From an uncultured Bacilli bacterium (lineage in GTDB: Bacteria > Bacillota_I > Bacilli_A > RF39 > UBA660), in assembly GCA_947623825.1 (NCBI GenBank), contig CANQHQ010000007.1, forward strand, positions 1-46,567: 46,567 bases of DNA. Direction: 5' to 3'. The notes under the pieces were generated by a model that was not told where the DNA came from, did no database searches, and was given only the letters and a program-made list of their open reading frames with translations. The stretch's first letter is position 1; every line of letters starts with the position of its first letter. Of the stretch, positions 1 to 46,567 are shown piece by piece. The translations under genes and the position numbers were made by a program.

Positions 1-80
1 GCCTTACATTTTTATTATAATATATTTTTTTCAAAATAAAAAGACCATTGTCAAAATTTCTTTTGTCAACAGTCTGAGAA

Positions 81-164
81 AGGGAAATCCTTTCTTTTTT
101 TTGTCAAAAAATGAGTTTGTTCACTAGGCAGTCTATAGAAAATATGGTATAGTAAAGGCGAATT
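81..164 (+). repeat. Left copy of 84-bp promoter-bearing direct repeat
   Basis: This segment matches 6381-6465 with about six substitutions and a one-base indel, roughly 92% identity by eye. Both copies run from a T-rich stretch through a shared TTGTCAAAAAATGAG block to the promoter and just past the likely transcription start. The two copies bracket the whole cas9-to-array cassette. The identity is seen directly; that it marks the cassette's insertion boundary is inference. Confidence 0.85.
125..153 (+). promoter_or_regulatory. cas9 promoter (extended -10)
   Basis: TAGGCA at 125-130 (4 of 6 matches to the -35 consensus), a 17-nt spacer, and TATAGT at 148-153 preceded by TGG, which forms an extended -10. 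Transcription should start near 160, giving a leader of about 25 nt before the cas9 start. The same elements with the same spacing recur at 6426-6454 upstream of the TerB operon. Confidence 0.65.
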
Positions 165-185
165 TTGGAAAAATAGGTGGTTTTT

Positions 186-3100
186 ATGGCAAAAGAATAT
201 GTGATTGGTTTGGATTTAGGAATAAATAATGTTGGGTGGTCTATTATTGATTTAGAAAACAAAAAAATAGAGGATTATGGAGTAAAGATTTTTTCTATTA
301 GTGGTGACGCTCAAATTAGACGTTCTGCTCGAAATAATCGTCGTAGATTAAAAAGGAAAGATACGAGGATTTCAGATTTATTATCTTTGTTTCATTCTAT
401 TGGATTTCCTTCTACAAAGACAACGGATTCTAAGTTAATTGAAAAAAGAGTTCAAGGTATTGTAACTAGGATTGAGAAACAGGATATTGTCAATATTCTA
501 TGCTTTTTAACTAGTCATCGCGGATATATTCCTTTTGGGGACGAAGAAGTTAATTTTGTAGATTTAGATGGAAAACTTCCTTGTGAATATTATTATCAAT
601 TGTACTTAAAAGTTGGTAAATATCGTGCTATGGATTGTACTGTAAAAAATAGTGATCTTGAAAAAGAGATTCTAAAACTTTTTTCTGTTCAAGAAACATA
701 TTATCCGGAATTAAAAACAATAGAGGATAAGGTAAGGGAAATTTTTAAACGGAAAAGAAAATTCTGGGAGGGACCTGGTTCTGTTCATTCTCTAACTCCT
801 TATGGAAGATTTCAAACTCCGGAACAGGTTAGTGAATACTTAAAAAATAAAGAAAAAAATTCAAACTATGAAAAATATTTGTTTGAAGATTTAATTGGAA
901 AATGTGAAATTTCTATTCATGAGAAATGTGCGCCTAAGGTTAATTTTTACGCAGAAAAATTTAATTTAATTAATGATTTTGTCAATCTTTCTGTTCAGAA
1001 TGTTGAAAAATTGAAAAATCAAAATGCTGTCTATTTAGATGTTTCGAAGCGTTATAAATTTACAAGAGAAAGTATCGATTGTATTTTTCAATATTGTATT
1101 ACTAATGAAAAAGTGAATGTCAAAAATATGTTGAAACAACTTTTTGGATTAGGTTTGGAAGATATTTTTGGATATCGTGTTGATCGGCAACAACGACCTG
1201 AATTTTCAACTATGAATTATTATCGTTATATTTCTAAAACATGGAAAGATCAGGGATTGGATGTTTCTTGGTTGTGCAATGAAAACGTTTATAATCGAAT
1301 TATTTACTATTTGACGGTTGCACCAGGAATGACCGAAGTCCTAAAAATGATTGAATTCGATGATGAAATCGATTATGAATTTCATGAGAAAGAAGCGAAT
1401 ACTTTGAAAGAAATTCAGGGAAAATTGAAAAAAGAAGGTGCCTTATCTTATCATTCTTTGTCTGAAAGTGTTTTGCGAAGAGCAATCAATGATATGCTTG
1501 CTTATCAAATGAATTTTATGCAGGTAAGAAAAAAATTTGATTATGATAAAGAGGCACGAGAGTATTTTTCTTCGCATTATTGTGCGAAAAAAGAAAAACT
1601 TCCTCATATTAATGCAAAATTTGTTGATGATATTATTGCATCTCCTCAAGTGAAAAAAACGTTGCGGCAGTCGATTCATCTTATTAATTCTATTATTGAT
1701 CAAAAAAAACAATTACCTAAGGTGATTTCCATTGAATCTACTAAGGAAATGAATGGACAAGAACGGAAATCAGAATTGATGAGAGATCAAGCTAAGAATG
1801 AAAAAATGAGAAAAAATGCCAAGGAAGATATTTCCACTATTTATGGGGATGAATTTGTTAATGAAACGAATATTGAGAAAGTAATGCTTTATAAGGAAAT
1901 TAATGGTCAATGTCCTTATTGTAATCGTCCTATTCGCTTAGATGATGTTATGCATGGAAGACTTCAAGTTGAACATATTTTGCCTATCAGTGAAAGTGGA
2001 AATGATTCTTATGAAAATAAAACTCTTTCGTGTCCAGAATGTAATCATCAAAAATCAAATCGAACTCCTTATCAGTATTTAAATTCTTTAGGCACTTATG
2101 AATTATATAAAAAACGAATTCAAATGTTAAAAAATATTTCTGAAGAAAAGTTAAAAAATTTTTTATATGAAGAAGATATTAGTAAATATAGTACAAGATT
2201 TTTTCATCGTAATTTAAGAGATACTGCCTATGCAACGAAAGAATTGATTCATCAAATTCATATTTTTAATGATTATTTAAAATGGAATTATGAACAAAAA
2301 GAAGTCCTTACTTTATCTACTCCTGGACAATTGACAGCGAAGGTTCGTAGACAACAGAATATTCAAAAGGATCGTACTATTGGAAAGTTTCATCATGCTG
2401 TTGATGCTTGTATTGTTGGTGCGATTGCGACCACTCCTTTTGGAGAAATTTTAGTGGATTCTCAGAATAATCCAAAGTTTTGGAAAGATTATGGATCAGA
2501 TGCTTTATGTTCTAAGGTAGAATATATTACTCACTTTCATTTAACAGATTATAAAGAGCAACTTAGTCAAATTGATAGTGACGAGAAAATAAAACTTTCT
2601 TATGAAATTCAAAAAAATCCACAACAAAAATTGGCAAATTCCAATATATATAAAGTGTTTGAAAGAGATGGAAAATATTATAGAATTGATCAAGTAGATA
2701 ATATCTATTTAGCTGATTTTTCTAATGCAGATGTCGTAAAACAATTTGATAAATTATTTGATGAGAATGATTCAAGTATCACTTTATTATGTCAAGACAA
2801 TGATATCAATTTATTTCAATATTTGAAGGATATTTATCATACTAGAGTAGGAAAAGAAAATCCCTTTGTTGCTTATTGTAAAGAGCGTAGTGGCTTTGAT
2901 TCCGAAAATGAAAAATTTGATTATATGCAATATGGAATTCGTGTTCCAAGTAAAAAGAAAAATAGCCCTGTAGTTGTTCGATTACGTTATTATAAAGGTA
3001 TTACAACGCCATATTTTTTACAAAAAAAATCGATTCATAAAAAAGAAAGAACATTGTTGGTTTTGGATTCTTTAGCTTTGCATTGCACAAAGATATATTT

Positions 3101-3452
3101 AGATTTGGATCGACAAAAATTTATTTTTCTTCCTATTTATTCTGTTTTTGTGGATTTAAAAACGAGAAGATTGAAACAGGATGATCCTTATTATCAAACA
3201 TTATGTAAGAAGTATATTGGTGATAAAAAAGTGAGGTTTATTACGAATTTATATAGTGGTAATTGGTTAGAAGTAACAAAAAAGAATGGAACTGTGGTAA
3301 CTGGGGAGTATCAAACTTTTCATAAGACTTTGAATAAAATAGAACTTAAGAACGGTAGAAGTTTTACTACAAATGATTTGTCTTTTTCTCTCTATGATAT
3401 TGATGTTCTTGGTAACAAGAAAAAAAGATTGACTTGTAAGATAGAAAAATGA
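186..3452 (+). CDS. cas9: CRISPR-associated endonuclease Cas9 (type II), compact
   Basis: RNA-guided double-strand DNA nuclease, the effector of the type II system encoded here. The ATG at 186 is chosen over the in-frame GTG at 177 because AGGTGG at 175-180 lies 5 nt before it and it yields the canonical RuvC-I start with Asp10. At 1088 aa it is in the compact Cas9 class. Visible parts are RuvC-I (GLDLG, Asp10), an arginine-rich bridge helix at about 44-62, RuvC-II with Glu517 (SIESTKEMN), HNH with His597 (VEHILP) and Asn620, and RuvC-III HHAVDA with His736 and Asp740. The HNH is framed by CPYC (576-579) and CPEC, a likely zinc knuckle. All catalytic residues are present, so it should be active. 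The C-terminal 250 or so residues should hold the PAM-interacting domain; the PAM cannot be read from sequence. The tracrRNA gene follows, and its promoter overlaps the last codons. Confidence 0.98.
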   Translation: MAKEYVIGLDLGINNVGWSIIDLENKKIEDYGVKIFSISGDAQIRRSARNNRRRLKRKDTRISDLLSLFHSIGFPSTKTTDSKLIEKRVQGIVTRIEKQDIVNILCFLTSHRGYIPFGDEEVNFVDLDGKLPCEYYYQLYLKVGKYRAMDCTVKNSDLEKEILKLFSVQETYYPELKTIEDKVREIFKRKRKFWEGPGSVHSLTPYGRFQTPEQVSEYLKNKEKNSNYEKYLFEDLIGKCEISIHEKCAPKVNFYAEKFNLINDFVNLSVQNVEKLKNQNAVYLDVSKRYKFTRESIDCIFQYCITNEKVNVKNMLKQLFGLGLEDIFGYRVDRQQRPEFSTMNYYRYISKTWKDQGLDVSWLCNENVYNRIIYYLTVAPGMTEVLKMIEFDDEIDYEFHEKEANTLKEIQGKLKKEGALSYHSLSESVLRRAINDMLAYQMNFMQVRKKFDYDKEAREYFSSHYCAKKEKLPHINAKFVDDIIASPQVKKTLRQSIHLINSIIDQKKQLPKVISIESTKEMNGQERKSELMRDQAKNEKMRKNAKEDISTIYGDEFVNETNIEKVMLYKEINGQCPYCNRPIRLDDVMHGRLQVEHILPISESGNDSYENKTLSCPECNHQKSNRTPYQYLNSLGTYELYKKRIQMLKNISEEKLKNFLYEEDISKYSTRFFHRNLRDTAYATKELIHQIHIFNDYLKWNYEQKEVLTLSTPGQLTAKVRRQQNIQKDRTIGKFHHAVDACIVGAIATTPFGEILVDSQNNPKFWKDYGSDALCSKVEYITHFHLTDYKEQLSQIDSDEKIKLSYEIQKNPQQKLANSNIYKVFERDGKYYRIDQVDNIYLADFSNADVVKQFDKLFDENDSSITLLCQDNDINLFQYLKDIYHTRVGKENPFVAYCKERSGFDSENEKFDYMQYGIRVPSKKKNSPVVVRLRYYKGITTPYFLQKKSIHKKERTLLVLDSLALHCTKIYLDLDRQKFIFLPIYSVFVDLKTRRLKQDDPYYQTLCKKYIGDKKVRFITNLYSGNWLEVTKKNGTVVTGEYQTFHKTLNKIELKNGRSFTTNDLSFSLYDIDVLGNKKKRLTCKIEK

Positions 3453-3458
3453 TATATT
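3429..3458 (+). promoter_or_regulatory. tracrRNA promoter inside the end of cas9
   Basis: TTGACT at 3429-3434, an 18-nt spacer, and TATATT at 3453-3458. The -35 lies in the final cas9 codons and the -10 just after the TGA stop. The predicted start is about 3464-3466, a few bases before the anti-repeat. The array promoter has the same TTGACT-18-TATAWT layout, so guide and tracrRNA may be made at matched levels (inference). Confidence 0.75.
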
Positions 3459-3464
3459 AAGGGT

Positions 3465-3560
3465 GTAGTGATGTACACTACTCAAATTATACAGGTTTTC
3501 CTATTATAACTCTATATGAGGAAACCGCGAGATGCCTAACTAGCATCTCTTTTCTTTTTT
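3465..3560 (+). ncRNA. tracrRNA
   Basis: Trans-activating CRISPR RNA that pairs with crRNA repeats for RNase III processing and Cas9 loading. The anti-repeat at 3472-3495 is an exact 24-nt reverse complement of repeat positions 11-34 in R1 and R2. After a T-rich bulge, CCTA then TATAAC can pair with the GTTTTAGG start of the repeat as a lower stem. A small nexus-like hairpin follows (CTC 3510-3512, GAG 3518-3520). The RNA ends at a Rho-independent terminator: GAGATGC 3529-3535, a 7-nt loop, GCATCTC 3543-3549, and the T-tract 3550-3560. The predicted length is about 95 nt. The 5' end is inferred from the promoter. It is transcribed in the same direction as cas9 and the array. Confidence 0.93.
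3529..3560 (+). terminator. tracrRNA terminator abutting the cas1 start codon
   Basis: A 7-bp perfect stem, GAGATGC/GCATCTC, followed by TTTTCTTTTTT. The last T at 3560 is immediately followed by the cas1 ATG at 3561, so there is no room for a ribosome binding site. cas1-cas2-csn2 transcription must either read through this terminator or start elsewhere. Confidence 0.85.
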
Positions 3561-4457
3561 ATGGCTTTTCGAAGTGTTCTTGTAGAAAAAGCAGTCAAAA
3601 TTCATTTGGATTTGAATCATATTGTTATTCGTTATGAAGAAGAAGACTTTTGGATTTCCCTTGACGAAATTAGTAATTTAATAATTGATGATCCAAGGTG
3701 TTATGTTTCATTGAAATTATTATCTACACTTTGTGAAAAGGGAATCAATGTTATTTTTACAGATGGTTCTCATATGCCTATTGGTAGTTTCGTTACTCTT
3801 TATAATCATAGTCGTGCAGTCAAAAAAATAGAATCTCAGATGGAGTGGTCCGGGGAGATGAAAGATTATTTATGGACTGAGATTGTAAGAGCGAAAATGA
3901 AGGGACAAATTCATACATTGGAATTAATTGATAAAAAAGAAAAACTTCCAATTATGCGAAAATTATTAGAAGAAGTTTCTATTGGGGATTTAAATAACCG
4001 AGAGGGAATTGCTAGTAGAATTTATTTTAAATCTTTATTTGGAAATCAGTTTAAAAGATTTAGTGAGGATATTATTAATTATTCGTTAAACTATGTTTAC
4101 CAAGTCATTCGTTCGAAAATAAGTCAAGAAATTGTCTCATGTGGTTATTTACCTTCGATGGGATTATGCCATAAGAGCGAATATAATTTTTTTAATTTAG
4201 CGGATGATTTGATTGAACCTTTCCGTCCTATTGTCGATTATTTTGTCTATTCTCTTTTAGCAATGAACTCTAACGATTATTTAACACCGGATTTAAAAAG
4301 AAGTTTTGTAAATATTTTGAATGAAAAGATACTATATCATTCTAATGAATATAAAATACATATTGTAATACAATTTTATGTTCAAAATCTTTTTTCATTT
4401 TTAGAAACGGGAGACGTAAATAAAATTCAATTTCCATCGTTATTATGGATTATATAA
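3561..4457 (+). CDS. cas1: CRISPR-associated endonuclease/integrase Cas1 (type II)
   Basis: Catalytic subunit of the Cas1-Cas2 integrase that inserts new spacers at the leader end of the array. The protein is 298 aa, normal for type II Cas1. It has the family opening (MAFRSVLVEKAVKIHLDLN) and the expected metal-binding triad at Glu148 (NREG), His204 (LCHKSEYN) and Glu219 (IEPFRPIVD). The start is fixed by that N-terminal match, yet no Shine-Dalgarno is visible because the tracrRNA T-tract ends directly before the ATG. Translation efficiency and transcription are therefore likely low or conditional (inference). It overlaps cas2 by 13 nt, consistent with translational coupling. Confidence 0.97.
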   Translation: MAFRSVLVEKAVKIHLDLNHIVIRYEEEDFWISLDEISNLIIDDPRCYVSLKLLSTLCEKGINVIFTDGSHMPIGSFVTLYNHSRAVKKIESQMEWSGEMKDYLWTEIVRAKMKGQIHTLELIDKKEKLPIMRKLLEEVSIGDLNNREGIASRIYFKSLFGNQFKRFSEDIINYSLNYVYQVIRSKISQEIVSCGYLPSMGLCHKSEYNFFNLADDLIEPFRPIVDYFVYSLLAMNSNDYLTPDLKRSFVNILNEKILYHSNEYKIHIVIQFYVQNLFSFLETGDVNKIQFPSLLWII

Positions 4458-4792
4458 ATTATTATAAACAAATGCGTGTTTTATTAATTTATGATCTTCC
4501 GATGGAAGATGAAAAAAGTAGAAAAATATATAGTAAATTTCATAAGGATATTATTTCATTGGGATTTTATATGTTACAGTTTTCCGTTTATACGAAAGTG
4601 ATTCAAAATGAAACTGTTTTTAAACAGCAATATATGAAATTGGAAAGGATAATTCCGACAAAGGGAAATATTATGATTTTAAGAGTTACAGAAAAGCAAT
4701 ATCAAGATATGATTTATTTTACTGGTGAAAAAAATAAATTTGAAATGTTGGTGGGTGGAAAAGAGTTGGTAGTATTTGGAGATAAAGAATGA
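4445..4792 (+). CDS. cas2: CRISPR-associated protein Cas2
   Basis: Structural partner of Cas1 in the adaptation complex. It has the ferredoxin-like Cas2 opening RVLLIYDLPM with the conserved Asp17, then SLGFYMLQFSVYTK and the C-terminal strand ELVVFG. It is 115 aa. The ATG at 4445 lies inside the end of cas1. Met10 (4472) is an alternative start, but a short N-terminal extension is common in type II-A Cas2. The end overlaps the next gene in an ATGA arrangement. Cas2 here is judged structural rather than nucleolytic on family grounds. Confidence 0.95.
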   Translation: MDYINYYKQMRVLLIYDLPMEDEKSRKIYSKFHKDIISLGFYMLQFSVYTKVIQNETVFKQQYMKLERIIPTKGNIMILRVTEKQYQDMIYFTGEKNKFEMLVGGKELVVFGDKE

Positions 4793-5682
4793 TTTTGTTG
4801 AAAATAAATGATGAATATCACGATTCTGTTTTTCGAATTCAGAAAGAGAATCGTGTGTTAGACACTGGAAATTATATTATGAATTTTTATTTGTTCTTTT
4901 ATAGGAAAATTGTAGAAAAAGATGATAAATTATCAATTATTATGAATGATATTTCTGTTGATTCTAAAAATTATGTTCTTGTTAATTTATTAGATTTTGA
5001 GCAAGTAATTAAAGAACTCTATTATAAAAAGGGTTCATTATTATATGAATATGTTAATGTGAAAATAATGAAATCTTATGATTGCTTTGATTTAACTTTT
5101 TTTACTGATATTTATAATGAATGTTGTAACTGTTTTCGTGATACATTTGTTGCAGTTTCTCCAGTTGTTGAGGAAAATTTGATAAAATTGATTCAAAATT
5201 TTTATCAATTTTCTGTTGATTATTCTGATTGTGAGACTATTTATCGGTTTATTTTTGAAATTTTAAAATTGGTAATGGAAGAAAATCCTTTAAAAAAATA
5301 TATTATTTTTTATAATTCCGAAATTTTACATTTTGACTTTTCTAAATTTGATAATTGTTATAGTTTTGATGTAGCAAAAAATTATGAATTTAAAAATTAT
5401 AATTTTATGATAGGTGAAACTGTTTTTAGGGAAATTCATTGGGATATTGTTTTTGCAGAAATTGAAAGACTTTGGCCAAATGCTTATCGTTTTGACAAAA
5501 TTTATTCCTACTTAGAAAAATATTTTAATTATTATTTTTTTAGGAAAAAAATAATTTTGAGTGAACAAGATGAAATTATTTTGGCAACTATTTTAAATAA
5601 AATTTTTGACCTGAAAAAAAATCTCATATTTGATTTCTCTTCTTTGGATAACAATGTTCAATCCTTTTTGACTGCTTTATAG
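4789..5682 (+). CDS. Divergent Csn2-position protein (putative long Csn2)
   Basis: A 297-aa protein occupying the csn2 position, overlapping cas2 by 4 nt. Csn2 forms a DNA-end-binding ring needed for spacer acquisition in subtype II-A. Sequence similarity to ordinary Csn2 (about 220 aa) is weak. What can be seen is an order of segments resembling Csn2: an N-terminal beta-rich part, LSIIMNDISV then NYVLVNLLDF like the Csn2 core strands, a helical middle (about 110-165), and KKYIIFYNSEIL like the later core strand. About 85 extra C-terminal residues, rich in aromatic and lysine residues, have no counterpart I recognise. No Walker A motif is present. The codons are very AT-rich. The array promoter -35 lies in its last codons. 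Position supports Csn2; identity by sequence alone is uncertain. Confidence 0.6.
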   Translation: MILLKINDEYHDSVFRIQKENRVLDTGNYIMNFYLFFYRKIVEKDDKLSIIMNDISVDSKNYVLVNLLDFEQVIKELYYKKGSLLYEYVNVKIMKSYDCFDLTFFTDIYNECCNCFRDTFVAVSPVVEENLIKLIQNFYQFSVDYSDCETIYRFIFEILKLVMEENPLKKYIIFYNSEILHFDFSKFDNCYSFDVAKNYEFKNYNFMIGETVFREIHWDIVFAEIERLWPNAYRFDKIYSYLEKYFNYYFFRKKIILSEQDEIILATILNKIFDLKKNLIFDFSSLDNNVQSFLTAL

Positions 5683-5697
5683 CCTTTGTGATATAAT
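5668..5697 (+). promoter_or_regulatory. CRISPR array promoter
   Basis: TTGACT at 5668-5673 (inside the csn2-position gene), an 18-nt spacer, and TATAAT at 5692-5697. The start is predicted near 5704, one or two bases before the first repeat at 5706. Only 23 nt separate the preceding stop codon from R1, so the leader overlaps the coding sequence. Confidence 0.75.
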
Positions 5698-5705
5698 GTC
5701 TATAG

Positions 5706-6335
5706 GTTTTAGGATCCTGTATAATTTGAGTAGTGTACAACTACGATTGATACAATATAATCGCCATATGGGTTTTAGGATCCTGTATAATTTGAGTAGT
5801 GTACAACTATTCAAATAATCATATATGAAATTTATATGTTTTAGGATCCTGTATAATTTGAGTGGTGTACAACCTTTATTGATATTGAGGAAAAATTGGC
5901 TAAGTTTTAGGATCTTGTATAATTTGAGTGATGTACAACTGTAAAATAAAAGAAATAGAAAAATCTAAAGCACCGTTTTAGGTTTCTGTATAATTTGGAT
6001 GGTGTAAAATACTTTCTGGTAATTCTCTTTTACAACTGAAGTTTTAGGATCTTGTATAATTTGAGTGGTGAACAACAAATGATTCGTTTTGGGATACTGC
6101 TGCAAGTTTTAGGATTCTGTATAATTTTGTTAGTGTATGAAATATTAAGGTAAGAACTAGATGTTTTAGAGTTTGTTTTTTGTATGTTCTGGAGAATGCG
6201 CAAGTGTATTTTGAAATTAAAGAAAGTGGCGAATTTTAGGATTTTGTATAATTTGAGTAAAATACGTAACAGATTTTTTATTTTTTCAAATCCACTTGGG
6301 TTTTAGGATTCTGTATAATTTGGTTAGTGTGCAAC
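5706..6335 (+). CRISPR. Type II CRISPR array, 10 repeats and 9 spacers, degenerate distally
   Basis: The 36-nt repeats start GTTTTAGGATCCTGTATAAT and end GTGTACAAC. By eye they lie at R1 5706-5741, R2 5772-5807, R3 5838-5873, R4 5904-5939, R5 5975-6010, R6 6041-6076, R7 6106-6141, R8 about 6163-6204, R9 about 6233-6270 and R10 6300-6335. R1 and R2 are identical and R3 differs by one base. Changes accumulate from R4, and R8 is barely recognisable. Spacers are mostly 29-30 nt (S4 is 35; S7 about 21). The orientation is fixed by the pristine end, the promoter before R1, and complementarity to the tracrRNA: transcription is on the plus strand and new spacers enter at R1. No spacer obviously matches the rest of the window by eye. 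Confidence 0.97.
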
Positions 6336-6380
6336 AATTTATTATTACTACAAAAAATCAAAATATATGAAAAATTGGAG

Positions 6381-6465
6381 AGGAAAATCCTTTCTTTTTT
6401 TTTGTCAAAAAATGAGTTTGTTCGCTAGGCAATTTATAGAAAATATGGTATAGTAAGGACGAATT
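6381..6465 (+). repeat. Right copy of 84-bp promoter-bearing direct repeat
   Basis: About 92% identical to 81-164. It lies 45 nt after the last CRISPR repeat and contains the promoter of the TerB-ATPase-helicase operon. The 6336-6380 stretch between is AT-rich with nothing recognisable. Confidence 0.85.
6426..6454 (+). promoter_or_regulatory. Promoter of the TerB/BrxD-like/helicase operon
   Basis: TAGGCA at 6426-6431, a 17-nt spacer, TATAGT at 6449-6454 with an extended -10 TGG. It is the same as the cas9 promoter in sequence and spacing. Confidence 0.65.
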
Positions 6466-6486
6466 CGAGAGAAAGGAGGGATAACT

Positions 6487-8142
6487 ATGGATTCGAAAGA
6501 CGAACTTTTAAAACAGGTTTGTGTTCATTTATCTAGTTATGCCTCTGAAAAGATTCGATATGCGTGTGATAAAGTTTTTCAAGAAGAAAGTGATATTTTA
6601 TCTAAAATTAAACAAATGAAAAAAATATCTAGTAATCTTTCTTATCATTCTGATTATTCCCGTGATGGTTATTTTTCTACTCGTAATCAAATATTTTATC
6701 AACAGGCTAAATTTATGGTAGATGTGGAAGATAAATATATGCATATGGTTACACCTATGTATACGTATTATTGGAACTACGACTCGTTAGAAATTCCTGA
6801 ATTAAGAACGTATTTGACTTGGAGAACGAAATTTCGAAAAGGGGAGTATCCTAAAATTTCTACTTCATATCTATTCGTTTATTGTAGTGAAATTATTAAT
6901 TTAATTGGATTTCAAAATCCTGATGAGGCTTTTCAAACTTTAAAAACACTAATTGATGTGTATTACAAAGATATTACAGAACCTTATTATTTGACTTTAT
7001 TTCGAAAAGTAGTTAAAGATTTTATTATTAATTATCAACTTCCTATTTCTTGTCAGGAGTATTACCAAATGTTTTCGCTAGAGGATGCTTATCGTTTACA
7101 CCAACAAAGAGAAAAAGTTTTTTTGGGTCAATACGATGGTGTTTTTTCCTATTTAGATCAGAATTCTAGTTATAAGGTTTCGAAAAGTTCTTTTTACTCT
7201 TCTCCTTATGGATTTTTAGTAGAAAGAGCGATTCCTAAAGTTTTTTCTCAGTTAGAAATGTGTTTTCAAAAGAATGGATATGATTTTAAAAAAATTGTAT
7301 TTGGGGAAATGAGAGTATATGATAACTATCCACTCTTTCAAGAATTTCCTTATGTGGAAACAAGAGAAAATGGTTCTCGAGAAGTACTTTTTTCTACTTT
7401 AGATACCTATTTTTATAAAGATAAAAGATGGTCTGCACATCTCTTTGTAGAAAGTCCCAATAATCGTCCTCTGTTAGGAATTTTTTTGAAGAAAATAGAA
7501 TCTCGTATTCGTGAAAAAACAAAATATAAAAGAACAATTACAGTCAATTATTCTTTATCGGGAAAAGTTATGAATATGAGACGTTCTTTTCTTGACTTTA
7601 TCGAAGGAGGAGAAATAAACTCTGTCATTGAAAAGGCAGTAGATACTTTTTTAATAGAAGCGCAGCAGTCTATTAGAAAGGAAAGACAAGAACAAAGAAT
7701 GCAGTCTATTGTCGTTGAAAAAGAAAAATTTGATGAAATTCGAAAAGCGACGGAACGGATTCAAGAAAAATTAGTTACAGAAGACGAAAGAAGAGAAGAA
7801 ATTCCTGTTGCGATTTCTCCACCTTCTTCGGTACAAATAGGAGAAATTCCTGAACAAGAATCAAATACGGAAATGGGTATGATGGCTCTAGTTCAACATT
7901 TCACAGAAGTAGAAAAACGATTTATAGAAGGTGTCCTTTCTGGATATTCGCGTAAGGACTTACAACAAATGGCGAGTGAACAACAGGAATTACTGGAAGT
8001 GTTTATGGAGAATATTAATATTAAAGCATTGGAATTTATTAGTGATAATTTAATTGAAGATTTGATTGATTCCATCGAAATATATGAAGACTATCGAGAG
8101 GAATTAACTCAGTGTCTTGAGGAGGAAAAACATGGAGAATAA
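6487..8142 (+). CDS. TerB-N/TerB-C domain protein
   Basis: A 551-aa protein, first gene of a three-gene operon with the ATPase and helicase that follow. The TerB-N signature spans about 65-270, with the order YFSTRNQIFYQQAKFM, YYWNYDSLEIPELRTYLTWR, KGEYPKISTSYLFVYCSEIINLIG. A beta/alpha middle (about 280-395) and a charged linker (about 400-465) follow. A helical TerB-C-like end covers about 470-551. The classical central TerB metal-binding domain appears absent. TerB-N/TerB-C proteins are known to sit beside P-loop ATPases and SF2 helicases in predicted DNA-processing or defence loci. Tellurite resistance itself is not implied. The ATG follows AGGAGG at 6475-6480. The molecular role is unknown. 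Confidence 0.8.
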   Translation: MDSKDELLKQVCVHLSSYASEKIRYACDKVFQEESDILSKIKQMKKISSNLSYHSDYSRDGYFSTRNQIFYQQAKFMVDVEDKYMHMVTPMYTYYWNYDSLEIPELRTYLTWRTKFRKGEYPKISTSYLFVYCSEIINLIGFQNPDEAFQTLKTLIDVYYKDITEPYYLTLFRKVVKDFIINYQLPISCQEYYQMFSLEDAYRLHQQREKVFLGQYDGVFSYLDQNSSYKVSKSSFYSSPYGFLVERAIPKVFSQLEMCFQKNGYDFKKIVFGEMRVYDNYPLFQEFPYVETRENGSREVLFSTLDTYFYKDKRWSAHLFVESPNNRPLLGIFLKKIESRIREKTKYKRTITVNYSLSGKVMNMRRSFLDFIEGGEINSVIEKAVDTFLIEAQQSIRKERQEQRMQSIVVEKEKFDEIRKATERIQEKLVTEDERREEIPVAISPPSSVQIGEIPEQESNTEMGMMALVQHFTEVEKRFIEGVLSGYSRKDLQQMASEQQELLEVFMENINIKALEFISDNLIEDLIDSIEIYEDYREELTQCLEEEKHGE

Positions 8143-9454
8143 AATACCGAAACGAATTGCTACATCCTTATTAAATTCTTTAAAAGGTGGGGTAGTCCCA
8201 CGTACTGGATTGGGTTATATCGCAGTAGGAAGAGAAAAAGAAATTAATGCCTTATTAAAAGATGTGGATATCATTGCGGACGGAGGTGCCACTTTTCGAT
8301 TCATCGTCGGAAAATATGGAAGTGGAAAAAGTTTTTTATTGCAAACGATTCGAAATCATGTGATGGACAAAGGATTTGTTGTGATGGATGCCGACTTATC
8401 TCCTGAACGAAGATTAATGGGAACACAAGGACAAGGACTTGCGACTTATCATGAATTGATTACGAATTTATCTACTAAGACGAAACCGGATGGAGGGGCT
8501 TTACCTCTTATTTTGGAACGGTGGATTTCTTCTATTCAAAGTGAAGTGAGAATAAGTCAATCCTTTTCTGCTGATAGTCCCGAGTTTTCGAGAGAAGTAG
8601 AAAAAAGAATTTATGAGACTGTTAGTCAAGTAGAAGGAATGGTTCATGGATTTGATTTTGCTAAAATGATTCAACAGTATTGGATTGGATATCAAACAGG
8701 AAATGATGAGTTAAAAAATAATGTTTTGCGGTGGTTACGGGGAGAGATTCCAACGAAAACTGAATGTAAACAACTCTTAGGAGTAAATATTATTATTTCT
8801 GATGATAATTGGTATGATTATGTTAAAATTCTTGCTTTATTTTTAGTAAAAGCGGGATATAAAGGAATGCTTCTTTTGATTGATGAATTAGTCAATTTAT
8901 ATAAGATTTCTTCTTCTATTACTAGACAAAGTAACTATGAAAAGATTCTTACTATGTATAACGACACTTTACAAGGAAAAGCCCAGTATTTAGGGATTAT
9001 TATGGGTGGAACGCCTCAATGTGTCGAAGATACAAGAAGAGGAATTTTCAGTTATGAGGCTTTGAAATCGCGATTAGAAGATAGTCGTTTTGCGGATGAA
9101 GAAGCAAGAGATTTTTTTGCGCCTATTATTCGTTTGAAGCCATTGACTCCATCTGAAATGACAATTCTTGTGGAAAAATTAACAAATATTCATGCGGATT
9201 TATATGAGTATCCAAGAAAGATTAAAGAAGAAGAATTGATTGAATTTATTAAGATAGAATTTAGTCGTGTAGGGGCGGCGAAACAAATTACACCGAGAGA
9301 AATTATTCGTGATTTCATCGAACTTTTAAATACGTTATATCAGTATCCGGAAAAAAGTTTATTGTCAATTATCGAGAGTGATTCTTTCCAATTTTCGGAA
9401 AGTCAGGATACAGATGATGTGATTATAGATGAGTTTGCGAGTTTTGAATTATGA
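8132..9454 (+). CDS. BrxD-like P-loop ATPase (DUF2791 family)
   Basis: A 440-aa ATP-binding protein of the family containing BREX BrxD. Walker A is GKYGSGKS at residues 60-67, and Walker B is LLLIDE ending at Asp251-Glu252. The family block DADLSPERRLMG follows the first helix, and IMGGTPQ lies in the sensor region. In BREX type 2 such ATPases work with a large helicase. Here the partners are a TerB-N protein and an SF2 helicase, with no PglZ, PglX methyltransferase or BrxC visible, so this is not a BREX system. The ATG at 8132 is preferred to the upstream TTG at 8117 because GAGGAGG overlaps the latter. The gene overlaps the TerB gene by 11 nt and the helicase by 4 nt. Confidence 0.88.
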   Translation: MENKIPKRIATSLLNSLKGGVVPRTGLGYIAVGREKEINALLKDVDIIADGGATFRFIVGKYGSGKSFLLQTIRNHVMDKGFVVMDADLSPERRLMGTQGQGLATYHELITNLSTKTKPDGGALPLILERWISSIQSEVRISQSFSADSPEFSREVEKRIYETVSQVEGMVHGFDFAKMIQQYWIGYQTGNDELKNNVLRWLRGEIPTKTECKQLLGVNIIISDDNWYDYVKILALFLVKAGYKGMLLLIDELVNLYKISSSITRQSNYEKILTMYNDTLQGKAQYLGIIMGGTPQCVEDTRRGIFSYEALKSRLEDSRFADEEARDFFAPIIRLKPLTPSEMTILVEKLTNIHADLYEYPRKIKEEELIEFIKIEFSRVGAAKQITPREIIRDFIELLNTLYQYPEKSLLSIIESDSFQFSESQDTDDVIIDEFASFEL

Positions 9455-11592
9455 GTGCTTTTGATGAATTAGCCCCTTTTATACAAGATTATATCTATCG
9501 AAATCATTGGGAAGAATTAAGAGATATTCAAGTTGCGAGTATCGATGTGATTCTTCATTCGGATGAAAATTTATTATTATCTACTGGAACAGCGAGTGGA
9601 AAAACGGAGGCTGCTTTTTTGCCAATTTTAACAGATTTGTATTTTCATCCATCTCATTCTGTTGGTGTTTTATATATTAGTCCTTTAAAGGCTTTAATTA
9701 ATGATCAATTTGAACGTCTTACAGATTTATTAATAGAAGCAGATTTTCCTGTTCATAAATGGCATGGGGATGTTTCCGATAGTCATAAAAATCAATTGCG
9801 AAAGAATCCGAAAGGACTTCTTCAAATTACTCCTGAATCGTTAGAATCTATGCTTACTTATCGAAAGCAGGAGGCATTGAAATTATTTTCTGATTTACGA
9901 TATGTTGTGATTGATGAAGTTCATTATTTTATGGGAGAAAATCGTGGCATTCAACTTCTTTGTTTATTAGAACGTCTTTCTCGACTTACTTCTTGTTCTC
10001 CACGAAGAATTGGCTTAAGTGCGACGGTGGGAAATCCTATCGAGGTAGCAGAGTGGTTATCGAGTGGAAGTCATCGTAGTTGTTCGGTTCCTCAGGTATC
10101 TGGTGGAAAAAGAACCGCTCATTTGATGATTGATCATTCGTTAATAGAATCCGACTTTTATGATAAACTTTACGATTTATCTTTTGGTAAACGTTGTATT
10201 ATTTTTTCGAATAGTCGTAGTGAAGTAGAATTAAATATTGCCAATTTGAAATTATTGGCGAATCGAAAAAAAACACCCGATATCTATTATACGCATCATG
10301 GAAATGTGTCCGGTGGTTTGCGAGAATATGCTGAAAAAGAGATGAAGAGTGGGGAACAAAAAACGGTCATTGGAGCGACCGTAACTCTAGAACTTGGAAT
10401 TGATATTGGGGATTTGGAACGGATTATTGAAACGGGAACGCCGTACTCTGTATCTAGTTTTGTTCAACGGTTAGGTCGAAGTGGGCGAAAAACGGGAATC
10501 AGTGAAATGATGTTTCTTTTTAATAAAAAAGATCAGGATGATACGGAACAAAAGAATAAAGATTTTTATCAACAAATCGATTGGGATATGATTCTTTGTA
10601 TCGCTTTGATTGAACTTTATACGAAAGAAAAATGGATTGAACCATTAAAACAGGCAGAACTTCCTTATCCTCTTTTGTATCATCAAACTATGTGTTATTT
10701 GACTTCTCGAGGAAGTGCGACTCCTCAAGAGTTGGCACAATTCATGCTTACTCTTTCTCCTTTTACGAAAATTTCTCAAAAAGATTATCAAACTTTATTG
10801 AATTATCTTGTTTCTATTCGACAATTGGAACAAGATGAAGAGGGAAATTTATTAATTGGAGAACAGGGAGAACGAACGATTTCTCGTTATCAGTTTTTGA
10901 CTGTTTTTGAGAATGAGATTGAATTTTCAGTACGATATGAAAGTAGGGAAATAGGAACGATTAATACCTTGGTTCCTGTCGGAGAAACTTTGATTTTAGC
11001 AGGTAGTAGTTGGAGAGTACAGGAAGTAAATCCAGAAAAACGGCAGGTGTTTGTGAAACCGATTCGGGGGATTTCGAAAAGTTATTGGGATGGACCAGAT
11101 GAGGTTATCATTGATACGATGATTTTGAAAAAGATGCGTGATATTTTAAAGAGTGATGAAGTGTATCCTTATTTACGTCAAAATGCCAAAGATTTACTAG
11201 AAAAGAGTCGTCAAATTTTTCGAAATGCTACTTTAGATCAAGAGTCGATTGTTATTTTATCGGATCATTGTTGGGGATTGTTTCCTTATTTGGGAACGAA
11301 GTCTTTGACCACCTTGCAGTATGCTTTGGGAAAACATGGCATTCCTTCTCATATTATGAATATTTATCGGATTCCTGTCTTTCTTCATATTGATCAATCG
11401 TTATCAAAGAAGGATCTTATGGATGCTTTGAAAGAAATCAAAACAGAACATTTATCACCTGAAGATTTTCATGTGGGAAATGCGGTGATTCAGGAAAAGA
11501 ATATTCAATATGTACCGAAAGAATTATCTAAAAAACATTATTTAAAAGATTATATTGAAATTGAAAAGATGCAGAGAGATTTAGAATTTTAA
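9451..11592 (+). CDS. SF2 DEVH-box helicase (Lhr/BrxH-like)
   Basis: A 713-aa superfamily 2 helicase, third gene of the trio. It has motif I GTASGKT at residues 46-52, motif Ia YISPLKALINDQ, motif II DEVH at 155-158, motif III SAT, then the C-terminal RecA lobe with TLELGIDIGDLE and motif VI QRLGRSGR at 339-346. A helical domain (about 380-490) and a C-terminal accessory region of about 220 residues follow, the latter resembling the beta-rich tail of Lhr-type helicases. No nuclease motif is recognised. The ATGA overlap with the ATPase gene implies coupled production. ATP-driven remodelling of DNA with the BrxD-like ATPase is the most likely role (inference). Confidence 0.9.
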   Translation: MSAFDELAPFIQDYIYRNHWEELRDIQVASIDVILHSDENLLLSTGTASGKTEAAFLPILTDLYFHPSHSVGVLYISPLKALINDQFERLTDLLIEADFPVHKWHGDVSDSHKNQLRKNPKGLLQITPESLESMLTYRKQEALKLFSDLRYVVIDEVHYFMGENRGIQLLCLLERLSRLTSCSPRRIGLSATVGNPIEVAEWLSSGSHRSCSVPQVSGGKRTAHLMIDHSLIESDFYDKLYDLSFGKRCIIFSNSRSEVELNIANLKLLANRKKTPDIYYTHHGNVSGGLREYAEKEMKSGEQKTVIGATVTLELGIDIGDLERIIETGTPYSVSSFVQRLGRSGRKTGISEMMFLFNKKDQDDTEQKNKDFYQQIDWDMILCIALIELYTKEKWIEPLKQAELPYPLLYHQTMCYLTSRGSATPQELAQFMLTLSPFTKISQKDYQTLLNYLVSIRQLEQDEEGNLLIGEQGERTISRYQFLTVFENEIEFSVRYESREIGTINTLVPVGETLILAGSSWRVQEVNPEKRQVFVKPIRGISKSYWDGPDEVIIDTMILKKMRDILKSDEVYPYLRQNAKDLLEKSRQIFRNATLDQESIVILSDHCWGLFPYLGTKSLTTLQYALGKHGIPSHIMNIYRIPVFLHIDQSLSKKDLMDALKEIKTEHLSPEDFHVGNAVIQEKNIQYVPKELSKKHYLKDYIEIEKMQRDLEF

Positions 11593-11595
11593 ACG

Positions 11596-11672
11596 AAAAA
11601 AGATGTCATCAAGTGGTGCCTCGTTTCTTTTTATTCAAGGAGCGGCTACGATTACTTTGACATCTTTTTACA
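11596..11672. terminator. Bidirectional terminator between convergent genes
   Basis: A-rich AAGATGTCA ending at 11608 pairs with TGACATCTT at 11658-11666, closing a loop of about 50 nt that can partly pair internally. T runs follow the stem on both strands. It serves the helicase operon on plus and mtaD on minus. Confidence 0.7.
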
Positions 11673-11712
11673 TTCCTTATTTTATCTTTTTACATTAATT
11701 GTTTTTCTTTCT

Positions 11713-12996
11713 TTACATCAATCGTTCGATGATTTTGTCAATTTGTTTTTTTAGTTTTTCTTCTTCTATCGGAAGCAATAATTGGTGATTTTGCATCAAG
11801 ATGTTTCCGTTAATGATGGTGGTATCTACGTTGTTACTTTCTGTATTATGAACCACTTGCGTAATGAGATCTACCGTTGGATAAATTTCTGTGTTTGTCA
11901 AATCCAAAACGATGATATCTGCTTTTTTTCCTACTTCGATAGAACCAATCTTATCTTCTAGACCAAGTGCTTTGGCTCCTTGAATGGTTGCCATTTTTAA
12001 AACGTCATAAGATCCCATTACGGTAGGGTTTTGATATTTGGCTTTTTGAAGTTGATCGACGAGAGACATATGATAGAAAAGATTTAAATTGTTGCCACTT
12101 CCTTGTCCGTCGGTTCCTAAACAGATATTGATTTCCTTTTTTTGATAACTGACTAAATCAGCAATTCCACATCCTAGGTTGAGGTTACTGACTGGGTTGG
12201 TAGCGATTGAAACGTCGTATTGGGCGAGTAGGTCTTGTTCTTCTTCACTAATCCAAGTGCCATGGGCGAGAATCAATTTATTTTCTAAGAATCCAAGCTC
12301 CTGTAGTGCTTCGGCTGGACTTTTTCCATAGTCTTTGCGAATTCCTTCCACTTCCGCTTGATTTTCACAATAATGCATATGAATGGGTAGATGAAATTCA
12401 TCTGCTATTTTTTTGCATTCTTTCAAATACTCTTTACTACAAGTGTACATAGAGTGTGGAGTTACAGTAAAAGTGAGTAATTCGTTTCCTTGATTTTTTT
12501 CTACTAAATCTTTAAATTCTTCTATTTTGTCGAACGATTCCTTTTCTATGTTTCCCATGAGACATCTCGAAAATACACTTCGTACTTTGGTTTCTTTAAT
12601 GGCTTTGAGGCTCCCATTGATTCCAAAATACATATCATTGGAAGTCGTTGTTCCTGTTTGAATCATTTCGATACAAGAAAGTAAGGTTGTGTAGTAGATA
12701 TCTTCGTCTGTCATTTGATTTTCAATGGGCCATATTTTTTTGTTTAACCAGTCTTGTAAATTGTAATTGTCATTGGTCGCGCGAAAGATACTCATTCCTA
12801 GATGGGTATGACTATTGACTAATCCTGGGAGAATAATTTTTCCTGTTTCATCGATTTCTTGATCGAACGGACCTTCGTAGTGAGTCGTAAGTTCTTTGAT
12901 GGTGGTATCTTCTATGACAATATCTAATTTTTCATATTTTTGCTTTCTTTTTTCGTCCATCGTAATGACGGTTCCATTTCTTAATACTCGTATCAT
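11713..12996 (-). CDS. mtaD: 5'-methylthioadenosine/S-adenosylhomocysteine deaminase
   Basis: Zinc amidohydrolase that deaminates methylthioadenosine or S-adenosylhomocysteine to the inosyl form, part of methionine/SAM by-product recycling in the cytoplasm. The 427-aa length is normal. Metal ligands appear in NSHTHLGM (His63, His65), IHMHYCE, LAHGTW and LGTDGQGS. The LQDWLNKKIWPIE block is typical of the MTA/SAH deaminase branch rather than guanine or cytosine deaminases. The start ATG has a strong GGAGGAG site on the minus strand, and TATAAT (plus coordinates 13025-13030) can be its -10. It is transcribed toward the defence operon and away from the adhesin gene. Confidence 0.9.
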   Translation of the reverse strand: MIRVLRNGTVITMDEKRKQKYEKLDIVIEDTTIKELTTHYEGPFDQEIDETGKIILPGLVNSHTHLGMSIFRATNDNYNLQDWLNKKIWPIENQMTDEDIYYTTLLSCIEMIQTGTTTSNDMYFGINGSLKAIKETKVRSVFSRCLMGNIEKESFDKIEEFKDLVEKNQGNELLTFTVTPHSMYTCSKEYLKECKKIADEFHLPIHMHYCENQAEVEGIRKDYGKSPAEALQELGFLENKLILAHGTWISEEEQDLLAQYDVSIATNPVSNLNLGCGIADLVSYQKKEINICLGTDGQGSGNNLNLFYHMSLVDQLQKAKYQNPTVMGSYDVLKMATIQGAKALGLEDKIGSIEVGKKADIIVLDLTNTEIYPTVDLITQVVHNTESNNVDTTIINGNILMQNHQLLLPIEEEKLKKQIDKIIERLM

Positions 12997-13111
12997 TTTC
13001 TCCTCCTATTTTTCTCTTGTATTTATTATAACGTATTTTTTTTCTTTTTTTTCTCTTTTTTTGCCCAAGACGAAGAGTTTTGTAAATAATCATAAGTGAC
13101 AGGAGGGTTTT

Positions 13112-15241
13112 ATGAAATACATCAAATATTTATTCATCATTTTTAGTCTTTTATTTTTGTGGACAACGGAGAACGTGTTTGCGCAAAGTGATCAGTTTTA
13201 TGAAGGAGAGTCTGTTACGGGTGCCTATTTAAAGAAATTTAAACCGGGCGCTTCTTCCGGAAAGTATGAACAAATGAAAATTTTTCGACGTGTCAGTGAT
13301 AATGCACCTGCGTATTGTATTGAACTTTGGGAGACTTTGGGTTCTTATCAAGATCTTCCAGCGTATCAAGAGAACTATCCTTTTTATGCTGGGATTTCAG
13401 AGGCTGCTTGGAATCGAATTCAATTGATTTCTTACTATGGTTACGGATATGGTAATCATACAGAAGATCGTTGGTATGCTGCTAGTCAATTTTTGATTTG
13501 GAAAACATTGGAACCAAATAGTACCATTTATTTTACTGATACACTGAATGGAAATCGGGCATCTAAATTTGAAAGTGAAATGCAGGAAATTGAAAGTTTG
13601 ATTCTTCGTCATTCGACGGTTCCTTCTTTTGGAGAAACTCCTAAAAAGGAAAAATTTCTTGCCAATGGGACGTATTCTTATTCTGATACCAATCAAGTAT
13701 TACATGATTATGAACTTACTTTTTTTGATTCCGGTATTTCTTGTGAAATTCAAACGGATACGTTAGTGGTTCACGCTTCGAAACCGGGAACGTACTCTTG
13801 CGCGTTTCATAAGAAAAAAGAAGCGAATCGTTCTCTTCTTTACGTGTCTTCGACGGGACAGGATTTAATTGTTCGAGGAGATTATCCAGTTGTTTCTACG
13901 ACTTTTCAAATTCAAATCGAGGGTGGGAGATTTCGTTTTCGTAAAGTAGATCAAGAAACGAAACAAACAGAACCACAAGGAATGGCTAGTTTTGAAGGAA
14001 CAGTCTATGGTCTTTACGATACCAATCATCGTTTGATTGAAAAAATTTCGTTCTATCAGGAAGGAGAACTCGTCCTTTCTAGTTATCTTCCCTATGGTAC
14101 TTATTATGTCAAGGAATTGGAAAGTGGAAAAGGGTATTTGTTGGATCCTCTAGAACATGAAATTACCTTAGATCAAGAAGAAGTATCCATCGATTTACTC
14201 GATCAAGTTTATAAAGGAAAAGTGCTTCTTCATAAACTTTATGGAAGTGGGAATTTTTGGCAGGGAGAGTATCAAGCAAAGTTTGAAATTTATGATGATG
14301 AAGATCAATTGTATACGACGATTGTCACCAATTCTTCTGGTTTTGCATCTGTGGAACTTCCTTATGGACAGTATCGTTTTCATCAGGTAGCTGGGAAGAC
14401 CAATTATGAATATGTCGAAGACTTTTTTGTTGATCTTACGGATTTATCTCGAAAAGAATTTTCTTTCGAATTAAAAAATTCGATTCTTACGCGGTATTTA
14501 CAGGTACAAAAGAAAGATCTAGAAACGAGAGAACGGATTCCTTATTCCCATGCCCAATTTCGGATTTTTCATCTAGATACAGAAGAGTATATTTCTTATG
14601 TGAAAAATGGGAAACGAACGACGATTTTTGAAACCGATTCAAATGGAATGTTTTTAACTCCGGAACCGCTTCCGGCGGGAAATTATCGATTAGAGGAAGT
14701 CAAGGCTCCAGAAGGGTATCTTCCTCTTCAAGAAAGTATTCTTTTTTCTATTTCGGAAGATACTGCTTGGGAGGAAGTGGAAGACTATGGAAAAACGATT
14801 TTCTTAGAAGTGTTCAATTCGAAAAAGAAGGGGAGTCTTTCCTTAAAAAAAGTAGATGCCGATACGGGCGAGTTTCTTCCTCAAGCAACCTTTTCTCTTT
14901 ATACCGAGGATGGGACTTGGATTACGGATTTGACTACAGATGAAAATGGTTCTCTTTTCGTCGATTCTCTTCCTTATGGTAAGTATTATCTTCTTGAAAT
15001 AGAAAGTCCTGAGGGATATCAACTTTCTCAGGAAAAAATTCCTTTTACCATTCAAGAAGAGGGGAAAGTGGTTTCTTTAGTGGTTTCGAATACGATGTTA
15101 CTTCCACCGAAGACGGATGTGACAATTTCCAAAAAAGATGTCAAACATTTTTTACTTTCGGAAATTTGGTTAGGAACGATGGGACTCTTTTTCTGTGATT
15201 CTTCGTTTTCTCGTCGAAAAAAAGCCAAGGAAAACTGTTAA
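13112..15241 (+). CDS. Secreted thioester-domain, Cna-B repeat surface protein
   Basis: A 709-aa predicted adhesin or pilin-like wall protein. The signal peptide covers residues 1 to about 24 (hydrophobic, ending VFA). Next is a thioester domain with the expected pair Cys69 (PAYCIELW) and Gln126 (YAASQFLIW), a family that binds host or surface amines covalently. Four Cna-B/SpaA-like beta sandwiches follow at about 270-360, 370-455, 458-572 and 575-662. They have KVD and KKVDADTG lysine motifs and EVKAPEGY/EIESPEGY glutamates, the usual isopeptide partners. The tail has PPKTD (665-669), a short hydrophobic stretch and RRKK, resembling a sortase signal but not canonical LPXTG. No sortase is encoded in the window. 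The gene stands alone, divergent from mtaD. Confidence 0.85.
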   Translation: MKYIKYLFIIFSLLFLWTTENVFAQSDQFYEGESVTGAYLKKFKPGASSGKYEQMKIFRRVSDNAPAYCIELWETLGSYQDLPAYQENYPFYAGISEAAWNRIQLISYYGYGYGNHTEDRWYAASQFLIWKTLEPNSTIYFTDTLNGNRASKFESEMQEIESLILRHSTVPSFGETPKKEKFLANGTYSYSDTNQVLHDYELTFFDSGISCEIQTDTLVVHASKPGTYSCAFHKKKEANRSLLYVSSTGQDLIVRGDYPVVSTTFQIQIEGGRFRFRKVDQETKQTEPQGMASFEGTVYGLYDTNHRLIEKISFYQEGELVLSSYLPYGTYYVKELESGKGYLLDPLEHEITLDQEEVSIDLLDQVYKGKVLLHKLYGSGNFWQGEYQAKFEIYDDEDQLYTTIVTNSSGFASVELPYGQYRFHQVAGKTNYEYVEDFFVDLTDLSRKEFSFELKNSILTRYLQVQKKDLETRERIPYSHAQFRIFHLDTEEYISYVKNGKRTTIFETDSNGMFLTPEPLPAGNYRLEEVKAPEGYLPLQESILFSISEDTAWEEVEDYGKTIFLEVFNSKKKGSLSLKKVDADTGEFLPQATFSLYTEDGTWITDLTTDENGSLFVDSLPYGKYYLLEIESPEGYQLSQEKIPFTIQEEGKVVSLVVSNTMLLPPKTDVTISKKDVKHFLLSEIWLGTMGLFFCDSSFSRRKKAKENC

Positions 15242-15255
15242 ATCATGTGCAAAAC

Positions 15256-15285
15256 TTTACATCAATCTTGAAAATATTATATAAT
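15256..15285 (+). promoter_or_regulatory. Promoter of the surface polysaccharide cluster
   Basis: TTTACA at 15256-15261, an 18-nt spacer and TATAAT at 15280-15285. The likely start is about 15292, some 10 nt before the first ATG, so the leader is very short. Confidence 0.65.
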
Positions 15286-15302
15286 GGCTATAAGGTGATT
15301 CG

Positions 15303-16445
15303 ATGAAGAAAATCAGTATTTTAGCCTTACATTTAGGTCACGGTGGAATCGAGAAGTGTATTACGAATTTGGCCAATTTGTTATGTCAGGATTATGAGGT
15401 GGAAATTCTTTCTACTTATCATTTGAGTGAACCTGCATTCGATATTGATCCTAGAGTAACTGTGCGTTATTTAATTGAAAAGTATAAACCGAATCGTGAG
15501 GAGTGGAAACAATCTATTCGAAAGTTCAAACCTATTTCTTTTTTAAAAGAGTCTTATAAGGCTCTTTTGGTGTTGTTACTTCGGCGCAGAAAAACAGTGG
15601 AAGCGATCAAACAATGCGATAGTGAAATTATCATTTCTACGAGAGAACTATTTAATTCTTGGTTAGGAAAATATGCCCCTTCCCATGTTTATAAAATTGG
15701 TTGGGAACACAATCATCATCATCAGGATGTTCAATATATTGAAAAGGTAGTTTCTTCTTGTAAAAATTTAGATAGTTTTGTTTTAGTATCTGATTCCCTA
15801 CGTTCTTTTTATAAGAAAGAATTTCGAAAAAGAGGGATGAAATGTAAATGTGTTTATATCCCCAATATGTTGGATTCGATTCCTGAAAAAGTTTCTACTT
15901 TGAAAGAAAAACGTCTGATTTCTATTGGGCGGTTTTCGCCCGAAAAAGGTTTTGTAGATTTAATTGAGGTATTTAAAAAAATTCATGAAAAAGAACCAGA
16001 ATGGAAACTTTGTCTTGTTGGAGATGGGGCCGAGAAAAATAAAATTGTCGATACCATTTATCAATATGGACTTACTAATTTTGTAGAACTTCATGGTTTT
16101 TTACGGAAAGAAAAAGTCGATGAATTGTTGTCTCATTCTTCTATTTATTTGATGACTTCTTATACGGAATCTTTTGGGCTTGTTTTGATTGAAGCCATGT
16201 CTCATGGAATTCCTTGTGTGGCTTTTACTTCTGCGGAAGGTGCGAACGACTTAATCGAACATGAGAAAAATGGATATTTAATTGAAAGCCGAGATTTTGA
16301 TGCGATGGCCAATCAGGTAGTTTCTTTGATAGAGAGTCTTTCTACTAGAAGACAATTGGGGAAAATGGGACGAAAGAAAAGTATGAATTATACAAAGGAC
16401 TGCATTCAAGATAGTTGGCTTCAATTATTAAAGAAGAGGGGATAA
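15303..16445 (+). CDS. Glycosyltransferase family 4
   Basis: A 380-aa GT-B fold glycosyltransferase, first gene of a polysaccharide cluster. The N-terminal lobe opens with ALHLGHGGIEKCITNLANLL, the typical acceptor-side glycine-rich loop of GT4. The C-terminal donor lobe has SIGRFSPEKGFVDLIEVF, LVGDGAEK and the E-x7-E motif (Glu289, Glu297) in ESFGLVLIEAMSHGIP. It should act at the inner membrane face on a lipid-linked sugar; donor and acceptor cannot be told. It is followed after 2 nt by the PssD-like gene. Confidence 0.88.
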   Translation: MKKISILALHLGHGGIEKCITNLANLLCQDYEVEILSTYHLSEPAFDIDPRVTVRYLIEKYKPNREEWKQSIRKFKPISFLKESYKALLVLLLRRRKTVEAIKQCDSEIIISTRELFNSWLGKYAPSHVYKIGWEHNHHHQDVQYIEKVVSSCKNLDSFVLVSDSLRSFYKKEFRKRGMKCKCVYIPNMLDSIPEKVSTLKEKRLISIGRFSPEKGFVDLIEVFKKIHEKEPEWKLCLVGDGAEKNKIVDTIYQYGLTNFVELHGFLRKEKVDELLSHSSIYLMTSYTESFGLVLIEAMSHGIPCVAFTSAEGANDLIEHEKNGYLIESRDFDAMANQVVSLIESLSTRRQLGKMGRKKSMNYTKDCIQDSWLQLLKKRG

Positions 16446-16447
16446 AA

Positions 16448-16927
16448 ATGAAGAAAAAACCTAAGGTCTTATTTATTTCTAGTACCGGCGGTCATTTGAG
16501 TGAATTAATGTGTTTAGAGTCTCTATGGAAAAAATATGATTTTGAAATTATTACGGAGAAAATTGCCTCTAGTTTTTTTCTTGAAAAAAAATATAAAAAT
16601 AAGGTTCATTATTTGATTTATGGAACGAAAGATCATCTTTTCTCTTATCCTTGGAAATTATTAGGAAATTGTTTTAAAAGTCTCTATTATTATTTTCGTT
16701 TTCGTCCTCGTTTTATTGTGACAACCGGGGCTCATACGGCTGGACCGATGTGTTGTATTGGAAAATTGTTTGGTTCTAAAATTATTTATATAGAATCCTT
16801 TGCGAATATTCAGACGAAGACTATTACGGGAAGATTACTTTATCATTTTGCAGATTTGTTCCTTGTTCAATGGGAAAGCATGTTGCAACTGTATCCAGAG
16901 GCTACGTATGGTGGATGGATTTATTAA
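16448..16927 (+). CDS. PssD/Alg14-like membrane anchor subunit of a glycosyltransferase
   Basis: A 159-aa protein. The ATG at 16448 is chosen because GAGGGG lies 7-12 nt upstream; a longer reading would run into the previous gene. It has the Alg14 opening VLFISSTGGHLSEL, then RFIVTTGAHTAGPMCCIGKLFGSKIIYIESFAN and a C-terminal LVQWE. In this family Alg14/PssD recruits the catalytic Alg13/PssE subunit to the membrane to add the second sugar to a polyprenyl-diphosphate sugar. The gene that follows encodes that partner. Confidence 0.85.
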   Translation: MKKKPKVLFISSTGGHLSELMCLESLWKKYDFEIITEKIASSFFLEKKYKNKVHYLIYGTKDHLFSYPWKLLGNCFKSLYYYFRFRPRFIVTTGAHTAGPMCCIGKLFGSKIIYIESFANIQTKTITGRLLYHFADLFLVQWESMLQLYPEATYGGWIY

Positions 16928-16939
16928 AGGGAGGAGTTT

Positions 16940-17797
16940 ATGATTTTAGTTACTTTAGGAACACAAGATAAAAGCTTTGAACGATTGTTGCGGGAAATGG
17001 AACTTTTGATTCAACAAAAAGTGATTCGTGAAGAAGTAGTGGTTCAAGCAGGTTATACGGAGTATTCGAGTCAGTATATGAAAATCGTTGATTTCTTACC
17101 GAAAGAAGAATTGGAAAAATTGCTTTCTTCTTGTCGTTTTCTTATTACCCATGGTGGAGTTGGAAGTATTTTTGATGGACTTTCTCATAAAAAGAAAATC
17201 ATTGCGGTTCCTCGTTTGGCTCAATATAAAGAACATACCAATGATCATCAACTTCAGGTCATCACAGAACTAGGAAAAGAGGGATACCTTCTTCCTTGTT
17301 TTGATGTAAAAGATTTGAAAGCCTGTTTGACGCAATTAAAAAGTTTTGTTCCGAAACCTTATACGGGAAATCATGAATTGATGTTATCAACGATAGATAA
17401 GTTTATTGAGAAAGAAATAGAACATCCAACGAATCGTCAAGGACGGTTTGTTGGCATTACGATCTGTTTTCAAGTTCTCTTTCTTTTGTGTTTCCTTTTC
17501 TTCCAAAGATTTCTTTCTTTGGAATGGGTCAATCATCTTTTGAGTTTTCTTGTTTCTATCGGCTTTCTTTTCTTTTTCCTTACTTGTTTTGGAAAAGAGA
17601 AATTCGATCATATAAAAAAATTATGTCTCTTTGTTTTGATTTCTTATGGTATTCATTTTCTTAGTTTCTTTTTGTTTTCTTCTTTCTCCTTTTGGGGAAG
17701 GTGGATTATCTCTTTTCTTCTTTCTTTTTTCTTTGGGTATATTTGGCTCTTTCTCTTTTGGGGAAATTTGGTCTTTATGAAACAAAGAGCGAAATAA
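16940..17797 (+). CDS. PssE/Alg13-like glycosyltransferase fused to a four-helix membrane domain
   Basis: A 285-aa protein. Residues 1 to about 155 are a complete Alg13/PssE domain: MILVTLGTQDKSFERLL, then ITHGGVGSIFDGL and PRLAQYKEHTNDHQ, the UDP-sugar binding loops. Normal PssE ends near there. Here residues about 168-285 add four strongly hydrophobic helices, with layout and polar loops resembling GtrA-type flippases. The next gene encodes a GtrB-like transferase, the usual partner of GtrA, which supports that reading. The fusion is seen directly; the GtrA assignment is inference. It starts with GGAGG at 16930-16934. Confidence 0.75.
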   Translation: MILVTLGTQDKSFERLLREMELLIQQKVIREEVVVQAGYTEYSSQYMKIVDFLPKEELEKLLSSCRFLITHGGVGSIFDGLSHKKKIIAVPRLAQYKEHTNDHQLQVITELGKEGYLLPCFDVKDLKACLTQLKSFVPKPYTGNHELMLSTIDKFIEKEIEHPTNRQGRFVGITICFQVLFLLCFLFFQRFLSLEWVNHLLSFLVSIGFLFFFLTCFGKEKFDHIKKLCLFVLISYGIHFLSFFLFSSFSFWGRWIISFLLSFFFGYIWLFLFWGNLVFMKQRAK

Positions 17798-17860
17798 GCC
17801 CAATTTCTTTTTTTATTCCGTGTTTTTATGATATGATAATAATAATCATGGAGGTAGTAT

Positions 17861-18838
17861 ATGAAAGTAATATCAATTGTGGTTCCTTGTTATAACGAGG
17901 AGAAGTCTCTTCCTCTTTTTTATGAAGCGGTTGTCAAGGTTGCAGAAGAGATGAAAAAGGATGCGGAGTTCGAATTTGTCTTTGTCAATGATGGTTCGAA
18001 AGACGGGACACTAAACGCATTACGAAAATTAGCCCATCAAGATGAACGGGTGCATTATTTGTCTTTTTCTCGTAATTTTGGAAAAGAAGCAGCCATGTTT
18101 GCAGGGTTAGAAAAAGCATCGGGAGATTATGTGACAACGATGGATGCCGATTTACAAGATCCTCCTTCGTTACTTAAGAAAATGTTTTCTATTTTGGAAG
18201 AAGGAGAATATGATTGTGTTGCCACTCGGAGTACCAATCGAAAAGGGTATTCTTTCTTTCGTAAACTCTTTACTCGATGGTTTTATGCCTTAATTGGAAA
18301 AATGTCAAAGACAGAAATGGTTCCTGGCGCTAGAGACTTTCGTTTAATGACAAGACAGATGGTCGATGCGGTTTTATCGATGCGAGAATACAATCGTTAT
18401 ACAAAGGGATTGTTTAGTTTTGTTGGGTTTGATACGTGTTGGATTGAATTTCAATTGGAAGAAAGAGTGGCAGGAAAGACGAATTTTAATTTACGTAAGT
18501 TATTTGCTTATGCGATTGAAGGAATTGTGGCTTTTTCTACGACACCTCTTGTGTTGGCGGGAATTATTGGCCTTTTCTTCTGTTTCATTGCGGCTATTTT
18601 GATTCTTGTTATTATTGTTAAAACATTGATTTGGGGTGACCCAGTCGATGGTTGGCCAAGCCTTGTTTGTATTTTATTCTTTCTTGGTGGAATTCAATTA
18701 TTTTGTACGGGGATTATCGGAGAGTATTTGGCTAAAACTTATTTAGAAACGAAGCATCGTCCGATTTATATTGTCAAGGAGACAGAAGATAGTTATCGAG
18801 AGAAAAAACATGAAAAGGAAAGAGGAACCGAAGAATGA
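17861..18838 (+). CDS. GtrB/DPM1-like family 2 glycosyltransferase
   Basis: A 325-aa polyprenyl-phosphate sugar transferase. The GT2 domain has SIVVPCYNEEKSLP, FVNDGSKDGT, the SFSRNFGKEAAMFAGL block and the metal-binding TMDADLQDPP. Two C-terminal membrane helices (about 230-262 and 272-298) are standard for GtrB. It probably loads a sugar onto undecaprenyl phosphate for flipping by a GtrA protein, possibly the domain fused to the preceding gene. GGAGGTAG precedes the ATG, and an extended -10 TGATATGAT at 17829-17837 may give it its own promoter. It overlaps galE by 4 nt. Confidence 0.88.
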   Translation: MKVISIVVPCYNEEKSLPLFYEAVVKVAEEMKKDAEFEFVFVNDGSKDGTLNALRKLAHQDERVHYLSFSRNFGKEAAMFAGLEKASGDYVTTMDADLQDPPSLLKKMFSILEEGEYDCVATRSTNRKGYSFFRKLFTRWFYALIGKMSKTEMVPGARDFRLMTRQMVDAVLSMREYNRYTKGLFSFVGFDTCWIEFQLEERVAGKTNFNLRKLFAYAIEGIVAFSTTPLVLAGIIGLFFCFIAAILILVIIVKTLIWGDPVDGWPSLVCILFFLGGIQLFCTGIIGEYLAKTYLETKHRPIYIVKETEDSYREKKHEKERGTEE

Positions 18839-19854
18839 AGATACTCGTTACAGGTGGATGTGGCTTCATTGGGAGCCATACCGTTGTCGAATTGTTAGAA
18901 GCAGGATATGAAGTAGTCGTGATTGATGATTTTTCGAATTCCCGCCGCAGTGTTTTAGATGCCATTCAAGAAATTACAGGGAAAGTTCCTTTCTTTTACG
19001 AAGGGGATGTGAAAAAGAAAGAACTTTTGCGCAAAATTTTTCGAGAACATTCCATCGATGCAGTCATTCATTTTGCGGGGTATAAGGCAGTAGGGGAATC
19101 GGTTCAACAGCCCTTGAAGTATTATGAAAATAATTTGGAATCGACTGTTCATTTATGTGAAGTGATGAGTGAATTTTCTTGTAAGAAATTGGTTTTTTCT
19201 TCTTCCGCTACAGTGTATGGGAGCCCTAAAAGTTTACCTATTAGAGAGGATTTTCCTCTTTCTACTACCAATCCTTATGGAACGACAAAGTTGATGATTG
19301 AAAACATTTTAAGAGATTTGGTCGTGTCGGATTCTCATTGGAGTATTGCGTTACTTCGTTATTTTAATCCGATTGGTTGTCATGCTTCCGGTTTGATTGG
19401 GGAAGATCCGAAAGGAATTCCGAATAATTTAATGCCTTATATCTTAAAGGTTGCGATGGGAGAACTTCCTCATTTGAATGTATTTGGAAATGATTATGAT
19501 ACCAAAGATGGAACCGGTGTCCGTGATTATATTCATGTGGCGGATTTGGCTCGCGGTCACTTAAAAGCCATTGAATATGTGATGAATACGGAAGGAATCG
19601 ATGCCTATAATTTAGGAACAGGAAAAGGGTATAGTGTTTTGGATTTAGTAAAAACCTTTGAAAAAGTAAATCATGTTTCGATTCCGTATGAAATCCGTGC
19701 GAGACGTCCAGGGGATATTGCCATTTGTTATGCCGATCCTAGTTATGCCAAAGAAAAGTTAGGTTGGTGTGCGGAAAAAGATTTGGAAACTATGTGCTTG
19801 GATGCTTATCGCTATGTGGCAAAACAAGCCCATAAGGAGGAGAAGGTGGAATGA
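18835..19854 (+). CDS. galE: UDP-glucose 4-epimerase
   Basis: NAD-dependent short-chain epimerase interconverting UDP-glucose and UDP-galactose, supplying donor sugars to the adjacent glycosyltransferases and the Leloir path. It is 339 aa, typical for GalE. The Rossmann motif is GGCGFIGSHT near the N-terminus, with Ser-x-x-Tyr148-x3-Lys152 catalysis (NPYGTTK), the family strings RYFNPIGCHASG and DGTGVRDYIHVADLA, and GTGKGYSVLDLV. ATGA overlap with the previous gene. Confidence 0.95.
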   Translation: MKILVTGGCGFIGSHTVVELLEAGYEVVVIDDFSNSRRSVLDAIQEITGKVPFFYEGDVKKKELLRKIFREHSIDAVIHFAGYKAVGESVQQPLKYYENNLESTVHLCEVMSEFSCKKLVFSSSATVYGSPKSLPIREDFPLSTTNPYGTTKLMIENILRDLVVSDSHWSIALLRYFNPIGCHASGLIGEDPKGIPNNLMPYILKVAMGELPHLNVFGNDYDTKDGTGVRDYIHVADLARGHLKAIEYVMNTEGIDAYNLGTGKGYSVLDLVKTFEKVNHVSIPYEIRARRPGDIAICYADPSYAKEKLGWCAEKDLETMCLDAYRYVAKQAHKEEKVE

Positions 19855-20087
19855 TGGATTATGTGGTTGTCGAGGATGACAATGGAAAGTTAACCAAAAT
19901 GGAAGCCGTTCTTTCTTTTCATTTGAAAGAATTCCATAATCGTTATTTGATTTATCGTTCGTTAGATAAAGAACATTATTATGTGGCGCGTTGTCATGGC
20001 AATCGCTTTGATACCAATTTGTCTTTGCCTGAACAATTGGTTGCCAATCAAATTTTAGAGGAGGTGAGACAGAGTAATGGAGCATAA
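19851..20087 (+). CDS. Small DUF1292-like protein
   Basis: A 78-aa protein overlapping galE by 4 nt and the next gene by 11 nt. The layout VVVEDDNGKLTKMEAVLSF, then YLIYRS and YYVARCHGNRFD, resembles DUF1292/YrzB-type proteins, whose function is unknown. A second ATG directly follows the first and could be used. No signal peptide or membrane segment. Confidence 0.6.
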   Translation: MMDYVVVEDDNGKLTKMEAVLSFHLKEFHNRYLIYRSLDKEHYYVARCHGNRFDTNLSLPEQLVANQILEEVRQSNGA

Positions 20088-21678
20088 ACTTGAAATTTCT
20101 TCTTCTCATCGAAGATTTCGTTTTTTAAAGAGAGAACGCCATCCACAATATCTTCTTACGACTTTAGGACTAACCGTAGGAATTTCTTTGTTTAGTGGAT
20201 GTGGACTATATCGAGAACCAGAAGTTCGTTCTGACGAGATGGGAACGGAAGTGGATTTGGAAAACGAGGTACCGACGGAGGAAGAATCCTCTTTGGAAAC
20301 GGTATGGGAGGAACCTTCTCATCTTACGGATCCAGCTTCGGAAATCTTTTTTCGAGATGTCGCTATGGAGCGTAGCGTTCGTAACCAATTAGGATTTGTA
20401 TCCGGAGAACCTGTTACGTTGGGTGATTTACAAGAATTGGAAGATTTGGTACTGATTGACGTAGATGAGGATGTTACACTGATTAATGATTGTCCTCATT
20501 TGAAATCCTTACTTTTTTATAATTGTAGTTGTGACTTTTCTACTTTGAAAGAACTTCCTGAACTCAAAAAATTGTCACTATGGTCTGTTGACCTAGATTT
20601 GGATTTCTTAAAACAATATCCTCAATTGGAAGAACTCAGTTTATGGGGTGTTGCTGTTGACAATTTGGATTTCTTAAATGATTTTCCTCATTTGAAGAAA
20701 TTGACTTTGTCCGATTGTAATTATTTGAAGAAATTACCAATTGAAAAATTGAAAACATTGGAAGTATTATCCTTTGAAAACAATGTGGATCAAACCTCGA
20801 TGTTACACTATTTGACGTATCAGGATATTTGTGAATTGGAAGAGGCAGGGGTCGTGATTGATACAGAGATTCCTTTCTCGCATTTCAAGGAATTGGCGTT
20901 TCAACTAGATCAAATTGTCCGTGAATTACCTGTTTCAACCGATAGTACCGATCAAGAAAAATTGGATGCGGTTTTGATTTATGTTTTAGAACATTTAACT
21001 TATGATTATGAAGCGTTACAAGGATCAGAAGATGAAGTTCTCGAAAAATTAAGAGCGTACAATTTTCATACGTTAGAATATGCCCTTGACGAAAATCCGA
21101 ATGCTGTTTGTTGTAATTATGCTTCTTTGGTGGAGGCACTTTCGGCGCGTGTTGGGTTAGAAGCCTATTCTTTAAGGACACCGGAACATGCTTGGAATTT
21201 GGTTCAGGTAGAAGGAGATTATTATCATGTGGATGCAACATGGCTTGATTCTTCTCATGTCGAAACGATTCATCGCAATCTAGGTGTTCCTTCTAGTTCG
21301 AGGGTACCACAGGTCTCTTCTATCGATGCCGCAGAAGCGATTCGGGAAGGATTAGGAGATCAATTAAATTGGTATATGGTTCCTTTAGCAAATCTTACTC
21401 GTTTGGATCCTTCGCATGTTCACGATGAAGGTGCCATTCCTTGTTTTTTAACTTATCGCTTTGTCAATGAAGAAGAGGCGGAGGTCAAATTTAATGGAAA
21501 AACACTATTGATTTCTCTCGGTGCTTTATTTGGTCTTTTTGCGGCGATTAAGATTGCGACTCCTATTGTGAAAGCCATTCATGAGGAACGAAAGAATGAA
21601 CAACAGAAAGATAAATTATGGGATTTAGTGGACGACTATCATCGTTCTTCCAATCGATCTCGATTTGGAAAAAAATAA
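20077..21678 (+). CDS. Membrane protein with leucine-rich repeats and a transglutaminase-like domain
   Basis: A 533-aa predicted surface enzyme. A hydrophobic segment at about 25-41 ends in LFSGC (Cys42), a possible lipobox set unusually far from the N-terminus after a basic stretch. An acidic linker follows. Leucine-rich repeats occupy about 125-250 (LPELKKLSLWSVD, YPQLEELSLWGVA, FPHLKKLTLSDC). A transglutaminase/protease-like core at about 300-390 has an intact triad: Cys345 (CCNYA), His371 (EHAWN), Asp386 (VDATW). A second hydrophobic helix lies at about 475-500 before a basic tail. The triad predicts cysteine-protease or acyl-transfer chemistry on proteins; substrates are unknown. It ends at a strong terminator. 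Confidence 0.75.
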   Translation: MEHKLEISSSHRRFRFLKRERHPQYLLTTLGLTVGISLFSGCGLYREPEVRSDEMGTEVDLENEVPTEEESSLETVWEEPSHLTDPASEIFFRDVAMERSVRNQLGFVSGEPVTLGDLQELEDLVLIDVDEDVTLINDCPHLKSLLFYNCSCDFSTLKELPELKKLSLWSVDLDLDFLKQYPQLEELSLWGVAVDNLDFLNDFPHLKKLTLSDCNYLKKLPIEKLKTLEVLSFENNVDQTSMLHYLTYQDICELEEAGVVIDTEIPFSHFKELAFQLDQIVRELPVSTDSTDQEKLDAVLIYVLEHLTYDYEALQGSEDEVLEKLRAYNFHTLEYALDENPNAVCCNYASLVEALSARVGLEAYSLRTPEHAWNLVQVEGDYYHVDATWLDSSHVETIHRNLGVPSSSRVPQVSSIDAAEAIREGLGDQLNWYMVPLANLTRLDPSHVHDEGAIPCFLTYRFVNEEEAEVKFNGKTLLISLGALFGLFAAIKIATPIVKAIHEERKNEQQKDKLWDLVDDYHRSSNRSRFGKK

Positions 21679-21697
21679 AAATTTTTTTTCTCATATA

Positions 21698-21732
21698 AAC
21701 AAAGGCTTTTGAGCCTTTGTTTGTCTTTTTTG
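21698..21732 (+). terminator. Rho-independent terminator
   Basis: AACAAAGGCT pairs with AGCCTTTGTT across a TTTG loop, followed by TGTCTTTTTT. It closes the galE-to-LRR gene group. Confidence 0.9.
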
Positions 21733-21745
21733 TCCCTTTTTCGGT

Positions 21746-21774
21746 TTGACAAGCCTTTTTTGGGTGTGTATAAT
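21746..21774 (+). promoter_or_regulatory. Consensus promoter of the ankyrin gene
   Basis: TTGACA at 21746-21751, a 17-nt spacer and TATAAT at 21769-21774: a perfect match to the housekeeping sigma consensus. The start is near 21781, with a leader of about 27 nt. Confidence 0.88.
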
Positions 21775-21807
21775 ATTGAACTATCCCGTGTATAAGAGGT
21801 GTTAGAG

Positions 21808-22503
21808 ATGTTTTATGATGAAGCAAAAGCGATGAAAGCAGTGGAGGAAGATCCATCCCTGATCTTTGAGCTCATTAAGGAAGGATTCACTGAGGTTGTC
21901 GATAAAGTGCTTAGGAAGAAACTGGTCGATATCAATACCTGCGATGAATTTGGGAACAGTATTCTTACAAGATTGTTGAGACATGGAGATTACGAATTGG
22001 TATTACGTTATATGGGAAGTAAAGAATGGGACGTGAACCATCAGAATCAGGACGGAAATACATTCGCTCATTACCTTGTTTCTATCAACTATGTGAATGT
22101 TGCTTCGATTATCGCGAAATTGAAAAAGAATAAGAACTTTCTTCCAAATATTAAGAATAATAAGGGTGAAACCATCTTAGATAAATCCATCAATGATTCT
22201 TATATCTATACAACTGTGAAAATACTGGAGGATGAAAGGTTTAATAACATCGATATTCTATCATTTAAGAATTTGTATGAAACTTACATTAAGAGTAGCA
22301 AATACGGGAAGTACTCGAAAGTGACAAATTTAGAAATGATTATCGAAAGTCTAGATGAGAAAGAATTACTACCGAGAATGGAACGACTTCTTCTTTTTAT
22401 CAAAAGTAATTGGGAAGAGATTAAAGAAGAAGTATTGCGAAATCAAAGATCGGTTTGTATGGATAATATCATCAACAACGTATTAAAAGAAAGTAATGCT
22501 TAA
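21808..22503 (+). CDS. Ankyrin-repeat protein
   Basis: A 231-aa cytoplasmic protein with no signal peptide. The ATG at 21808 is chosen because AGAGGTG at 21795-21801 precedes it. Ankyrin-like units are visible: VDINTCDEFGNSILTRLLRHGDYELVLRYM, then WDVNHQNQDGNTFAHYLVSINYVNVASII, then FLPNIKNNKGETILDKSI. The C-terminal 80 residues are helical and charged, with no motif I know. Codons such as CTG, CTC and ATC look commoner than in neighbouring genes. It is a single-gene unit between two terminated or separately started units, with a consensus promoter. The binding partner is unknown. Confidence 0.75.
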   Translation: MFYDEAKAMKAVEEDPSLIFELIKEGFTEVVDKVLRKKLVDINTCDEFGNSILTRLLRHGDYELVLRYMGSKEWDVNHQNQDGNTFAHYLVSINYVNVASIIAKLKKNKNFLPNIKNNKGETILDKSINDSYIYTTVKILEDERFNNIDILSFKNLYETYIKSSKYGKYSKVTNLEMIIESLDEKELLPRMERLLLFIKSNWEEIKEEVLRNQRSVCMDNIINNVLKESNA

Positions 22504-22545
22504 CGTATTATTTTCTTTTTTTGATTCGCAAGGGGAGGAAAACTT

Positions 22546-23550
22546 ATGAAGAATCTCAGTATCATTGTACCTATTTACAATAAGGGGAATGTGTTGGAAA
22601 CATCCCTTGTTTCTTTGTGTCGTTCTCTTCCTAAGAAAACGGAGATTCTTTTAATTGATGATTTTTCTTCGGATCAAAGTGCCTCGATTGCGAAACGACT
22701 TGCCAAAGAAGATGAAAGAATTCGTTCTCTTTCTCATTCCAGAAATCTGGGAGTTTCTTCTACTAGGAATTTAGGGATGAGAGAAGCGAAAGGAGAGTAT
22801 ATTGGTTTTTTTGATGCGGATGATACCGTTTCTTCTTCTTTTTATGAACAATTGTTGGATACTGCTTTCTCTCGGATGAGACATCCCGATGTAGTGGTAG
22901 GAGATTTTGTCTTGGTGAAAGGGGAAGAACGTTCTTCTGATTCGCAGACCCTTTTTTCTTCTGTTCTTCCGATTGGGTTTCAAAGAAAAAAATATTTGAA
23001 GCAGGAAACAAGATCTTGTTGTAATAAAATTTATCGTCGTTCTTTTTTAGAAGGAAAATATTTTCCTGCTTTTTTAGAAGAAGATTTTTATTTTCATTGT
23101 TGGGTCGCAAAGGAGGTTCACTCTTTGATGGAGAATAGAGAAGCCAAGTATTTTTATCATTTAGAAAATCGAGAACAAAGTCTATTGGGGCAATCTTATC
23201 CGTTTGATTTTTGTTCTTCTTTCCTCGATGGTTCGTCTTGGCTTTCTCAAAAGTTTGGAACGCAATCTTCTCTTGCTAAAACGATGCATTCTCTTCAAAG
23301 AGAGATGTGGATATCCGAACTCTATTCTGTATTCAATTGGAACATTTCTCATCAAGAAAAGTGTAGGCTCATTGGAAGTGTACTTCAATATTGTTCAATC
23401 AAAGATCCTTCTTTTTCGATTCCACGTTCTCTTGCTTCTTATTATGATGTTTCTTTTTCGTATGACGGTTCTTCCGAAGTCGAAAACCTTCGTCTTTTAG
23501 AAAATAAAGTAAAAATGCTTACCTCAAAATATCCGAAACGAAACTTTTAA
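22546..23550 (+). CDS. Family 2 glycosyltransferase
   Basis: A 334-aa GT-A enzyme. It has SIIVPIYNKGNVLETSLVSL, LIDDFSSDQS, the HSRNLGVSSTRNLGM block and the metal-binding DADD in YIGFFDADDTVSS, all typical of GT2 enzymes that decorate surface glycans or teichoic acids. No membrane segments. The C-terminal half is less conserved. GGGGAGG stands before the ATG. It is not in an operon with the main polysaccharide cluster but lies 3 kb downstream. Confidence 0.85.
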   Translation: MKNLSIIVPIYNKGNVLETSLVSLCRSLPKKTEILLIDDFSSDQSASIAKRLAKEDERIRSLSHSRNLGVSSTRNLGMREAKGEYIGFFDADDTVSSSFYEQLLDTAFSRMRHPDVVVGDFVLVKGEERSSDSQTLFSSVLPIGFQRKKYLKQETRSCCNKIYRRSFLEGKYFPAFLEEDFYFHCWVAKEVHSLMENREAKYFYHLENREQSLLGQSYPFDFCSSFLDGSSWLSQKFGTQSSLAKTMHSLQREMWISELYSVFNWNISHQEKCRLIGSVLQYCSIKDPSFSIPRSLASYYDVSFSYDGSSEVENLRLLENKVKMLTSKYPKRNF

Positions 23551-23603
23551 AATTCTTCTTCTTAAAAGAAATGAGAAAAAGATTTTCTTCCTGTTGACAG
23601 AGA

Positions 23604-23612
23604 TGATATAAT
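23604..23612 (+). promoter_or_regulatory. Extended -10 of miaB
   Basis: TGATATAAT, an extended -10 with no good -35 at 17 nt. A TTGACA at 23594-23599 is too close to act as its -35. Confidence 0.55.
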
Positions 23613-23635
23613 AGGAAAGGAATTGAGGTGTTCTT

Positions 23636-25063
23636 ATGAAATTACCTAGTTATCAAGAAGCGAGAAGTCGGAAAAAGGCTGCGATTGAAAGAGAAGAATA
23701 TCATAAGGAGAAAGAACTTTCTCATATAGGAGAAAAGAAAACGTATTATGTGAAAACTTATGGTTGTCAAATGAACGAACACGATAGTGAAAATATCAAA
23801 GCGATGTTGGAAGAACTTGGATTCATCGAAAGCTTAGAAATGGAAGCAAGCGACTTAGTCATTTTAAATACTTGTTCGATTCGAGAAAATGCCCATAATA
23901 AGGCTTTTGGTATGTTGGGACGTTTGAAACATTTAAAAGAAATGCGCCCTGATTTGATTATTGGTTTGTGTGGTTGTATGGCGCAGGAAGAAGGAGTCGT
24001 TGATGAGATTCTTCATAAATATCGTCAAGTTGATTTTGTCTTTGGAACGCACAATCTACATCGTTTACCGATGATTTTAAAGAAATATATGGATTCTGGG
24101 AAGCAGGAGATTGAAGTTCTCAGTGTCGAGGGAAATTTAATTGAAGGAATGCCGGTCAAACGCGCTAGTAAATATAAAGCGTACGTCAATATTATGTACG
24201 GTTGTGATAAATTCTGTACTTATTGCATTGTTCCTTATACGCGTGGAAAACAGAGAAGTCGAAAGAAAGAAGATATTCTTGCGGAAATTCGTTCTCTTGT
24301 CGCTGATGGATATCAGGAAGTGACGCTTTTAGGACAGAATGTGAATGCTTACGGGAAAGATTTTGCGGAAGATTACAGAATGGAAAACTTATTGGAAGAT
24401 GTTGCGAAAACGGGTATCCCGAGAGTGCGTTTTATGACGAGTCATCCATGGGATTTTACGGATGCGATGATCGATACCATTGCCAAATATCCAAATATTA
24501 TGCCTGCGATTCATTTGCCAGTACAGTCGGGTAGTAGTCGTATTCTAAAACGTATGGGAAGACGTTATACGAAAGAAGAATATCTTACGCTATTTGATAA
24601 AATCAAAGAAAAGATTCCTGGAGTGAGTGTATCGACCGATATCATTGTTGGATTCCCAGGTGAAACGGAAGAGGATTTTCAAGATACGTTGGATTTGGTG
24701 GAACACTGCCAATATGATAATGCCTTTACTTTTATTTTTTCGAAGAGAGAGAATACCGCTGCATGTCGTTTGAAGGATGATACACCCCTCAGGGAGAAGG
24801 AACAACGTCTTTATCGTCTAAATCAAGTAGTGAATCGTTATTTTTTAGAAAACAATCAAAAGTTAGTGGGAAAAGTGGTTCCCGTATTAGTGGATGGTTA
24901 TAATGAAAATGGGAAAACACAATTATTTGGTTATACAGATACCAATAAATTGATTAATTTTGATGGACCTGATGCTTTGATAGGAAAAATTATCTCTGTC
25001 GAAGTAACAGAAGCCAAGACTTGGAGTTTAGATGGAATTATCGTCGAACCAAAAAATCATTGA
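23636..25063 (+). CDS. miaB: tRNA-2-methylthio-N6-dimethylallyladenosine synthase
   Basis: Radical-SAM methylthiotransferase that modifies A37 of tRNAs reading UNN codons. It is 475 aa. An N-terminal UPF0004 domain supplies three cluster cysteines (TYGCQMN, NTCSIRENA, CGCMAQ). The radical-SAM cluster is Cys190-x3-Cys194-x2-Cys197 in YGCDKFCTYC. A C-terminal TRAM domain begins near 405 (KVVPVLVDGYN). The N-terminal 45 residues are an extension as in B. subtilis MiaB. The next gene, ymcA, starts within its last codons, the order known from Bacillus. Confidence 0.97.
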   Translation: MKLPSYQEARSRKKAAIEREEYHKEKELSHIGEKKTYYVKTYGCQMNEHDSENIKAMLEELGFIESLEMEASDLVILNTCSIRENAHNKAFGMLGRLKHLKEMRPDLIIGLCGCMAQEEGVVDEILHKYRQVDFVFGTHNLHRLPMILKKYMDSGKQEIEVLSVEGNLIEGMPVKRASKYKAYVNIMYGCDKFCTYCIVPYTRGKQRSRKKEDILAEIRSLVADGYQEVTLLGQNVNAYGKDFAEDYRMENLLEDVAKTGIPRVRFMTSHPWDFTDAMIDTIAKYPNIMPAIHLPVQSGSSRILKRMGRRYTKEEYLTLFDKIKEKIPGVSVSTDIIVGFPGETEEDFQDTLDLVEHCQYDNAFTFIFSKRENTAACRLKDDTPLREKEQRLYRLNQVVNRYFLENNQKLVGKVVPVLVDGYNENGKTQLFGYTDTNKLINFDGPDALIGKIISVEVTEAKTWSLDGIIVEPKNH

Positions 25064-25373
25064 AAAAGTCGAAGAAATCGTACAGTTTCTTCAAGAGGGA
25101 GAAGAATATCAAACCTATCTTCAGTTAAGGAAGAAAATGGAAGACCATCCTAAGATTCCTTCCCTTATCGCGGAAATCAAAAAAATTCAAAAAGAATTGG
25201 TTCAAAAGACGATGCGAAAAGAAGATACAAAACAGGAAAGAGACAAAATCATCGAGTTAGAGAAAGAATTGGAAGCCATTCCTCTTTATGTCGATTTTTT
25301 ACAAGTACAACAAGAATTAAATACCATCTTTGTTTCTCTTCATGACCGAATCGAATCGTTATTTCAATTTTAA
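25032..25373 (+). CDS. ymcA: YmcA/YlbF-family protein (RicA-like)
   Basis: A 113-aa helical protein overlapping miaB by 32 nt. It contains the Com_YlbF pattern: an N-terminal helix with EYQTYLQLRKKMEDHPKI, then IAEIKKIQKELV, then the C-terminal PLYVDFLQVQQELNTIFVSLHDRI. In B. subtilis YmcA joins YlbF and YaaT in a complex affecting mRNA maturation, biofilm and sporulation. The miaB-ymcA-cotE order here matches Bacillus, which supports the name. Confidence 0.82.
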   Translation: MELSSNQKIIEKVEEIVQFLQEGEEYQTYLQLRKKMEDHPKIPSLIAEIKKIQKELVQKTMRKEDTKQERDKIIELEKELEAIPLYVDFLQVQQELNTIFVSLHDRIESLFQF

Positions 25374-25405
25374 GTGGAGCATGTTTCTCCACTTTTTCTT
25401 TTTTT
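25373..25405 (+). terminator. Rho-independent terminator after ymcA
   Basis: AGTGGAG, loop CATGTTT, CTCCACT, then TTTTCTTTTTTT. Confidence 0.92.
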
Positions 25406-25469
25406 GAAATCTCTTCTTTCAATCAACAAAATGGTTCTTTTGCATAGATTAAATTAGAGGAGGGATAAT

Positions 25470-26015
25470 ATGGCAAATACAAGAGAAATTGTTACTAAAG
25501 CGGTAATTGGCAAAGGAAAGAAAACTTTTGTGACAACGGATGTGATTACTCCGGAGATTGTGCCTACCACTATCCTTGGTGCGTGGATTATTAATCATAA
25601 CTTTTCAGGAAATCAGATAGGAGATAAGGTCCTTATTAGTGGAAGCTATGACGTTAATATTTGGTATTCATGTATGGAAGATAGTAAAACAGAAGTCGTA
25701 AAAAAGAGTGTACAATATCAAGAAAGTGTTTCTGTTCCTAGAAAAAGCGATGTTTCATCTTTATCGAATGAAGAAGTGGTTATACGTAGTCTAAAACAAC
25801 CAACTTGTACTAGAGCGGAAATTGTCGATCAAAAAATTGAATTTACGGTAGAAAAACAATTAGGAATTGAAATTGTTGGAGATACGAAAGTAAAAATTAG
25901 TTATGATGAAGAAGAAGATCCTTGGGAAGATATTGAGGATGTTGATTCTGAAACAGTCGTCGAAGAAGCAGAAAAACAAATTGATGCGGAAGTTAAAGAA
26001 GAATACTTGGATTAA
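25470..26015 (+). CDS. cotE: CotE-like outer spore coat morphogenetic protein
   Basis: A 181-aa protein, the same length as B. subtilis CotE and in the same place after miaB-ymcA. The shared pattern is clear: REIVTKAVIGKGKK at the start, then TTILGAWIINHNF, GSYDVNIWYS, TEVVKKSVQY, QPTC and VVGDTKV, ending in a long acidic tail with DPWEDIED. CotE directs outer coat assembly around the forespore. The gene has its own GAGGAGGG site and sits between terminators. A sigma-E type promoter would be expected, but I could not define one in the short upstream gap. Confidence 0.9.
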   Translation: MANTREIVTKAVIGKGKKTFVTTDVITPEIVPTTILGAWIINHNFSGNQIGDKVLISGSYDVNIWYSCMEDSKTEVVKKSVQYQESVSVPRKSDVSSLSNEEVVIRSLKQPTCTRAEIVDQKIEFTVEKQLGIEIVGDTKVKISYDEEEDPWEDIEDVDSETVVEEAEKQIDAEVKEEYLD

Positions 26016-26047
26016 TTTTCTTTCTTTTGTCTTTATGAAAAGGGAAC

Positions 26048-26068
26048 GTGCCTTTGGGGCACTTTTTT
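26048..26068 (+). terminator. Rho-independent terminator after cotE
   Basis: GTGCC 26048-26052, loop TTTGG, GGCAC 26058-26062, then TTTTTTC. Confidence 0.85.
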
Positions 26069-26510
26069 CTTTGGAAAAATGATGAGAATGGAAAAGTTTA
26101 GAAACCGGTTCTTATTTTTTCATTTTGATGGATTTTTTTCCATTTGTCATACAATGGATTCTTTTCCCATTTGTCATATTGTCTTTGAATTTTTTGCTTT
26201 CTTTGTTATACTTAAATTGAAACATCAAATCAAACCTCTTTCATGTTTGATTTGACAATTTCGTTTGATGGTGGTTTCTGGTTTTGATTTTTATCAAAGT
26301 TGTGTTAAACAATGTTCTTTCCCTGAATGATACAATAGAATCCAAAAGAAACGAATTGTATTATTTTATCAAAAATATGAAATAGAAATATTTGAGGTTT
26401 CCATAGTTATTTTCGTTGTAGTTACATCGTGTGAGTTAGAAAAAGAACCGCTTTGAAAATTGTTTGGACTATGTTTGTATTTGGTAAAAAAATAATGATT
26501 GGAGGAAAAA
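26069..26510 (+). promoter_or_regulatory. Long noncoding leader of the sugar module with repeats and a hairpin
   Basis: About 440 nt without a gene. It holds a tandem near-duplicate of about 27 nt (CCATTTGTCATA at 26140-26151 and 26167-26178, each preceded by ATGGATT and a T run). It also has a perfect 10-bp stem, CAAATCAAAC 26226-26235 with GTTTGATTTG 26245-26254, and an extended -10 TGATACAAT at 26328-26336. The predicted 5' leader would be about 170 nt. No known riboswitch class is recognised. Confidence 0.5.
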
Positions 26511-27450
26511 ATGGAAAAAGAAGTATTGGTGACTGGTGCCGCAGGATTTATTGGTTCTGCTGTCAGTAAAAAGTTGATTGGGGGGGGGGTACAAAGTTGT
26601 TACTATCGATAATTTGTCTACGGGAAGACTAGAAAATATTCCAGAACAATGTGAATATTATATAGGGAACGTATATGATGAAGAAATCCTTACCCAGTTA
26701 GAAAAATATCATTTTGAGGCAATTATCCATATTGCGGGACAAAGTTCTGGAGAGGTTAGTTTTGAAGATCCTGTTTATGATTTCAATACGAATGCGATGT
26801 CTACTTTATTGTTGTTACAATTCGCTAAAAGAAAAGGAATTCAAAAGTTTATTTATGCCAGTTCTATGTCTGTCTATGGAGATCATGAAGAAGAATTGGT
26901 TGATGAATTATCACTTACTGTTCCTAAATCTTTTTATGCTGTAGGGAAATTAGCTAGTGAAAATTATATGCGTATTTTTTCGTCTTATGGAATTCAAACT
27001 ACTGCGTTGAGATTCTTTAACGTTTATGGAATTGGACAAAATATGGATAATTTGAAACAAGGAATGTTCAGTATCTATCTTGCCCAAGGGATTGATAACC
27101 ATCATATTTTGGTTAAGGGATCAAAAGATAGATTTCGTGACTTTGTCTATATCGATGATGTGGTCGATGGAGTCTTGTTTGCCATGAATCGAACGGATGG
27201 TGCCCCATTCGAAGTATTTAATATCAGTACAGGGAAAAAGAAAACAGTGGAAGAATTAGTAACTACTATTCAAGAACAGTTGCCTTGGGATGTAACTGTC
27301 GAATATGTCGAAGGAACTCCAGGAGATCAACATGGTATTTATGGGGATAATCAGAAGGCAAAAGAACTTTTGCAGTGGGAGCCAGAAGTCGATTTTGAAG
27401 AAGGTTCCGCGAAAATGATTCGATGGGCATTGGAAAGGAGAAGAAAATAA
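26511..27450 (+). pseudogene. NAD-dependent sugar epimerase/dehydratase, out of frame at a 10-G tract
   Basis: The reading frame from the ATG at 26511 (after GGAGGAAAAA) gives EVLVTGAAGFIGSAVSKKLIGGG and then stops within a few codons. The rest of a normal epimerase (YKVVTIDNLSTGRLEN, the YAVGK catalytic pair, ALRFFNVYGIGQ, RDFVYIDDVVDGV) is in another frame. The break is exactly at G 26580-26589. With nine Gs the gene reads through as 312 aa, the usual size of UDP-sugar 4-epimerase-like SDR enzymes. The tract length suggests slipped-strand phase variation, with this copy in the OFF state, though a sequencing error in the homopolymer is possible. An internal start at TTG 26578 would lack most of the NAD-binding loop. 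It is followed after 1 nt by a nucleotidyltransferase gene. Confidence 0.88.
26580..26589 (+). repeat. Homopolymeric G10 tract (putative phase-variation switch)
   Basis: Ten consecutive Gs in an AT-rich genome, 70 nt into an epimerase gene. Loss of one G, or gain of two, restores the full reading frame. Confidence 0.9.
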
Positions 27451-27451
27451 G

Positions 27452-28195
27452 ATGAAAGTTTATGCATTATTAACGGGACGTGGAAATAATACATTGCGAG
27501 ATAAAAATGTGTTAGATGTCCTTGGAAATCCAGTTTTATATTATCCAGCTACGGCGGTAAAAGCTTCCAAATATGTAGATAAATTATATTGTTCTAGTGA
27601 TGACGATAAAATCTTAGAACAAGCACAAAAAATTGGTTATGAACCGATTCGTAGACCTATGGAATTGGCTCTTCCAACAGCGCAACATATTGATTGTATC
27701 TATCATGCCTTAGGAGAAATCCAAAAGAAAGAAGAGATGCCAGATATTTTGGTTGTTATATTGGCTAATAATGTAACAGTTCAGACTGAGTGGGTGGATG
27801 ATTGTATTCAAACGATGTTGGATGACGATAGTATTACAGGTGTGGTTCCCGTTTATTTAGATAATGATCATCATCCATATCGGGCGAAAAGAATCGATTC
27901 AAATGGAAATCTTGTTATGTTTGATTCTTCTCATGCTTCTAAAGCGATTTCTTCTAATCGTCAAGATTTACCAGAGTGTTATTTTCTAGCCCATAATTTT
28001 TGGGTTTTAAACGTCAAGACTTTACTTGATCAAAATTGTATGGGAGAACCACCGTGGGGATTTATGGGAAATAAAGTAAAAGGATATCCTATTGAAGAAT
28101 CGATTGATATTCATGACCTCAGAGATATCGAATTGGCTAAAATGTGGGTTGAAGAGAATCGCTCAGATGTAAAAGTGAAAAAGTATCAGAAATAG
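27452..28195 (+). CDS. CMP-sugar (acylneuraminate-type) cytidylyltransferase
   Basis: A 247-aa GT-A-like nucleotidyltransferase that should activate a nonulosonic or related acid sugar with CTP. The signature is MKVYALLTGRGNNTLRDKNVLDVLG, then KYVDKLYCSSDDDKILEQAQ and RRPMELALPTAQHIDCIYHAL, and later ANNVTVQTEWVD and PIEESIDIHDLRDIELA, as in NeuA/PseF-type enzymes. Compared with classical family members the nucleotide loop GRGNNTLRDKN is somewhat altered, so the sugar cannot be named. It is translationally close to the phase-variable epimerase (1-nt gap, GGAGAAG inside that gene). Frame breaks upstream may also reduce its expression by polarity (inference). Confidence 0.8.
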   Translation: MKVYALLTGRGNNTLRDKNVLDVLGNPVLYYPATAVKASKYVDKLYCSSDDDKILEQAQKIGYEPIRRPMELALPTAQHIDCIYHALGEIQKKEEMPDILVVILANNVTVQTEWVDDCIQTMLDDDSITGVVPVYLDNDHHPYRAKRIDSNGNLVMFDSSHASKAISSNRQDLPECYFLAHNFWVLNVKTLLDQNCMGEPPWGFMGNKVKGYPIEESIDIHDLRDIELAKMWVEENRSDVKVKKYQK

Positions 28196-28225
28196 TGTTT
28201 CCTTTTCTGATTGACTTGATGATAT

Positions 28226-28262
28226 AAGAGACAATTTTCTCCTTTTTAGAAAGTTGTCTCTT
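28226..28262 (+). terminator. Probable terminator after the sugar module
   Basis: AAGAGACAATTTTCT pairs with AGAAAGTTGTCTCTT around a short pyrimidine loop. The T tract after it is weak. Confidence 0.6.
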
Positions 28263-28356
28263 CTCATTCCATGTTTTTAATTAGAAATATTTTTCATTGA
28301 TTTTGAAATGAAGCGGATGAAATAAGCAAAAAAATCACACTGTTAATAAAAAATAC

Positions 28357-28385
28357 TTGACAGTGATAGTAAGAAAGATTATAAT
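28357..28385 (+). promoter_or_regulatory. Consensus promoter of rpsP-khpA
   Basis: TTGACA 28357-28362, a 17-nt spacer, TATAAT 28380-28385: a perfect consensus, fitting a ribosomal protein gene. Confidence 0.9.
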
Positions 28386-28417
28386 GATATTGAAAAAAGG
28401 AAATGGAGGAGAAAAAT

Positions 28418-28684
28418 ATGGCAGTAAAAATAAGACTTACACGTATGGGAGCAAAGCAAAGACCAAGTTATCGTATTGTCGCTAGCGATTCTAGAGTAAA
28501 ACGTGATGGAAAATACTTAGAATTAATTGGAACTTATGATCCACTAGCAAAACAAACCAAGATCGATGAAGAACTCGCTATGAAGTGGTTAGAGTGTGGA
28601 GCTCAACCATCAGACACAGTCAGAAATTTATTCAGCAAGGCTGGAATTATGAAGAAGTTTGCTGATAAGAAGCAAGGGAAGTAG
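28418..28684 (+). CDS. rpsP: 30S ribosomal protein S16
   Basis: An 88-aa ribosomal protein with the invariant opening [26 protein letters not shown], then [13 protein letters not shown]. The ATG at 28418 is chosen over 28403 because the earlier one lies in the GGAGGAG ribosome binding site. khpA follows after 3 nt. In many Firmicutes rimM, trmD and rplS come next; here they are absent. Confidence 0.98.
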
Positions 28685-28687
28685 TGT

Positions 28688-28936
28688 ATGAGTGTAGTAG
28701 AGTTAACAGAGTTTTTAGTAAAATCTCTTGTCGTTCATGCAGACGATGTATCGGTAAAAGAGTTTGAAAGTGATGATGAAAATACGATTCTTATCCAAGT
28801 ATTGGTAAGTGAAGACGATATGGGAAAACTTATCGGTAAGGGTGGAAAAATTGCGAATGCAGTCCGTACCATTGTTCAAGCAAGTAGTTACATCAAAGAT
28901 AATAAAAAAATAAAAATCAATATCGATAGTTTTTAG
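28688..28936 (+). CDS. khpA: KH-domain RNA-binding protein KhpA
   Basis: An 82-aa single KH domain with the RNA-binding GxxG loop in KLIGKGGKIANAVRTIV. KhpA dimerises with KhpB (Jag) in Gram-positive bacteria and affects cell division and translation. The rpsP-khpA pairing is conserved. The stop codon is the first base of a terminator stem. Confidence 0.95.
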   Translation: MSVVELTEFLVKSLVVHADDVSVKEFESDDENTILIQVLVSEDDMGKLIGKGGKIANAVRTIVQASSYIKDNKKIKINIDSF

Positions 28937-28960
28937 AATCATCCGTGATTCTTTTTTTTT
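28936..28960 (+). terminator. Rho-independent terminator after khpA
   Basis: GAATCA 28936-28941, loop TCCG, TGATTC 28946-28951, then nine Ts. Confidence 0.92.
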
Positions 28961-28962
28961 GT

Positions 28963-29457
28963 TTAAAAGGCGATGATTCGATTGTAAATGGTGACTAAGC
29001 AATCGACGAGAAAGAGTCCTAAAAGAAGATAAGTAATTGGTTTTGGAATTTTATTACTGTATTTTTGGGCGAGTGGTTCGATACAAATTGCTACAAAGAG
29101 ACTCGCGATTCCCCAAACGAAACTCATGACAAGAGAAGTATAATGTCCAATATGACCAAAATGATTCTGATAGTTCCAGAACACTTTATGTAAACTTTCT
29201 TGGATGAGAATTCCACTTACAAACTCTAGAATGGATAGGCCAATCGCTGATAAGACAAATAAAAGTAAATAAGCCATCCATTTTTTGGAGACTCTTTTTT
29301 TAATTTGTTGCCATAAAAGAAGAATTAGAACGGTTCCTACTCCGTAGATCGGTGTCCAAAAGCCATAAAGAATTCCACTCGTATAGTCTTTGGTTAAAAG
29401 AGATTCGATTCCATGACCAAGAATAGAAAAAAAGAAAAAGATATTGAAATAGTTCAT
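28963..29457 (-). CDS. CmpB-type putative ABC-transporter family membrane protein
   Basis: A 164-aa membrane protein with four to five hydrophobic helices. It carries the family pattern FFFFSILGHGIESLL, LYGFWTPIYGVGTVLIL, ILEFVSGIL and SFVWGIASL seen in the CmpB/putative ABC permease family of Firmicutes. No ATPase partner is nearby and the function is unknown. The ATG at 29457 (GGTG six nt upstream) is preferred over a TTG at 29469. It converges with khpA and diverges from cdsA. Confidence 0.8.
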   Translation of the reverse strand: MNYFNIFFFFSILGHGIESLLTKDYTSGILYGFWTPIYGVGTVLILLLWQQIKKRVSKKWMAYLLLFVLSAIGLSILEFVSGILIQESLHKVFWNYQNHFGHIGHYTSLVMSFVWGIASLFVAICIEPLAQKYSNKIPKPITYLLLGLFLVDCLVTIYNRIIAF

Positions 29458-29534
29458 CTTGTTCACCAATGATAGTTTGTGTGGATTCTTTCGTTCTATG
29501 TATTGACAATTCTATTTTCTTTTTTAAAACTTGG

Positions 29535-29563
29535 TTGTCGTCCTTTGAAAACTGTATTATAAT
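29535..29563 (+). promoter_or_regulatory. Promoter of cdsA-rseP
   Basis: TTGTCG 29535-29540, a 17-nt spacer, TATAAT 29558-29563. The start is near 29570, about 25 nt before the GTG start of cdsA. Confidence 0.65.
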
Positions 29564-29594
29564 AAATGATAGGAAGATTGTAGAGGTGGTTTTT

Positions 29595-30407
29595 GTGAAA
29601 CAAAGAGCGCTTGGCGCAGCGATTCTGTTACTTGTTTTTTTACCGTTATTCTTTATTGGGGGAGAATGGTTTGCCCTTTTTATTGCGCTTGTAAGTGGAC
29701 TTGGTTTGAAAGAGTTATGGGATATCAAATATGAAAAGAGGGCAAAAAAAGATCAACTTCCATGGATTTTAGAAGTTCTTTCTTTCTTATGTCTTTGGTT
29801 TTTGGTTCTCAATCATTGGGATACAGATGAGATTCTTCTCGTTTTAGATTATCGTATTTTGAGTCTCTTTTTAATTATCTTTTTGATTCCAATCATCATT
29901 TTGAATGATTCTAAGAAATATAATTTAGAAGATGCGATGTTTTTATTAGGAAGTGTTACCTTCTTAGGTCTTTCTTTTAATCTTATTATTTTGATGAGAA
30001 ATTTTTCTCTTTGGTATCTTTTCTATCTCTTTTTAATTACAACCATGACAGATACGTTCGCTTTATTTACGGGAATGTTGGTAGGAAGACATGCCTTAGC
30101 ACCTAAAATTTCTCCTAAAAAGACAATAGAAGGATTAATTGGAGGAACCGTGATGGGAGTCTTTATTGCGTCGACTTTTTACCTTACGGTCATCGATTCT
30201 TCTATCTCGATTTGGGTATTGATTGGTGTTACTACCTTGTTATCCTTGGTTGGACAATGTGGAGATTTGGTTTTTTCCGCAGTAAAAAGATACTATGGAA
30301 AAAAAGATTTTTCCAATTTGATTCCTGGACATGGAGGTATTTTAGATCGATTCGATAGTATTATTTTTGTTGTCATTACGGCGGTTTTATTTTTGTCGGT
30401 ATTATAG
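29595..30407 (+). CDS. cdsA: Phosphatidate cytidylyltransferase
   Basis: Integral membrane enzyme making CDP-diacylglycerol from phosphatidic acid and CTP, the branch point for all phospholipids. The GTG at 29595 is chosen because AGAGGTGG precedes it and because the promoter lies upstream of it but inside any longer reading. It gives 270 aa, the normal length. Many hydrophobic helices are followed by the family signature SAVKRYYGKKDFSNLIPGHG and then ILDRFDS. rseP follows after 9 nt, the order found across Bacilli (cdsA-dxr-rseP), but dxr is missing here. Confidence 0.95.
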   Translation: MKQRALGAAILLLVFLPLFFIGGEWFALFIALVSGLGLKELWDIKYEKRAKKDQLPWILEVLSFLCLWFLVLNHWDTDEILLVLDYRILSLFLIIFLIPIIILNDSKKYNLEDAMFLLGSVTFLGLSFNLIILMRNFSLWYLFYLFLITTMTDTFALFTGMLVGRHALAPKISPKKTIEGLIGGTVMGVFIASTFYLTVIDSSISIWVLIGVTTLLSLVGQCGDLVFSAVKRYYGKKDFSNLIPGHGGILDRFDSIIFVVITAVLFLSVL

Positions 30408-30416
30408 GAGGCATAC

Positions 30417-31460
30417 ATGATCATTAATTTAATTTATTTTGTTTTGGTATTAGGTGTCATTGTTTTAGTTCATGAATCCGGACATTTCCTATTTGCCAAA
30501 CTTTGTGGAATTTATGTTTATGAGTTTTCAATTGGGATGGGACCGAAACTTCTTTCTAAAAAAGGAAAGAATGGGGAAACCGAATACTGTTTGAGAGCGA
30601 TTCCCATCGGTGGTTTTGTTTCTTTAGCGGGGGAAGAAGTCGATGATGATAAGAAGGTTCCAAAAGATCGAAAACTTTATGCGAAGAAACCATGGCAACG
30701 TTTTTTAGTGATGTTTTTTGGCGCAGGATTTAATTTTCTATTTGCGATTCTTCTTTTGTTTTTACTAGGACTCTTCTATGGAGCAGCGGATACGCGTCCA
30801 ATCGTTAGTACCGTTGTGAAAGATAATCCTGCTTACGAGGTTGGAATGAAAGATGGAGATTATATCTTAGCGATTAATGGACATAAAATTCATACTTCCG
30901 ATGATATTTCTCTCTATTTACAAATTGAAGATAAAGACAAACCCATTGAATTTAAAGTACGTCGTGATGAGAAAGAACTTACGTTTAAAGTAACACCAGT
31001 AAAAGAAGAAGTAGAGGGAACCGAAGTGTATCGAATCGGTGTGCAAATCAATTCGAAAGTGTCTCATGGATTTGTTCCGGCAGTTCAATATACGTATCAT
31101 AAAACGGGTGCATTGTTCCGTCAAATGTTTATTACTTTCGGTAGTTTGTTTGGTGGAAAACTTTCGGTCAATCAGTTATCTGGACCGGTTGGAATTTATT
31201 CGATTGTTGGTACACAAGTAAAGGAAGGTTTTGCGAATTTGGTTTATTTGGTTGCTTTACTAAGTATTAATGTTGGATTTATTAATTTGGTTCCTTTCCC
31301 AGCCTTTGATGGAGGAAGAATTCTTTTCTTGGGAATCGAAGTAGTCAAGGGAAGTCCTGTGAAACCAGAAACAGAAAATATGATTCATTCGATTGGATTT
31401 ATTCTTTTGATGATTTTAATGGCTTATATTACATTGAATGATATCTTACGGTTTTTCTAA
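30417..31460 (+). CDS. rseP: Site-2 zinc metalloprotease RseP/RasP
   Basis: Intramembrane protease that cuts anti-sigma factors and signal-peptide remnants. It is 347 aa. The first helix carries HESGH at residues 19-23. A single PDZ domain covers about 125-205 (AYEVGMKDGDYILAINGHKI). The second metal-binding site is in LVPFPAFDGGRILF. Translated from ATG after AGGAGG, co-transcribed with cdsA. Ends at a clear terminator. Confidence 0.96.
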   Translation: MIINLIYFVLVLGVIVLVHESGHFLFAKLCGIYVYEFSIGMGPKLLSKKGKNGETEYCLRAIPIGGFVSLAGEEVDDDKKVPKDRKLYAKKPWQRFLVMFFGAGFNFLFAILLLFLLGLFYGAADTRPIVSTVVKDNPAYEVGMKDGDYILAINGHKIHTSDDISLYLQIEDKDKPIEFKVRRDEKELTFKVTPVKEEVEGTEVYRIGVQINSKVSHGFVPAVQYTYHKTGALFRQMFITFGSLFGGKLSVNQLSGPVGIYSIVGTQVKEGFANLVYLVALLSINVGFINLVPFPAFDGGRILFLGIEVVKGSPVKPETENMIHSIGFILLMILMAYITLNDILRFF

Positions 31461-31465
31461 AAATG

Positions 31466-31499
31466 AAAAAGAGGAAATTTCATTGTTTCCTCTTTTTTC
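31466..31499 (+). terminator. Rho-independent terminator after rseP
   Basis: AAAAAGAGGAAA pairs with TTTCCTCTTTTTT around TTTCATTG; the T run continues to about 31499. Confidence 0.9.
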
Positions 31500-31711
31500 T
31501 TTTGTAATCTTTTTTCTAATATTTATTGGAGTGGTTTCTCCTCAATTATCATAGTGTGTCTAGGCTTGGTTGCCTCGTCTTGTGAGTTTTTTATCTACTC
31601 GTTCTTTCTTTTTGCTTCGTTCTTTTCTTGTTTTTCTTGTGTTTTTTCGAAAAGAATGAGAAAATGATGTTGTCTAGTGATATTTTTTCTATGAAAGAGG
31701 AGGTATAACTT

Positions 31712-32257
31712 ATGTTGACCATGAACGATTTATTGGATGCGTTTGGCATTATTCATCCAACTCAAAAACTAAAGAAACATCCTAAGATGCAGCAGATTCT
31801 AAATTTTTGTAATGACAATGGAATAGATGTTTATGAACATGAAAAAGAAATTCAGGAAGATGCTTTTTGTATCTTATTAGATGAGATTCATTCCGTAGAA
31901 ACTTTATTAAAAATTATTAATAATACAGGTGTGTTTTTGAGTTTGAATTATTATCCGAGAGAAATTGCGATTTTTTACAATTTATATAATCCAGATATTT
32001 TACAATACAGTGAATATACGGAAATTCTTATCGACCCGGAATATTTGAAATATGCGACCAAAGAGTGGACTGAACATCAATTTCTTCAACAGACGAAGGT
32101 ATTGAAGGTTTCTGGTCAAAGACTCAGTTTAAGAGAAAATCCTTCTGGTTCTTCGGAAGAGGATTTTGTCGAGAGTTATTTATTTAATTTAGAGGCTTTG
32201 AAAGAGGCAAAAGAGAAAAATTTACTCAAAGAAGCGATTGAAAAGATCTCCGAATAG
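31712..32257 (+). CDS. Hypothetical cytoplasmic protein
   Basis: A 181-aa soluble protein with no signal peptide, membrane segment or motif I recognise. It starts after GAGGAGG at 31697-31703. The N-terminal helical part (DLLDAFGIIHPTQKLKKHPKM) is followed by an acidic alpha/beta section with several tyrosines and a charged helical C-terminus. The terminator stem overlaps its stop codon. It is alone in its transcription unit. The 210 nt before it hold no clear promoter. Confidence 0.65.
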   Translation: MLTMNDLLDAFGIIHPTQKLKKHPKMQQILNFCNDNGIDVYEHEKEIQEDAFCILLDEIHSVETLLKIINNTGVFLSLNYYPREIAIFYNLYNPDILQYSEYTEILIDPEYLKYATKEWTEHQFLQQTKVLKVSGQRLSLRENPSGSSEEDFVESYLFNLEALKEAKEKNLLKEAIEKISE

Positions 32258-32270
32258 AGGAGATTTTTTT
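32246..32270 (+). terminator. Rho-independent terminator overlapping the stop codon
   Basis: ATCTCC 32246-32251 and GGAGAT 32259-32264, then seven Ts. The preceding TAG stop lies in the loop. Confidence 0.85.
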
Positions 32271-32349
32271 ATGGAAGAGAGCCTCTCTTTGATTGCTATC
32301 TTTCGGGGGTTGTGGTAAAATAATGAAATCGCGATTGAGGGTGTAATGT

Positions 32350-34020
32350 ATGATATTAAAAATTACGTATCAACCAGTTTTAGAAGAAGAGGCACTTTTA
32401 GACGAAGAGTTTTTAGATGGGAATTTTTCTTCTTTTTTTGAACGTGGAATCATTCATTGGTCTTTGTCCCATCTTGACTCCATTCCTCAACAATTACAAG
32501 AGGAGAAAGCATCCATTCTTCGTGGGTTAGAAAACTATACACATTTATTAGAAAATCAAGCGATGAGTGAAGATCCCAAAGAATGTCGTTTTGAAATCAT
32601 GAAAGAATTAGAAGAAGTACGACTTTTTAGGAAACAATGGGAAACGGAAGAGGACGTTTTGTCTCTTTTTCAATGGATTGAAATTTCTTTTCAAGAGCTA
32701 GATGATTTTCCAATGATTTTGAATTCTCTTCGATTTTCTTATGCGCATCCGAAAGTGGTTTCTTTTCATGCTTTTGAAAGTATAGAAGTTTTAGATATGT
32801 TGTTACAGACAGAAGATGCGATGATTCCAGAAGGGGTTCTCTTTCTTCATCGCTATAGTTTGACAGAGAAAGAAGCCAATGGAAAATTGACGGCTTGTTC
32901 CAAAAAAGAGATGGTTTATGCCCTCCAAAAATTAAAATCAATGGCGGATCAGATTTATCAATATTCTTTGTCTCCATTCGAAAGAATCATGTTGGCTTAC
33001 GATTTTCTTCGGGACCGAAAGTATCAAGATGTGAAGGATGTATCGGATCCAGAACAGTATTATTTGTCGAGAGATTTTGTTCAAGTCCTAAAAAATGAAG
33101 AGTATGCCGTTTGTTTGGGATATGCTTCGCTTGCCCAAGTCTTGTTTGAATTTTTAAATGTGGATTCTGTTTTGGTATTTTTACGGCATCGGTCTAAACA
33201 AAAAATTGGACATGTCCGTAATTTGGTTTTGGTGGATGATCCTATCTATCGATTCCATTTTGTATCCTTTTTAGATGTGACTTTTGGTCGCCGAAAAGAG
33301 GATTTTTCTTATCTTAATTCTTATGTGAATTTTCTACGAGGACAAAACTTTTTTTCTAAAAATATTCCCGAAGAGGTTTCTGCTTATTCTTGTTTTACTT
33401 TCGCTGATTATCATAAAGAAGAAAAGCGATTAGAAGGAGTGAAGGATTTGATAGGAGATGAAACCTCTCATGCCATTCGTAATTCTATTCATCTAATTTA
33501 TACTCTTTTGGATGAACGAGATCAAATTCCTTATTTGAACGATTCATCCTTTGCTTCCTTTCAATTGCGCAATCAACCGAAAACGTATTTAAAATTATAT
33601 TATGAAACTATTCGCCGATTGAATGATCACATTCCGAGGGAAGACTTTATTCGATGTCTTTATCGAGTTAGAAGAGTAGAACATTCTATTAATCCAGAAA
33701 AATATCCTTTGTCTTTGAATACTTTACAGACGATTGTATCTTCGATATATCCAAATCAAGAGAAAGATATACCAGATGGCTTGTTATTCTTGTATTCTCT
33801 TTTTGGCAAGAAAAAAGAAAAATCCATTCGTGAAGTTGTCAATCATTTGGATGTCGTTTCTGTCATTCCCGGGAATTATAAATTAGAGAAAGATGAAAAA
33901 AGGATGCATTTCCTTTATGAAATAAAACATTTATCGCAAACAGTTTCTGATTATCCACAAGAAATGAAGGTTGGAGAAATCATCAAACAGAAACGGTTAG
34001 GAGAAAAATATGGATTCTAA
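32350..34020 (+). CDS. Cytoplasmic protein with a transglutaminase-like core
   Basis: A 556-aa protein with no signal or membrane segment. A transglutaminase/protease-like core at about 210-315 has a complete triad: Cys255 (VCLGYA), His288 (IGHVRN) and Asp309 (LDVTFG). The N-terminal 200 and C-terminal 240 residues are helical and unfamiliar. The role is unknown: peptidase, deamidase or peptide binding are all possible. It overlaps the next small gene by 11 nt, so the two probably act together. A weak extended -10 (TGGTAAAAT, 32313-32321) may drive it. Confidence 0.6.
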   Translation: MILKITYQPVLEEEALLDEEFLDGNFSSFFERGIIHWSLSHLDSIPQQLQEEKASILRGLENYTHLLENQAMSEDPKECRFEIMKELEEVRLFRKQWETEEDVLSLFQWIEISFQELDDFPMILNSLRFSYAHPKVVSFHAFESIEVLDMLLQTEDAMIPEGVLFLHRYSLTEKEANGKLTACSKKEMVYALQKLKSMADQIYQYSLSPFERIMLAYDFLRDRKYQDVKDVSDPEQYYLSRDFVQVLKNEEYAVCLGYASLAQVLFEFLNVDSVLVFLRHRSKQKIGHVRNLVLVDDPIYRFHFVSFLDVTFGRRKEDFSYLNSYVNFLRGQNFFSKNIPEEVSAYSCFTFADYHKEEKRLEGVKDLIGDETSHAIRNSIHLIYTLLDERDQIPYLNDSSFASFQLRNQPKTYLKLYYETIRRLNDHIPREDFIRCLYRVRRVEHSINPEKYPLSLNTLQTIVSSIYPNQEKDIPDGLLFLYSLFGKKKEKSIREVVNHLDVVSVIPGNYKLEKDEKRMHFLYEIKHLSQTVSDYPQEMKVGEIIKQKRLGEKYGF

Positions 34021-34282
34021 ATTTGATATAGAGACACTGGTTCCTAAAAATTTACGTTCTTTTGTTTCTGAAGAGAGAGAAAATGGAATGTATTTATCGG
34101 ATCATCAGATTGAAGTGTTGAAACAATTTGGCTTTTCCTATCAAAAATATAGCGAAATGAAAGAATTATTATTTGATATTTATGATTATTTAGACTCTTC
34201 CTTGGATGGAGATACCGATCGTTTAGAACAGGTTGCCATGGAACTTTCGGAGCGAGAATATTATTCTCATACAAATCAATAG
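34010..34282 (+). CDS. Small hypothetical protein coupled to the transglutaminase-like gene
   Basis: A 90-aa acidic helical protein starting 11 nt inside the previous gene (GGAGAAAAATATG context). No recognisable motif. Overlap suggests it is a partner or regulator of the 556-aa protein (inference). Confidence 0.6.
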   Translation: MDSKFDIETLVPKNLRSFVSEERENGMYLSDHQIEVLKQFGFSYQKYSEMKELLFDIYDYLDSSLDGDTDRLEQVAMELSEREYYSHTNQ

Positions 34283-34325
34283 AAAAAAAAGGAAAAATAG
34301 TGTATACTAAGATAGTGGTGAGAGT

Positions 34326-34928
34326 ATGAAAAAATATTGGATTAAAAAGATTTTATCGTATACAATTTTGGGTATTCTTTTAGTTATAGCGACACAATTA
34401 GTATATAAATATGGAAAGGAATCCTATCAAAATTATGTCGATGACCACGAAGATGATATGGCTTGGGTGGAAAATAATATCGTTTTAGAAGATGATTATA
34501 AATTTGGTTATCCAGTAAAAGTAGTGCGTATGCCTGAAAATTTGACTGTGTCCGAAGAAGATTATCGGACGATTATTGAGAAGAAAATTAAAGCCTTGTT
34601 GGTTCACCATTATTCGATTGAATCTCCTCTTTTTATCTTTGATCCTTATCGGGAAGAGGGAAAACCAATGTATTTGTATTTTCATACAGGAGAAGCTTAT
34701 TCTTTACAATATTTTATCAGTACAGAAAGCATTGCGATGCAGGAACTAGATACTGTTACATATGATTCCATCTTGGATGAAGAAGGAAATCCATTGATGA
34801 CGAATCGTCATTATTATCAACTAAAAACATTGGTTCCAGGAAAAAAGAATAATATTGTTTTGCGGCTTTTAGATGAAGAGGGTACCGTGATTGATGCGGA
34901 AAATTTCATCTTAACGATTCCGGAATAA
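34326..34928 (+). CDS. Membrane-anchored protein with a possible arylsulfotransferase-N-like domain
   Basis: A 200-aa protein. One N-terminal helix (about 8-27) follows a lysine-rich start, with the rest outside the membrane. The extracellular part reads SPLFIFDPYREEGKPMYLYFHT, then HYYQLKTLVPGKKNNIVLRLLDEEG and a final strand. This order resembles the beta-sandwich domain placed before bacterial arylsulfate sulfotransferases, but the catalytic propeller is absent. It therefore looks like a stand-alone domain of unknown role. TATACT at 34303-34308 is its likely -10. Confidence 0.5.
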   Translation: MKKYWIKKILSYTILGILLVIATQLVYKYGKESYQNYVDDHEDDMAWVENNIVLEDDYKFGYPVKVVRMPENLTVSEEDYRTIIEKKIKALLVHHYSIESPLFIFDPYREEGKPMYLYFHTGEAYSLQYFISTESIAMQELDTVTYDSILDEEGNPLMTNRHYYQLKTLVPGKKNNIVLRLLDEEGTVIDAENFILTIPE

Positions 34929-34931
34929 AGG

Positions 34932-34956
34932 AAGGCGGATGCCTTTTTCTTTTTTA
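34932..34956 (+). terminator. Rho-independent terminator
   Basis: AAGGC 34932-34936, loop GGAT, GCCTT 34941-34945, then a T-rich run. Confidence 0.75.
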
Positions 34957-34981
34957 CAACGAGACAAGAATTTGATATAAT
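34953..34981 (+). promoter_or_regulatory. Promoter of pssA-psd
   Basis: TTTACA 34953-34958, a 17-nt spacer, TATAAT 34976-34981. Its -35 lies in the tail of the preceding terminator. Confidence 0.75.
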
Positions 34982-35004
34982 ATCATTTATATGGGAGTGG
35001 TAAC

Positions 35005-35622
35005 ATGTTTATTGGCTATCATAATCGTTCTGTGATTTTAACTTATTTAGGAGTTTGTTTTGGAATATTGGGAATGAATTTAGCGTTCCATGGAGAAATT
35101 CTTTATGCTTTTTTATGTTTATTGGCAGCGGGAATTTGTGATATTTTTGATGGACCGATTGCGAGAAAATGTAAACGAAATAAGAAAGAAAAGATGTTTG
35201 GAGTCGAAATTGATTCTTTGGCTGATATTATTAATTTTGTTGTTTTTCCAATCGTGATTTTTCATTGTATGGGATACGATTCTTGGTATCATTATTTGAT
35301 TTATACCATGTTTGCTTTGGGAGGCGTCATTCGACTTGCTTATTTTAATGTCGAGGCTTTGTCTTTTCATTTAGGAGGACCTGTCAAGTATTACAGTGGA
35401 TTACCTGTTACCACGACTTCTTTTATTTTTCCTATTTGTTATATCTTGTCGTTTATCTTAAAACCAGAAGTATTCGAAGGAATTATGACCGGAGTGATTC
35501 TTTTGGTTGCCTTTCTATTTACGTTTTGTTTTAAAATAAAGAAATTGAGTGGAAAATTTTTATATTTCTTTGCCTTTTTCGCTGTTGTCATTGCCGTGAC
35601 GTTGTTACTTCTTTATTTCTGA
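35005..35622 (+). CDS. pssA: CDP-diacylglycerol-serine O-phosphatidyltransferase
   Basis: Membrane CDP-alcohol phosphatidyltransferase that makes phosphatidylserine. It is 205 aa with about six helices. The family motif is DGPIARKC followed by GVEIDSLAD, giving the DG-x2-AR-x(n)-G-x3-D-x3-D pattern; the spacer between AR and G is 10 residues, a little longer than the usual 8. The serine product is assigned from the psd gene that overlaps its stop codon by one base. cdsA (29595-30407) supplies its substrate. Confidence 0.9.
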   Translation: MFIGYHNRSVILTYLGVCFGILGMNLAFHGEILYAFLCLLAAGICDIFDGPIARKCKRNKKEKMFGVEIDSLADIINFVVFPIVIFHCMGYDSWYHYLIYTMFALGGVIRLAYFNVEALSFHLGGPVKYYSGLPVTTTSFIFPICYILSFILKPEVFEGIMTGVILLVAFLFTFCFKIKKLSGKFLYFFAFFAVVIAVTLLLLYF

Positions 35623-36485
35623 TGCAAGTTTACGATTATTCATCCAAAACCATTGTAGAGATTCCTTCGAATCAGCAGAAGAGTCTTTCTTTTCTTTATC
35701 ACACGGCAGTAGGAAGACTTCTTTTGAAAGCTATGACGAGACCTTGGCTTTCTAAGATTTATGGATTTTATAATCATACGTGGTTATCTAAGTGGAAAAT
35801 TGCTTCTTTTATTCGGAACCATCAAATTCCGATGGAAGATTATAAGAAGGAAAAGTACGGTTCTTTTAATGATTTTTTTATTCGAACCATTCGTCCTGAG
35901 AAGCGTCCTATTTCGTCTTCTTCTCGCGACTTTATCGCTTGTTGCGATGGGAAGGCTACTTTGTATCCTGTGACCGATGATTTGCTTTTTTCGGTGAAGG
36001 GTAGTACCTACAGTGTCGCTTCGATTCTTCAGAATGAGGCACTCGCTCGTCGTTACGAAGGGGGATTTTGTCTCGTTTTGCGACTTTCCGTCGATGATTA
36101 TCATCGTTATTGTTTTTTTGATTCTGGTACAATCAAAAAATCTTATGCGATTCCTGGACGCCTTCACACGGTGAATCCGATTGCGTATTCGAAATTTTCT
36201 GTTTTTTCTGAGAATAGTCGAGTGGTTTCTGTTTTGAAGACAGAACATTTTGGAATAGTGACGCAAGTTGAAGTGGGCGCTTTGATGGTCGGAAAAGTGG
36301 TGAACCATCCCGTTCAGAAATTTCAACGAGGGCAAGAGAAGGGGTACTTTGAGTTTGGAGGAAGTACAATTGTTCTCTTTATCGAAAAGGATCAAGTTTC
36401 TTTTTCTTCTTCCTTTTTTACTTATTCCAATCAAATGGAAATTCGCGTTCAAATGGGCATGGTTTTAGGTCAAAAAAGAAGGTAG
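35622..36485 (+). CDS. psd: Phosphatidylserine decarboxylase
   Basis: Pyruvoyl enzyme converting phosphatidylserine to phosphatidylethanolamine. It is 287 aa. FNDFFIRTIRPEKRP is the family block near residue 85, the catalytic His is expected in DDYHRYCFF, and the self-cleavage site GGST is at 246-249 (Ser248 becomes the pyruvoyl group). It starts one base into the pssA stop and depends on translational coupling because no separate ribosome binding site is obvious. Confidence 0.94.
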   Translation: MQVYDYSSKTIVEIPSNQQKSLSFLYHTAVGRLLLKAMTRPWLSKIYGFYNHTWLSKWKIASFIRNHQIPMEDYKKEKYGSFNDFFIRTIRPEKRPISSSSRDFIACCDGKATLYPVTDDLLFSVKGSTYSVASILQNEALARRYEGGFCLVLRLSVDDYHRYCFFDSGTIKKSYAIPGRLHTVNPIAYSKFSVFSENSRVVSVLKTEHFGIVTQVEVGALMVGKVVNHPVQKFQRGQEKGYFEFGGSTIVLFIEKDQVSFSSSFFTYSNQMEIRVQMGMVLGQKRR

Positions 36486-36499
36486 TTTATTTGGATGTC

Positions 36500-36528
36500 T
36501 TGTTATTTGAACTTTTTTTGTGTATACT
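36500..36528 (+). promoter_or_regulatory. Promoter of the zinc-ribbon membrane protein
   Basis: TTGTTA 36500-36505, a 17-nt spacer, TATACT 36523-36528. The -10-to-start stretch closely resembles that at 34303 upstream of the 200-aa membrane gene. Confidence 0.6.
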
Positions 36529-36551
36529 AAAAATAGTGGTGAGGTGTGAGT

Positions 36552-37511
36552 ATGGAGTGTAAGAAATGTAAATCTATTATTGATGAAAATGCTTCCTTTT
36601 GTCCTTATTGTGGAGAAAGAGTGAAAGAAAATGATTCTTATTCTGATCCTTTTGCGTCGTATCGACAAGATTTTTCTCATGATGCCCAATATCAGTATCA
36701 ACAACAATATAGTAATGTAGAAAATCAAACTTCTTCTAGTCCTATTCAATATATGGAACGTCCGAAGAAGACATATACACCAAATTCTTATAGTTTGATT
36801 GGCCTTATTTTGTCGATTGCTGCTGTTTTTTTCAGTTTTGTGCATGTCGGTTTTTCGATAATCGCTCTTGTCATTGCGCTCGTTCTTATTATCGCTGGAT
36901 TTCGTCATACGCATACCGCAATGAAGGTTTGTTCTATTCTCTTTTTCGTTCTATCTCTTATTTTTACGGTGGCGATTTCTGTTAGTCTTTTGGTTTTTAA
37001 CCTAGAGGTTCATTTCGCGAATGGTTATTCTACTACCATTAAAGATTATCTTATTGATGCGTTTAATGCGGGATATCATTCTGATTCCGTGTATGGAATT
37101 TGGGTTAGTGACGATGGAGAGGTTTTCGATTTACGTTCTACTAGTCAATTTACCTATTACAATGAAGAGGGAAGAAAACAATATCAAGGAACTTATTCCA
37201 TGTCAGATGGATACACGCTTTCTGATGGAGATGTGATTTTTGCGGATGAAGAGTACTATTTGTATGATTTCAATGATGACAAAGATTCTTTTTTAGGAAC
37301 CTATCATGCCATTTTGTGTATCGAAAAAGAAGATAAAGATGTTATGAGAATCCTCGTTCCAGAGTTGGATGTGTATGTTGAATTTGAAAGGGTTTCTTCT
37401 CATCCATTCTTAGAATCAGATTTTGTCCCACCGAGTGAGGATGATTCTGTATCAGAAGGAGAGAACACGGTCTATCCTCCTTTGGAGAGTATACCTGGAA
37501 TTGTAGGTTAA
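36552..37511 (+). CDS. Zinc-ribbon membrane protein
   Basis: A 319-aa protein. It opens with a two-pair zinc ribbon, CKKC near residue 3 and CPYC near 18, as in many Firmicute proteins tied to stress or envelope sensing. A Gln/Tyr-rich linker (about 35-75) leads to two or three membrane helices (about 80-145). The C-terminal about 165 residues are acidic and beta-rich (GIWVSDDGEVFDLRS, YQGTYSMSDGYTLSDGDVIF), resembling a lipocalin-like fold. The ATG at 36552 is preferred to the GTG at 36546. Function unknown. Confidence 0.65.
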   Translation: MECKKCKSIIDENASFCPYCGERVKENDSYSDPFASYRQDFSHDAQYQYQQQYSNVENQTSSSPIQYMERPKKTYTPNSYSLIGLILSIAAVFFSFVHVGFSIIALVIALVLIIAGFRHTHTAMKVCSILFFVLSLIFTVAISVSLLVFNLEVHFANGYSTTIKDYLIDAFNAGYHSDSVYGIWVSDDGEVFDLRSTSQFTYYNEEGRKQYQGTYSMSDGYTLSDGDVIFADEEYYLYDFNDDKDSFLGTYHAILCIEKEDKDVMRILVPELDVYVEFERVSSHPFLESDFVPPSEDDSVSEGENTVYPPLESIPGIVG

Positions 37512-37552
37512 TTCATGTAGGGGGAAAATAGAATATCTATTTGGATGGTTGA

Positions 37553-38488
37553 ATGAAATATTGGTGGTTAGAAAAATATCAAAATTTAAAAGTGAAAATG
37601 TTACCAGAATTGCTTTCGGATCTTCAATTCTTTTTTGTGGTACCAAAAAATGCCTCGAAGCGATATGAAGAGATTCGAAAGCTTTCTGTTTCTTCTTTAG
37701 AAGAAGAGGATTTATGTCTTCTTCTTTATCGAATTGTCAGTTCCAAGAATATCAAAGATGGGACCCTTTCTTTGATTATCCAACGTCTTTTAGAAGTTCC
37801 TCAAACTAATTTACCGATTAGTGATTATAGTTTAGAAGAAATTTTAGAGGAAATAAAAAATCTTTATCAGAATCGTCCGGATGAGGAAAAATTAAAGCAT
37901 AATAATGTAGCGGCTTGTTATCATTGTATGAATATTTTTTATGTCGATAAAATCAAAAAAGTCAATCAGAATCATTTCTGTATTTGTCCTTATTGTGGCA
38001 GAACGAAACTTTATTTTGACAATGATTTGATTCCGATGAATTATAGTTTTCTATTTCTTGCGAAATTGTATTATGGAGTTTCTAGTCTCGGATGTGATTT
38101 TTTAAAGTTACAGACCATGGCGAAAAAAGATATTCACGTTTTGTCGAAACAATCCGTAGAGGAATTGCTTCCCATGGATGCTTCTTTTTCTTCTTTTCTT
38201 AGGAGTTTTCAAGAAAAGAAGATTCGTAGTGAGGATGAACTTCCTTTGATTAAAGGTTTTTATGATTATTTTCATTCTTATGAGGAAAAAGGGGAGTATG
38301 TAGCGACTTTCTCTCTTTCCTGGGACTCGAACCAAAATTTATTTGAATTATCTTTTCTTTTGATGTTATCTTCTTTTACGATTCTGATGAATTCCTTTTA
38401 TCTTAAGAAAATTCAAATCTTTGTATCCAATCCTTCCTTGAAAAAAGAATTGGAATCTTGTTTGCGTCAAGTAGCGAAGCTTACTTGA
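37553..38488 (+). CDS. Hypothetical protein with a central zinc ribbon
   Basis: A 311-aa soluble protein. A zinc ribbon sits in the middle: CYHCMNIF (about 122-129), then FCICPYCGRTKLYFDND about 20 residues later. The flanking parts are helical and rich in Ser/Leu; no catalytic motif is seen. It lies 41 nt after the membrane zinc-ribbon gene and probably shares its transcript. Function unknown. Confidence 0.6.
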   Translation: MKYWWLEKYQNLKVKMLPELLSDLQFFFVVPKNASKRYEEIRKLSVSSLEEEDLCLLLYRIVSSKNIKDGTLSLIIQRLLEVPQTNLPISDYSLEEILEEIKNLYQNRPDEEKLKHNNVAACYHCMNIFYVDKIKKVNQNHFCICPYCGRTKLYFDNDLIPMNYSFLFLAKLYYGVSSLGCDFLKLQTMAKKDIHVLSKQSVEELLPMDASFSSFLRSFQEKKIRSEDELPLIKGFYDYFHSYEEKGEYVATFSLSWDSNQNLFELSFLLMLSSFTILMNSFYLKKIQIFVSNPSLKKELESCLRQVAKLT

Positions 38489-38572
38489 TTTTTTTATTTA
38501 TCAATCATTTTTGTTCTTGTAGGTACCTATCCTGGTGTTTGGAATATATTAATAGTAGCTAGGAGTGGGTGT

Positions 38573-38806
38573 ATGGAAACGGTATTATCTTTGTTGAAAG
38601 TAGGGGAGCGAGGAGTCATTCGTCGATTAGAAAATCATTCGGATATTCGAAGAAGATTTCTTGATTTGGGATTGGTTCCGGGAGAGCAAATTGAGGTTGC
38701 GTTTCAAAGTCCTTTGGGAGATCCGGTGGCATATCGCGTGTTAAATGCTTTAGTAGCGATTCGAAAAGAAGATGCAAAACAGATTGTTGTGGAGGTCACG
38801 GAATGA
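38573..38806 (+). CDS. feoA: Ferrous iron transport protein A
   Basis: A 77-aa SH3-like protein. VGERGVIRRLE, RRFLDLGLVPGEQIEVAFQSPLGDPVAYRV and ALRKEDA-like AIRKEDAKQI match FeoA. It modulates FeoB in the membrane. It overlaps feoB by 4 nt. No clear Fur box was found in the short upstream gap. Confidence 0.93.
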   Translation: METVLSLLKVGERGVIRRLENHSDIRRRFLDLGLVPGEQIEVAFQSPLGDPVAYRVLNALVAIRKEDAKQIVVEVTE

Positions 38807-40830
38807 AACGAGTCGTTTTAGCGGGGAACCCCAACGTTGGAAAGAGTACCGTTTTTAATGCCTTGACGGGAATGCATCAGCATACGGGAAATTGGCCAGG
38901 GAAAACGGTTTCCCATCAATCTGGAACATTTGAGTATCAAAAGGAATCTTATGAACTATGTGATTTACCTGGAACGTATTCTTTGATTTCCCATTCGGAA
39001 GAGGAACGAATCGCCCGTGATTTTTTGTGCTTTTCTTCTTATGAACGAGTGATTGTTGTCTGTGATAGTCTCTGTTTAGAAAGGAATATGAATTTGATTC
39101 TTCAAATATTGGAGATTACACCGAAAGTAACGGTTTGTGTCAATCTTTTGGATGAAGCACGAAAACGGGGAATGACACTTCATCTGGATCGTTTATCAGA
39201 AAGACTGGGAGTACCTGTCGTTGGAACGACGGCCCGTACAAAAGAGGGATTGACGGAACTGTTGGATACGCTTTCTGATCCGGAAGGGGATTTTCAGGTT
39301 CCGGTACGATATTCTCAAGAAATAGAAGACCAAATTTCTTCTTTGGAACAGATGCTTTCTTCTTATGATTTTTCTCCTTTGTCTTCTCGTTTTGTGGCAT
39401 TGCGTTTCTTGACGAAAGAAGAAAAATTTTTGAAAAAGATTATCGATCAATATTCTATTTCTTCCGAGAAGGAAAAGGAGATTCGTACGTTTCTTTCTTC
39501 TATTGATTCTAAACAAGTAGAGGATTGTTATGGAACGTCTCTCATTCAGAAGGCCAAAGAAGTGGTCGATGGCATCATTGAACAGAAAGATCATTCTTAT
39601 GAAAAGAAAATTCGGATGATTGATCGAATCGTCACTTCGAAACGATGGGGCTTTCCTCTTATGTTTTTACTGTTACTTTTGGTCTTTTGGATTACGATTG
39701 TGGGAGCCAATTATCCTTCTTCTCTTCTTTATGATTGGTTATTTTCTTTCGAAGATTCTTTTCGTTCTTTTTTGAACTTTCTTTCTTTTCCACCTTTTCT
39801 TGTCCGTTTACTGGTGGAAGGGGCTTATCGAACGTTATCGTGGGTCGTATCTGTGATGCTTCCACCTATGGCTATTTTTTTCCCGTTATTTGGCATTTTA
39901 GAGGATTTGGGTTATTTACCACGGATTGCCTTCAATTTGGATCGATGTTTTCAAAAATGTAAAGCTTGTGGAAAACAGGCCCTTTGTATGATGATGGGAT
40001 TCGGTTGTAATGCCGCCGGAGTAGTTGGTTCGAGAATTATTGATTCGCCGAGAGAACGATTCTTATCGATTCTAACCAATGCTTTTGTCCCTTGTAATGG
40101 AAGATTTCCAACGATTTTAGCTATTTTATCGATGTTTTTTGTCGGATTTGAATTTTCTCTTGGTGCTTCTTTTCTCAAAGTATTTTTGTTGATGATCTTC
40201 ATTGTGTTAGCGATCTTGATGACCTTTCTTGCTTCTTCTTTCTTGTCTAAAACTTTTTTGAAAGGAGTTCCTTCTTCTTTTACTTTGGAATTACCTCCTT
40301 ACCGTAAACCACAAATTGGGAAAGTCGTGTTGCGTAGTTTTTTAGATAAGACGCTTCATATTTTAGGAAGAGCGGTCTTGGTTTCGATTCCTGCGGGTAT
40401 TCTTCTTTTCCTTTTGGCCAATCTTCAAGTAGGAGGAATCAGTCTTTTAGAACGTTTCTGTCTTTTCCTCGATCCTTTTGGTCAATTTTTAGGATTAGAT
40501 GGAGTCATTCTCGTTGCCTTCCTTCTTGGTTTTCCAGCCAATGAAATTGTGATTCCTATTATGATTATGAGTTATCTTTCTTTAGGAAGTATGGTGGATT
40601 ATCATTCCTTGAACGAGTTAAAGACGTTACTTGTTACACATGGTTGGACTTTTTTAACCGCTCTCAATACAATCCTTTTATGTCTATTTCATTTTCCTTG
40701 TTCGACGACTTGTTTAACCATTCATAAGGAGACGAGTAGTTGGAAGTATCCTCTTCTTGCCATGGTTCTTCCGACAGTTTGTGGGATTGGACTCTGTATG
40801 ATTACTCGCTTTCTTTTCCTTCTTTGGTAA
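38803..40830 (+). CDS. feoB: Ferrous iron transporter FeoB
   Basis: Fe(II) uptake transporter of the inner membrane. It is 675 aa. The N-terminal G domain has G1 GNPNVGKS at residues 8-15, the TGNWPGKTV switch, G3 DLPGTYS and G4 NLLDEA. A short guanine-dissociation-inhibitor helical region precedes the membrane part (from about 285), with the conserved FGCNAAGVVGSRIIDSPRER and PCNGRFPTI gates. It is complete. The preference for Fe(II) suits an anoxic habitat such as the gut (inference). Confidence 0.96.
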   Translation: MKRVVLAGNPNVGKSTVFNALTGMHQHTGNWPGKTVSHQSGTFEYQKESYELCDLPGTYSLISHSEEERIARDFLCFSSYERVIVVCDSLCLERNMNLILQILEITPKVTVCVNLLDEARKRGMTLHLDRLSERLGVPVVGTTARTKEGLTELLDTLSDPEGDFQVPVRYSQEIEDQISSLEQMLSSYDFSPLSSRFVALRFLTKEEKFLKKIIDQYSISSEKEKEIRTFLSSIDSKQVEDCYGTSLIQKAKEVVDGIIEQKDHSYEKKIRMIDRIVTSKRWGFPLMFLLLLLVFWITIVGANYPSSLLYDWLFSFEDSFRSFLNFLSFPPFLVRLLVEGAYRTLSWVVSVMLPPMAIFFPLFGILEDLGYLPRIAFNLDRCFQKCKACGKQALCMMMGFGCNAAGVVGSRIIDSPRERFLSILTNAFVPCNGRFPTILAILSMFFVGFEFSLGASFLKVFLLMIFIVLAILMTFLASSFLSKTFLKGVPSSFTLELPPYRKPQIGKVVLRSFLDKTLHILGRAVLVSIPAGILLFLLANLQVGGISLLERFCLFLDPFGQFLGLDGVILVAFLLGFPANEIVIPIMIMSYLSLGSMVDYHSLNELKTLLVTHGWTFLTALNTILLCLFHFPCSTTCLTIHKETSSWKYPLLAMVLPTVCGIGLCMITRFLFLLW

Positions 40831-40912
40831 TTTTTGGAAGAAATTCTTTTTCTTCCTTTTTTTCGACATTTTTTTCTCTTTTCTTTTGATATCGTTGTGG
40901 TAGGTGATGGAA

Positions 40913-41341
40913 ATGAAGATGAATTTGATTGTATCCATTCTCTGTGCGTTACTTTTAGGGTACCTTTGTGCTTCTTTTCTTTTGAATCGTCCAGAATATG
41001 CGGATTCTGTGTTCCATGAAAGCGAAATGCTTTATTTTTTGCATTATGATCTGAATCAAAAACCAGAGTCGATTGCGTATTTAGATCTTTCGGAAGGGGA
41101 CAAGCCTTCTTATTATGTTGGTATTACGACGCTTTCGGAGAATGCGGAAAAGATTCGAAGTTTTTATGAGAAAAAGGGAATTTTGGTATCTGTGGAACAA
41201 AAGAAAGTAGAGAATCCGTCCTTTGTGAGTGAACTTTCTCAGTACGATATTCTTTTAAAAAGCACAAAGACCGATGAGGAAATGTATTCCGTTCTTTCGA
41301 CGATTCTTTCTTCCTACCATGAATTTGTCTTAGATTCTTAG
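40913..41341 (+). CDS. Membrane-anchored SPOR-like small protein
   Basis: A 142-aa protein with one N-terminal helix (about 3-22). The remainder reads PSYYVGITTLSENAEKIRSFYEKKGILVSV, then QYDILLKSTKTDEEMYSVLSTIL, a beta-alpha-beta order resembling a SPOR peptidoglycan-binding domain. B. subtilis has the SPOR protein SpoIIB in the same neighbourhood of maf-radC-mre, but the match here is by context and secondary pattern only. radC follows after 11 nt. The ATG at 40913 is chosen from AGGTG spacing. Confidence 0.5.
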   Translation: MKMNLIVSILCALLLGYLCASFLLNRPEYADSVFHESEMLYFLHYDLNQKPESIAYLDLSEGDKPSYYVGITTLSENAEKIRSFYEKKGILVSVEQKKVENPSFVSELSQYDILLKSTKTDEEMYSVLSTILSSYHEFVLDS

Positions 41342-41352
41342 GAGGAAAGTCG

Positions 41353-42039
41353 ATGAAAATCAAAGAGTTACCACGGTACGCTAGACCACGAGAGCGGGCG
41401 ATACGAGAGGGTGTTTCCCAACTTTCTTTTGAAGATTTATTGACAATTCTCGTTCAGTCTGGGACCAAGAAAATGTCGGCGAGAGAAGTGGCTCAAACGA
41501 TTCTAAAAAAGTATCCGACGAAGAGAGAATTATCCCAAATGACGCTTTCTCAATTGAAAAAAATCGATGGGATTGGTCCCGTACGGGCAGTCGAATTGTT
41601 GAGCGTCATCGAATTTGGAAGAAGGTTGTTTTTGGAAACGGATTGGAAAGAAACCATTATATTGAAGAATTCTTCTGATATTTTTCAATATATGAAAGGA
41701 TTTTATGATGGAGTGAAGCAAGAAATGTTCTATTGTCTTTATTTAAATTCCCGTTGTGAATTAATTGAAAGGAGGTTGTTATTTATGGGAACGACCAATC
41801 GGAGTGTAGTGCATCCTAGAGAGGTATTCAAATATGCTTATTTGAATAGTGCCAATTCTATTGTTTGTGTTCATAATCATCCTAGTAACGATTTAAAGCC
41901 GAGTCGGGAAGATGAGCGATTGACGAATGCTTTGGTGGAACTAGGAAAATTAAATGCGATTCCTGTAGTTGATCACATGATTGTGACAGAAGAAGGATAT
42001 TATAGTTTTTATGAAGATGGAAAAATATTGAATTTGTAG
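41353..42039 (+). CDS. radC: RadC/YsxA family JAB-domain protein
   Basis: A 228-aa protein. An N-terminal helix-hairpin-helix (IDGIGPVRAVELLSVIEFGRR) is followed by the JAMM-like metal site HNHPSND and VVDHMIVTEEGYYSF. Once called a DNA-repair protein; the true activity is not known. AGGAGG lies directly before the ATG. It leads mreC as in Bacillus, but mreB is missing here. Confidence 0.93.
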   Translation: MKIKELPRYARPRERAIREGVSQLSFEDLLTILVQSGTKKMSAREVAQTILKKYPTKRELSQMTLSQLKKIDGIGPVRAVELLSVIEFGRRLFLETDWKETIILKNSSDIFQYMKGFYDGVKQEMFYCLYLNSRCELIERRLLFMGTTNRSVVHPREVFKYAYLNSANSIVCVHNHPSNDLKPSREDERLTNALVELGKLNAIPVVDHMIVTEEGYYSFYEDGKILNL

Positions 42040-42047
42040 GAGAATCT

Positions 42048-42794
42048 ATGAGAAAGAAGAGAAAACAGTGGAAACAAAATCGGAAATATTTCTTTTTATG
42101 GATAGGACTTGTCTTTCTTTTTTTTCTTTCTTTTCTTTTTCCTATCGATCCTTCTTATCGTCGCCCTTTCCAAAACCTTTTTGTTTATTTTCGAGAATTC
42201 TCTTCTCCTAAAAAGGTTACCTTATCGAATTATTTGGATAAAGAATTGGCGTTATTAAAGGAAGAAAATGAACAATTACGGCATTTATTATCTTATAAAG
42301 AATCTCTTTCTTCTTTTACGGTTCTTCCGGCGCAGGTTCTTTCTCGTGGGACTCGATGGGAAGAAGTTCTAACGATTGATATAGGCAAAAAGGAGGGAGT
42401 AGAAGTGGGAATGGCAGTTGTGTCAGAAGTTGGTTTAGTTGGGAGAATTTCCGAAGTTTTTTCTTCTTCCAGTACCGTTCAGTTGTTGACGAGACCTCTC
42501 GATACGAATAAAGTAGCGGTATCGATTTCTTTCGAAAACGGTACGGTTCCTGGCATTTTACAAGGATATGATTCGGCTTCTGGCAATCTTTTGGTGGCAC
42601 TCATTCATCCAGGAGAAGTACCCGTTGGTAGTTCCGTTTTTACGAATGGACTCGGTTCTTTATTTCCACAGGATATTCCCGTTGGCACAGTCCGTGAAGT
42701 TTCGACCGATGCTTTGGGAATTGCGACTGTTCTTTCTGTTTCTCCTTCTGTTGATTTTGACTCTCTTGGTTATCTTTTCGTCTTGGCAAAGTAG
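42048..42794 (+). CDS. mreC: Rod shape-determining protein MreC
   Basis: A 248-aa bitopic membrane protein organising lateral wall synthesis with MreB, MreD and PBP2. It has a basic N-terminus, one helix (about 15-32), a coiled-coil segment (about 55-85, LALLKEENEQLRHLL), and then the double beta-barrel (VLPAQVLSRGTRWEEVLTID, GKKEGVEVGMAVVSEVGLVGRI). It follows radC by 8 nt. Confidence 0.93.
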   Translation: MRKKRKQWKQNRKYFFLWIGLVFLFFLSFLFPIDPSYRRPFQNLFVYFREFSSPKKVTLSNYLDKELALLKEENEQLRHLLSYKESLSSFTVLPAQVLSRGTRWEEVLTIDIGKKEGVEVGMAVVSEVGLVGRISEVFSSSSTVQLLTRPLDTNKVAVSISFENGTVPGILQGYDSASGNLLVALIHPGEVPVGSSVFTNGLGSLFPQDIPVGTVREVSTDALGIATVLSVSPSVDFDSLGYLFVLAK

Positions 42795-42801
42795 GTGAAT
42801 T

Positions 42802-43251
42802 ATGATATTTTTAGGATATTTTTTGGATTCGTTTCTTTCTATCTTCTTTTATGGAACGCTTTTGGAACCTTGTCTTTTTCTCGTTTTTTCTTCTTTTCGA
42901 TTCTTTCGTCATCGAACGTTTTCTTCTTTTCTTTGGGAAACTTTCTTTTCTCTTCTTTTGGCTCATCTTTTCTTTGGAATTCCTTTTTTCCGTGATTTTT
43001 CTTTTCTTGTTTTCTTTTTCTTGTTTGTCGTTCTTTTCTATCATAAAAAAGTGACTTTTCTTTCTTTTTTTCTTTTTACGTTTTTCCTTTTACTTTCTTA
43101 TCCGATCTATTGTTTTCTTTTATATTTCTTTCTCCAAATTTCTCTTCCTTTTTCTTTTCTTTGGAAAGTTCTTTCTCATTCTCTTCTTTTGAATCTGTTT
43201 CTTACTTTTTTCTTTGGTTTCTTTTTTCGAATAAAAAGAAATCGTTATTAA
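42802..43251 (+). CDS. mreD: MreD-like rod shape protein
   Basis: A 149-aa protein, almost wholly hydrophobic with four to five helices and a very high Phe content. Conserved MreD residues are few, so the name rests mainly on position between mreC and spoIVFA. It starts after GTAGGTG. Confidence 0.72.
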   Translation: MIFLGYFLDSFLSIFFYGTLLEPCLFLVFSSFRFFRHRTFSSFLWETFFSLLLAHLFFGIPFFRDFSFLVFFFLFVVLFYHKKVTFLSFFLFTFFLLLSYPIYCFLLYFFLQISLPFSFLWKVLSHSLLLNLFLTFFFGFFFRIKRNRY

Positions 43252-43273
43252 TATGAATTAATAGGTGATACAA

Positions 43274-43894
43274 GTGAACGAAGAATATAAATCAGTAGAA
43301 AAATATTTAAAAAAGAAACAGACCAAAAAGGGGAAGACTTCTTCTTTTTCCTCTTATTTTCTTTCTTTCTGTAATCGCGCTATGATGTGTGGAATTATTG
43401 TCCTTTCTCTTCTTTGTATCATGAAGATGAACCCGGAATCTAAACAATTTCTTTCGACGCATGTTTTTCAGAAAAATTTTTCTTTTGCGAAGATTCAACA
43501 ATTTTATCAGGATCATTTTGGTCATTTATTTCCGGAGGCACTTTCTTCTGCGATGACAGGGGACAAGATGGTATTTCAAGAAACGTTTCATTACGAGAAA
43601 AAAGAAGATTACCAAGAGGGGACAAGATTTACGGTTGGAAAAGGGTATCTGATGCCTAATTTAGAAAGTGGCTTGGTCGTTTTTTGGGGAGAAAAAGAAG
43701 GGTATGGAAAAACGTTGATTATTCAACAAGTCGATGGACTCGATGCCTGGTATGTAGGACTTTCTGATATCGATTATGAGTTGTATGATTATGTGGAAAA
43801 GGGAAGTTTATTGGGAGAAGTCAAAGAAGAAGTTCTCGATTTATATTTCCAAAAGGATGGTGCCTTTGTCAAAAATCAAGACTATGTTTCCTAA
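43274..43894 (+). CDS. spoIVFA: SpoIVFA-like stage IV sporulation protein
   Basis: A 206-aa protein. A basic cytoplasmic start and one membrane helix (about 38-53) are followed by a degenerate LytM/M23-like fold near the end (GLVVFWGEKEGYGKTLIIQQVDGLDAWYVGLSDIDY) that lacks the zinc-binding residues. SpoIVFA anchors and inhibits the SpoIVFB protease in the mother-cell membrane. GTG at 43274 is chosen from GGTG spacing; GTG 43265 would overlap that site. It overlaps spoIVFB by 11 nt. Confidence 0.8.
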   Translation: MNEEYKSVEKYLKKKQTKKGKTSSFSSYFLSFCNRAMMCGIIVLSLLCIMKMNPESKQFLSTHVFQKNFSFAKIQQFYQDHFGHLFPEALSSAMTGDKMVFQETFHYEKKEDYQEGTRFTVGKGYLMPNLESGLVVFWGEKEGYGKTLIIQQVDGLDAWYVGLSDIDYELYDYVEKGSLLGEVKEEVLDLYFQKDGAFVKNQDYVS

Positions 43895-44660
43895 GGTAGA
43901 ATGTCATCCTTTCTTTTATTTTTTTGCGTTCTTGTCTGCCTTTACTGGTAATTTTCGGAAAATGGTTTTGATTTCTTCTTTGATTTTGGTTCACGAAATG
44001 GGTCATTCTTTGATGTGTTATGGATTTGGTTTTTCGGTCGATAAAATTGTTTTATATCCCTATGGTGGGTGTAGTTTTTTTCATATGAATGTTAATGTTC
44101 CTATTTGGAAAGAGTTTTTGATTTTAATCATGGGTCCTCTTTTTCAAATTCTTTTTACTTTTCTTTGTTCCTTCTTTTTAAGAGAAGTCGATTTTTCTTT
44201 TTTGAAACAAGTCCATTACGCGTTACTCTTTTTTAATTTTTTACCGATTTATCCTCTCGATGGTGGAAAACTTTTTCTTTTATTTTCCTCTCTTTTTCTT
44301 TCTTATTATCATTCGTTGAAACTTACTTTTTTCGTTAGCTTTTTTGTCTATTTTGTTTTTTTCTTTGGTGTATGTTTCGTCGTTTTTTCCTTGTTTTGGA
44401 TTTTGGTTTTTGGTCTTTTTTTCTTTCGAATTTGGGAAGAAGAAAAAAAGGGACTCTATCTCTTTCATAAATTTTTATTAGAGCGATATTTGAATCCAGT
44501 GTCATTCAAAAAGAAAAAGGTGGTTTCTTCTATCTACGATATGAAAAAAGGATATCTTCATTATTTTCCTTGTGGTTCTATGTTGCTTTCTGAAACGGAA
44601 TACCTTTCGAGGTATTTTTCTTTTTCTTCTTTTCTTTCTTTTTTCGCGTGTTTATGTTAG
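43884..44660 (+). CDS. spoIVFB: SpoIVFB-like intramembrane metalloprotease
   Basis: An M50-family site-2 protease that activates pro-sigma-K in sporulating Bacilli. It is 258 aa from the ATG at 43884. The HEMGH zinc site is at 37-41 and the second site is NFLPIYPLDGGK. About six helices, then a C-terminal segment from about 185 that may be a CBS-like or regulatory tail, much reduced. ATG 43857 is a possible earlier start. The pairing with spoIVFA and linkage to mreCD repeat the Bacillus order. Confidence 0.88.
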   Translation: MFPKVECHPFFYFFAFLSAFTGNFRKMVLISSLILVHEMGHSLMCYGFGFSVDKIVLYPYGGCSFFHMNVNVPIWKEFLILIMGPLFQILFTFLCSFFLREVDFSFLKQVHYALLFFNFLPIYPLDGGKLFLLFSSLFLSYYHSLKLTFFVSFFVYFVFFFGVCFVVFSLFWILVFGLFFFRIWEEEKKGLYLFHKFLLERYLNPVSFKKKKVVSSIYDMKKGYLHYFPCGSMLLSETEYLSRYFSFSSFLSFFACLC

Positions 44661-44678
44661 GATAAAGTTGGTGGTTTT

Positions 44679-45377
44679 ATGATGGAAGAAGTACAGGCAT
44701 GGTTATTACAGAATCAGGATTTGGCATATCAGAAATTTCAATCGAGTCTTTGTCCGGGGATTTCTTCTATTGTGGGAGTTCGGATTCCTCTTTTACGAAA
44801 AAAAGCCAAAGATTTGTTGAAACAAGATTACCGTTTTTATTTGGATCATGTGACCAATGCTTCTTATGAAGAAACCATGTTGGAAGGATTGTTGATTGGA
44901 GAAGGAAAGATGTCCTTGGAAGATAAGTTTTTTTATTTGGATCGCTTCCTTCCTAAAATTGATAATTGGGCTATTTGTGATATTTGTGCGTCTAGTTTTC
45001 ATTTGAAAGAAGCGGATCTTGCGCCTTTTTGGGAGTATCTTTCCAAGTATCGGACGTCAACCAGAGAATTTGAAATTCGTTTTCTTCTCATCATGTATCT
45101 CAATTATTTTATCCAAGATCCTTATTTGGATGATCTCTTTTCTTATGTGGATGGTCTTGTCTCTGATGATTACTACGTGAAAATGGGAATCAGTTGGTTG
45201 CTTTCGGTTCTTTATGTCAAAGAAAAAGAGCGGACGATTGCTTATTTCAAACATCATCATTTATCACCGTGGGTTTATCAAAAGACTCTTCAAAAAATCA
45301 TCGAATCGCGCCGTGTTTCGGAAGAAGAGAAAAAAGAAATTCGGAAATGGAAAAAAGAAACCAAGGTAGAATGTTAA
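44679..45377 (+). CDS. AlkD-like DNA alkylation repair protein
   Basis: A 232-aa HEAT-like-repeat DNA glycosylase. It shows the AlkD order: VGVRIPLLRKKAKDLLKQD, SYEETMLEGLLIG, FLPKIDNWAICDICASSFH, TREFEIRFLLIMYLNYF and KMGISWLLSVLYV. Family members flip or trap bulky N3- and N7-alkyl purines. The NWAICD segment holds the catalytic Trp and Asp. GGTGG lies upstream; ATG 44679 or 44682 may be used. Confidence 0.88.
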   Translation: MMEEVQAWLLQNQDLAYQKFQSSLCPGISSIVGVRIPLLRKKAKDLLKQDYRFYLDHVTNASYEETMLEGLLIGEGKMSLEDKFFYLDRFLPKIDNWAICDICASSFHLKEADLAPFWEYLSKYRTSTREFEIRFLLIMYLNYFIQDPYLDDLFSYVDGLVSDDYYVKMGISWLLSVLYVKEKERTIAYFKHHHLSPWVYQKTLQKIIESRRVSEEEKKEIRKWKKETKVEC

Positions 45378-45394
45378 CTATTTGTTGATTTTTC

Positions 45395-45423
45395 TTGCCA
45401 AACATCCTTTTTTGTATTATAAT
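45395..45423 (+). promoter_or_regulatory. Promoter of the acyltransferase gene
   Basis: TTGCCA 45395-45400, a 17-nt spacer, TATAAT 45418-45423. Confidence 0.75.
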
Positions 45424-45451
45424 ATTAAGCGTTTTTTAGAGGGGGAAAATT

Positions 45452-46447
45452 ATGGAATCAAAATTTCAAGTTTTATCGTTACGTGAGGAAGACAAATTAG
45501 GTAAAGAAGCAAAAGAACAATATTATGCAGATTTTCGAGAATATGTCAGTCACAGACCATTACAAACAACGACACCAGGCGCTAGAAAAGTAGCTCCAAA
45601 ATTAAAAAAGATTACAGGAAAGATTGCGGTGGCTGTAACGAAAGCCTTTACCAATCCAAATATCGAGTGGATTGCCGATGGACAGGAAAATATTCCAGAA
45701 GGTCCGGTTGTTTTTGCCTATAATCATCAGGGAATTCTAGATAATTTTGTTTGGATTCCAAAAGTGGACAAGCATTGTCTTATTTTACATGGTGCGGATG
45801 TCAATCGATTGTTGCTTTTATGTCAAATTAATACAGGATTGGTATTAGTGAAAAAAGGAGATGCCCAAAATAATCACGATGCGAAGTTAGATATGATTCG
45901 TCTTTTGATGGAAGGGCATTCGATTACGTATTTTCCAGAAGGAACATGGAATTTATCACCGAATAAATTACACTTACCATTAGCGTATGGATTCTTAGAT
46001 GTTGCGAGAAAAGCAGGGGTTCCGGTGATTCCTGTGGCCCATGATTACACGTATGATACTTCTACTCCGAAGGCAACGATTACGCGCATTCATACACGTT
46101 TCGGGGCTCCTATCTTTGTAGGAATTCATGATGCTTTAAAAGAAAAACTAGAAGAGTACAAAGAGGCCATTTCTACTTTAGAGTATACTCTTATGGAAGA
46201 AAAGGGAATTACACCAAGGGATTCGGTTTCTAATCTTGATTACATGAACTTTATGAAAGGAAGCATTAAGAATTTACAGTTAGGAAAACTTGATTTAGAT
46301 AGGGAACGAAAATATATTTTTGATGCCAAATCAGATTTTTATCAATTTTTCCATATCAATGATGTTCCTTTTGATGAAGAAGGAAACGAAATCGATACGG
46401 CAGAAGTTCAAAAAATCAAACAAATTCGTAGTCGTCATTTGATTTAA
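45452..46447 (+). CDS. PlsC-like 1-acylglycerol-3-phosphate acyltransferase
   Basis: A 331-aa lysophospholipid-type acyltransferase. The catalytic H-x4-D is His92-Asp97 in YNHQGILDNF, and the phosphate-binding block is TYFPEGTWN. It is longer than standard PlsC (about 240) because of an N-terminal 75-residue extension and a C-terminal tail of about 90 residues, neither with membrane helices. It probably makes phosphatidic acid for cdsA or acylates another lipid (inference). GGGGG before the ATG. Confidence 0.82.
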   Translation: MESKFQVLSLREEDKLGKEAKEQYYADFREYVSHRPLQTTTPGARKVAPKLKKITGKIAVAVTKAFTNPNIEWIADGQENIPEGPVVFAYNHQGILDNFVWIPKVDKHCLILHGADVNRLLLLCQINTGLVLVKKGDAQNNHDAKLDMIRLLMEGHSITYFPEGTWNLSPNKLHLPLAYGFLDVARKAGVPVIPVAHDYTYDTSTPKATITRIHTRFGAPIFVGIHDALKEKLEEYKEAISTLEYTLMEEKGITPRDSVSNLDYMNFMKGSIKNLQLGKLDLDRERKYIFDAKSDFYQFFHINDVPFDEEGNEIDTAEVQKIKQIRSRHLI

Positions 46448-46461
46448 AAAACGTTTTTTTG

Positions 46462-46491
46462 GAAAGAGGGTTTGAAAAGAATCCTCTTTTC
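46462..46491 (+). terminator. Possible terminator after the acyltransferase
   Basis: GAAAGAGG pairs with CCTCTTTTC around an A-rich loop, but no T run follows, so it is weak. Confidence 0.4.
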
Positions 46492-46567
46492 AGGATAAAC
46501 GCATGAAATTTTAAAATCATGTGTTTTTCTTTAGCAATAAAGCAATATCTTTAGTATTAAGAAGTTT

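Follow-up and report, generated by a model that had tools for sequence, protein, structure and literature searches.

Campylobacter and Neisseria are known to switch surface-glycan genes by means of poly-G tracts inside the coding sequence (PMC9187656). By lineage, the described system nearest to the locus analysed here is that of Mycoplasma agalactiae, where a poly-G tract in gsmA switches the capsular glucan (PMC12103780; cited too in PMC9187656). The likeness lies in an in-gene poly-G tract that would turn a surface polysaccharide gene ON or OFF. However, gsmA is a glucan synthesis gene of a wall-less animal pathogen, while the present locus is an epimerase gene in an acquired cassette, found in a lineage still equipped with cotE, MutS and MutL, and its switch is proposed from sequence. 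The original prediction had called poly-G slippage rarely reported in Firmicutes, a statement that gsmA requires to be qualified. The best match among gut commensals is Bifidobacterium breve UCC2003, a Gram-positive bacterium outside the Firmicutes in which in-gene G tracts switch pili; deep sequencing showed mixtures of tract lengths, and the assembled genome was out of frame (PMC9187656), which is also the assembled state here. The genes concerned in this actinomycetote are pilin genes, whereas the present one is a glycan gene known from one assembled length.

Poly-G tracts can also act outside coding sequences. In Neisseria meningitidis, that of porA lies between the -35 and -10 promoter elements, with 11 Gs giving high, 10 Gs about half and 9 Gs low expression (PMC3639595). 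This layout is shared by 12 of the 16 long G tracts in the genome studied here (the sister loci), but not by the in-gene tract of ten Gs (G10) under study, and it concerns one gene in porA against about two dozen promoters per genome, at most, in the lineage described below. The poly-G phasomes of Campylobacter and Helicobacter (PMC6321876, PMC2823697) are alike in their many G tracts per genome, tied to variable expression of surface-related genes; they belong to another phylum, whereas the tracts reported here are mostly in promoter spacers and coexist with MutS and MutL.

A ten-G tract in an epimerase-family gene

The window, i.e. the whole stretch of DNA analysed (46,567 nt; contig C7, 33.8% GC, of a source genome of 1.48 Mb in 61 contigs), contains a gene of the NDP-sugar epimerase/dehydratase family (extended SDR) on the forward strand at positions 26511..27450, the reading frame of which is broken by a G10 tract at 26580..26589. 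The tract begins 69 nt into the gene, counted from an ATG at 26511 that is preceded by a Shine-Dalgarno sequence, GGAGG (26501..26505, read directly). At the assembled length, direct reading gives a frame of 33 aa that ends in a TAA at 26610 (26511..26612). Past the tract, a 290-aa open frame runs from a TTG to the stop at 27450 (26578..27450). Since no ribosome site is visible at this TTG, and since it lies 3′ of the nucleotide-binding motif GxxGxxG, which the 290-aa ORF lacks, the latter alone should give no working enzyme. The 286 codons 3′ of the tract are uninterrupted, with no second lesion.

When the two parts are joined, the resulting 312-aa read-through has its best match among solved structures in the UDP-glucose 4-epimerase 4zrm, over residues 4-302 (E 3.8e-53), and the portion 3′ of the tract matches the Pfam Epimerase family (5.9e-41). 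GxxGxxG is kept 5′ of the tract and YxxxK 3′ of it; together with the full-length match, these motifs place the joined product among the extended SDR NDP-sugar epimerases/dehydratases. It did not reach the threshold for GalE itself (TIGR01179; 133.4 bits against a curated cut-off of 262.3, with 290 of the 312 aa scored). Intact homologues 61% identical to the read-through were found in two Lachnospiraceae MAGs (L028 and L029). Neither has a G run at the tract site, where they read KRLAGENEV and KWLLANGHRV and the window reads KKLIGGGYKV. As the homologues carry ordinary codons there, the read-through is of normal length, and the G run is an addition made in the host lineage or its donor.

A run of this length is exceptional in the window, where the longest other G or C run is of 5 nt. 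Run statistics based on the remaining window sequence gave an expectation of 0.00004-0.0014 G10 tracts per window and of no more than 0.05 per whole genome. Three consecutive GGG codons are absent from every other window gene, and GGG makes up 15% of glycine codons. The tract is thus longer than chance would allow and is placed where its length shifts the frame of a gene intact on either side, two of the features expected of phase variation by simple sequence repeats. The original prediction, which saw in the window a single long G run disrupting, some 70 nt from its start, a gene otherwise complete at 312 aa, is borne out on each of these points, the two joined parts aligning almost end to end both with intact homologues and with solved epimerases. 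Use of the tract as a promoter spacer was considered and rejected: the best pair of hexamers had 4 mismatches out of 12 at a spacing of 21, and the tract is in-gene.

In the proposed switch, DNA copying would add or remove Gs, and the 3′ part of the gene would enter or leave the frame. The assembled length would yield the 33-aa stub only (OFF), whereas lengths that restore the frame would give the complete 312-aa enzyme (ON). Supply of an activated sugar to a surface glycan would probably be switched in this manner, resulting in clones unlike in surface chemistry. We infer that the tract slips in the living population, that it does so reversibly, that an activated sugar is made, and that this sugar serves at the surface.

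The inserted sugar-gene cassette and its surroundings

One nt past the epimerase stop starts the gene for a CMP-sugar synthetase-like cytidylyltransferase (27452..28195, forward strand; Pfam CTP_transf_3, 3.2e-7). The PseF pseudaminic acid model (TIGR03584) scored it at 72.3 bits, under the curated cut-off of 205.7. One of the two Lachnospiraceae MAGs (L029) has a close homologue of the cytidylyltransferase adjoining that of the epimerase, indicating that the two genes belong together; their probable product is an activated sugar that enters a surface glycan. Both lie in an inserted region of ∼2.4 kb (26016..28402), delimited by comparison with congeners, between cotE (25470-26015; CotE Pfam, 4.1e-44) and rpsP (28403-28684), which forms its 3′ flank. 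In the congeners (G002, G005, G009, G015 and others) the gap between cotE and rpsP is of only about 110-150 bp, with no insert. Epimerase homologues were absent from 16 congeners at E < 1e-30 and from 290 other family genomes at E < 1e-40; a plasmid collection contained nothing nearer than Azospirillum epimerases (35% identical), and the flank of G10 had no match in a scan of IMG/VR. The cassette itself contains no glycosyltransferase, a point against a surface-glycan role, and promoter candidates for it were no better than those in shuffled sequences. The sugar-gene pair was acquired as a cassette, and its proposed switch is of the type that the host lineage itself uses.

Elsewhere in the window, a type II CRISPR-Cas locus (177-5682) encodes a Cas9 of 1091 aa, a protein of 297 aa that matches Csn2 weakly (1.4e-4), and ORFs taken as Cas1-like and Cas2-like from their position. 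A three-gene defence operon (6487-11592) matched PADLOC SngA, SngB and SngC (E 2e-50, 2e-189 and 5e-219, respectively), with matches to BREX-like BrxD and BrxH as well. The product of 13112-15241 is a surface protein of 709 aa that combines a thioester domain with four SpaA repeats; its gene adjoins a series of glycosyltransferase genes (15303-18838), followed by a GalE-like gene (18835-19854).

Poly-G tracts elsewhere in the source genome

While G10 is the sole long G run of the window, the uniqueness originally ascribed to it does not extend to the genome, which contains a further 15 runs of at least eight Gs; the genome analysis covered the stretches around these tracts. The resulting 16 tracts, of G8-G11, compare with 0.2-1.7 runs of G8 or more expected, and in all 16 the Gs belong to the sense strand of whichever gene is touched. 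Four tracts are in-gene: besides that of the epimerase, they lie in two glycosyltransferase genes of L009, both with G8, one of them GT99-like (in frame) and the other GT6-like (split), and in an acyltransferase gene (L016; G10, split). In the same region (L009, on G000 C1), two near-identical GT6-like gene starts lie close together, the second of which enters a stretch of Ns that makes its tract unreadable. The other 12 tracts are in promoter spacers. They include the arrangement TTGACTTTTCAAGG-N-Gn-TATACT 5′ of genes for von Willebrand/InlB-repeat surface proteins, TTGCCAAAACGACAC-Gn-TATAAT 5′ of a GT99-like gene and a cytidylyltransferase gene, and TTGAC..Gn..TTATTATA 5′ of secreted-protein genes. 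One GT99-like paralogue has its tract in-gene (EKGGGYPF), while the other reads EKQGAYPF and has a tract in its promoter instead. Near-identical promoter flanks were found with unlike tract lengths, both in the source genome (G11 in L017, G8 in L018) and in congener G002 (G9 in L117, G10 in L121). At the 12 sister tracts, tract length would set the distance between the -35 and -10 elements. The idea of an in-gene switch therefore stands for the epimerase but does not describe the larger system, which is mainly transcriptional.

These tracts bear on two other explanations of the broken frame. The cassette could be a recent acquisition that the host does not need, inactivated for good by one indel in its G run and not reversibly switched, an explanation possible for the epimerase locus alone. 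It would fit a gene that is out of frame in the sole assembly and a cassette insertion unique among the family genomes searched. It fits poorly with an open remainder that keeps its motifs, with a tract so unlikely by chance, and with a genome that retains the further tracts in surface-related genes, and it is improbable. The second explanation relies on the fact that homopolymers can promote slippage: with the DNA unchanged in length, slippage of RNA polymerase or of the ribosome on the G run would provide some full-length enzyme constitutively. The preserved frame 3′ of G10 would suit such recoding, but like tracts serve in promoter spacers, where DNA length alone can matter, and as the sole explanation it is highly unlikely; recoding could act on top of a replication-slippage switch. 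The latter remains favoured, since the tract exceeds chance, the remainder of the gene is open and the other in-gene tracts also lie in glycan genes. G10 is thus likely to be an ON/OFF switch of the sugar-nucleotide epimerase, produced by replication slippage, as originally proposed, a candidate backed strongly, if indirectly, by the evidence from tracts in the genome, family and class.

If the switch is real, cells of one genotype would differ in surface type, as many as 16 loci of the genome acting in a binary or graded way. Such diversity would matter to phage resistance, host recognition and colonisation, in bacteria known from little besides metagenomes. Annotators should be aware that a surface gene called 'frameshifted' in an assembly of this sort may have been captured in its OFF state and need not be a pseudogene.

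Promoter-spacer tracts in the family and class

Tracts were counted as promoter spacers if the flanking sequences had at most two mismatches in total to TTGACA plus TATAAT. This was so for 12 of the 16 tracts in the source genome and for 20 of 30 in congeners, against none in the opposite orientation and 2-3% with shuffled flanks. These sister loci have the porA-like arrangement, a G tract between -35 and -10 at a spacing of ∼17. The pattern TTGAC-N(1-12)-G8-TAT was then found at 205 sites in the family, distributed over 55 of 291 genomes and 42 of 150 genera; the control, the reversed pattern, had none. Two family genomes hold more than 20 promoter tracts each (maximum 23), with tracts of 8-12 Gs directly 5′ of the -10 element. 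A class-wide scan allowing a wider gap matched 32 of 296 genomes, in eight families (f1, f7, f13, f16, f18, f19, f20 and f21), with about 70 sites against 2 in the control. The distance from -35 to TAT peaked at 17-19 (47 of 70), again with tracts of 8-12 Gs; at such spacers, one G gained or lost should alter promoter strength, an effect measured at porA (PMC3639595). A hydrophobic N-terminal segment was present in the products of 37 of 47 genes behind tract promoters (the 47 not being phylogenetically independent) compared with 5 of 41 window genes.

The orientation of the tracts also bears on whether the tenth G is a consensus or assembly error, the true population length being in frame. Homopolymers are error-prone, G10 and its count of ten come from one assembly, and at least one congener contig (G009 C23) starts with more than 30 Gs in an artefact-like manner. 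Against this, G10 is internal to its contig and has unique flanks; genome-wide, the tracts hold one orientation to promoter hexamers with no control matches, which an artefact cannot bring about; and a tract of nine Gs there would remain a candidate for slippage. An error is quite unlikely. A two-colour sequencing artefact as the source of the tracts genome-wide was rejected on the same grounds, constant orientation to the hexamers and a control of zero. The position of tracts near contig ends was considered as a sign of length mixture in the sample; 3 of the 16 lie within 500 bp of an end (p 0.026), a weak signal that the repetition of promoter copies confounds.

The source genome encodes MutS1 and MutL, and nearly all family genomes MutS and MutL, so loss of mismatch repair, which some class members do lack, is not needed to account for the poly-G tracts and was rejected as their cause. 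Class members of this kind, small genomes and cotE would fit an RF39-like lineage. Their presence does argue against switching in one respect, in that slippage rates could stay low.

That the epimerase gene is phase-variable is very probable, and switching of this in-gene kind is already known. For the larger poly-G system no description was found: the literature searched, mostly open-access papers, contained no account of promoters switched by poly-G in RF39, Erysipelotrichaceae or gut Firmicutes. The family-wide promoter tracts are a larger finding than the epimerase tract itself. With somewhat less assurance than for the epimerase, the tracts point to a poly-G contingency system that spans a class of small-genome, mostly uncultured Bacillota and consists of about two dozen promoters per genome at most plus in-gene tracts in glycan genes. 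Such a system would provide combinatorial phase variation of the surface in species that retain MutS and MutL, and would recruit acquired genes such as that of the epimerase.

Two congeners (G003 and G012) have G9-G10 tracts beside or inside long ORFs of other genes (L088 and L083), which are further candidates for in-gene switching. The scan of IMG/VR for the promoter pattern returned one viral contig, with TTGACA-N-G8-TATAAT on the minus strand (L114, 2319-2344); the same switch may operate on a gene of a phage or prophage.
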